A DNA stretch of 40,714 nucleotides, taken from contig NZ_JACBXC010000002.1 in NCBI RefSeq assembly GCF_013870535.1, forward strand, positions 1 to 40,714, in the 5' to 3' direction. Each line of letters begins with the position of its first letter. Position 1 is the stretch's first letter. This DNA is from Streptomyces phytophilus. Its GTDB lineage: Bacteria; Actinomycetota; Actinomycetes; Streptomycetales; Streptomycetaceae. This document shows positions 1 through 40,714 of this stretch, in pieces. The position numbers and the translations under genes are program-made. Below the pieces are notes generated by a model. The model was not told the DNA's origin. It did no database searches and worked only from the letters and a program-made list of their open reading frames with translations.

Positions 1-519
1 CTCTGGGTCCGCGGCCGCGTCGACCTGCGGCTGTGGGCGCTGCGGTCCGTCGCCGTAGTCGGCGCCCGCGCCTGCACCGAATACGGCGCGCACGTCGCGG
101 GGACCCTCGCCGCCGGCCTCGCCCACGCCGGATGGGCCGTCGTCTCCGGCGCCGCCTACGGCATCGACGCCGCCGCACACCGCGGCGCGCTCGCCGCCAC
201 CGGAGCCACCGTCGGCGTGCTGGCCTGCGGCGTCGACCGGGTCTACCCGCCCGGCCACACCGAGCTCCTCGGCCGCGTCGCCGAGCAGGGCCTGATCGTC
301 GCCGAACTCGCCCCCGGCGACCACCCCACCAGGTCGCGGTTCCTCCTGCGCAACCGCGTCATGGCCGCACTCACCCGCGGCACCGTCGTCGTCGAAGCCG
401 AGCGCCGCAGCGGCTCCCTCGTCACCGCCCGCTGGGCACAGCGCCTCGGCCGCCCGACCATGGCCGTCCCCGCGCCGGTTTCTCCGGGTTCCATTAGATT
501 CCGGATGGAGTTGGTCTGA
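1..519 (+). CDS. dprA: DprA/Smf DNA-processing protein, 5' partial, C-terminally short
   Basis: Open from base 1, so the N-terminus lies outside the window. The translation shows the DprA Rossmann core: SVAVVGAR near the start, then VVSGAAYGIDAAAH, a GVDRVYPPGH segment, the RNRVMAALTRGTVVVEA signature and RSGSLVTARWA followed by RPTMAVP. The family loads RecA on incoming single-stranded DNA during natural transformation, and copies also occur on actinomycete mobile elements. After AVPAPV the usual continuation and C-terminal winged-helix domain are missing. The protein ends in an unrelated tail, PGSIRFRMELV, so the 3' end looks truncated or rearranged. The next gene starts two bases after the stop. 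The family call is firm. Whether the product is functional is doubtful. Confidence 0.85.
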   Translation, partial: LWVRGRVDLRLWALRSVAVVGARACTEYGAHVAGTLAAGLAHAGWAVVSGAAYGIDAAAHRGALAATGATVGVLACGVDRVYPPGHTELLGRVAEQGLIVAELAPGDHPTRSRFLLRNRVMAALTRGTVVVEAERRSGSLVTARWAQRLGRPTMAVPAPVSPGSIRFRMELV

Positions 520-521
520 CT

Positions 522-1343
522 GTGCAGCGTGACAAGAAGTTGGCTGAGCGGACGCGCAGCCGTGGAGGTGGCGAACCTGATACCCCTGTGGAGGGTTTTG
601 GTCTGCCTAGTGGGGGGACCTCTGCTCCTCAGGGTCCTCGTCGAGGCGGGGTGGGGCTGGAGGGTTGGGCTCGTCGGGCTTGTGCGCTGGTGGTGGCTGG
701 GGTGGCGGCGTACGCCTCGTACGTACATCAGCATGAGTTCGCGCTGCAGGGCGGAGCCGATGCGACCGGTGCTGCGCTGTGGCCGCTGTCCGTGGACGGT
801 CTGCTGTTGCTGGCCACGGCAGGTCTATTGAATCCGTCTGACAGTGGGAGTGGTCGTCGTGGGCGGGTGGTAGCTTCGCTGGCTTTCGGGCTGGGCATTG
901 CGGTCTCCCTGGCCGCCAATGTCGCCGCGGCGCCGTCCCTGGCGTGGCGGCCGGTGCTCGTGGCTGGCTGGCCACCGGTCGCGCTGTTGCTGGCGGTCGA
1001 ACTGCTCGTCCACCGCCCAGCAAGGCCGGTTGCTGTGCATAGGCCTGGCGATGGTGCGTGGTCGAAGACGCGCCATGGCCGCCAGCCCGGGCCGGATGAC
1101 GCACCATCCGTACGGAGGGCGGCACGTCCTGTACGGGGGGAGGATCGACCAAGCGGTAGCGAGGAGACCTCACTGTTGCAGCGCGCTCGTGAGGCCGATG
1201 CACGGCATCGGGAGCGTTATCAGCGTCCGATCTCGGCCGAGACGCTGCGTGTGCAGCTAGGGATCGGTGCAACGCGATCCCGGGAGCTAGTCTCCCTCGT
1301 ACGAGCCGACCAGAATGGCCGCCGGGGTGCGGATCCTTCATAG
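522..1343 (+). CDS. DUF2637 membrane protein, mobile-element type
   Basis: A protein of 273 residues. Residues about 45-160 are hydrophobic with four probable membrane helices: the ACALVVAGVAAYASYVHQHEFAL segment, the LWPLSVDGLLLLATAGLL segment, VASLAFGLGIAVSLAANVAA and LVAGWPPVALLLAVELLVH. The YASYVHQHEFAL and WPLSVDGLLL motifs are diagnostic of DUF2637, a family common on actinomycete conjugative plasmids and integrative elements and related to Spd spread proteins. The charged C-terminal half ends in a short helix-turn-helix-like region (ISAETLRVQLGIGATRSRELVSLVR). GTG at 522 follows the dprA stop directly, with GGAG about 11 bases upstream, so translational coupling is likely. No other transfer genes are seen nearby, so this may be a fragment of a former element. 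Confidence 0.75.
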   Translation: MQRDKKLAERTRSRGGGEPDTPVEGFGLPSGGTSAPQGPRRGGVGLEGWARRACALVVAGVAAYASYVHQHEFALQGGADATGAALWPLSVDGLLLLATAGLLNPSDSGSGRRGRVVASLAFGLGIAVSLAANVAAAPSLAWRPVLVAGWPPVALLLAVELLVHRPARPVAVHRPGDGAWSKTRHGRQPGPDDAPSVRRAARPVRGEDRPSGSEETSLLQRAREADARHRERYQRPISAETLRVQLGIGATRSRELVSLVRADQNGRRGADPS

Positions 1344-1484
1344 GCTCTTCGTCGCCTTCATGGCCGGACCCCGTCGGTCGCACGGAGCACAGGCGGCTAC
1401 CTCACCCACAGCAGTCCTTCATGCTCTGCTGCTCCGGATTCCGTTCGTTATGTAGCCGTTGTTACTGGTCTCGCTCGTGACCTA

Positions 1485-1800
1485 GATGCGCCTTCTCATG
1501 ACGTGCCAGGGAATCACGATCGGCGAGGTCGTTGCCCTCTTCGGGATGCCGAAGACCTCGGAGCCAGGAGGGTGCTCCGCGGATGTTCTGAGGATCTGGG
1601 CTGCCCACTCAGGGGTGGGCCACTGTGTGTCGCTGTCCCAGCGGATCCACGCGAGGTTGATGCCAACAAGATCCACGGTGGCGAGGTCGGCGCGTGCTGT
1701 ACGCCGCACGTCGCGGGTAGGCCGGCCCGGAAGAGTGCGGCGCGTTCCGCGAGGCGTGGAAGAGCGTCTGACGACGGCACGAGTATGAACCCGGCGCCAG
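1485..1800 (-). pseudogene. Remnant of an unidentified gene (C-terminal part, frameshifted)
   Basis: On the reverse strand one frame gives a natural-looking C-terminus (DLVGINLAWIRWDSDTQW, then PTPEWAAQILRTSAEHPPGS, ending in IVIPWHVMRRR and a stop). A second frame just upstream gives SSDALPRLAERAALFRAGL. The two pieces look like one protein broken by a frameshift near base 1690. No convincing start is present. The family is not recognised. The rest of the 1344-1911 interval contains nothing else that can be supported. Confidence 0.35.
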
Positions 1801-1911
1801 CCGAGCCCGGCCCTCCTGCTGTCTTGGACGTCCCCGGCTGGCCACCGTCGACCGCGAACTATGGGCACAACTATCGGATAAATATGGGGGTTGTCGGTGG
1901 CGCACGGCAGA

Positions 1912-2751
1912 ATGGACGCCGTGACAACGCCCGACGTTCGAGGGCTGGAGCAGCTTGAGCGCGCAGTCCTGGACGATTCCACTTCGCTGGCTTCCGCTCT
2001 GCGGCGCTTCATCATGCTGGCTGGCTATGCCCACCACGACGAACTCCGCTCGTGGGCCCTCAAAGAGCTTGAGGGGTACGCGTCGACCGATGAGCTGCCC
2101 CCGTACCGACAGGTGCCGGCCGCTCTCGAAGTTGCGTGGGATCTGAACCTCCCCGGCCGGATCATCACGGGCCAGACCCGCCGGATCAGCCCTAGCGATC
2201 TGCCCCAGCCCGCGCGTGATCGCGGCATCGGGGAGAGCGCACCGATCCGGCAGGGAGTTCGAGAGCTGGCAGCGATAGTCGCTTCCAGCGAGAAGGGCGT
2301 GCGGTTGAGCCCTCCAGGCGCAGCTGAGTACGCCACGTTGATGACTCGGCATCAGCACCAGCAAGGTCAATGGGCTATTGACTGCACATCCCTGCACTGG
2401 GACCTCTCCGTCCCAAGCATCGAGGGCGTCCTCGATCACATCAGAACCCGTCTGACCCAGTTCGTCGCGGAAGTGAGAACCTCTATGCCATCCGGCCAGC
2501 AAGACCCGAACTCCGACCAGATCGAATCGGCCGCGCAGCAGGCCCTCAACATCACCACGGGCGACGGCTCCACGGTGAGCATCACCGCAGCGAACGCCAA
2601 AGCCGACCACGGCGGCACTGCGAGCGCTAGCACCAACGAACCCACGCCCCCGGCGCCTCAGCCCTGGTGGCATCGCACCTCGGTCATCTGGGGCGCGATC
2701 GCAGCGCTGGGAACAATCGCCGGTGTCATCACCACCGTGGCTATCAGATGA
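1912..2751 (+). CDS. AbiTii-domain abortive-infection-like protein with C-terminal membrane anchor (first of pair)
   Basis: A protein of 279 residues from ATG 1912. TTG 1891 would add seven residues. The N-terminal 190 residues match the AbiTii domain pattern: the LEQLERAVLDDSTSLASALRR opening helix, ELRSWALKELEGY, a PPYRQV segment, and near residue 175 the WDLSVPSIEGVLDHIRTRL helix. A Ser/Thr/Gly-rich beta-type linker follows (NITTGDGSTVSITAA), and one membrane helix ends the protein (VIWGAIAALGTIAGVITTVAI). AbiTii is found in abortive-infection-type proteins. The biochemical activity is not known to me, so a phage-defence role is inferred from the family and from the adjacent CRISPR array. 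The stop overlaps the next gene's start as ATGA. An AT-rich GGATAAATAT stretch at about 1876-1885 could be the -10 region. Confidence 0.8.
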   Translation: MDAVTTPDVRGLEQLERAVLDDSTSLASALRRFIMLAGYAHHDELRSWALKELEGYASTDELPPYRQVPAALEVAWDLNLPGRIITGQTRRISPSDLPQPARDRGIGESAPIRQGVRELAAIVASSEKGVRLSPPGAAEYATLMTRHQHQQGQWAIDCTSLHWDLSVPSIEGVLDHIRTRLTQFVAEVRTSMPSGQQDPNSDQIESAAQQALNITTGDGSTVSITAANAKADHGGTASASTNEPTPPAPQPWWHRTSVIWGAIAALGTIAGVITTVAIR

Positions 2752-3536
2752 GACGTCGCCGAAGCCGCCTTGACCGGCTGGAGCGAGATGTCCTCAACGA
2801 GAGCCGCTCGCTCGCCCCGGTTCTCCGCCAGGTGATCGCCCTGGGCGGGCATGCTCACTCCGAGCCGCTGCGAACCTGGGCGTTGAGAGAGCTCCAGGGA
2901 TACGAGGGCACAGACACGCCGATCCCCGACTACCGCAGGCTCTCGGCACCCCTGCTGATGGACGGCACCGCCGGGATGTACCAGTTCCGCGGACTGCAGG
3001 TCAGCATGTTCGATCTACCGGACTTCGCCCGCGACGACCTTGGCGCCGAACTCCGACTCGGCCAGGGCGTAGGACAGATCGAATCCCTACTCGCCCGGCA
3101 CCCTGATGAGGCCGTGAAGCTCGGTCCGCCCCTGGCCGCCGAGCTGGCCGTGTTCATGAGCCAGAGCTCCACTAGGCAGGTGCACAGGCTGTACTGGGCC
3201 GTCCACCCATCAGCACTGGAAGGGGTCCTCGATCAGGTCCGTACCCGGCTGGTCCAACTGGTCGGGGAACTACGGGCCGCGATGCTGAAGGGCCAGCAGG
3301 ACCCGACACCGGAGCAGGTAGCCCAAGCCCTCCAGAGCATCAGCATCGTCGCCGGCGACAACTCCTCCGTGACCGTCACCGCCCCCGTCGCGGTTACCCA
3401 CGGACGCGGCTCAGCGCAAGCTAGCATCGCCGAAACGACGCGGCGTCCGGTGCTCCGGCGATTGCCGATCGTGTGGACCAGCGTGGCCGCCGTCATGGCG
3501 GCCATCGCACTAACTGCCTGGATTACCTGGATCTGA
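2748..3536 (+). CDS. AbiTii-domain abortive-infection-like protein with C-terminal membrane anchor (second of pair)
   Basis: A protein of 262 residues starting at ATG 2748, which overlaps the previous stop by four bases (ATGA), so the two are almost certainly co-translated. It is a diverged paralogue of the upstream protein, with the same order of parts: a SRLDRLERDVLNESRSLAPV opening, PLRTWALRELQGYEG, IPDYRRL, and HPSALEGVLDQVRTRLVQLV at about residues 150-170. A beta-type linker (SISIVAGDNSSVTVTAPVAV) and one C-terminal helix (IVWTSVAAVMAAIALTAWITWI) complete it. The conserved linker plus anchor suggests a hetero-oligomer at the membrane. That is inference. The gene ends 66 bases before the first recognisable CRISPR repeat. 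Confidence 0.8.
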   Translation: MRRRRSRLDRLERDVLNESRSLAPVLRQVIALGGHAHSEPLRTWALRELQGYEGTDTPIPDYRRLSAPLLMDGTAGMYQFRGLQVSMFDLPDFARDDLGAELRLGQGVGQIESLLARHPDEAVKLGPPLAAELAVFMSQSSTRQVHRLYWAVHPSALEGVLDQVRTRLVQLVGELRAAMLKGQQDPTPEQVAQALQSISIVAGDNSSVTVTAPVAVTHGRGSAQASIAETTRRPVLRRLPIVWTSVAAVMAAIALTAWITWI

Positions 3537-3602
3537 CCCTCGTGGGATAGGCCTCCGACTCCGGGAGAGCTTGCCGTGCCGCTGAGCCGATGCTGCGCAG
3601 CA

Positions 3603-6192
3603 CGTTGGCCATCCGCGCCTGCGGGGAGCACCGTGGCGGGTCCTGCCGGGCGGCGGCGATCAGCGGAACAGCCCCGCGCCTGCGGAGAGCACCGTGCACT
3701 GGTCGGCCTTGATGTGGCCACTGCCGGAACAGCCCCGCAGCCGCGGGGAGCACCTGGTCGCCGCCCCGGCGAGCGCCCCAATGCCCGGAACAGCCCCGCG
3801 CCTGCGGGGGCACTGGGGAGGACCGTTGACGCTCTACGTGTTCGGCGGATCAGCCCCGCGCCTGCGGGGAGCACTTGCGGGCAGCGTCCGCGGTGATGCC
3901 GAACGGCGGAACAGCCCCGCGCCCGCGGGGAGCACCGTGTCGTAGTGGTCGAGCACGGCCTGTTCGCCGGAACAGCCCCGCGCCTGCGGGGAGCACCGCT
4001 ACCGCCGTGCGCTCTGCAACCGGGGCGTCGGATCAACCCCGCGCCCGCGGGGAGCACACCATCCCGATGCCGATGATCCCCATCGCGACCGGAACAGCCC
4101 CGCCCCTGCGGGGAGCACCCGACGACCAGCACCCACAGCGCCAGCCGGATCGGATCAGCCCGCGCCTGCGGGGAGCACCCACGGGCCGCGAACGGCTACG
4201 CAAGCTACAGTGGATCAGCCCCGCACCTGCAGGGAGCACGATCGACGTGCCGATTGTGGCTGAGCGTTCGACGGATCAGCCCCGCACCTGCGGGGAGCAC
4301 GATCCGCTGGAGCAAAGAGGACGACCCGATGGGCGGATCAGCCCCGCGCCTGCGGGGAGCACGTCCGCGGCCTCCTACCGCGCGGCACGAACGGGGGAAC
4401 AGCCCCGCGCCTGCGGGGAGCACCGGCTGATGGGCATTGAGGTGGGGGCGGAGTTCGGAACAGCCCCGCGCCTGCGGGGAGCACTCGTCCCACTCCTCGC
4501 GGCGGACGGTCGGCGGCGGAACAGCCCCGCGCCTGCGGGGAGCACCTATCAAGGGGGTTGGCCATGCTCTCCGTCCGCGGAACAGCCCCGCGCCTGCGGG
4601 GAGCACTCGGAGGGGAGATCCTTCTCCAGCTCCTTGACCGGAACAGCCCCGCGCCTGCGGGGAGCACCAATTCGCGCTCGACGGAGGCACGAACGACCTC
4701 GGAACAGCCCCGCGCCTGCGGGGAGCACTCTCCGTCGCCCAGCTGCTCCAGGATCTTGTCCGGAACAGCCCCGCGCCTGCGGGGAGCACCCGTTCTTGGC
4801 GGCGCGCAGGTCCTGCTCCGCCGGAACAGCCCCGCGCCTGCGGGGAGCACCGCGGCGCGGCCTTGCGGGCAGACGCCTGCCGCGGAACAGCCCCGCGCCT
4901 GCGGGGAGCACTCGAACACGATCGAACTTCCCACAGGGGTCTCCGGAACAGCCCCGCGCCTGCGGGGAGCACGCGCTGCACCTGCGCAGCGAGCGCGTCG
5001 CGGGCGGAACAGCCCCGCGCCTGCGGGGAGCACACGACGATCGTGCCGATGGCCTCGAACACGGGCGGAACAGCCCCGCGCCTGCGGGGAGCACGGTCCT
5101 GCGGCTCGATGGCCGGCTGCGGTGCGCGGAACAGCCCCGCGCCTGCGGGGAGCACTGGCAGGCGACGAGTGCCACCGTCATGGAGGGCGGAACAGCCCCG
5201 CGCCTGCGGGGAGCACCCCCCGAGATGCGACGGCAGCAGGTGAGCCGACGGAACAGCCCCGCGCCTGCGGGGAGCACGCATGTTCCTCCTCATCTGCCCT
5301 TCGCGAGGGCGGAACAGCCCCGCGCCTGCGGGGAGCACCGTCCCGTCCTCGAACTGCATGCGCGGGTCCGCGGAACAGCCCCGCGCCTGCGGGGAGCACG
5401 GCCGAGACCGCGCCCTCAGCCTGGATCTCAGCGGAACAGCCCCGCGCCTGCGGGGAGCACCTGATCCCGGCCGTGATCCGCAAGCTCCCCGGCGGAACAG
5501 CCCCGCGCCTGCGGGGAGCACAGATACCCCGGAGTGGTCGAGAAGCAACAAGCCGGAACAGCCCCGCGCCTGCGGGGAGCACCGCACCGCCATCCCCGGA
5601 GGACAGCACACCGCCGGAACAGCCCCGCGCCTGCGGGGAGCACGCGCAGGTGAAGATCACCCATCCTCTGAGCGTCGGAACAGCCCCGCGCCTGCGGGGA
5701 GCACGGGCTCCACTTCGACCAGCGCGTGCCCTACGACGGAACAGCCCCGCGCCTGCGGGGAGCACAACATGTCCGCCACCGTGATCTCCCCCATCAACGG
5801 AACAGCCCCGCGCCTGCGGGGAGCACCCGGTGCCCGCCCCCGCCACTATCACCGCGCGCGGAACAGCCCCGCGCCTGCGGGGAGCACCCTCCAGCCGGCG
5901 GAAGTGCAGCTCGTGCGCGGGGAACAGCCCCGCGCCTGCGGGGAGCACGCAGATCCGGGCCCTGGTAGCCCTGCTCGTCCTGGAACAGCCCCGCGCCTGC
6001 GGGGAGCACGAGGCGTGCGTGCACCCGTCGGGAGGGAGGGACGGAACAGCCCCGCGCCTGCGGGGAGCACGCGATGGATCCCGGGCTGCTGTCGACGGGC
6101 CTCGGAACAGCCCCGCGCCTGCGGGGAGCACACCATAGGATGTCAATGTGAGGGGTGCCATACCGGAACAGCCCCGCGCCTGCGGGGAGCAC
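3603..6192 (-). CRISPR. Type I-E CRISPR array, 43 repeats and 42 spacers
   Basis: Forty-three repeats of 29 bases recur every 61 bases, giving 32-base spacers. In crRNA orientation (reverse strand) the repeat begins GTGCTCCCCGCAGG, continues CGCGGGGCTG and ends TTCCG. CCCCGC and GCGGGG form the hairpin read by Cas6e. Repeat ends on the + strand run from 3631, 3693 and 3753 through 4362 to 6131 and 6192. The 30 repeats from about 4395 rightward are identical over their 28 core bases. The left-most 13 carry substitutions (GGATCA for GGAACA, GCACCTG for GCGCCTG) and one-base deletions. Worn repeats mark the leader-distal end, so the array is transcribed leftward from the leader at 6193-6369. The many long open frames here encode repeated NSPAPAGST-type strings and are not genes. 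Confidence 0.98.
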
Positions 6193-6369
6193 CCTTCCTG
6201 ACCTGGGGCTCAATCAGCGCTTTGCACTTCCTTTACCAACTTGATCGTGGCCATGGCCCGATGGTACGCATCTCGGTCAAGATCTGTGCTTCCGGCCTCG
6301 TTGTCAGTGGCTCGTGGTCCGATATGAGGAACGGGAAGTCGGCATGTCGGATCCGCGGGAGAAGCGCTT
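6193..6369 (-). promoter_or_regulatory. CRISPR leader and divergent cas3 promoter region
   Basis: This gene-free gap lies between the perfect-repeat end of the array and cas3. Read on the reverse strand it finishes with TTGGTAAAGGAAGTGCAAAG and then about 30 bases to the first repeat. It is visibly more AT-rich than its surroundings, as expected for a leader that holds the array promoter and the Cas1-Cas2 docking site. The same interval must also hold the promoter for the rightward cas operon. The strand and the direction of the repeat-decay gradient agree with this assignment. Individual promoter hexamers are not assigned. Confidence 0.75.
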
Positions 6370-6372
6370 GTG

Positions 6373-9240
6373 ATGTCGCGTGGCACGATCTTGGAGCTGG
6401 AGGAGCGGCTCTGGGGGAAGTTCAAGGGGCTCGATGAGCCCTACCCCCTGATCTGGCACATGCTGGACACCGCCGCCGCGGTGGAGGTTCTGTGGAGCAC
6501 GTTCCTGTCGCCTGGGCAGCGTGGCGCGATCACTCGGGGACTGGGGCTGGGATCCGACGAGGATGGGGCGGGGAGCGTGGTTGCCTTCTGGGCGGCGCTC
6601 CATGACATCGGGAAGATCTCGGTGCAGTTTCAGAGCCAGGCGGAACGCGCATGGCAGCAGCTCCCGGCCTCGTTGCGGGGAGATCGTGGGGAGTCGAACG
6701 GGCACCGGGCCGGGCATGCCGGGGCTGGGATGGAGTCGGTTGTTGACGCGCTGGCTGGGCTGGGCGACATCCGCCCCAACGGTGTCACGGCGTCTTTGCC
6801 GGTGGGGCGTCTCGCGCAGATCGTGGGTGGGCATCATGGCCGGTACGCGAGCCTGGAGTCGGGGCGCCTGGGTAATCGGCATTTTCTGGAGGTATTCGGC
6901 GGGTCGGCGTGGTCGCAGGAGCGGAGGCGTCACGCGGGGAAGGCACATGCGCTCCTCGGTGCTCCCGCGATGCCGCCGGAGTGCTCCGTGCCTTGCGCGG
7001 TGCTGATCACGGGCCTGGTGATCCTTGCCGACTGGCTCGTCAGCCAGGAGCATTACCTGCGCCGGCGGCAGGGTGTCCAGCGCACCGGTGGCGACCTGAC
7101 CCTGGGGGAGCACCTGGCTTACGCGCGGCGCCATGTCCCGCACCTCGTGGAGGAGGCTGGGCTTCTTCCCGCGCTGCGCGCCGAGTTGAGCTTCGCCCAG
7201 GCGCTGGATCTGCCGGGTCCGAATCCGCTTCAGCAGTCTGTGATCGAAGAACTGCCGCGAGCGGCATTCTCCGGTCCGGGGATTCTTGTGGTCACGGCGG
7301 CCACGGGGGACGGGAAGACGGAGACGGGTTGGGAGGCGGAACGTGTCCTGTCGGCCGTCGGCGGGGCGCATGGGTTCGTGCATCTGCTGCCGACGACGGC
7401 AACGAGTGATCACCTCTACACGCGCACGGCTCCCTACGTGCGCCGGCAGACTCCGGGCAGCCGGGCGTCGGTCACGCTGACGCACAGCATGGCGTGGCTG
7501 AACGCCGCGTACACGGGGGACGACGAGGCGGCGGCGCCGCGGGAGTGTCCGGTCCTGACGCAGGGCGGGGGCTCGCAGGCGCCGAAGCGGTGGCTGCACG
7601 GTGCGAAGCGGGCGCTGCTGGCGCAGTTCGCAGTCGGCACGGTCGACCAGGCGCTGATGGCGGTCCTGCCGGTGCGGCATAACGCGTTACGGATGCTGGC
7701 CCTGTCCGGCAAGACGGTCATTGTCGACGAGGCGCACGCCTACGACCCGTATATGCAGGTGCTGCTCGGTCGGCTGGTGAACTGGCTTGCGGCGTACGGC
7801 TGCTCGGTGATCCTGCTGTCGGCGACGCTGCCGCGCTCCGTCGGTGACCGTCTGGTCAAGGAGTACCTCAACGGAGCCGGGCGCAGCCTGCGCGAGATGA
7901 AGAAGAACAAGGCCGCCTTCCCCGTTCCCTATCCGGGCTGGCTCTTCGCCCCGGCCGACGGCGGCGCCGTCACGGTTATCTCCGAGGCGCAGCACCGTGC
8001 GCAGGCCGCCGAGCGCAACTGCGAACTCCAGGTGGAACAGCGCAGGGTGCGGCATTCCGCGCCCGTCATCCCCAGGGAAGGCGAACAGCCGCCGGAGCCG
8101 AGTCTGCGCGTTCGCGTCCTTCAGGAGGTGCTGGACCCCGTGCTGTCCGAGGCGGGCGGGGTGGCGCTGGTGGTGTGCACGACGGTCGACGACGCACAGG
8201 CCACCTACGGCCGTCTGCGGCGCCGGATGATCGAGCGGGGTCTCGATCCGGCTGAGATCACGCTGCTGCATGCGCGTCTGCCCGCCGAGATACGCGAGGA
8301 ACGCTCCGGCTTGCTCACCGCCCGTCTCGGGCGCGCCGGGGAACGGCCGCACCGGCAGATCGTGGTAGCGACACAGGTGATCGAGCAGTCCCTTGATCTT
8401 GATGCGGACCTCGTCGTCAGCGACCTGGCGCCCATTGCGCAGTTGCTCCAGCGGGCGGGGCGGTGCTGGCGGCACGAGAAGTGGTGGCGGGAGAAGGGCC
8501 GGCCCGGCGGTCGTGCCCGGCCGGGCTGGGCTGCAGGTCCGCGGCTGGTGGTGCTGGATCCGCTGCTGGACGGCGGCAAGGTGCCGGCGCACTGGGGCGA
8601 GGTCTACCCGGAGGCGCTGCTGGCACAGACGTCGGCGCTGCTGGCGCCGGGGCAGGTGACGTTCCAGGTCCCGCAGGATGTTCCCGGGTTGGTCGAAGAC
8701 GTCCATGGCGACCGCGATGGCCGCTATGACTGGGATTCTCCGCACCACTCGGGTGCATGGCTGGACCACAAGGGCAAGACGCTGGCGATGGAGCAGGCGG
8801 GACGGATGGCCGCGGTACCGCGCCCCTGGTACGTTCGAGCGCTTGAGGAACTGCACCAGTACGACGTCCCCGACGACGAGCGTGTCATCTCCACCCGGCT
8901 GGGGGCCGATTCAGTGCGCGTGCTGTGCGTGTACGAACAGCCCTCCGGGGCGCTCACCCTCGATGTCGACGGCCGGCTGCCTCTGCCGGAGGCCGCTGCC
9001 GGTGCACGGATGCGGATCGGCGACGTCCGGTCCGTGATGCGTCGCACCATCCCCGTCGCCGCCGACTGGTTCGACGCCGATACCCGCGATCAGGCCACTC
9101 CGTGCGGCTGGTCGGACTATGCGGCGCTCAAGGATCTCGTGTTGCTCCGCCTCCCCGTGGCCGCCGGCGCCGTCGGCGACATCACAGTGAAGGGCCGTTT
9201 CCTGACCTTGGACAAGGAGTTGGGGCTGGTGCGGCGATGA
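6373..9240 (+). CDS. cas3: CRISPR-associated helicase/nuclease Cas3 (type I-E)
   Basis: A protein of 955 residues. Cascade recruits Cas3 to the R-loop, where it nicks and unwinds target DNA. The N-terminal HD nuclease shows H29 (LIWHMLDT), H77-D78 in ALHDIGKISVQF, a GHRAGHAG histidine segment near 115 and GGHHGRY near 155. The SF2 helicase follows: Walker A TAATGDGKTETG near 305-316, the DEAHAYD box near 452, LLSATLP near 480, and motif VI LLQRAGRCWRH near 690. A Cas3 C-terminal domain fills the rest. Length is normal for type I-E. The start is ATG 6373, with GGGAGAAG about 8 bases upstream. GTG 6370 is an alternative. It is the first gene of the cas operon, 54 bases ahead of cse1. Confidence 0.96.
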   Translation: MSRGTILELEERLWGKFKGLDEPYPLIWHMLDTAAAVEVLWSTFLSPGQRGAITRGLGLGSDEDGAGSVVAFWAALHDIGKISVQFQSQAERAWQQLPASLRGDRGESNGHRAGHAGAGMESVVDALAGLGDIRPNGVTASLPVGRLAQIVGGHHGRYASLESGRLGNRHFLEVFGGSAWSQERRRHAGKAHALLGAPAMPPECSVPCAVLITGLVILADWLVSQEHYLRRRQGVQRTGGDLTLGEHLAYARRHVPHLVEEAGLLPALRAELSFAQALDLPGPNPLQQSVIEELPRAAFSGPGILVVTAATGDGKTETGWEAERVLSAVGGAHGFVHLLPTTATSDHLYTRTAPYVRRQTPGSRASVTLTHSMAWLNAAYTGDDEAAAPRECPVLTQGGGSQAPKRWLHGAKRALLAQFAVGTVDQALMAVLPVRHNALRMLALSGKTVIVDEAHAYDPYMQVLLGRLVNWLAAYGCSVILLSATLPRSVGDRLVKEYLNGAGRSLREMKKNKAAFPVPYPGWLFAPADGGAVTVISEAQHRAQAAERNCELQVEQRRVRHSAPVIPREGEQPPEPSLRVRVLQEVLDPVLSEAGGVALVVCTTVDDAQATYGRLRRRMIERGLDPAEITLLHARLPAEIREERSGLLTARLGRAGERPHRQIVVATQVIEQSLDLDADLVVSDLAPIAQLLQRAGRCWRHEKWWREKGRPGGRARPGWAAGPRLVVLDPLLDGGKVPAHWGEVYPEALLAQTSALLAPGQVTFQVPQDVPGLVEDVHGDRDGRYDWDSPHHSGAWLDHKGKTLAMEQAGRMAAVPRPWYVRALEELHQYDVPDDERVISTRLGADSVRVLCVYEQPSGALTLDVDGRLPLPEAAAGARMRIGDVRSVMRRTIPVAADWFDADTRDQATPCGWSDYAALKDLVLLRLPVAAGAVGDITVKGRFLTLDKELGLVRR

Positions 9241-9294
9241 CCGGCTCCAGGGGATGTTCCGGAACTGGGCCGCTGAATTTCGAGGAGGATACCG

Positions 9295-10959
9295 GTGTCG
9301 ATGCCGCGCTTTGACCTGCGAGACGAGCCGTGGATCCCGGTGCGGTTCCGTGCCGGACAAGCCGATATGGCTCCGGTCTTGCCGTCTGCTGTCGGTTTGC
9401 GGGATCTCTTCCTGCGGGCGCATGAGATCGAGGACATCGAGCTGCCGGTGCCGCCGGCCGCGGCGGGGCTGTTGCGGATGCTGTACGCCATGGCGGCGCA
9501 CATCGCGCGCGACGGACAGACACCCCTGGCTGATGAGGAGTTGGCGGAGTTCCCGTCGGCGTGGCTGCAGGCACGCAACCGGGTCCTGGCGCGAGGGAGT
9601 TTCGACCCGGACAGCGTGCATGCCTACTTCGATGAGCCCTCGCGGGCGGATTGCTTCGATCTCTTCCACCCCGAGCGGCCGTTCCTCCAGGACCCGCGGC
9701 TGCGGCAGGAGTGCACGGACGTGAAGGGGGAGCCGAAGCCGTCCGGGGTGAACAAGCTGGCTTTTGGTCGCCCCACCGGTGCCAACGGGGCAGTGCTGTT
9801 CGGGCACTTCAGCGACCTGGAACCGGTCCCGATCCCTGCGGTCGAGGCGGTGCACTATCTGATCGGGCAGTTGTACTTCGGTGCGCCGGGGCGCTGCACG
9901 ACACGTCGCCTGGTGGGCATGGAAGCGGCGGTGAGCAAGGCGGGCCCGTTGCGGGCGGCGGTGTCTTTCCATCCGTGGGGGTTTGAGCTGTTCACCAGTC
10001 TGGTCCTGGGTATCCCTTCGTGCCCGGATCCGGAGCTGCTCGGGGAGGATGATGCCGCCGCGTGGGAGGAGGAGTTGCTGCCTCCGGCCGGCCCGCTGCC
10101 GAGCATGTCCTGGCCGGGGCGGCTGCTGACCGGACGGGCCCGGCACGCGGTGCTTCTGGTGCCCTCGTCCGACGGTTCGTCGGTGACGGACGCGTACGTG
10201 ACCTGGTCCAGTGATCAGCCAGCCTCGGGTGAGGAGGACCCGTATCTCGTCTACGACGGGCGGCCGAACCGCGAGGGTGAGTTCGTTGCGAGGCAGGCCG
10301 ATGTCACCCGCGCCGTGTGGCGTGATCTGGATGCGCTGCTGCGCAGGGGCCGGGGCCGGCCCGATTTCCGGCAGCCCTTGATCTTCGCGGATCTCGTCGA
10401 GGTGTCACCGCAGTTGCGCGACCAGGTGCGTGTGCGGGTGTACGGGTTCGACCAGGACAAGGCCCAGCAGAAGGACACCTCCTGGTACGTGGCGACCACC
10501 CCGCCGGTCCTCGGGTGGCTGGAGGAGGTGGACGCTCGGCAGGCCGTGCGGATCACCCAGTTCCGGGAGGCGGCCGAGGACCTTGGGCGCGCGCTGTCGT
10601 ACGCGGCTGTGCTCGCCTGGGCGACAGCCACGCAAATGCCCGACGACAAGGGCAAGTACAAGATCGACAGGCGGCGCCCCGGGCCCTGGCAGGCAACGGC
10701 CCTGACACGGTACTGGTCCGAGGCCGAGCGGCTCTTCTGGACCGGCATCGAAACCGGGCAGGACGCGGCCTGCGTGCGCGGTGACTTCACGCGGGCTGCC
10801 GAGGAGGCGCTGCGGGCCGCTGCGGGAACGGCCCACGCCGACCTCCACGTCGCTCGCGGCCTGCACCTGGCCCGCCGCAGCATCCGCAAGGCCGGAAGAA
10901 CCGGAAGGACCGTGCAACTGCCTGGCGATTTCCCTGACCGAGGAAGCGAGACCGATTGA
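9295..10959 (+). CDS. cse1: Cascade large subunit Cse1/Cas8e
   Basis: A protein of 554 residues. It is the large subunit of the type I-E Cascade complex, which reads the PAM and docks Cas3. The start has the family hallmark FDLRDEPWIPV, followed by GLRDLFLRAHEI, PPAAAGLLRMLYAMA and an FDLFHPERPFLQD segment. The PTGANGAVLFGHF stretch near residue 155 corresponds to the glycine-rich PAM-sensing loop region, and the C-terminal third is the expected helical bundle. GTG 9295 is preceded by a strong AGGAGG at about 9283-9288. The stop shares one base with the cse2 start (TGATG), so the two are coupled. Confidence 0.95.
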   Translation: MSMPRFDLRDEPWIPVRFRAGQADMAPVLPSAVGLRDLFLRAHEIEDIELPVPPAAAGLLRMLYAMAAHIARDGQTPLADEELAEFPSAWLQARNRVLARGSFDPDSVHAYFDEPSRADCFDLFHPERPFLQDPRLRQECTDVKGEPKPSGVNKLAFGRPTGANGAVLFGHFSDLEPVPIPAVEAVHYLIGQLYFGAPGRCTTRRLVGMEAAVSKAGPLRAAVSFHPWGFELFTSLVLGIPSCPDPELLGEDDAAAWEEELLPPAGPLPSMSWPGRLLTGRARHAVLLVPSSDGSSVTDAYVTWSSDQPASGEEDPYLVYDGRPNREGEFVARQADVTRAVWRDLDALLRRGRGRPDFRQPLIFADLVEVSPQLRDQVRVRVYGFDQDKAQQKDTSWYVATTPPVLGWLEEVDARQAVRITQFREAAEDLGRALSYAAVLAWATATQMPDDKGKYKIDRRRPGPWQATALTRYWSEAERLFWTGIETGQDAACVRGDFTRAAEEALRAAAGTAHADLHVARGLHLARRSIRKAGRTGRTVQLPGDFPDRGSETD

Positions 10960-11723
10960 TGCCCCCCGATCATGCCAACGCCTCACCCGACATGGCGACT
11001 CCTCCTGCCCCGTGGTCGGCTCCCCGCTTCGTACGCCAGGTGTCGATCTTGTGCATGAATGACACCAGGACGCGCGCGGATCTGCGGCGCGGGCTCGGCC
11101 GCCCGGTCGAGCAGTCCCACCAGGCCCACCGCCACCTGGTCCGGTTGCTGGACGATGACCCGCACCCCGCACTGCGGCAGGCCGCCTACGCCGTCGCCGC
11201 ACTGATCGCCGCCAGGCCCGTCCGAAGACAGGACCGTGAGGACAGCGACACCACCGAGACTACGGAAACCGAGACCGCCGACCCCGGCGCCTCCGAAGCA
11301 GGTGCCGAGGCGGCCGGCCCGGGCGATGCCGCCACCCCGCCCGAGGTATCCGAGGCAGGGGGGTTGTCCGGGACTGAGGCCGCGCGCCGGTACCGCAGCG
11401 ACAACCTCGGCGCGCACTTGGCCGCTGGGGTGAACGAGGGCGCTCTCGCTCCCGGTAGTGCCGAGGCGGAACTGCATCTGTATGCCCGGCAGAGTGCGGC
11501 CACCATCATCCACCGGCTTCCCTGCCTCATCCGTAACCTGACCAGCCAGGGCGTCGCTATCCACTGGCCCGTTCTCCTGGATGACCTGCGGTACTGGGAC
11601 AGCCGGCGGGACGTGATCGCCACCCGGTGGTTCGACAGCTACTTCCGCACCCTCGACTTCTCCGAGCCTTCCGAGTCCTCCGAAACTGCCGTCGACAAGC
11701 GCGAGACCCCCAAGGAGCCGTGA
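10959..11723 (+). CDS. cse2: Cascade small subunit Cse2/Cas11e with acidic insert
   Basis: A protein of 254 residues. It forms the helical belly of Cascade, present as a dimer in known complexes, and stabilises the displaced strand. The C-terminal core is recognisable: ARRYRSDNLGAHLAAGV, LYARQSAATIIHRLPCLIRNL and a VAIHWPVLLDDLRYWDS segment ending in WFDSYFRT. The N-terminal core has RFVRQVSIL and ADLRRGLGRPV. Between about residues 91 and 140 lies a low-complexity acidic Glu/Asp/Thr/Ala stretch that makes it longer than typical members of the family. ATG 10959 overlaps the cse1 stop, and TTG 10956 is less likely. The stop overlaps the cas7e start (TGATG). Confidence 0.92.
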   Translation: MPPDHANASPDMATPPAPWSAPRFVRQVSILCMNDTRTRADLRRGLGRPVEQSHQAHRHLVRLLDDDPHPALRQAAYAVAALIAARPVRRQDREDSDTTETTETETADPGASEAGAEAAGPGDAATPPEVSEAGGLSGTEAARRYRSDNLGAHLAAGVNEGALAPGSAEAELHLYARQSAATIIHRLPCLIRNLTSQGVAIHWPVLLDDLRYWDSRRDVIATRWFDSYFRTLDFSEPSESSETAVDKRETPKEP

Positions 11724-12904
11724 TGCCCCTCTTCCTGGACCTGCACGCCGTGCAGAGTGTGCCCGTAGCCAACCTCAACCGTGACGACCTGGGCTCGCCC
11801 AAGTCCGTCCGCTACGGCAACGCCAACCGGATCCGGGTCTCCAGCCAGTCCTGGAAGCGCGTGATCCGCCACGGCGTCGAGGAGGACCTGGGTGAGCGGG
11901 CCCGCCGTTCCCGTCTCGTGCCCCGGAAGGTCGCCGAAGCTCTGACCGGCGAGGGCTGGCCCGCCGACCTCGCGGACTTCGCCGGACGTCAGGTCGTCGC
12001 CGCCGTCGGGAAGAAGGGACTCGGTCTCGACGACGCCGGGCGGACGAACGTCCTGCTGTACGTGCCCGAAGCCGCGATCGGCGAACTGGCCGCCGTATGC
12101 ACCGAGCACCGGGCGGAGTTGGAGAAGGCAGCGGCGAGCAAGGCGAAGAAGCCCCCGCTCGTCCTCCCCTCAGAGATGGTGGAGGAGATCCTCAACCGGC
12201 GGACCGCTTCCATCAGCCTCTTCGGCCGGATGCTCGCCGAGCTGCCGGACTCCAAGGTCGACGGTGCCGCTCAGGTCGCCCACGCCCTCACCACCCATGC
12301 GAGCGAACCGCAGCGGGACTACTTCACCGCCGTCGACGACTGGCTCGGCGACTCCGAGACCGGCAGCGGCCACCTCAGCACCGCCGAGTTCAGCGCCGGG
12401 GTCTTCTACCGCTACGCCACGATCAACATCGACGACCTGAACAACAATCTCGCCGGGGACACCAAGGCCGCCCGAGAGGTGGTCGCTGCCTTCGCCGACC
12501 ACTTTCTCATGTCCCTCCCGCAGGCCAAGAGGACCAGCAGCGCCCCCCACACCCTGCCCGACCTCGCCTATCTCGCGGTCCGCGAACGGCGCCCGGTTTC
12601 CTTCGCCGCCGCCTTCGAGACCCCGGTCCGCGCTGACCAGGACGGCGGCTTCTCCGGCCCCTCCCGTACGGCCATGGATGCATACGCCCACGACATCACC
12701 CGCCTCATCGGCACCCGCCGGCTGCGCACGCACGGGCACAGCACCGTCAGCGCACGCGCGGGCGCGGGCCAGGACGACCCCGCTCACCTCGGGCAGCGGC
12801 ACGATTCCTTCGAAAGCCTCATCGACACGGCCGTCAACGCCCTCTTCGACACTACCGACACCGACAGCGGGGACAGTTCCGGCAGTGAGGCGGCCCGCGC
12901 GTGA
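11723..12904 (+). CDS. cas7e: Cascade backbone subunit Cas7e (Cse4/CasC)
   Basis: A protein of 393 residues. Six copies form the crRNA-binding backbone of type I-E Cascade. The sequence carries family landmarks: the LDLHAVQSVPVANLNRDDLG opening, RIRVSSQSWKRVIR, SISLFGRMLAE, and the STAEFSAGVFYRYATINID segment near residue 235, followed by a finger-like region. The tail is acidic (DTTDTDSGDSSG). ATG 11723 overlaps the cse2 stop, with AAGGAG at 11713-11718 as a clear ribosome site. The stop overlaps the cas5e start as GTGA. Confidence 0.95.
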   Translation: MPLFLDLHAVQSVPVANLNRDDLGSPKSVRYGNANRIRVSSQSWKRVIRHGVEEDLGERARRSRLVPRKVAEALTGEGWPADLADFAGRQVVAAVGKKGLGLDDAGRTNVLLYVPEAAIGELAAVCTEHRAELEKAAASKAKKPPLVLPSEMVEEILNRRTASISLFGRMLAELPDSKVDGAAQVAHALTTHASEPQRDYFTAVDDWLGDSETGSGHLSTAEFSAGVFYRYATINIDDLNNNLAGDTKAAREVVAAFADHFLMSLPQAKRTSSAPHTLPDLAYLAVRERRPVSFAAAFETPVRADQDGGFSGPSRTAMDAYAHDITRLIGTRRLRTHGHSTVSARAGAGQDDPAHLGQRHDSFESLIDTAVNALFDTTDTDSGDSSGSEAARA

Positions 12905-13659
12905 GCGGCCTGCTCCTGCGTCTGGCCGGGCCGCTGCAGTCCTGGGGCGAGCGCTCGGTGTTCACCCACCGCGACACCACGGCCTTCCCCACCCGCTCCG
13001 CGCTCACCGGCATGTTCGCCGCCGCCGAGGGACGGGACCGTACCCAGGATCCCGCCTACTACGCGGATCTGCGCTTCACCGTGCGCGTCGACCGCCCCGG
13101 CCTTCCGCTGACGGACTACCACACCGTCGGCGGCGGACTCCCGCCCCGCGAGACGCTCATCACCAGCGAGGGCAAGCACAAGGGCGCCGCCGTCGTCTCG
13201 CACCGCCAGTACCTCGCCGACGCCGTCTTCACCGTCGCGGTCACCGGCCCCGACGCCAGCGTGATGCGCATCGCCGAAGCCCTGGAACACCCCATCTGGG
13301 CGCCGTTCCTCGGGCGCCGCGCCTGCGTCCCGGACGAACCCCTGCTGCTGGCCGCCGGCCTCACCGACCCGGAGCAGGAACTGCTCACCAGCGTCCCCCT
13401 CAGCCCCGACGAAGCCCGCCGCGCCACCGGCGACACCGTGCACGTCACCTTCCTGTGGGACCGCACACCCCCGCACCGCCCCGAGACGGCCACCGCCCTC
13501 GACGTCGCCGACCAGCCCCTCAGCTTCCATCCGCACAACCGGCGCTACGGCCTGCGGCGCCTCTACCGCACCGAGGAACCGCTGCCCGCCACCCTCACCG
13601 CGCCCCGCGGCGAATTGCGTTCCCGCCTCCTGGACTACTGCCTTGGAGCCCTCGCATGA
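12901..13659 (+). CDS. cas5e: Cascade subunit Cas5e
   Basis: A protein of 252 residues. Cas5e caps the 5' handle of the crRNA in type I-E Cascade. Typical elements are LLLRLAGPLQSWGERS at the start, the FPTRSALTGMFAAAEG loop, DYHTVGGGLPPRETLIT, HRQYLADAVFTVAV near residue 100, and HPIWAPFLGRRACVP. The start is GTG 12901, which overlaps the cas7e stop by four bases. The stop overlaps the cas6e start as ATGA. Confidence 0.95.
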   Translation: MSGLLLRLAGPLQSWGERSVFTHRDTTAFPTRSALTGMFAAAEGRDRTQDPAYYADLRFTVRVDRPGLPLTDYHTVGGGLPPRETLITSEGKHKGAAVVSHRQYLADAVFTVAVTGPDASVMRIAEALEHPIWAPFLGRRACVPDEPLLLAAGLTDPEQELLTSVPLSPDEARRATGDTVHVTFLWDRTPPHRPETATALDVADQPLSFHPHNRRYGLRRLYRTEEPLPATLTAPRGELRSRLLDYCLGALA

Positions 13660-14333
13660 CCACACCGGCCACCACCACCGTCCCCACGGCGATGCTCGCC
13701 CGGATCCGGCTGAACCCGCACAGCAAGGACGTCCAACGCGACCTGCGCGACGCCCGCGAACTCCACCGCACCATGATGCGGTTGCTGCCCCCGAGCACCG
13801 ACGCAGACGCCCGCCAGGCCCACGGCCTCCTCTTCCGCCTGGAAACCGAACCGCACGCCACGCACATCCACCTCCAGGCCACCAGCACACTCCACCCCGA
13901 CCGGCTTCCGCCCCACTACGGCCACGCCCAGACCAAGGACCTCACCCCCATGTTCCGGGCGCTGCGCGACGGCATCGGCGTGCGCTACCGCATCGCCGCC
14001 AACCCCACCAAACGCACATCCCTCCCTCCCGCGGAGAAGGGCAAACGCGGCCCCGTCACCCCCCTCACCGGCGCCGAAGCCGACCAGTGGTGGCTACGCC
14101 AGGCCACCAAAGCCGGCCTCCACCTCCACACCTTGCTGCCCACCCCGCTGCCGCCGGCCCGCCGCCCCCGGGGCAAGGACAACCGCCCCCAGATGCGGCA
14201 CAGCCTCATCCGGTTCGACGGCACCGCCACCGTCACAGACACCGAAGCCCTCACCCACGCCGTCCTCACCGGCATCGGCCGCGGCAAACCCTACGGCGCC
14301 GGCCTCCTCAGCCTCGCCCCCGCACCCACCTGA
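13656..14333 (+). CDS. cas6e: CRISPR repeat endoribonuclease Cas6e
   Basis: A protein of 225 residues. It cleaves pre-crRNA at the base of the repeat hairpin and stays bound to the 3' handle. It shows a ferredoxin-like opening (AMLARIRLNP), the N-terminal catalytic histidine expected at H37 in ARELHRTMMRL, LLFRLETE near residue 65, and the C-terminal glycine-rich loop GIGRGKPYGAGLLSLAP. ATG 13656 overlaps the cas5e stop. An 18-base gap separates it from cas1e. The GC-rich hairpin of the adjacent repeats is its expected substrate. Confidence 0.94.
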   Translation: MTTPATTTVPTAMLARIRLNPHSKDVQRDLRDARELHRTMMRLLPPSTDADARQAHGLLFRLETEPHATHIHLQATSTLHPDRLPPHYGHAQTKDLTPMFRALRDGIGVRYRIAANPTKRTSLPPAEKGKRGPVTPLTGAEADQWWLRQATKAGLHLHTLLPTPLPPARRPRGKDNRPQMRHSLIRFDGTATVTDTEALTHAVLTGIGRGKPYGAGLLSLAPAPT

Positions 14334-14351
14334 CGACAGGACCGCGCCGCG

Positions 14352-15329
14352 ATGAACCCCGGCCCCTCCACCCACCAGGCCCGCGCCCGCCTCGCCGCCC
14401 CCACCCTCGCGATGCTCCCGCGTGTCGCCGACTCGCTGTCCTTCCTGTATCTGGACATCGTCCGCGTCGTCCAGGACGACACCGGCGTCTGCGCACAGAT
14501 CCAGACCCCGCGCGGCACCGACACCGTCTACATCCCCACAGCCTCGCTGTCCTGCCTGCTACTGGGCCCCGGAACTTCCGTCACCGCCCGCGCCCTGGCA
14601 ACCCTCGCCCGGCACGGCACCACCGTGGTCGTCACCGGCTCCGGCGGCGTGCGCACCTACGCCGGAATCCAACCCGAATCCCTCTCCACCCACTGGCTCG
14701 AACACCAAGCCCGCGCCTGGGCCAACGAGACCAGCCGCCTGGACGTCGCCGTCCGGATGTACGAACACCGCTTCCACGAGGACGTCCCCGACGGCACCAC
14801 CCTGGACACCCTGCGCGGGATGGAAGGCCAGCGCATGAAGTCCCTCTACCGCCTCCTCGCCCAACAGCACGGCATCGGACGCTTCCGCCGCAACTACCGC
14901 CCCGACCAGTGGGAGGACCAGGACCCCGTCAACCTCGCCCTCTCCGCCGCCAACACCTGCCTCTACGGCATCGCCCACGCCGCGATCCTCGCCATGGGCT
15001 GCTCTCCCGCCCTCGGCTTCGTCCACAGCGGAAAACACCACGCCTTCCTCTACGACATCGCCGACCTCTACAAGGCCGAGACCACCATCCCGCTCGCCTT
15101 CTCCCTCCACGCCTCCACCAACCCCGAACGCGACGCTCGCCTCCGGCTCCGCGACGGCCTCCGCCTCTTCAAGCTCCTGCCACGGATCGTCACCGACATC
15201 CAGGCCCTCCTGAACCCAGCAGCCGACGAAGAACCCGACCAGGAACGACACGCCGTCGACATAGTCCACCTGTGGGACCCCAAGTCCGGCACCCTGCCCG
15301 CCGGAACCAACTACGCCCAGGGCCGGTGA
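14352..15329 (+). CDS. cas1e: CRISPR adaptation integrase Cas1e
   Basis: A protein of 325 residues. With Cas2 it integrates new spacers at the leader end. Metal-binding residues can be placed: E158 in RGMEGQRMK, H225 in GFVHSGKHH and D238 in LYDIADLYK. The E-to-H and H-to-D spacings (67 and 13) equal those of E. coli Cas1 (E141, H208, D221), so the active site looks intact. The start is ATG 14352. It is followed by cas2e after 7 bases. The identical repeats at the leader end fit recent adaptation activity. Confidence 0.96.
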   Translation: MNPGPSTHQARARLAAPTLAMLPRVADSLSFLYLDIVRVVQDDTGVCAQIQTPRGTDTVYIPTASLSCLLLGPGTSVTARALATLARHGTTVVVTGSGGVRTYAGIQPESLSTHWLEHQARAWANETSRLDVAVRMYEHRFHEDVPDGTTLDTLRGMEGQRMKSLYRLLAQQHGIGRFRRNYRPDQWEDQDPVNLALSAANTCLYGIAHAAILAMGCSPALGFVHSGKHHAFLYDIADLYKAETTIPLAFSLHASTNPERDARLRLRDGLRLFKLLPRIVTDIQALLNPAADEEPDQERHAVDIVHLWDPKSGTLPAGTNYAQGR

Positions 15330-15336
15330 CACTGCG

Positions 15337-15660
15337 ATGCCCTCCATGATCGTCCTGGCCACCACAGCCGTCCCCGACCACCTCCGCGGCGCCCTCAGCC
15401 GCTGGACCATCGAAGTCGTCCCGGGCATCTTCGTCGGCACCGTCTCCGCCCGCGTCCGCGACGAACTCTGGGACGCCACCAGCGCCACCGTCGGCGACGG
15501 CGCCGCCGTCCTCATCCACCCCGCCGACAACGAACAAGGCTTCAGACTCCAAACGGCCGGCACCCGCCGCCGCGAACCCACCGACTTCGACGGCCTCACC
15601 CTCATCCGCATGCGCGCCGCACAAGCCTCAGAAACGGCAAAGGAAACACAAAGGGAGTGA
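15337..15660 (+). CDS. cas2e: CRISPR adaptation protein Cas2e
   Basis: A protein of 107 residues. It is the dimeric centre of the Cas1-Cas2 spacer integrase. It has the type I-E Cas2 landmarks MIVLATTAVPDHLRGALSRW, EVVPGIFVGTVSARVRDELW and AAVLIHPADNEQGFRLQTAG. It begins at ATG 15337, 7 bases after the cas1e stop, and closes the operon. No clear terminator was identified directly after it. Confidence 0.95.
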   Translation: MPSMIVLATTAVPDHLRGALSRWTIEVVPGIFVGTVSARVRDELWDATSATVGDGAAVLIHPADNEQGFRLQTAGTRRREPTDFDGLTLIRMRAAQASETAKETQRE

Positions 15661-16251
15661 CGAGCCGCAGGCCAGAAAACGTGCTCCGCCGTTCCGGAAG
15701 CGGCGGGGCCGCCGGGGAGTTCTGGTGGACCTCGCCGCGCTGCTCTTCGCGGTTGGCGGGGTTGTCGGCTACCCGGGATTGACATCCTACGGCGAGGCCG
15801 CCAGCCAGACTCGGCCTCCGCCCATGGAGGTGAGGTGTCGCCGCCCGAGGCGCCGAGTTGGCGCTCCACGACGCCTGGGCCAGTGTGTTCGGAACATCTG
15901 AGCAACGTTCCGAACGCGCTCAAACGCCGATCCATCTTGTCAGCTTGGCGGCAAGGTAAGCATTCTCGACATCTGCCATGACATTCGTATACGCACGGCG
16001 TCTTCATGTGCACACTGCACGTGAGCTGGCGGACTCGGGTTGGCGGAAGCGTGCAGGACGGCCGCGCGGCAGCTCCCCGCCGTTGGGCTACCCGGCCCGC
16101 TCGTACACTCTGGCGACATTCCAGTCCGGCAGCCGACGCCAGAGGTCATCCCGGAATTGAAGATTCAATCGGAACGGCGGTCAAAAGGCCGCAACCCGCG
16201 CGGCACGGCACACAGAAACATCAGCAGGCTCATTCTTGCCGCTAAATGATT
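15661..16251. other. Gene-poor interval after cas2e
   Basis: About 590 bases without a supportable gene. One frame just after cas2e gives a hydrophobic stretch (VLVDLAALLFAVGGVVGYPG) but has no start and soon degrades, so it may be a remnant of unknown origin. Base composition falls toward AT after about 16150, unlike the cas operon. No repeats or tRNA were seen. Confidence 0.4.
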
Positions 16252-16282
16252 TGCGGGCCGTAGAATACTTCTACGGCCCGCA
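16252..16282 (-). terminator. Strong hairpin downstream of the small peptide gene
   Basis: A perfect 14-bp inverted repeat, TGCGGGCCGTAGAA then TAC then TTCTACGGCCCGCA. It lies 11 bases past the stop of the reverse-strand peptide gene. There is no long T-tract, as is common for actinomycete terminators. It could also serve cas-operon transcripts arriving from the left. Confidence 0.75.
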
Positions 16283-16292
16283 GATGTGTCGA

Positions 16293-16412
16293 TTACTTCA
16301 TTACGTAGGGTATGCACACCGCCTGAGCGGATACACTTGCCAGCAATAGGAATGTGGATGCGGTCGCCAAGATAGCAGAAAATCGTGCAGTATTCCTACC
16401 GATTTTTGGCAT
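16293..16412 (-). CDS. Small secreted peptide precursor (39 aa), candidate signal peptide/pheromone
   Basis: A protein of 39 residues. It starts MPKIGRNTAR, continues through a hydrophobic core (FSAILATASTFLLLASVS) and an AXA signal-peptidase site (AQA), and leaves a predicted mature octapeptide VCIPYVMK. ATG at 16412 has AGGAA eight bases upstream, and the stop is followed after 11 bases by a perfect hairpin terminator, so this looks like a real gene despite its size. The -3 residue before the cysteine does not fit a lipobox. The gene is AT-richer than its neighbours. Upstream on the same strand is the remnant of a TPR protein. Short exported peptides beside TPR receptors are typical of RRNPP-type cell signalling, so that role is suggested, not shown. 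A host-defence or modified peptide is also possible. Confidence 0.6.
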   Translation of the reverse strand: MPKIGRNTARFSAILATASTFLLLASVSAQAVCIPYVMK

Positions 16413-16537
16413 GCGTGCAGTTCCTAACGTCGTACGGGTTGCCCAAAGATTCCGACAAGCATGAGGCGGCGCCACAGCGGACGGGTGACGCCCTGGGCGG
16501 CCCGACCATCTAAGCGCATCATCTTGACCAGGGCAAG

Positions 16538-17026
16538 TCAGGTTGGATCAAGGAGCGATGGCCAACGTTGTGTCGCGCATATGTGCGACACTCTCGTGTG
16601 TACGGAACTCGCGTGCGGATCTCGCGGTCGAGCGCGCACGCAGACCAATAATTGAGTTCCCGACCCGTTTTCCCCTTCTTCGGGATGTCTCACGATAGCC
16701 TGCGCTTCCCGACTGAGTTGCGCTGCCCATTCGAGGAGACCGCGGTGGTGTTGTATATCGGCGAATGCGAGAAGGCTCGCCGATTGTTCCGCGGGGTCTT
16801 GGAGGTGGCGGGTGAGGTTCAGGCTCGCCTCAAGGTGTTCGGCAGCTTCCGACAATTGCCCCACGTCACGCTCGGCGCGCCCAAAGTCACGGAGAGTCTG
16901 AGCCTCCTCTGTGACGGATTGGATGCGGCGGGCGGTCTTCTCCCAGGGCTTGCGCTGGTCGGTGGCGAGAGGGACAGATCCAGGCGCTGGACCGCACCCA
17001 GCCGACTCAGGTATGTCGGTACTGCT
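16538..17026 (-). pseudogene. TPR-domain regulator remnant (C-terminal fragment)
   Basis: The reverse strand is open for about 160 codons but has no usable start before a TAG at 17027-17029, except an internal GTG at 16864. The translation is clearly helical-repeat protein: TDQRKPWEKTARRIQSV, EEAQTLRDFGRAERDVGQL, SEAAEHLEASLNLTRHLQD and ASLLAFADIQHHRGLLEWAA. This alternation of small and aromatic residues is that of tetratricopeptide repeats in Streptomyces regulators. The N-terminal part (a DNA-binding or NTPase domain in intact relatives) is absent, and the last 45 residues look unrelated. It is probably a decayed receptor or regulator that once partnered the adjacent peptide gene. Confidence 0.55.
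16570..16591. promoter_or_regulatory. 22-bp near-perfect palindrome, possible operator
   Basis: The sequence GTGTCGCGCATATGTGCGACAC is an inverted repeat with a single asymmetric pair. It lies about 160 bases upstream of the reverse-strand peptide gene and inside the tail of the TPR remnant. Its size and symmetry suit a dimeric regulator. No regulator is assigned. Confidence 0.4.
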
Positions 17027-17136
17027 CTACTGGCCACTCCGCCCCTGTGAGACCGGATGGGGTGGGTGCTGATGGTTGCGTCCCGGGCGGCGTCAAGATG
17101 GTGCCGGGGGCACGCCCCCCGAGACGAACGACTCAG

Positions 17137-17142
17137 TACAAT
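17137..17142 (+). promoter_or_regulatory. -10 element TACAAT for a leaderless transcript
   Basis: TACAAT ends 6 bases before the GTG at 17149, a spacing that places transcription start at or next to the start codon. No clear -35 is seen. A GGGGGCACGCCCCC hairpin lies just upstream at about 17105-17120. Confidence 0.5.
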
Positions 17143-17148
17143 CACGGC

Positions 17149-17712
17149 GTGGAAGCAGAGTCCATAGCTCAATTTGCTAGTGCGGCCGTCACCTTCGTAG
17201 GTGTACCCGCAATCTACCTACAGGCGCGAGCAGCCCATCTTGCTGCCAGGACTTCGGCGAGAGCTGAGCACGTGCGCGTACGCCAAGAACACCAACGGAA
17301 CGCGTGGCGTGACGTCTTCAGCAGCGGCCGAGACCTGAAGTCAGTAGCAGCGAGCTGCTTACTTCGCATGGAGAGATGGCCCCCTGAAGACGCCCCTGAG
17401 CGTCACCACGATTCTGCGGTGGAGGACCTGGTACGCAAGGCCACTGCAATGCAGGAAGCTTGTGTGTCCTTCGGGCTTGCAATTGACGAGGTCAGACTCG
17501 AAGGCCCCGACGAGCTCAACGCGGCGATTGAGGAGCTGGATGCGATTAATGGGCGACTTAGGTATGCGTTGGAAAATTCAATGCGTCCGATTTCTGAAGG
17601 AAGACAGCGTGAGATCGAAATAATGGAGGAGGCAATTTCCAACCTGGGGACAGCCATCGGTCACTGCCTGCCGACTTTGCGTTCATACCTGAACCGGGAC
17701 CCAACGAGATGA
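17149..17712 (+). CDS. Unknown protein with one N-terminal membrane helix
   Basis: A protein of 187 residues from GTG 17149. The open frame continues upstream to 17047, but that part is low-complexity and lacks a ribosome site, while a good -10 lies directly before 17149. Residues about 5-24 form one membrane helix (IAQFASAAVTFVGVPAIYLQ). The rest is soluble and mainly helical, with coiled-coil-like stretches (ARTSARAEHVRVRQEHQRNA, ELNAAIEELDAINGRLRYAL). Codon use is less GC-biased than in the cas operon. No family is recognised. The topology resembles the small single-anchor sensors often found in defence or phage-derived islands. It lies immediately upstream of an IS630 insertion. Confidence 0.6.
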   Translation: MEAESIAQFASAAVTFVGVPAIYLQARAAHLAARTSARAEHVRVRQEHQRNAWRDVFSSGRDLKSVAASCLLRMERWPPEDAPERHHDSAVEDLVRKATAMQEACVSFGLAIDEVRLEGPDELNAAIEELDAINGRLRYALENSMRPISEGRQREIEIMEEAISNLGTAIGHCLPTLRSYLNRDPTR

Positions 17713-17783
17713 TGCACTTATGGGCCTTTCGTATGAGGCCAGCTTGCCGCCTACGTCCTGATCATGTTCCGTCTCGGTTGCTA

Positions 17784-18941
17784 CTGAACTTGAATCTGTG
17801 ATGTCGGTTAGCCGTTGATGGTCAGGCCGGTGCCGGCGAGGCAGCCGTCGACTACGTCGGGGCGGTACTGAATCTGCTTCAGCTTGCGCCTGACTGCGCG
17901 GGTTACTTGGGAGAGGTCGGCAGCCGCGAGGTTGCCTATCTCGCGCTTGACCAACGACCAGATGCCTTCCTGGGGGTTGAGGTCGGGTGTGTAGGTGGGC
18001 AGGTGGAAGACGGTGAGCCAGTCGGCATTTGCCTCGATGAAGTCCCGCATGCCACGGGTGAGGTGGAGGCGGACGTTGTCCCAGACCAGGACGATCGGGC
18101 CGCCGAGCTGGATCCTGGCCCTCACGAGCAGGCGGCAGACGTCTTTCCAGCCGAAGCCCTTGGGTTCGTCCTTGCGGCCCCGGTACTCGCGCAACCCGTA
18201 GATCAGCCGCGACCTGGATCCGGGCCTAAAACAGCACATGCCCATCATGGACAGACGGCCGCTGCCCCGGCTGCGGACCCTGACCACCGGCGTGCGGCCG
18301 ACCCTGCCCCAGGTCCTGACCCTCGGCGGTGTCATCGACTGACCCGCCTCGTCCTCGAAGGCGATCCACGCGCCCCGGGCCGCGGCCTCTCTTTTACCCG
18401 GGGCCAGACCTCCTTCTTCCACAGCTCGACCGCCTCATCGTCCCGCTCGATCGCCCGCCGAGCGGGCTGCTGCCAGGACCAGCCATGCCTCTTCAGCAGC
18501 AGCCACGTGCCCTCGACCGTGTACGAGACGTGGAACAGCCGCCCGATCACCGTCTTGATCCTCGCCAGTGTCCACCGCTGATCCGGCCAGCCATGGGCCA
18601 GCGGTCCACGCTCAAGCTCCCGCTCCAGACGTTCCATCTGGCCCGGCCCCAGCCGTGGGCGGCCCGGCGACCCCTTCGACAGGACCCCGGCCTCACCCCT
18701 CTCCCGCCACGACTTCCGCCAGCGCTCCACCGACCGCTCCGACACGCGTAACGCGGCAGCGATGCCCTTGTTCTTCTCTCCGCGTTCGAAGCGCTCCACG
18801 GCCTGCAGCCGTACCCGCTCCCGCGCGGCCCTCCCAGCGTCGGACAGTCCGCCGCCCTGCGCGTATCTCACCCGCACAGACCTACCGGATCCACCCCTCA
18901 ACTGCCAGGCCGACGAACCGACATCACCCAATCAAGTTCAG
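17784..18941 (-). mobile_element. IS630-family insertion sequence, 1158 bp
   Basis: The ends are inverted repeats that begin CTGAACTTGA. The left end (17784 onward) and the reverse complement of the right end (to 18941) agree over about 24 bases with a few mismatches. Both ends are bounded by TA (17782-17783 and 18942-18943), the target duplication typical of IS630/Tc1-mariner elements. The element contains one reverse-strand transposase in two overlapping frames. It sits 38 bases from the left end of the ISAs1-like unit. Confidence 0.88.
17808..18877 (-). CDS. IS630-family transposase, two frames joined by probable -1 frameshift
   Basis: The first frame starts at a GTG near 18877 and runs to 18332. 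It carries the helix-turn-helix part: RVRLQAVERFERGEKNKGIA, RVSERSVERWRKSWRERG and then PDQRWTLARIKTVIGRLFHV. The second frame ends at 17808 and holds the DDE domain: D in IAFEDEAGQS, D in IVLVWDNVRLHL and E in PDLNPQEGIWSLVKRE. Reverse-strand GTAAAAGAG, at about 18388-18397, offers a slippery AAAAG. Slipping back one base joins WPRVK to REAAARGAWIAFEDEAG without loss, so the product may be whole. Two-frame expression is known in the IS630 family. Plain inactivation is the alternative. Confidence 0.85.
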
Positions 18942-19073
18942 TAGTGATCAGCAGCCCGTATGAGTGGTGGGCTGACCTGCAGGGCTTCGTCGTTCTCGCG
19001 TGATGTCCGGTTCGTGATCATGCTGTGAGCTAAATCACGTGTCATGACTGGTGTTTGATGTGAGACTGCGGGA

Positions 19074-19976
19074 GTGATCGAAGTACCGGACGCCGTGCGG
19101 AACAAGGTTCGCGCTGCCGGTGTCGAAGACTGGCTTGAGCGCCTGCCCGCGCTTGTCACGAGCCTTGAGGCTGACTGGTCGATCATCGTGGGGCGCCCGT
19201 ACACGGGCGGGTCCGAGGCATTCGTGGCCGAAGCGACCCGGGCGGACGGAGCCTCAGCGATTCTCAAGGTGCTGGTGCCAGGCGTGGGGAACGGCTCCTC
19301 CAACGAGGCGATGGTGCTCCGCATTGTTGGAGGAGAAGGATGCCCGGCGCTTTACCGATATGACGCCGACCGGGGTGCCCTGCTCATGGAACGACTGGGG
19401 CGGCCGATGTTCGAGCTCGGCCTACCGCTCTCGCGTCGTCTTGAGATTCTCTGTGATACCGCAGCGCGCATCTGGCGTCCGGCGCTGGACTGTGGGCTGC
19501 CCACCGGTGCCGAGAAGGCCCGGTGGCTCGCCGACTTCATTGCGAGGTTGTGGGAGGAACTCGATCACCCCTGTTCCGAGAAGGCGGTCGAGCAGGCCCT
19601 CGTCTCGGCCCGACGGCGGGAGCGAGCGCACCGCGACGAGAGAGCCGTATTGGTCCACGGCGATGTGCACCAACTGAACGCGCTTCAGAGCGATGGCGGC
19701 TTTAAGCTGGTCGATCCGGACGGTCTCCTTGCGGAGGCCGAGTACGACCTGGGTGTCCTGATGCGTGGAGACCCGGTCGAGCTGCTCGCTGGTGACCCCT
19801 TCGAGCGGGCCCGTTGGCTGGCCGCCCGGACGGGTCTTGATCCCGTGGCCACCTGGGAATGGGGCGTGATCGAGCGGGTGTCGACGGGACTGCTCTGCAC
19901 GCAGATTCATCTTCAGCCTCTCGGCAGGGACACGCTCCGGGCAGCGGAGGCCGTCGCTGGTTTGTCGATGTCGTAG
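19074..19976 (+). CDS. Aminoglycoside/hydroxyurea phosphotransferase family kinase, APH(6)-like
   Basis: A protein of 300 residues, the normal length for the APH_6_hur family that includes streptomycin 6-phosphotransferases and hydroxyurea phosphotransferase. Visible parts are the nucleotide-binding lobe with SAILKVLVPG (the ATP lysine) and GSSNEAMVLRIV, the hinge segment GALLMERLG, the catalytic loop VLVHGDVHQLNAL with D197, and the metal-binding KLVDPDGLLAE. It would phosphorylate a small hydroxylated antibiotic in the cytoplasm. The exact substrate cannot be read from the sequence. GTG 19074 is the start, with no strong ribosome site. The gene lies 64 bases inside the left repeat of the ISAs1-like unit, converging on the transposase pseudogene. 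Confidence 0.85.
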   Translation: MIEVPDAVRNKVRAAGVEDWLERLPALVTSLEADWSIIVGRPYTGGSEAFVAEATRADGASAILKVLVPGVGNGSSNEAMVLRIVGGEGCPALYRYDADRGALLMERLGRPMFELGLPLSRRLEILCDTAARIWRPALDCGLPTGAEKARWLADFIARLWEELDHPCSEKAVEQALVSARRRERAHRDERAVLVHGDVHQLNALQSDGGFKLVDPDGLLAEAEYDLGVLMRGDPVELLAGDPFERARWLAARTGLDPVATWEWGVIERVSTGLLCTQIHLQPLGRDTLRAAEAVAGLSMS

Positions 19977-20071
19977 GTGCTCGGCGAGGAGTGTCCCTGA
20001 CCGCCGGATGGAGGCACTGTGTCCGGCCGCCCGGTATCCGGCAATAGCGGGCGGTACGAGGCAGGTCTGTG

Positions 20072-21255
20072 TTTAGGTGAGGCCGAATGTGGTCACGGCG
20101 CGTGTGGCGTCTCGGCTGTTGTGGCGTAGGGCGGCGGCGATGTTGGTGACGCCGTTGAGCTTCAGGGCGCCGATGGCGAGGTTGCGCCAGGTCGCCATCA
20201 CGCGACGTGCGTTGCCGGTGCGGAGTTGGGAGGCGTCCTCGGCGAAGTCGTGTCTCGCATGTGGTGGAGAGCTTCGATCTTCCAGTGGCCGCGGATCAGG
20301 GCCGCGAGCTGGGCAGGAGCGGCCTGGTGGGCGGCGAGGTTGGTGACCGCGTAGACGGTTTTCACCGTGGTCTTCCCGGTCTTGGGGTGGGTGCGGCGGC
20401 GTTTGAGCTGCAGGGCCTGGGCGGCGTGTGGAAAGAGCAGGCCGTTCACCGTGACGACCTTGAGCCGGCGGATCTCGCGGCGTCCGTGTCCGGTGTCGCG
20501 GGTGCGGTCCTGGAGCGGGATCTCGGCCCAGGGCAGCGCGCCCAATTGCGCGTGGAGCTTCTTCTGGTTGCCCTTCACGATCACGATGTAGTGGGCTCTG
20601 TGGCGGCTGACCAGGTATTCGGCGTGCTCGCGTTGGGTGTGCAGGGCGTCGGAGGTGACGACCGTCCCGGTCAGATCGATGTCGTCCAACAGCGGTTGGA
20701 ACAGGGCCACTTCGCTTTGCTTCTCACCGACATCAAGCTGGGCCAGAACCACTGAGGCGGCATGTTCGACGGCGGCCAGCAGGTGGATCCGGCGGTCGTG
20801 CGGCTTGGCTGCACCACGCAGGCTCTTGCCGTCCACCGCCGCGGCCTGCAGCCCGGTGCCCGCAGCGGGACAGTGGTCGGCGAGCCAGGCACCCACCGCG
20901 CGGTCGAGGGCGTCGGCGTCGATGCGCGCCAGCAGGCGGCGGATCGACGCTTCCGAGGGGACGGGCATTCGCCGGTGAACGGATCACGCACACCGCCCAG
21001 CGCGGTCCGCACGGGGGCGGGGGTGTCGGCCGCCCACTCCGCGATGGCCAGCAGTGATCGCGCACCGGCCAGCACGGCCGCCGCACTCAGGGCGAGCACG
21101 TACACGGCGGCATGCCGCAGTCCGCGCGCCGCGCGCGGGTCGGGTACCTGAGCCAGCCGCTGAAGGAGTCCGGCCCGCTCATCGGGCGTGACCGGCGGCT
21201 GGTCACGTAACTGGCCAAGGGCAGTGCCTACTTGAGAGGATGCGTCTGCAGGCAT
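20072..21255 (-). pseudogene. ISAs1-family transposase, broken by two frameshifts
   Basis: The reverse-strand pieces in order are an N-terminal segment from about 21255 (LLQRLAQVPDPRAARGLRH, AAVLAGARSLLAIAEWA, DPFTGE), a main segment ([61 protein letters not shown], then [18 protein letters not shown]) and a C-terminal segment readable only in another frame ([17 protein letters not shown], ending TFGLT at 20072). The frame changes near 20965 and again near 20250, where one T appears to be missing from a TTC codon. The DDE residues are present but no continuous protein can be made, unless these are sequencing errors. Confidence 0.85.
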
Positions 21256-21428
21256 GGACTTCCGTAGCGATCACGGGACGTAGACACTCACATGATCACG
21301 GATGGTCTTGCCTGCACTCGTTCAGCCCCCCACCACCCCAACCATCGGCAAGCCGGACATCACGCGAGAACGACGGAGCCCTGGGCTGACCTGCGGGTTC
21401 TGTAGATCATCACGCAGTAGCACCCGCG

Positions 21429-24400
21429 CTAGGCGTTCATGTCATCGCCCTGCGTACTGGAGAGGGGGAGGGTTCCGTTTCGCTGGAGGAGACTTAGCGC
21501 CTGCAGCATCTCGGTCTCTTCTGCCCCAGAGTTGATCTTGCGACTCAGAGCAAGGCCGGCCCTGAGGTGCCCCCGGGCCTGGGCGAGACGTCCGGTGGCC
21601 GCTTCCGCCTCACTCAAGGCGCGAAGGGCCTGGCACTCCTCCAGCGCGGCACGGATGGTGCGGGCGATGGTCAGCGCAGCGGTGTGGTGAGGGAGCGCCT
21701 GCTCGCTGCGGCCCGCAGCATGGAGTGCTTGGCCGATCCCGATGTGTGCGATGGCCTCACTGCGGCGGTCGCCGGCGCTGCGTAACGCCGGAAGCACCTT
21801 GTCGTACAGTCCCAGCGCCTCCTCCGGTCTTCCATGCCTGCACAGTGTGTCGGCGAGGTTCATCTGGAGGATGGCGTACTGCCCGGTGCCGACCGGGGCC
21901 TGAGAAAGGCTGATCGCCTGCCGGTAGGAACCGATGGCGCTGTCCAGATTGCCTGCTTCCTTGTGCAGTTCCGCCAGGTTGTGGACGGCGATGAACTGTC
22001 CGCGTTGGTCACCGATATCGCGGAAGCGCGCGCGGCCTTCGAGGAAGTATTTCAAGGCATCTTTGTGGCGCTCGAGACGAAGGCAGATCATTCCCAGGAG
22101 ATTGTAACTCCTGCCTTGTTGGAGGCGATCCGTTCCGGCCAGCCGCAGCCGCAGTGCGCGTTGTTGGAGGTTCAGGGCATCGGTGTGCCGGGCGGTATGC
22201 CAGCAGGTGATGGACTGCTGGTGAAGGGCTTCGGCTTCCAGTTCTTCGTCACCGGCCGCCTGGGCAAGTTCCAGGGCTTTCCTGGCGCTATCGAGCGCTT
22301 CGTCGTAGTGGCCGGCGCCAGCACAGACACCCGCGAGATCGATCAGAGCGCGACCGTGAGCTGCGCTCTCCCTTGTGGTCTGCCAGTAGGCAACGGCCGC
22401 TCGGAGAAGGGGAGTTGCGGTGCTGAGGTAGCCCTCGCCGCTCATGAAGCCGGCCAGCGTGTGGGTGAGCAGAGCCGACTGCCGCGGGGAGCCGTGAGCG
22501 CGGGCGTATTCGAGTGCGGCCAGCAGGCTGGGCCCTTCGGCGGTGAACCACTGCTGAGGGTTGTGCCGGACCGGCGGCGTTGTGGCGTGGGCGGGCAGGG
22601 CGATGCGCAGGCGGTGGGGATAGGCACGCCGGTCGGCCCGGTCAGCGGTGTGCAGATAGTGGTGAATCAGCCGGGCAAGCGCGTGCTGGTTCTCGGATGC
22701 TGCATCCTCTTCGGCGAGGGTCGAGGCGTACTCGCGTAGCAGGTCGTGCAGGCGGTATCGGTGGGGAGCGGGTTCGAAGATCAGGCAGCAGGCCAGCAGT
22801 TCCTCCAGCACATGCTCGGCCTCTTCCCAAGGGAGGCCGGTCAGTGCGGCTGCGGCTTCGGGACTGAACTCAGAACCTATGTGCAGGCCGAGTCGGCGGA
22901 AGACCTTCTGCTGCGTGGGGGTGAGTGCCCGGTAGGAGACCTCAAGCGCGGACGCCATCGCATCGTTGTGGTCACGGATTTCGGGTAGACGCCGACGTGC
23001 CCGGTTGAAGCTGTCCATCAGGTCGGAGACCCGCCACGCTGGTCGGGAGAGCAGACGTCTGGCGATGAGAGTCAATGCGAGAGGGAGGTCGCCGCACAGT
23101 CGGGCCAAGGTCGCCGCTTCCTCTGTGCCGGGGTTCCGTTCTTCGTTATCGAGTAGGCGTTGAAGAAGAGCGACGGCATCCGTGCGGGGCAGGATATCCA
23201 ACGCGAGGTGCTGAACGCCGGGGAGACCTGTCAGCCGATGACGGCTTGTGATGAGGATGAAAGGGGAGGAGTCCCCGGGCAGTAGTGGGGTGACCTGCTC
23301 TGCGCTGGCGGCATCGTCGAGGACGGCGACGAACCGGCGCCCTCGTACCGTGGTTCGCCACAGAGCGATGAGGCCGTTGAGGTCCTGGGGGAGGGCTGCC
23401 GGCGGAATGCCGAGGAGACGCAGCAGTTCACCGAGGGCCTCGGCTGAGCTCATGGGGGCCTGGTGGGGAGCGTGACCGCGCAACTCGAGGAAGAGCCGCC
23501 CGTCGGGGAAGTGCTCGCGCAGTTGGTGGGCTGCGTGGACGGCTAGCGCGGTCTTCCCCGAACCGGGCATGCCGGTCACTGCGGCCGCAGTGACACCTGT
23601 GCTGCCGGGCTCCTCCACTGTGCTGGCCAGCATCCCAGTCAGCCGCTCCAGTTCAGCCTGGCGGCCCACCCACGGCACATCAGGGGGCAGAGTCTCAGGC
23701 ACGAGTGCGGGACAGGCGGGGGAGGAGGCTGAGGGCAGCAGCGCAGCGACCGGTGTCCGGGCCAGAATGCCGCGGTGAATGTGCTGGAACTCGGCGCCGG
23801 GCTCGGCGCCCGATTCCCGCAGGATGTGTTGCCGCGTGCGCTGCAGTAAGCGGCTGGCTGCCTCAGTCCGTCCGCATCCGTGGAGGGCGAGGGCGAGTTG
23901 ACTGGCAACAGATTCATCCGCTGGCTCACGCTCCGCAAGAGGCTGTAGGCCGGTGACGGCTTCTGCGTAGTGCCCCAGGCGCACGGCGACATCCGCCTGA
24001 AGCCGGGCGGTGGTCAGGTTTCTCTCCTCGACGAAGCTGCGCAGCTGTGCGGCCCAGGTTCCGGGCAGCCCCGCCAGAGGTTCACCGCCCCATAATCGGG
24101 AGGCCTCCTGCACCGCAGCGAGAGCTTCCCTGTCGCTGCCGCCATCAGCCAGCCAGCGAGCCTGGTCGAGAAGAGTCAGGTACCTGCGCAGATCGACTGT
24201 ATCCGGATCGGCCTGCAGCGTGTAGGTGTGCGAGTTGTTGGTGATGGTGGGCCCGTGTGGGCCGGCCAGGGCCGACAGCATTTTGCGAATGTGGTGGAGG
24301 TGCACATATAGCGCCTCGCGTGGCTTCGCAGGTGGGTGATCGTCCCAGACCCGGTGGACGAGAGTGTCCACGCTCACCGTCCGGCCGGCATCCCACGCCA

Positions 24401-24500
24401 AGGCGGCCAAGGTGAGCCGTTCCTTCGGTGCCTTGAGCACGGCGCGTTCTTCTCCGGCCCGTAACTCGACTGCGCCAAGCAGCAGTATGCGGAGTTCCAC
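21429..24500 (-). CDS. SARP-family regulator with NB-ARC NTPase and TPR domains (AfsR-like)
   Basis: A protein of 1023 residues from GTG 24500, which has GGAGGG 6 bases upstream. GTG 24548 would add 16 residues. Domains in order: an OmpR-like winged helix (residues 1-85, RILLLGAVELRAG, KAPKERLTLAALAWDAGRTV, REALYVHLHHIRKML); a bacterial activation domain to about 250 (VDLRRYLTLLDQARWLADGG, LATALH-like helices); an NB-ARC NTPase with P-loop TGMPGSGKTALAVHAAHQL near 310 and RRFVAVLDDAAS Walker B; a winged-helix segment; and a long TPR array (AHGRALIDLAGVCAGAGHYD, GRSYNLLGMICLRLERHKDA). AfsR-type proteins activate antibiotic or differentiation genes. No biosynthetic cluster is visible beside it. 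It is divergent from the STAND gene at 24732. Confidence 0.9.
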   Translation of the reverse strand: MELRILLLGAVELRAGEERAVLKAPKERLTLAALAWDAGRTVSVDTLVHRVWDDHPPAKPREALYVHLHHIRKMLSALAGPHGPTITNNSHTYTLQADPDTVDLRRYLTLLDQARWLADGGSDREALAAVQEASRLWGGEPLAGLPGTWAAQLRSFVEERNLTTARLQADVAVRLGHYAEAVTGLQPLAEREPADESVASQLALALHGCGRTEAASRLLQRTRQHILRESGAEPGAEFQHIHRGILARTPVAALLPSASSPACPALVPETLPPDVPWVGRQAELERLTGMLASTVEEPGSTGVTAAAVTGMPGSGKTALAVHAAHQLREHFPDGRLFLELRGHAPHQAPMSSAEALGELLRLLGIPPAALPQDLNGLIALWRTTVRGRRFVAVLDDAASAEQVTPLLPGDSSPFILITSRHRLTGLPGVQHLALDILPRTDAVALLQRLLDNEERNPGTEEAATLARLCGDLPLALTLIARRLLSRPAWRVSDLMDSFNRARRRLPEIRDHNDAMASALEVSYRALTPTQQKVFRRLGLHIGSEFSPEAAAALTGLPWEEAEHVLEELLACCLIFEPAPHRYRLHDLLREYASTLAEEDAASENQHALARLIHHYLHTADRADRRAYPHRLRIALPAHATTPPVRHNPQQWFTAEGPSLLAALEYARAHGSPRQSALLTHTLAGFMSGEGYLSTATPLLRAAVAYWQTTRESAAHGRALIDLAGVCAGAGHYDEALDSARKALELAQAAGDEELEAEALHQQSITCWHTARHTDALNLQQRALRLRLAGTDRLQQGRSYNLLGMICLRLERHKDALKYFLEGRARFRDIGDQRGQFIAVHNLAELHKEAGNLDSAIGSYRQAISLSQAPVGTGQYAILQMNLADTLCRHGRPEEALGLYDKVLPALRSAGDRRSEAIAHIGIGQALHAAGRSEQALPHHTAALTIARTIRAALEECQALRALSEAEAATGRLAQARGHLRAGLALSRKINSGAEETEMLQALSLLQRNGTLPLSSTQGDDMNA

Positions 24501-24731
24501 CAGCGACCCTCCCGCCGGTACGGCACGTCCGTGGGTCGAGGATGACACGAGCCATACACCCTGGCCACGTCCCGCTCACAGGAGGTCCGAAACCCTCCCA
24601 GCGGACGCCCCTTCGTTCCATGTACAGGCGCCTCGGGTAGAGGGCATCAGGAAAGCAGGCGGCCGTCGAAACGCCGCTGCATGTGCCCACGCGTGAGGTG
24701 ATGGGTAAGGCTGACCCCTGGGAGGAGCACC
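24501..24731. promoter_or_regulatory. Divergent promoter region between two NTPase regulators
   Basis: This 230-base gap separates the start regions of the SARP and STAND genes and must hold both promoters. A GGGAGGAG ribosome site for the rightward gene lies at 24720-24727. No clear hexamers or SARP-type heptamer repeats were picked out by eye. Confidence 0.45.
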
Positions 24732-27161
24732 GTGCGCGAAACAGAGATGGCAGCGGCACTGTTATCGGCCATGATTTCCAGCACTCCGCTGGAGAGATCA
24801 CCGGCCGGACAGGTCCTGCACCGGCTGGTCCACACCCACTCCGAACCCCACGGGCAACTTCTCCGGCAGTGGGAAGAAGCCTGCCGGACCGAGGCACCCC
24901 ATCCCGCGCTCCTGCAGCTGTCGAACTCCCTGGCACGCCACGCCACCACCGATGCCGCATGGAGAACCGGGCTCGAGAACTGGCTGCATCACCACCCACC
25001 CGAGCCTCAGGCAACAGCCAACCGCATCGACGGCTCAGCTCACCTGCACGGTCCCACCATCCAAGCCGGGTCCATCCACGGCAACGTGCACTTCCACCAC
25101 ACAGACCCAACCCCCATCCCCACGCAACAGTTGGTGCCCCGTCAACTCAGACCCTCACCCGCCCACTTCACCAACCGCACCAAAGAGCTGCATGACCTGC
25201 ACCGCATCGCCGACTCCCGAAAAGTCCAGGAAGGCCCCGCGCTGGCAGTCGTCTTCGGCCCCGGCGGAGTGGGCAAGACCGCACTGGCACTGCGGTGGCT
25301 GCACGAGACGGCCGATCACTATCCCGACGGCCAGCTCTACGCCGACCTCACCCCAGCCCCCGCGGGAGAACCGGCAGCACCCAACTCGGTCCTGGGAGGG
25401 TTCCTCCGAGCCCTGGGAGTAGCAGGAGAACACATCCCTGCCGAAGCGGAAGAGACCGCCGCCCTCTTCCGTTCCCTCACCGTCAACAGCCGCATCGCCA
25501 TCCTGCTGGACAACGCTGCCACCGCCGGCCAGGTGCGCGCACTGCTGCCCTCCTCATCATCAAGCACCGTCGTGGTGACCACACGGTGGCGCCTGGGCGG
25601 TCTGAGCATGGACGGTGCCGACTTCATCCCCGTCACCCCGTTGCAGCAGCAAGCCGGCACAGAACTGCTGACCCGGACCGTGGGCGAACGCCGCACAGCA
25701 GCAGAAACCGACGCCGTGGCTGGCCTGGTGGGCTTATGCGCCGGACTCCCCATCGCCCTGTCCATCGCAGCAGCACGGCTGGTGACACGCCCTCAGTGGC
25801 CCATCGCCCGGATCGTGCAGGAACTGGCCGACGAACAACGACGGCTCAAAGCCCTGGCCATGGAGGAGATCACCGTTCTGAGCGTCTTCGACCTCTCCTA
25901 CGACGGACTGCCACCGCAAACAGCCCGCGCCTACCGGTGGCTAGGCCTCCACCCCGGACCGGATCTCTCCCTCAACGCCGCCGCAGCAGCACTGCAGCAC
26001 TCCCTCGAGGACACCACGGCACTACTGGAGAACCTGATAGACGCCAGCATCCTGGAAGCCACCGGCCCCGACCGCTACCACTTCCACGACCTTGTCCGCC
26101 TCCACGCCCGCCACCGCGCCCAAAAGGAAGACAGCCCCCACACCCGCAACGCCGTCATCCGACGTCTCCTGGAGCACTACCTCGCTTTCGCCGCGGCCGC
26201 CGCCCAGACGGTGACACCCCAAGAGCGGCACCTCGGTCCTGACCGCCAACCCACCCAGACCTCACCGGTCTTCGCCACCAGCCAGGAAGCACTCAAGGCA
26301 CTGGAGACCGAACTACCCAACCTTATGGCAGCAATGCGGACCGGCTACGAACACAGACTCGACACCCTCGTATGGCAACTGGCCGAGGCGCTGTGGCCGC
26401 TGTTCCTTCACCACAAGCACTTCCCCGACTGGATGGCCACCTACCAGCTCGGTATCGACGCCACGACCCGCTGCAACGACTCCGCCGCCCGCGCACGCAT
26501 GCACCACCACCTCGGCTTCGCCTTCCACAACCTCAACCGCGCCAAAGAAGCCCTCGTGCAAGGAAAACGCTCCCTGGCCGCGGCACGCGAAGCCGGCCAC
26601 GACGAGACCGAGGCAGAAGCAGTGGGGCTCCTCGGCATGGCACACCGCTCGCTCGGCCACCTCGACGACGCCATCGACATGCAGCAACAAGCAGTGGCAC
26701 TGGAGCACCGGGCCGGACGAGCACGAGGAGAAGCGCTCGCCCGGCGGCGGCTCGGCCAAGCGCTCAGTACCGCAGGTCGGCTGGATGAAGCGGTCGATCA
26801 GCTCACCCGAGGCCGCGACCTGGCGGAGTCACTGTCCGACCACAAGGTCAAAGCGATGACCATGGTCTGGCTCGCCGACGCGCTCACGCGCAGTGGCCGC
26901 GCCGACAAGGCAGCCGCCGTTGCCCGGGATGCCTGGTCGCTCCTCGCTGAATCGGGCTCCAGCCAATACCAGGCCCAAGCACTGATGGTGTGGGGTGAAG
27001 CCGCCGAAGCGCTCAAGGAACCGGCGACCGCCCACAACCTTCTGATCCGATCACGCGCCTCTTACCTGGACGTCGGCGCCTCCAACCTGGAACGGGTCAA
27101 CCGCGCAATCGAGAGAGTGCAAGCACAGCTGAACGACCCTTCTCACCCCTCCTCCCTGTGA
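24732..27161 (+). CDS. STAND/NB-ARC NTPase with TPR repeats and RHIM-like N-terminal motif
   Basis: A protein of 809 residues. Residues 1-90 are a small helical region. Near residues 100-120 is the motif HLHGPTIQAGSIHGNVHFHH, which resembles the RHIM-like or pseudopalindromic amyloid signalling motifs found ahead of bacterial NLR-like proteins. The NTPase follows (P-loop VVFGPGGVGKTALAL near 180, RIAILLDNAATAGQV Walker B, STVVVTTRW, LCAGLPIALSIAAARL). Next come a winged-helix linker (VLSVFDLSYDGLPPQTARAY) and TPRs (ARMHHHLGFAFHNLNRAKEA, EAVGLLGMAHRSLGHLDDAI, GEALARRRLGQALSTAGRLD). It lacks the SARP DNA-binding domain, so it is more likely a signalling or immunity NTPase than a promoter-binding regulator. 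GTG 24732 has a good ribosome site. The 3' end overlaps an antisense gene. Confidence 0.88.
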   Translation: MRETEMAAALLSAMISSTPLERSPAGQVLHRLVHTHSEPHGQLLRQWEEACRTEAPHPALLQLSNSLARHATTDAAWRTGLENWLHHHPPEPQATANRIDGSAHLHGPTIQAGSIHGNVHFHHTDPTPIPTQQLVPRQLRPSPAHFTNRTKELHDLHRIADSRKVQEGPALAVVFGPGGVGKTALALRWLHETADHYPDGQLYADLTPAPAGEPAAPNSVLGGFLRALGVAGEHIPAEAEETAALFRSLTVNSRIAILLDNAATAGQVRALLPSSSSSTVVVTTRWRLGGLSMDGADFIPVTPLQQQAGTELLTRTVGERRTAAETDAVAGLVGLCAGLPIALSIAAARLVTRPQWPIARIVQELADEQRRLKALAMEEITVLSVFDLSYDGLPPQTARAYRWLGLHPGPDLSLNAAAAALQHSLEDTTALLENLIDASILEATGPDRYHFHDLVRLHARHRAQKEDSPHTRNAVIRRLLEHYLAFAAAAAQTVTPQERHLGPDRQPTQTSPVFATSQEALKALETELPNLMAAMRTGYEHRLDTLVWQLAEALWPLFLHHKHFPDWMATYQLGIDATTRCNDSAARARMHHHLGFAFHNLNRAKEALVQGKRSLAAAREAGHDETEAEAVGLLGMAHRSLGHLDDAIDMQQQAVALEHRAGRARGEALARRRLGQALSTAGRLDEAVDQLTRGRDLAESLSDHKVKAMTMVWLADALTRSGRADKAAAVARDAWSLLAESGSSQYQAQALMVWGEAAEALKEPATAHNLLIRSRASYLDVGASNLERVNRAIERVQAQLNDPSHPSSL

Positions 27162-27638
27162 CAACACCCCGGCTACCGACGACTGCTCCACAAGGTCGGT
27201 GAACCGATACCCGGCGACAAGCCACGGATAGGCACACACCCCGCACACCTGCTGCGGCCCGCGGCGCACGAACACCTGTTCAGCGCGAGTCCGAAACACC
27301 GTCCCCGTCTCGCCCACAGGCACCGTTACCAGACCGCACCCCGGGGCGCTCGCCCACCAGGCATCGGCAGCCCTCAGCGCGTCACTGACCGTCGGCCGAG
27401 GACGGCCCACCATCACATCGGCACTCTGCCTCCACCGCACGGGAGCCGCTTCATCCACCACGAGGAATCGGTCAGCAACCGCACACGGACACCCGACGTG
27501 TGACCCGACGTCGCCCCAGACCCACACCCGCACGCCCTCCGCATCCCGACTGTGGCGAGGACAGCGACTGACCTTCGACACCTCCCGCCGCCTCGCTGAA
27601 CTGCCCAGCGGCGAGTGCTGACAAGGTGAGGAACTCAC
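27051..27638 (-). CDS. Unknown protein coupled to the GT-B-like gene
   Basis: A protein of 195 residues from GTG 27638, whose start overlaps the preceding stop by four bases (GTGA), the main evidence for the gene. The central part reads like protein (VRVWVWGDVGSHVGCPCAVA, DALRAADAWWASAPGCGLVT, VPVGETGTVFRTRAEQVFVR, QQVCGVCAYPWLVAGYRFTDL) with a CGVC-type cysteine pair. No family is recognised. The last 37 codons are antisense to the end of the STAND gene (27051-27161), which is unusual. Either the overlap is real or the natural end has been lost. Confidence 0.5.
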   Translation of the reverse strand: MSSSPCQHSPLGSSARRREVSKVSRCPRHSRDAEGVRVWVWGDVGSHVGCPCAVADRFLVVDEAAPVRWRQSADVMVGRPRPTVSDALRAADAWWASAPGCGLVTVPVGETGTVFRTRAEQVFVRRGPQQVCGVCAYPWLVAGYRFTDLVEQSSVAGVLSQGGGVRRVVQLCLHSLDCAVDPFQVGGADVQVRGA

Positions 27639-28894
27639 TCCGCCTCCTCTCCGCACACAGGGCGAGGCCAGGCGCCCCATGGAGCAGGCAGCGGCACCGG
27701 AGCATTGGGCACGGCCCTGCACGGTTCGGACAGATCCAGCAAGCGGTACATCGCACGCCGCAAAGCCCCGGCAGCCTGCCCTGGCCGGGAGGTGATCGCC
27801 CCAGCTACCCGAGCTTGCCAACGCGGACTGTGCCGCCCCATGATCCCCCGCAACTGCCCCGGCAGCGACCCGTCCAACCGGAGACGACCAGCCCCCTGGG
27901 ACACCACCTCCGCCAGACTTCCCGGACGCAGAAAACGCTCCGGAGGAGAAGGCGCTAACAGCACCGGCGTTCCGATCGCGGCCGCGTAACTGGTGACTGA
28001 CCCGTGATCACCCACCACCGCATCAGCAGCCACCAGTGCAGCCCGCCACCCCTCCTCGGGCGGAAGCAGCAGCAAACCCGCACGCAGACAATCCGCCAGC
28101 CACGCCTGCACCTGCCAGGCACCAAGAACACCCCAGATGTTCGGGTGCAAGACCGCAGCCACCCGGTACTCCTCCGACGGCAGCTCATCCAACATTCGCT
28201 CCAGCAGATCCGGATGACTTCCCAGAGCGGACTCCGGCTGCCACGTCGAGGTCACCACCACCAACGGCTGCCCCTCAGCCACACCCAACGCCCGCCGGTA
28301 ATGCTCCCGCCGCGGCACACTTGTCACCAACCGATCGAAGCAGACATCACCCGCCACGACCGCTACCGACAACGCCTCCGGACACGACTCCCGCAACACC
28401 CCGAGCTCATCCTCATGCGTCAGCCCCAACGCGGCCGGCACCAACCGCCCACGATGAACCAACGCCCCCCGATCCAGACCATGTACCGGATGCGCATCAG
28501 GACCTGCGCTCCTGGCCCGTGACCGAGACGCCAGCATCCCCGCTCCGTGCGGCAACAGCATCACCTTCCCGTGAAGCTGCTCCACCGCCGTCTCACTGGC
28601 AGCCAGCACCAGATCGAACTCACACTGCACGGCCTGCTCCCACGGCAGCAGTAGACCGCCCTGAGACCGAACGAACTCGTCCGCACCGTGACACACCGAA
28701 CCGTTTCTTGCCGGAGCCACGGTGAACATCACCACCACACGGTGATCGGACTCCAGCAGCGCCAGAACGTCCATCAACCGGATACCGGCGACCAGGAACG
28801 GAACAACGACCAGCACGGTGCGGCACCCCGTATGCAGCACCCGACTGTCCGCGCCCAAACCCACCGGCCCGTTCAGCCACACGCCCCCTGCCAT
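27635..28894 (-). CDS. GT-B-fold glycosyltransferase-like protein
   Basis: A protein of 419 residues from ATG 28894. TTG 28915 would add seven residues. It looks like a two-domain GT-B protein: the N-terminal half has TVLVVVPFLVAGIRLMDVLA, DLVLAASETAVEQLHG and VMLLPHGAGM. The C-terminal half has PLVVVTSTWQPESAL, YRVAAVLHPNIWG and the donor-site-like VVGDHGSVTSYAAAIGTPVL, in the style of CDP-glycerol or poly-glycerol-phosphate transferases. The substrate is unknown. The ATG shares a base with the stop of a 32-residue upstream ORF, and the stop overlaps the next gene, so all three may form one operon. Upstream sequence to 29290 contains no recognised gene on either strand. Confidence 0.65.
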   Translation of the reverse strand: MAGGVWLNGPVGLGADSRVLHTGCRTVLVVVPFLVAGIRLMDVLALLESDHRVVVMFTVAPARNGSVCHGADEFVRSQGGLLLPWEQAVQCEFDLVLAASETAVEQLHGKVMLLPHGAGMLASRSRARSAGPDAHPVHGLDRGALVHRGRLVPAALGLTHEDELGVLRESCPEALSVAVVAGDVCFDRLVTSVPRREHYRRALGVAEGQPLVVVTSTWQPESALGSHPDLLERMLDELPSEEYRVAAVLHPNIWGVLGAWQVQAWLADCLRAGLLLLPPEEGWRAALVAADAVVGDHGSVTSYAAAIGTPVLLAPSPPERFLRPGSLAEVVSQGAGRLRLDGSLPGQLRGIMGRHSPRWQARVAGAITSRPGQAAGALRRAMYRLLDLSEPCRAVPNAPVPLPAPWGAWPRPVCGEEAE

Positions 28895-28992
28895 CAACGG
28901 CCCCCACTCACGCAAGCCAGTGCGGGAAACCGGCCCTCCAGAGGCCCCCGCATAACCCGCGCAGGGACAAGACGCCCATCGATCAGTACCAT
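28894..28992 (-). CDS. Possible 32-residue ORF coupled to the GT-B-like gene
   Basis: Begins at ATG 28992 (MVLIDGRLVPARVMRGPLEG) and ends with a TGA that shares its A with the ATG of the next gene (TGATG). A purine-rich GGGGGA lies 4 bases before the start. It could be a real small protein, a coupling leader peptide, or the displaced N-terminus of the downstream protein. The family is unknown. Confidence 0.35.
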   Translation of the reverse strand: MVLIDGRLVPARVMRGPLEGRFPALACVSGGR

Positions 28993-29336
28993 GACTTCCC
29001 CCGAACGTCGGCTACTCCTGCCTCCGACAAAGGGCTCCCCGGTGGCTCCGGTGTATTGCTTGCATCGACCTTGTGGAAACCTTGCCCCTGACCACATCGG
29101 CATAGTTCTGCCAGTCCGCAGGGCGCCAGCGATGATTCTCTTCTCGCCCTGAACGATGAGGCCTCAAGGACAAGCACCCAGTACGCCCTCCTGTCTGTTC
29201 CGACTTGTCGGGCCCACGGCAGGGCTTCGAGTGTCAACGGACTTGTAGTAGTGGGCTCTGATCCACATGTCGGGATCACCCAGCGTGATCGCCCCTGTCG
29301 GTGTGAGGTCTCAGGACTTCCTTGACGGTTGGTCGT

Positions 29337-29745
29337 CAGGAGATTCCTTGACGGTCTCTCTGTTTGCCCATGCCTTTGACGTAGAGCCTGGTGATCGGTC
29401 CGGGGTTCTTGCGGGGTCTGACAACGAGTTCGTCCTCGTCGTGCAGGATCCGGAAGTGGGTGTCCTCGATGACGACGGTGACGATCTTTCCGGCATGTCG
29501 CGGGCCGAGTTTGATGAACTGGCCGTTGAGCTGAAACGGCCGCTTGCGTGGATCTGTCCCAGACGGTCGGCCGGAACGGGGCAGGTCCATGTCCCCATCA
29601 GAGCGTTGTCGGCGATGGCGTGCATGAGGTGTCCGTCAGGCGGAGCGTGATGGTGCGGCCCGCCAGGGCGAACCCGACCTGGTAGCGGCCGCCGGCCAAG
29701 CCGGCGAGTCCATCTCGCTGGACCTTGCGCTTGACCTAGCCTCGG
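29337..29745 (-). pseudogene. IS481-type transposase C-terminal remnant
   Basis: The reverse strand carries, in two frames, parts of the C-terminal beta-barrel region of an integrase-core transposase: VKRKVQRDGLAGLAGGRYQV, then GFALAGRTITLRLTDT, and after a frame change FIKLGPRHAGKIVTVVIEDT, HFRILHDEDELVVRPRKN and PITRLYVKGM. This block is familiar from IS481-like actinomycete transposases. An in-frame stop (MKARG then TAG) and the frame changes make it inactive. The catalytic core is absent. Confidence 0.6.
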
Positions 29746-29835
29746 GCTTTCATGAGGTGGGCTGTCCAAAGGGACTGCTGCGTGATCGGGTGACATCTTG
29801 ACCTGCCCCACGGTTTGGGTTCCAGCTGCGGTGGC

Positions 29836-30310
29836 TAACTGGTGGCGTGGAGGGTGTCTTGTGGGGAGAGTAGTTCGTACTCGACGGGGGTGCGGTAGCC
29901 CAGTGCTGAATGTCGTCTCTGGCGGTTGTAGAAGATCTCGATGAACTCGAAGATCACGTTGGCCAGTTCAACCCGGGTCTTCCAGCGCTTGCGGTTGAAG
30001 CAGCTCGATCTGCATCGAGGACCAGAACGATTCCATCATCGCGTTGTCCAGGTCATCCCCGATGGTGCCGAACGACGGCAGGAGGTCGGCGGAGCGGATC
30101 CGTGCCCCGAAGACCCAGGAGGTGAGCTGGATGCCGTGATCGGCGTGAACGATCCCGCCCGGCTCGGGGCGGCGGTTGCCGATGGCCATGTCCAGCGCGT
30201 TGACCACGCGGGTGGAGTCCTGCCGTGAGTCGAAGGACCAGCCCACGATCCTGCGGCTGAACGCATCCAGGATCGCCGCGCAGTAGACCCACCCTTCCCA
30301 CGTGCGGTTC
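29836..30310 (-). pseudogene. IS3-family transposase (orfB) C-terminal fragment, frameshifted
   Basis: The reverse-strand integrase core has WEGWVYCAAILDAFSRRIVG, VNALDMAIGNRRP, an HADHG catalytic aspartate and NAMMESFWSSMQIEL with the catalytic glutamate. After a frameshift near 29998 the reading continues KRWKTRVELANVIFEFIEIF, YNRQRRHSALGYRTPVEYEL and stops at 29836. The N-terminus and orfA are missing beyond about 30310. It is a typical dead IS3 remnant next to the IS481-like one. Confidence 0.8.
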
Positions 30311-30889
30311 ACCGCCGCCGAGCTGGATCTGAAGAGCTCGTACGGGTGGATCCGCAACGACAAGCTGTCCAACGACGGGACCTCGGAGTCCTGCCTCAAC
30401 CAGCCGACTTACCCCTCACCGATCCAACACCGTCAGCTTCTCGGACCCGGCGCCGCTCAACGGGGCGCGGCATTGGGTCCGACGCTCAGGTAGTGCTGCT
30501 CCGGGGCGCCACTCTCAGCGGATCAAGTACAGGTAAATTACGTCGGGACCAGTCCGTCGTCGGCGCTTCGGCATCCGGGACGGCGAGCATGCCGTCCCCG
30601 CCGGAGCAGGGTCAGTTCGTGTCTCCGAGTGGACGCTCATGATTCCGTGGACCGGGAGTGGTCCGCTGTGTCCTCCAGGCAGCGAAGACCGGCTCAATCA
30701 GAGCCCAGCAGGCATGAGAGACCTCATGACGTAGGCGAGATCATTGATCCAGAAGTAATGAACGTTGCTCGGCATTCGGCGGCAACACCAACTTCTGTCG
30801 GTCCGGTCGTTCACGGTGAGCTGTAGCACGGGCGGAGCGTTCAGCCGAAGACGAGACCGACTTGCGCGCTCACGCAGTACCTCATGACG
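30311..30889. other. Gene-poor interval with possible degraded fragment
   Basis: One forward frame next to the IS3 remnant reads like protein for about 30 codons (AAELDLKSSYGWIRNDKLSN), but it has no family, ribosome site or proper end. Nothing else in this stretch is supportable. Confidence 0.3.
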
Positions 30890-31342
30890 CCGGCCAAGCG
30901 TCGGAGGTCGTCAGGTGGCGTTGGAGAACGGGATCGCCGCCCTCGTGCTGCTGCGCGATGATCTCCTCCAGCCGCGGGGCATGGCGTCGCAATCGGCGGG
31001 GGCGAGGTCGGGGTCGGCGTCGTCCGGATGGTGGAGCAGCGGTGCCAGCGTGGTGGTGACGCTGTTCCACGGCCGATCGCCACCGAAGCCGTCCATCCCG
31101 GCGAGGGCGAATCCCTCCACCTGGGCCAGTCATCTCCGGAACATGTTGAAGCCCGTGTAGGACCAGGAGACGTCCGGGCCGGTCATGTCGCCGTCCCCGG
31201 GGAAGAGTACGAGTCCGATCCTGACCTCCTCGTTCGCTCTGCGTGCCCCCAGGTTCCGTACGGGGGCGGCTATCCGGCAACCGGAAACGAGAAGGCCACC
31301 ACCGCCGATGGGCCGCTCATCGGCGGTGTCAGATTTCATCAA
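30890..31342 (-). pseudogene. Remnant of a conserved actinomycete hypothetical gene
   Basis: Reverse-strand segments in different frames join into a plausible protein: VRIGLVLFPGDGDMTGPDVS, WSYTGFNMFRR, then VEGFALAGMDGFGGDRPWNS and LAPLLHHPDDADPDLAPADC. The WSYTGF...FRR and GFGGDRPW patterns are familiar from small Streptomyces hypothetical proteins. Frame changes near 31128 and 30950 make it a pseudogene. The function is unknown. Confidence 0.5.
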
Positions 31343-31445
31343 GGTTCTGTCCGGCGATGCTTACTACGCTTGCCGGCCTTGGCCGTGGCCGACCAGCCGT
31401 CTCGGCGCCGTGGCACGAGCACGTATGAGGGAGAGACGAACCCCC

Positions 31446-32756
31446 ATGAGCACACGTACGGCAATCTCCTTCCGTGCCCTGGCCGCTGTCGCGCTGTTGT
31501 CCCTGATAGCTGCCGGATGCGGTGGTGGCGACGGGGACGGCCACGAGCGCCGCAACCCCCCGCAGTCGTCCGGTACCCCCGGCGAAGCCGAGGAGCCGCC
31601 CCCCGCCACGGCCTTCGCGACCGAGGCCGCCTTCTCCCTTGAAACCGGACCGGTGCGGCACCCGCCCGTCGCGCTGCACCGGCAGAACGCCTGGGTCGCG
31701 GGCGAGACGGGCCTGACCATGGTCGACCTGGCCACCGGGGAGGAAACCACGCACCTGGAGCCTCGGCGCCAGCCGCTGCACGAGGCGTGGCAGGAGTCGG
31801 CCGGGCGGCGGGATGAGGACCGGGCCGCAGAACTGGAGAAGCAGGGTGCCCAGCGCAGGCTCCCGCGACCGCTGCTCACCCGCATAGGCGGTACTCCGGC
31901 GGTCGTGGCCGCGGTCCCGGTCAAGGGGAAGCGGCAGGACCTTGCGGTGGAGATCCTGGCGGCGAACGCCGAGACGGGCGAGCGGTTGTGGGGCCTTCTC
32001 GTCGAGCCAGGCGTCCTGGCGGGAGAGAACGCCGAGGGCCTCTCTGCTCCGGTGCTCCATGCCCATGACGGCATGGCGGTCGTCCAGGTGGCGAAGGCGG
32101 ATCGCATGCTGGGCTCGCTGGGCATCGACCTCGACCGGCCGGAACTCGTCTGGGAGGAGGAGGAACTCCTAGCCATGGCGGGCTCCGGCGACGACCTGGC
32201 AGGCATGTCCTTTCCGGACGGCGGCGGGATACGCCTGCTGGGGGCGGTGCTGTTTGACGGCGGGCACACGTGGGGCGAGGACATCTCGAAGTACGCCTCG
32301 ATCGCCCCCTGCGGCCCGTGGCTGGCCGTCGAGGACTTCGACGACGACCGGGGTCCGCTCCTGATCGACATGGACAGCGGCGACGTCACCCACACCCGTG
32401 ACGACGGCCTGGTCAGCGGCATGTCCTGCTGGGAGGGCGAAGGCGGTACGACGGTGGCTCTCGCTTCCAACGGCGAGGGGGACGAAGGAGACAAGGCGCG
32501 AGGCGGGGCGATCGGCCTGGACGCCACCAGCGGAAAGGTTCTGTGGCGGCTCCCGCCAGGGGGATGGGAGGGCAGGGTCTCGGCCTCGTACGAGGACCGC
32601 CTGTACCTCAAGGCGGGGGAGGGGCTGGTGGTGCGGGACGCCCGCACCGGTCGGGTCCTCGGCAACGCGCCAGGTATCGCTCCGCAGCAAGTCAACGGCT
32701 ACGCGGGGCTGATCGCCGCGGGGGACGGTGTCGACGTCCACCCGGCCGAGCGGTGA
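31446..32756 (+). CDS. Lipoprotein with PQQ-like beta-propeller
   Basis: A protein of 436 residues. The start MSTRTAISFRALAAVALLSL followed by IAAGC is a lipoprotein signal with C25 as the lipidated cysteine. A disordered Gly/Pro/Glu stretch to about 60 follows. The rest has propeller-blade repeats of the PQQ type: AWVAGETGLTMVDLATGEET, LAVEILAANAETGERLWGLL, GGAIGLDATSGKVLWRLPP and GLVVRDARTGRVLGN. It is probably an extracytoplasmic surface protein. Its ligand is unknown. ATG 31446 has GAGGGAGAG about 10 bases upstream. The gene stands alone and is well preserved among pseudogenes. Confidence 0.8.
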   Translation: MSTRTAISFRALAAVALLSLIAAGCGGGDGDGHERRNPPQSSGTPGEAEEPPPATAFATEAAFSLETGPVRHPPVALHRQNAWVAGETGLTMVDLATGEETTHLEPRRQPLHEAWQESAGRRDEDRAAELEKQGAQRRLPRPLLTRIGGTPAVVAAVPVKGKRQDLAVEILAANAETGERLWGLLVEPGVLAGENAEGLSAPVLHAHDGMAVVQVAKADRMLGSLGIDLDRPELVWEEEELLAMAGSGDDLAGMSFPDGGGIRLLGAVLFDGGHTWGEDISKYASIAPCGPWLAVEDFDDDRGPLLIDMDSGDVTHTRDDGLVSGMSCWEGEGGTTVALASNGEGDEGDKARGGAIGLDATSGKVLWRLPPGGWEGRVSASYEDRLYLKAGEGLVVRDARTGRVLGNAPGIAPQQVNGYAGLIAAGDGVDVHPAER

Positions 32757-33000
32757 GCAGCGCTCGTTCGCTCCCGCCGGATGCACGGCGGCACCGGGCC
32801 GACGGTCCCAGGGTGGACCGGAGCGCCTGTGGTGATCCACCGCAGGTGTCGGTGCGTGCCGTCCGGGACTGACCAAGGCCGTCCTCGGCATCCGATCTGA
32901 AGCACTCGCGGGCGGGCCGGTTCCGGCCTTGCTCCACTGGCGGCCCGTGCCGTGAACCACCCTGCTACGACGACCGCAACGACCTCGCCCCAGACGGACA

Positions 33001-33029
33001 TTGACATACCCGCGAACCCAAAATAGCTT
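33001..33029 (+). promoter_or_regulatory. Consensus promoter for the efflux gene
   Basis: A perfect -35 TTGACA at 33001-33006, a 17-base spacer, and TAGCTT at 33024-33029 as -10. The -10 lies inside the left arm of the adjacent palindrome, so a bound regulator would block the polymerase. Confidence 0.7.
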
Positions 33030-33049
33030 TGCAGTCAAAGCTATTTTGG
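33018..33049. promoter_or_regulatory. 14-bp perfect inverted-repeat operator
   Basis: CCAAAATAGCTTTG, then CAGT, then CAAAGCTATTTTGG. The AT-rich TAGCTTTG...CAAAGCTA core resembles MarR-family operators of actinomycete efflux genes. It overlaps the -10 element and ends 31 bases before the chosen start codon. No MarR or TetR gene is present in the window, so the cognate regulator is elsewhere or lost. Confidence 0.75.
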
Positions 33050-33080
33050 TTTCAAAGGCGGTGTGGAAAGGGGTGTCCTC

Positions 33081-34610
33081 GTGACGGTTGGCAGCGAAGC
33101 AGACGATGGTGACCTGGACGGCTACAGCAGACGGCGCTGGGCCGCCCTCCTGGTGACGTTGGTCGCCGTGCTCATCGACATGGTCGACAGCACCGTGCTC
33201 AACGTGGCTCTGCCCTCGGTGCAGGCAGATCTCGACGCGACGTCGACCGAGTTGGAGTGGGCGGTCGCTGGCTACACCCTCGCGTTCGCGGCGGCCATGA
33301 TCACCGGAGCCCGGCTGGGGGACCGGTTCGGCAGGCGGCGGCTTTACCTGACCGGACTGGCCGGCTTCGTGGTCACCTCCACCTTCGCGGGACTGTCCGT
33401 CAATTCCGAGATGCTGATCGCGTCACGCGTCTTCCAGGGTGCCGCGGCCGCCATGATGGTGCCCCAGGTCCTGGCCATGCTGCAGGTCGACTTTCCGCGA
33501 GCGGAGCAGCCGAAGGCCATGTCGGTCTACGGGATGACCTTCGCCGTCGGCGGCATCGGCGGCCCGGTACTCGGCGGGGTGCTGCTGGAGGCCGACCTGC
33601 TCGGGCTGGACTGGCGGCCCATCTTCTTCATCAACGTGCCGCTGGGAATCGCCGCCTTCGTGGCGGCGGCGTTCCTGACCCGTGAGTCGCGCGGCGCGCA
33701 GCGTGAGAGCTTCGACGTACCCGGCAGCCTGATCGCCACCCTTGGCCTGCTCTTGCTGCTGTTCCCCCTGGTGCAGGGGCGCGAGCTGGACTGGCCGTGG
33801 TGGGTCTTCGTCCTGATGGCCGCCTCGCCGCCGGTTCTGTGGCTGTTCGTCCGTTACGAGAGCCGGGTTAAGCGGCGTGGTGGCTCGCCGGTCATCGACC
33901 CCGAGCTGTTCCGGCACCGTGGCGCGGTCGGCGGACTCCTCGTGGCCGTACTGTTCTTCTCCGGCATGGCCTACCAACTCGTCCTCACCGTCCACCTGCA
34001 GCAGAGCGAGGGGTACTCACCTCTGCGCACCGCGGTCGCCCTGGCGACGTTCACCGTCGGCGTCGGCATCGGTTCGGCCGTGGCGCCGAAGCTGATGGTC
34101 CTCGGCCGCCTGGTCGTGCTGCTCGGCTGCACGGTGATCACCGTAGGCATGGCACTCACCGCAGCGGCCGTGGACCGCTACGCCGGTTCGCTGGAGTGGT
34201 GGCACCTGGCACCCGGCATGGTCGTCGCAGGGCTGGGCCTGGCGATGGTCGCCGGCACGCTCATGACCATCGTGCTTGCCAAGGTCCCGAAGTCGGCCTC
34301 GGGCGCGGCCTCTTCGATGATCAACACCTCCATCCAGGTCGGCGTCGCCACCGGCATCGCGATCGTCGCCACCGTCTACTTCGCCATGCTCGAGGGAGGC
34401 GAACCACCGACCGACGCGGCCATCGGCGGCGTCCTCACCGTGATCGGACTCTACGTACTCGCCGCACTGGTCGCCCTGGTCCTCCCCGGAGGCCGGGTCT
34501 CGGCGGACGACGTGCCGGGCGCCGACTCTCACCCCCAGGCTGCGGCGACGGATCAGCCCTTCGCCCCGGAGCACGGCTCTGCGGACGCCAGGACGGCGGC
34601 CACAAGCTGA
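33081..34610 (+). CDS. DHA2-type MFS drug efflux transporter (14 TM)
   Basis: A protein of 509 residues from GTG 33081, which has AAGGGG about 8 bases upstream. GTG 33063 would add six residues. It has the DHA2 features: LIDMVDSTVLNVALPSVQAD in helix 1 (motif D1), GARLGDRFGRRRLYLTG between helices 2 and 3 (motif A), RVFQGAAAAMMVPQVLAML, and the motif C segment GMTFAVGGIGGPVLGGVLL in helix 5. About fourteen hydrophobic segments can be counted. It is predicted to export drugs or antibiotics by proton antiport at the membrane. A consensus promoter and palindromic operator lie directly upstream, pointing to repression relieved by a ligand. Confidence 0.92.
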   Translation: MTVGSEADDGDLDGYSRRRWAALLVTLVAVLIDMVDSTVLNVALPSVQADLDATSTELEWAVAGYTLAFAAAMITGARLGDRFGRRRLYLTGLAGFVVTSTFAGLSVNSEMLIASRVFQGAAAAMMVPQVLAMLQVDFPRAEQPKAMSVYGMTFAVGGIGGPVLGGVLLEADLLGLDWRPIFFINVPLGIAAFVAAAFLTRESRGAQRESFDVPGSLIATLGLLLLLFPLVQGRELDWPWWVFVLMAASPPVLWLFVRYESRVKRRGGSPVIDPELFRHRGAVGGLLVAVLFFSGMAYQLVLTVHLQQSEGYSPLRTAVALATFTVGVGIGSAVAPKLMVLGRLVVLLGCTVITVGMALTAAAVDRYAGSLEWWHLAPGMVVAGLGLAMVAGTLMTIVLAKVPKSASGAASSMINTSIQVGVATGIAIVATVYFAMLEGGEPPTDAAIGGVLTVIGLYVLAALVALVLPGGRVSADDVPGADSHPQAAATDQPFAPEHGSADARTAATS

Positions 34611-35210
34611 CGACGACGCACCGATCACTCCGTGTCGAACTCCACCGCCGCGGCTCCCGTAGGCCTGCGCTGAGACGCTGGAGCAACTCGCGTAGGCCGA
34701 TCACGGGCGGGAAGCAGCCAGGTGCTGCCAACCGTCGTGTGGTGGGGAACGCATCTTGTGCAGTGATCATCAGCGACCGAAGGATCACGGGCATGTCGGG
34801 TGACGTGATCGCTGAAGCGGTGGCGCCGAGTTGGGCCCGTTGTGGCACGAACGACACGACGCCAAGCTCACGTCCAGGCCACAGAAGCGTGCCGTGAGCG
34901 ATGGTGCGAAGCACCGGCTGGTCTTCGTCGATCGACACCAGGCCGCCCTCGTGTATCTCCGGCACGGAGGTCACCTTCGTCAGCCAACTCGATGCACAGT
35001 TGATCAGGTTGGGCTACCGATCCGAATAGACGACGAGACATGGACCAAGGCCCGCACCGAACTGAGCGACGGGCTGCCTTAACTGGGTGCGGTCGTCACT
35101 CACGGGAAGTCCGACTGGTCGGCTGCCTCGGTCGTCTCGTGGGTCGGCCGACAGTAGTCGGACCTCTGACTTGTTGAATCGGACCCAGACGCGCGGTCTG
35201 CAGCCGTAGC
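34611..35210. other. Gene-poor interval with a possible transposase relic
   Basis: Around 34905-35010 the forward strand gives KHRLVFVDRHQAALVYLRHG, which resembles the helix-turn-helix start of IS5-type transposases, but the reading breaks after about 25 codons. The reverse strand has a longer open frame that is antisense to the efflux gene's end and is not credible. Nothing else is supported. Confidence 0.3.
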
Positions 35211-35357
35211 GTCCAGGGTGCCGACCGGCACGGGCTCGCGTGACCTCATGCTGCCTCACTCGGGCTGGCTCATGATGAGTTTGCCGCCGCCGGTCGGCAC
35301 CTGCGCGGTGTGGCTCGACAGAGGCGTGACCAATAGACGCTGAGACTTCAAGTCAGA
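35211..35357 (+). ncRNA. Structured non-coding region upstream of IS110 transposase, candidate bridge RNA
   Basis: GTGCCGACCGGC at 35218-35229 pairs perfectly with GCCGGTCGGCAC at 35289-35300, closing an approximately 60-base loop. A smaller near-palindrome is nested in the left arm (GTGCCGACCGGCAC). IS110-group elements encode a bridge RNA in a long left non-coding end directly before the recombinase gene, and this region is in the right place with the right kind of long-range stem. The boundaries are guesses. Confidence 0.4.
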
Positions 35358-36437
35358 GTGCCCACCGCACCCATAACCTTCCCGTTCGAGCTGGTCAGGG
35401 TGCACGTGATCACCATCGGTATCGATCCCCATAAGTCCTCCCACGCCGCCGTCGCCGTCGCCGCCGGCCACCAGCTGGCCCAGCGGCGCTTCGTCGTCAA
35501 CGCCGGCACCGTCCGGCAGCTGATGCGCTGGTGCGAGAGGTGGCCCGAGCGGCGCTTCGCCGTCGAAGGCGCCCGCGGCCTGGGCCGCAGCCTCGCCCAG
35601 CAAGTGGCCGCTGCCGGCGAGCAGGTGGTGGACGTGCCCTCCACACTCGCCGCCCGAGCCCGGTTGCTGGCAACCGGTGGGGACCGCAAGACCGACGAGG
35701 CCGATGCCCTGCACGTTGCCCAGGTCGCTCTCTTCCGGCACGACCTGCGCGAGGTCGAGCCCGAAGGCCAGTCCACGATCCTGCGGCTGCTGACCGAGCG
35801 GCACGACGACCTGGTCCACGAGCGCACACGCATCATCAACCGTCTCCACGCACTCCTGCGGGACCTGCTGCCCGGCGGTGCCCCCACCCGTCTGTCCGCA
35901 GAGAAGGCCGCCGCCCTGATGAAGGGCCTCCGCCCGGTCACCGCCACCGACAACTGCCGTCGCGACCTTGCTCGCGATCTCCTCGCCGACCTGCGGCGCA
36001 TCGACCGCCAGATCCGGGAGAACGAGGCCCAGATGCGTGACGCTCTGGCCGCCGCACGCACCGCGCTGACCACGCTGCCCGGGCTGGGCACCGTGCTCGC
36101 CGCCAAGCTGCTCGGACACGTCGGCGACGTTACGCGCTTCCCCAGCGAGCACCACTTCGCCAGCTACACCGGCACGGCGCCCCTGGACGCCTCCAGCGGC
36201 AACAACACCCGTCACCGCCTCAACACCGGAGGCAACCGGGCACTGAACTCGGCGCTGCACATCATCGCCGTCTGCCAGATCCGCGACGGCGGCCGCGGGC
36301 GGGAGTACTACCTGCGGAAGATCGACGAGGGCAAGACGCCAGCAGAAGCCCGCCGGGCCCTCAAACGACGCCTGTCGAACGTGGTCTACCGCACCCTCAA
36401 ACGCGACCACCACACAGGTCGTGCAGCCGCCGCTTGA
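35358..36437 (+). CDS. IS110-family transposase (DEDD recombinase)
   Basis: A protein of up to 359 residues. Starts at GTG 35400 or 35406 would begin just before the domain, and no start has a clear ribosome site, so the longest is given. The N-terminal RuvC-like DEDD domain has ITIGIDPHKSSHAAVAV (first Asp), RRFAVEGARGLG (Glu) and GGDRKTDEADALHVAQVA (paired Asp). A helical linker leads to the transposase_20 domain with ALTTLPGLGTVLAAKLLGHV, FPSEHHFASYTGTAPLDASS and NTRHRLNTGGNRALNSALH. The DASSGN serine is the probable nucleophile. Length and motifs are complete, so the enzyme looks active. Exact element ends were not found, as expected for a family lacking terminal inverted repeats. Confidence 0.9.
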   Translation: MPTAPITFPFELVRVHVITIGIDPHKSSHAAVAVAAGHQLAQRRFVVNAGTVRQLMRWCERWPERRFAVEGARGLGRSLAQQVAAAGEQVVDVPSTLAARARLLATGGDRKTDEADALHVAQVALFRHDLREVEPEGQSTILRLLTERHDDLVHERTRIINRLHALLRDLLPGGAPTRLSAEKAAALMKGLRPVTATDNCRRDLARDLLADLRRIDRQIRENEAQMRDALAAARTALTTLPGLGTVLAAKLLGHVGDVTRFPSEHHFASYTGTAPLDASSGNNTRHRLNTGGNRALNSALHIIAVCQIRDGGRGREYYLRKIDEGKTPAEARRALKRRLSNVVYRTLKRDHHTGRAAAA

Positions 36438-36820
36438 CACACAGAGGCACTCATCAGCGTCTCCAACGACGCCTGCCGGGCCCGGTGACACCACCCCCCA
36501 GGGGGGGACCAGTCATACCGGACCCGGAGGCCAGCGGCCCTCATGCAGGACCGCGAAGAACATAACGGGGGGTGCAATGATCGCGCCGTTGTGGGCGCGG
36601 TGAGACGGCCGGGTCTGCCAAGTTCTCTGCGGGCAGCACGCTCTCCTCGCCCCAGGATGTTGAGCGGTGCCACCTGGCTCGCCTCCAGCAGCATGGGGGC
36701 AGCTTGACGATGTCTTGATTGGCGGTACCTCCCCGAGCGGTGGGCCGGCACAGAGGGCTTGGCCACCCCCAGGCAGGTACTCGACCTGAGGTGCTGCATG
36801 GGTTGTGTGGCTCGTCACAT
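36438..36820. other. Interval between IS110 gene and DeoR regulator
   Basis: No gene is supported. It includes a C-tract/G-tract inverted repeat at about 36491-36507 (CCACCCCCCA then GGGGGGG), which could terminate the transposase transcript or lie in the right end of the element. Confidence 0.4.
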
Positions 36821-36821
36821 G

Positions 36822-36827
36822 TAGAAT
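36822..36827 (+). promoter_or_regulatory. -10 element TAGAAT for the DeoR gene
   Basis: TAGAAT ends 8 bases before GTG 36836, which suggests a leaderless transcript. No convincing -35 is seen. Confidence 0.45.
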
Positions 36828-36835
36828 CTCGTTGC

Positions 36836-37606
36836 GTGTTGGCTGGGCAACGACATCAACTCATCTTGCAGGTACTACAGTCCGACGGGTACGCCACCGT
36901 AGGCGACCTCGCGGGTCAACTGGGTGCCAGCGTGGCGACCGTCCGCCGTGATCTCGTCAAGCTCGAGGACGACGGGTTACTCACGCGTATCTACGGAGGA
37001 GCAGTCACCGGGGACCAGCGACCACCTTTCGCTGAGGCCGCCGAAGTCCGGGTGTCCGAGAAGGACACCATCGCTGCTGAGGCTGCCGCGATGGTCGAAG
37101 ACGGTCAGTCGATCATCCTCGACGCCGGCACCACCGTTCACCATCTGGCGCGGCACCTGCATGGGCGCCGACTCACCGTGATCACAAACAGTCTTGCGGT
37201 GTACGAGGAACTCGCCCATGACGAGAACATCGCACTGATGCTGCTCGGCGGCATGGTCATACGACAATGCCACGCGCTGGACGGTTTCATGACCGAGGAC
37301 AACCTCCGGCAGGTGCACGCCGACTGGCTCTTCATGAGCGCTGCCGGCGTTCGCCCCGGTGGTCAGGTGATGGACACCACGGTTGTCGAGATACCTGCCA
37401 AGCGTGCCATGATCGCCGCCAGCGACAAGGTGGCACTGGTCGCCGATGCGAGCAAGTTCCCCGGGACCGGCATGGCGAAAGTCTGCGGCCCCCAAGACTT
37501 AGATGTGGTCGTGACAAATCCACTGTCGGACACCACCACCTGCACAGCACTGGAGCAAATGGATGTGAGGGTGGTGCAGACGACTCCGGTAGCAGCTGCC
37601 AGATAA
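36836..37606 (+). CDS. DeoR-family transcriptional regulator
   Basis: A protein of 256 residues from GTG 36836, the normal length for the family. The open frame continues upstream but only with low-complexity sequence. The N-terminal DeoR helix-turn-helix has RHQLILQVLQSDGYATVGDL and ASVATVRRDLVKLEDDGLL, followed by the RIYGGAV signature. The effector domain (DeoRC) has IILDAGTTVHHLARHL, LTVITNSLAVYEELA, LLGGMVIRQCHALDGFM and ADWLFMSAAGVRPGGQVMDT, ending in VADASKFPGTGMAKV. Members usually repress sugar-catabolic operons and bind phosphorylated sugars. The GH3 glycosidase that follows is a pseudogene, so its original local target may be lost. Confidence 0.9.
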   Translation: MLAGQRHQLILQVLQSDGYATVGDLAGQLGASVATVRRDLVKLEDDGLLTRIYGGAVTGDQRPPFAEAAEVRVSEKDTIAAEAAAMVEDGQSIILDAGTTVHHLARHLHGRRLTVITNSLAVYEELAHDENIALMLLGGMVIRQCHALDGFMTEDNLRQVHADWLFMSAAGVRPGGQVMDTTVVEIPAKRAMIAASDKVALVADASKFPGTGMAKVCGPQDLDVVVTNPLSDTTTCTALEQMDVRVVQTTPVAAAR

Positions 37607-37714
37607 CGCGCGGCGGGGCGCCGGTGATCTCGACGAATGCGATGACCAGTTCGGCTTTGTGCTGTCTTGGGTTTGAGCCCAACTACTGCCTGGCCACCAC
37701 GCTGGTTGCGCTGC

Positions 37715-38674
37715 TCACCTCACGGCTCGCCGCCGCGTTCGTACGCGGGGTGCAGGACGGGGGTGTCGGCGCCACACCCAAGCACTTCGTCGCCAACGAC
37801 GCGGAGACCGACCGCCTCACCGTCGATATCCGCATCGGCGAACGCGCCCTGCGCGAGCTGTAACTCGCCGCCTTCGAAGACACCGTGGTCGACGAGCGCC
37901 CCTGGATGGTGATGTCCGCCTACAACTCCGTCAAGGGCACCAAGTGGACTGATCATCCGCTGCTCGCCGAGCCGCTGTGCGGCGCGTGGGGCTTCGACGG
38001 CGTCGTGGTCTCCGACTGGTGGGCCGTCCGCAGCACCGAGCCCGCGGCCCTGGCCCACCAGGACCTGGTGATGCCCGGCCCCGAGGGCCCGTGGGGCGAC
38101 AAGCTGACCGCGGCGGTGCGGGAGGGGCGGGTGCCCCGTGGAGACCGTCGACGACAAGGTGCTGCGGATTCTGCGCCTCGCGGCCCGGGTCGGTGCACTG
38201 GAGGACTTCGCGCCGGCCGTCCCCGAGCCGCCGGCCGCCGAGGACGGGCCCGCGCTTGCCCGGGAGGTGGCAGCCGCGGGCACCGTGCTCGTACGCGACA
38301 GCGGCGAACTGCCCTGGTCCGCGGACGGTTTGCGCTCACTGGCCGTCATCGGACACCTCGCCTTCCAGCCCCGAACCCAGGGCGGCGGCAGCGCCACCGT
38401 CGAGCCCGACCGGGCCGCCTCGCCGCTTGCGGGCCTGCGCGCGGCACTGCCGGACACCCGCGTCGACTGGCACCTCGGAGCCCTCGCACAGCGCGGTATC
38501 GCACCGTTTGCGGGCAGTGACCTCACCGATCCGGTCAGCGGCCGGCCGGGCGCGCGTCTCGTCTGCCGCGGCGCCGACGGCACCGTGATCCTCGACGAAC
38601 ACCGGCACGACGCCAACCTGGCCCGCCTGGGCTCGGCCCGGCTCGCCGGCACCGCGGCTGTCGAGGTCACGACC
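37715..38674 (+). pseudogene. GH3 beta-glucosidase, truncated at both ends with stop and frameshift
   Basis: The forward pieces match a glycoside hydrolase family 3 enzyme: LAAAFVRGVQDGGVGATPKH, FVANDAETDRLTVDIRIGER, then TAA at 37861 in place of a tyrosine-type codon, LAAFEDTVVDERPWMVMSAY, NSVKGTKWTDHPLLAEPLCG and WGFDGVVVSDWWAVRSTE with the nucleophile aspartate (VVVSDW). Near 38130 the frame changes and continues as VDDKVLRILRLAARVGALED and SLAVIGHLAFQPRTQGGGSA. The N-terminal barrel half is missing, and the C-terminal part is cut and joined in frame to PASTA repeats at 38675. Confidence 0.85.
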
Positions 38675-39533
38675 GTGCCCGACATGGCCGGGCTGGCGAC
38701 GGCAGCCGCCCGGGACCGGGCGGCCCGCGACGGTCTGGAGGTCTCCGAGGGCGGCAGCCGCCCGTGCGCCGAGGAGAAGGGCACCGTCTGTGCGACCAGC
38801 CCGCCGGCCGGTGAGGAGATCGACCGCGGCGACACCGTCGCTCTGATCATGTCCGCGGGCTCCGAGCCGGTCCGTGTCCCCGACGTCACCGGCGACCCGT
38901 TCGAGAACGCCCTCGCGCAGTTGCAGGACGCGGGCCTGGAGGTGTCCCAGGAGTCGGAGGAGAGCACCGAGCAGGAGCCGGGCACGGTACTGCGCCACGA
39001 CCCGGCCGGCGGCACGGAGGCCAGGCCGGGTGACACCGTCACGGCGACCGTCGCTGCGGAGCCCGCGGGGCGGGGCGATGCCGGGACCCCCGATGCGGGG
39101 GAGTCGGACGGGACGGGCAGCGTGAGTGTGCCGGACGTCGTCAGCATGCCGTTCAGCCAAGCCCGCCAGCGGCTGGAAGCCGCCGGCCTGGAGGTCCGGC
39201 GCCTCAACGCGGACAACGCCGCCAGCCAGGACACCCCCTACGGCCACGTCTTCAACCAGTCGCCGGGGGGGGACTCGACCAGGTGCCGCCCGGCACGGAG
39301 ATCGATGTGTTCGTCTCGCAGACCAGGGAGCCGGAGCAGGTGCGGGTGCCGAATGTGGACGGCAAGCCCTGGTACCAGGACGCGGAACAGACGCTCCTGG
39401 ACGCGGGCCTCGACCCGAGCATCCAGTGCACGCTCCCCGCAGGCAAAGTCATCGTCGATACCACGTCCCCGTCCCCGGGGACCCTGGTCGAGGAGGGCAG
39501 CGAGTCCTTGTCTACTGTGCCAACGACGAGTAG
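38675..39533 (+). pseudogene. PASTA-repeat protein fragment, frameshifted twice
   Basis: Four PASTA domains can be read, beginning VPDMAGLATAAARDRAARDG, VPDVTGDPFENALAQLQDAG, VPDVVSMPFSQARQRLEAAG and VPNVDGKPWYQDAEQTLLDA. PASTA domains bind peptidoglycan fragments or beta-lactams, usually outside the membrane. The reading changes frame in an eight-base G run near 39265 and again near 39513, after which it ends naturally in VYCANDE at 39533. The signal or membrane segment is missing because the start is replaced by GH3 sequence in the same frame. The G-run shift could be a sequencing error. Confidence 0.75.
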
Positions 39534-39810
39534 CAGGCGAACCGTGCTCGGTGACTCGAAGGCGGGGGCCGGTACCTCGTCCACACCGGGTGAAGGGAGC
39601 TGCTGCTCATCTGCGTCGCCGATCACGGCTGGCTCGCGTCTTCGCTGGCGGCGATCCGCGCCACGATGACCGAGGACCAACTGGATTTCTGGGGGCTCCT
39701 CGGGACGAACCGGCCGGCAGGAACAACGCAGGTAACGTCAGGGCGGCGCGCCTGACGGGCAACCTTCCGAGGCCCGATCCAACGTCAGCCGTCACTCACC
39801 GTGCCGGCTT
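39534..39810. other. Interval without a supported gene
   Basis: The open frames across this stretch are continuations of broken neighbours and show no family signal. No repeat or structured RNA was recognised. Confidence 0.35.
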
Positions 39811-40120
39811 CCCGGAAGGTGAGCCAGAACCCGGCTCGGTGCTGCACACGGCGCTGTTCGCCGTGTGGGTACGGGACTACCTCACCGCGTATCCGGGCGG
39901 CACGGTGGCTGAGATCGGCGCCGGTCTCAACACGCCCTTCGAGCACCGCGTCCCGGATGCGGTGGTCCTGGCGATCCGGCGCCCTGGCACGCGGCTGCCG
40001 GCGTCGCACACGCTGACGGCCCTGCCGCCGGAGCTGCACAGAGCACTGCCCGCAACGCACCGCGACATGCTCACGGCCCTGGCCACACCCCTCAGCCCCA
40101 GGTGGAGGAATACCACCTGA
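39811..40120 (+). pseudogene. Leucine carboxyl methyltransferase-type SAM methyltransferase fragment
   Basis: The forward frame reads SVLHTALFAVWVRDYLTAYP, GGTVAEIGAGLNTPFEHRVP and then drifts into DAVVLAIRRPGTRLPASH before stopping at 40120. EIGAGLNT with the preceding VRDYL is the SAM-binding start of the LCM family, common in actinomycetes as polyketide-style O-methyltransferases. Normal members are over 250 residues. Here only the N-terminal fifth survives, and the rest appears internally deleted. No start codon with a ribosome site was found. Confidence 0.6.
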
Positions 40121-40159
40121 GTCTCCTCCGCCTCCTGGCGGATAGGTGACATCGCGCCG

Positions 40160-40714
40160 TCAGCCGCCGGTGAGGGTCGGCCAGAGGGGGGTGGTGGTGG
40201 CTGTGGTGGTGAGGTGGTTGTCCCAGTCGTGGAGGGTGCCGTATTCGGTGCGCCAGGCCAGGAGCGGCAGCGTCAGGGTGTGCAGGGTGTGTTCCGCCGT
40301 GGTGCCGATCGCGCCGTGGATCTGGTGTGCGTTGCGGACCGCGACCGTGGCGGCGTGGCCGGTGCAGGAGCGGGCCACGGCGATGTCGAACGGGCCGGGC
40401 GTGCCCCGCGTGCAGGCGGTGGCGGCGGCTCTCGCCAGGGCGGCTTCCGCGGCCAGGTCGGCGACAAGGGTCTGCACCGCCTGGAAGCGGGCCAGGGGGC
40501 GGCCGAACTGGGTGCGGGTCCGGACGTGGTCGAGGCACAGGTCCAGGATGGCGTCCATGGCGCCGGTCATCTGCAGGGCGCGGGCCAGGGCGCCGCGGAG
40601 CAGGAACTCCTCGGCCACGTCCGGGAGTACGGGCGTGCCGCGGACCCCGGACAGGTCCGCGCGGAGGTCGTCGCGGGGCTCGCCCGCCAGGTTCGTACCG
40701 GTCGCCAGCGTCAG
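40160..40714 (-). CDS. Acyl-CoA dehydrogenase, C-terminal part, cut by window edge
   Basis: A reverse-strand gene open from the right edge, so its N-terminus is outside the window. About 184 residues are visible: LALATG-type beta segment (LTLATGTNLAGEP), ALARALQMTGAMDAILDLCL, DHVRTRTQFGRPLARFQAVQ, TLVADLAAEAALARAAATA and the terminal VRNAHQIHGAIGTTAEHTL with HTLTLPLLAWRTEYG. The RTQFGRPLARFQAVQ and QIHGAIG motifs are hallmarks of the FAD-binding C-terminal helical domain. It would oxidise acyl-CoA thioesters or a related substrate. It is convergent with the methyltransferase fragment. Confidence 0.9.
   Translation of the reverse strand: MTLATGTNLAGEPRDDLRADLSGVRGTPVLPDVAEEFLLRGALARALQMTGAMDAILDLCLDHVRTRTQFGRPLARFQAVQTLVADLAAEAALARAAATACTRGTPGPFDIAVARSCTGHAATVAVRNAHQIHGAIGTTAEHTLHTLTLPLLAWRTEYGTLHDWDNHLTTTATTTPLWPTLTGG

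Follow-up and report, generated by a model that had tools for sequence, protein, structure and literature searches.

The window analysed here, a 40,714-nucleotide stretch of DNA from Streptomyces phytophilus, contains a 2,404-bp unit (18980-21383) that is very probably a transporter IS (tIS) of the ISAs1 family in which a kinase gene is carried as a passenger. Its terminal inverted repeats (TIRs), its target duplication and the spacing of its parts together point to one ISAs1 unit holding about 1.05 kb of foreign DNA. One insertion is known, and the kinase would move with these ends.

Anatomy of the element

The 31-bp TIRs that bound the unit lie at 18980-19010 (plus strand) and 21353-21383 (minus strand); they match at 30/31 positions, and their similarity ends beyond bp 31. 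On either side stands a perfect copy of a 10-bp target duplication, GGCTGACCTG, at 18970-18979 and 21384-21393 (neither assigned a strand), and this 10-mer occurs at only these two places in the window, both flanking the element. The earlier note had described 31-bp terminal repeats with one mismatch and a perfect 10-bp duplication enclosing both the kinase gene and the transposase, and this description was confirmed. A seeded scan of the window found no other inverted 31-mer pairs matching at 28 or more of 31 positions besides register shifts of the TIR pair; among the next-best pairs, at 27/31, were the ends of a neighbouring IS630-like element and, near 16.25 kb, a short hairpin.

Element bp 1 to ~46 (18980-19025, plus strand) form an ISAs1 left end, to which the left ends of other ISAs1 copies (L081, L082, L084 and L085) match over 41-46 bp. 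The passenger block follows at element bp 51-1010 (19030-19989, plus strand) and is homologous, with 92% DNA identity, to a stand-alone kinase locus of Glycomyces amatae (L034, 3957-4916); the corresponding homology to a genome of the same genus, G104, covers element bp 72-1004. The junction between the ISAs1 left end (bp 1-41/46) and the kinase homology (from bp 51) is located within ~5-10 bp. Within the block lies an intact kinase gene (19074-19976, plus strand), which has a GTG start and encodes a 300-aa protein of the APH_6_hur family with an HGDVHQLN motif. About 80 bp of unassigned DNA (19990-20071, no strand) separate the end of the passenger homology from the stop of the transposase, a pseudogene at 20072-21255 on the minus strand, so that the kinase gene is convergent with the transposase gene and on its 3' side. 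The left-end match and the limits of the kinase homology thus define a block of ~1.05 kb, bounded by the ISAs1 left end on one side and by the transposase stop on the other. A promoter and terminator scan returned one promoter-like site, on the minus strand, and zero terminators.

Spacing was measured as the distance from the transposase match to the near element end. In the window element these distances are 1,096 bp on the 3' side of the transposase and 128 bp on the 5' side, compared with 39-44 bp and 115-132 bp, respectively, in ten plain ISAs1 relatives from the same genus. A further plain element, L089, has 56 bp (3' side) and 131 bp (5' side), and the more distant plain elements L132, L150, L153 and L162 have 25-40 bp (3') and 156-328 bp (5'), some of these matches being partial. 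The transporter IS reading put forward in the earlier note therefore holds on the ends, the duplication and the spacing.

The surroundings of the element include other features. At 17781-18944, 25 bp to the left of the target duplication, is an IS630-like element, bounded by 34-bp inverted repeats (85%) and with a transposase split over two overlapping ORFs. To the right are two large NB-ARC/TPR proteins, encoded at 21429-24548 (with a BTAD regulator domain) and 24732-27161. Farther to the left, a CRISPR array of ~41 repeats with a spacing of mostly 61 bp occupies 3663-6131, beside a cas set at 6370-15329 (Cas3, Cse1, Cse2, CT1975, CRISPR_assoc and Cas1 by Pfam); we take this CRISPR-cas locus to be type I-E.

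The transposase and family membership

The larger piece of the transposase ORF scored 146.8 bits against the NCBIfam model transpos_ISAs1 (NF033564; cut-off 70). The coding sequence runs through three successive minus-strand frames (21255-20956, 20965-20246 and 20246-20079) and is thus interrupted twice, near 20.96 and 20.25 kb, as the earlier note had read it. The source genome is a draft (6.9 Mb, 1,772 contigs, 82% complete), so either break may be a sequencing error. With its transposase broken, the window copy could probably move only through a matching transposase acting in trans.

ISAs1 elements duplicate about 8-10 bp of target DNA. The window element combines the transposase score given above with an exact 10-bp duplication and CAGGG-type TIRs that align to the termini of other ISAs1 copies, which places it in this family. 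Between its single TIR pair are the kinase ORF and one transposase, the arrangement of a transporter IS; a composite transposon has two full IS copies flanking its cargo, and only one transposase is present here.

The kinase cargo

The kinase matches Pfam APH_6_hur (PF04655) with E=4e-16 and 59.6 bits (cut-off 27). Like the APH(6)-I streptomycin kinases, it matches this family and, weakly, the APH(6)-I model, and it contains HGDxxxxN and DPDG, which we take to be APH-type motifs, with HxDxxxxN presumably catalytic. It differs from them in scoring 41.9 bits against the APH(6)-I model (NCBIfam NF012171), whose cut-off is 325, and is not an APH(6)-I enzyme. The passenger had been described as a resistance-type gene; the membership of an APH-type family stands, but resistance is unproven. 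Residues H195, D197, N202 and D214 are invariant in 20/20 rows of an alignment made without L044, L062, L053, L054, L056, L059, L063, L039, L041, L052, L057, L060 and L061.

The nearest relatives of the kinase, with 92-93% protein identity, are in another genome of the same genus and in Glycomyces, and the next, near 80% identity, are in metagenome-assembled actinobacteria. The dN/dS of the window kinase (0.14 against L034 and 0.20 against L080) indicates that the gene is under purifying selection. At L034 and L005/L080, the loci of the closest kinase genes, the gene is free-standing: no ISAs1-type end turned up there in a TIR scan covering 64 loci, and inspection by eye of the ORFs listed around them revealed no transposase. 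Among the matches listed from 294 other genomes of the genus there is at least one carrier (G104), and none was seen among 393 other genomes of the class, a set that partly overlaps that of the genus. These searches scored two candidate stretches per genome, and the genus matches are those listed, so the carrier counts are lower bounds; carriers look rare in these sequence sets. Seven plasmid records have related kinases, all below 60% identity and the best-ranked at 35.8%, and protein and end-pattern searches confirmed no copy of the kinase on viral contigs.

A sequence search of the PDB with the kinase returned nothing at 1e-3 and, with E up to 10, three weak matches to an unrelated ligase. 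The structure model is middling (mean pLDDT 72.3, with residues 189-227 and 229-237 below 50). Its best Foldseek matches are a putative fructosamine-3-kinase, a putative aminoglycoside kinase and methylthioribose kinases, the top five at no more than 17% identity. Because of the model quality, the fold search says only that the protein is an APH-like kinase and gives no pointer to its substrate. We consider it fairly likely that the passenger is a metabolic small-molecule kinase of APH-like fold and not a resistance gene: it falls far short of the APH(6)-I cut-off, the matches to its predicted fold include fructosamine-3-kinase and methylthioribose kinases (none of them close), and the neighbours of two loci, L034 and L080, offer no resistance setting. 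The Pfam match to APH_6_hur argues against this, as does the near-identity of the gene in the window, the same-genus genome and Glycomyces, which, with few other carriers, fits horizontal spread.

ISAs1 elements of the same genus

We surveyed 79 transposase-matching stretches, taken from part of a ranked match list, together with L081-L085. Of 85 sequences (these 84 loci and the window), 79 matched the transposase over 450 bp or more, with 87 such matches altogether. Elements were delimited where the two ends were alike at 17 or more of 30 bases and were flanked by an exact duplication of 8-11 bp. This yielded 16 distinct ISAs1 elements, all with duplications of 10 bp. Of these, 12 (1,734-4,724 bp), the window element among them, are loaded with extra DNA; a further element of 2,479 bp contains two transposases, and the remaining three, of 1,347-1,389 bp, are plain. 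The earlier note had regarded a passenger in ISAs1 as exceptional; the window unit is indeed loaded, but with 12/16 delimited elements of the genus, this one included, holding extra DNA the exceptional status did not survive. The proportion is not a frequency of loading, because loci were sampled by similarity and a long element that lacks a duplication is easily missed. One locus, L087, is a 100% identical inverted copy of L088 and was treated as lying at the opposite end of one linear chromosome.

Two controls were applied to the delimiting rule. Among 400 flank-swapped chimeras there was one match (8-bp duplication, 17/30), and a test with 92 anchors across 23 unrelated loci produced 12 matches, which fell at one place in each of three loci (17-18/30; one 10-bp duplication), so the loose threshold lets some chance matches through. 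All survey elements have ends alike at 21/30 or better except L162 (18/30, plain), and the controls gave none at that level.

An exact duplication is retained by only three of 15 plain elements, and L089 keeps 9/10 bases. Plain elements with good ends, mostly without an exact duplication, are L089, L091, L092, L094, L096, L105, L107, L114, L117, L132 and L150. Unlike the plain ones, most of the loaded elements found keep their duplication, in a search that is biased.

Several arrangements were not counted as passengers. L095 (3930-6408) has two ISAs1 transposase genes on opposite strands within one pair of ends and an exact 10-bp duplication, and was set aside for its two transposases. In L155 (3960-7266), at a contig end, a peptidase-like ORF lies between ends alike at 30/30, together with a partial second transposase; judged by eye, this is a possible composite ISAs1 transposon and was left out as a two-IS arrangement. 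L120, L137, L140 and L156 have ends without a duplication and were likewise not counted.

Passengers of sibling elements

The passengers identified by Pfam are an MFS pump with a MerR regulator in L103; an MmyB-like regulator, an alpha/beta hydrolase and a cupin in L106; a DUF2975 protein in L112; a Cro/C1-type HTH protein in L134; a TetR regulator with an alpha/beta hydrolase in L142; and a lectin-domain protein in L154. L157 carries a passenger as well. The passenger of L139 (3432-3908) has no Pfam family and a PADLOC match to DarG (1.1e-9); no obvious partner gene is on the ORF list of this element. No Pfam family was assigned to the ORFs tried in L009 (the L090 element) and L020, and an ORF of L015 (the L097 element) matches Imm49 below the cut-off. 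The extra DNA of L090 and L109, ~510 bp, may not be a gene. A conserved 241-257-aa passenger (L007 703-1476, L033 2287-3060, L006 2731-3456 and L168 2761-3510) is carried by ISAs1 elements in a number of Streptomyces genomes and plasmids; three copies scanned (L006, L007 and L033) had no Pfam match and one had no PADLOC match.

Movement and recurrence of loaded elements

Three loaded types recur at full length at different sites. L100 and L103, in two genomes of different species, share 99.7% identity over 3,682 bp within unrelated flanks; L100 lacks a target duplication, 8/10 bases being different. L090 and L109 are 92.8% identical over their full length and are flanked by two different exact duplications. 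The element with the 257-aa passenger is found in G046, G049 and G109, and exact duplications that differ from one another flank it in L116, in NZ_CP109191.1 (2,172 bp, CAATCCAACG) and in NZ_CP108366.1 (2,168 bp, CCACGCGTGT). As far as sequence comparison goes, these recurrences show that loaded sibling ISAs1 elements move as whole units. Five plasmid stretches were also considered: L168 and L169 have exact duplications and the layout of the 257-aa type, L167 (equivalent to L100) lacks a duplication and L170 lacks clear ends. L171 has an exact duplication and was not counted, since its transposase end lies in a second place.

A transposase DNA tree was built from 31 rows (16 loaded, 15 plain), without L087, L095, L100, L120, L137, L140, L155, L156 and all loci lacking a clear element. 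The loaded label changes nine times on this tree, at least seven of the changes being forced by well-supported branches, and the count does not distinguish gains from losses. Compared with shuffled labels, 111 of 500 of which gave counts as low, the loaded label shows no clear excess of clustering. Cargo types follow clades, with three DUF2975/HTH-type elements grouping at 100/98 support. The window transposase sits on a long branch (0.31, median 0.075) as sister to the MFS and MerR element, on a branch with 85/84 support that is not starred.

Origin of the unit

The ends and the duplication are observed; the events behind them can be proposed. A segment of ~1.05 kb, comprising a free-standing APH(6)/HUR-type kinase gene and its near upstream DNA, would have inserted into an ordinary ISAs1 of ~1.35 kb, at a point which, from the anatomy, lies after the left end and before the transposase stop. 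By recognition of both 31-bp ends, an ISAs1 DDE transposase would then have carried the 2,404-bp unit to its present site, duplicating 10 bp. Two frame breaks would later have decayed the transposase while the kinase frame stayed open.

Searches for a second copy of the element found none elsewhere in its own genome, and none was seen among 294 other genomes of the genus (DNA, matches listed) or 393 others of the class, two candidate stretches being scored in each. The earlier note had proposed searching for both ends as a pair; among 391 other genomes of the genus this end pattern gave no second copy, only single ends in G118, G160 and G342 and two widely separated ends in G253. Neither plasmids (DNA and protein searches) nor viral contigs (protein and end-pattern searches) yielded a second instance of the kinase within ISAs1 ends, and the own-genome, genus and class searches found no sibling with an intact transposase and the kinase as cargo. 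Empty sites, also proposed for comparison, were not found: a search with the right flank in 60 other genomes gave only short or weak matches, the best being 107 bp at 79%. With no second copy, empty site or kinase-bearing sibling, we infer co-mobility of the kinase and the ends from the end anatomy and from the sibling elements.

Two other histories would produce a similar structure. In one, which we judge unlikely, the kinase recombined into an ISAs1 already fixed at this site and never transposed with it, in keeping with the single known copy and the now broken transposase. Against such recombination in place, sibling loaded ISAs1 elements move as units, and the target duplication is perfect despite the long branch of the transposase (0.31 vs a median of 0.075), a feature that leaves the order of events unsettled. 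In the other, the kinase originally lay in a composite transposon between two ISAs1 copies in direct repeat, of which deletions left only the 46-bp end of the left copy and a right copy without its own left end. In its favour, an ISAs1-type left end occupies bp 1-46, one transposase remains, and L155 has a two-copy arrangement around its peptidase-like ORF. This history is very improbable: it needs two separate deletions meeting the kinase block within a few bases, a TIR scan allowing up to nine mismatches found no remnant end between the kinase and the transposase, and the right side retains the normal 128-bp spacing. We therefore judged a decayed composite transposon a weaker account than a transporter IS that took up the kinase and carried it here.

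Relation to known elements and significance

In the accessible parts of the sources cited here, ISAs1 elements are given a length range of 1,200-1,500 bp (table in PMC7371123), and the one member listed in PMC6305408, ISArsp11, has 1,306 bp, the left inverted repeat CAGGGCTGATGCAAAGTCG, a 10-bp direct repeat and zero passenger genes. The window element resembles such ISs in ends that start with CAGGGCT, a 10-bp target duplication and an ISAs1-type DDE transposase; it differs in its broken transposase and in its length of 2,404 bp, which exceeds the range of PMC7371123 because of the kinase insert. ISs with passengers are established, again in the parts of the sources covered, in the IS481, ISL3, ISNCY and IS1202 families (PMC6305408, PMC10132070), with ISArsp12 (IS481) and ISPst2 (ISL3) (PMC6305408) and ISKpn21 (IS1202) (PMC10132070) as examples. 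Like the window element, these three have one transposase and one or more passenger genes within one IR pair. Within the same partial coverage, the window element differs from them in belonging to ISAs1 and in its kinase cargo, which lies 3' of the transposase and convergent with it. Paracoccus marcusii reportedly has a mosaic element made of ISPmar4 (ISAs1 family) and an IS1247a-driven module; compared by title only, as cited in PMC9330008, PMC3281130 and PMC4447125, it is similar in joining an ISAs1-family element to foreign DNA and different in combining ISAs1 with another transposable module.

That title apart, the portions covered of PMC6305408, PMC7371123, PMC9330008, PMC5756416, PMC9208149, PMC3281130, PMC10132070, PMC11092175, PMC10886379, PMC4447125 and PMC4072520 describe no passenger inside ISAs1, ISfinder and most of the subscription literature lying outside this scope. 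Transporter ISs are known as a kind; within the literature covered, in part and with ISfinder outside it, an ISAs1-family member with kinase cargo would be new.

On balance, Streptomyces ISAs1 elements are probably a general, unrecognised gene-capturing vehicle, with repeated independent uptake of genes on either side of a single transposase and carriage as one unit between genomes, chromosomes and plasmids. The cargo of such a vehicle would plausibly comprise the kinase, the MFS pump with MerR, hydrolases with regulators, and DUF2975, HTH, macro-domain-like and lectin-domain proteins. The plain and loaded elements listed here make cargo uptake by plain ISAs1 testable. If ISAs1 elements regularly carry regulators, pumps and antibiotic-kinase-like genes, annotation that ends at 'ISAs1 family transposase' overlooks their cargo, and these elements would offer the genes of antibiotic-producing bacteria a short, simple route to mobility.
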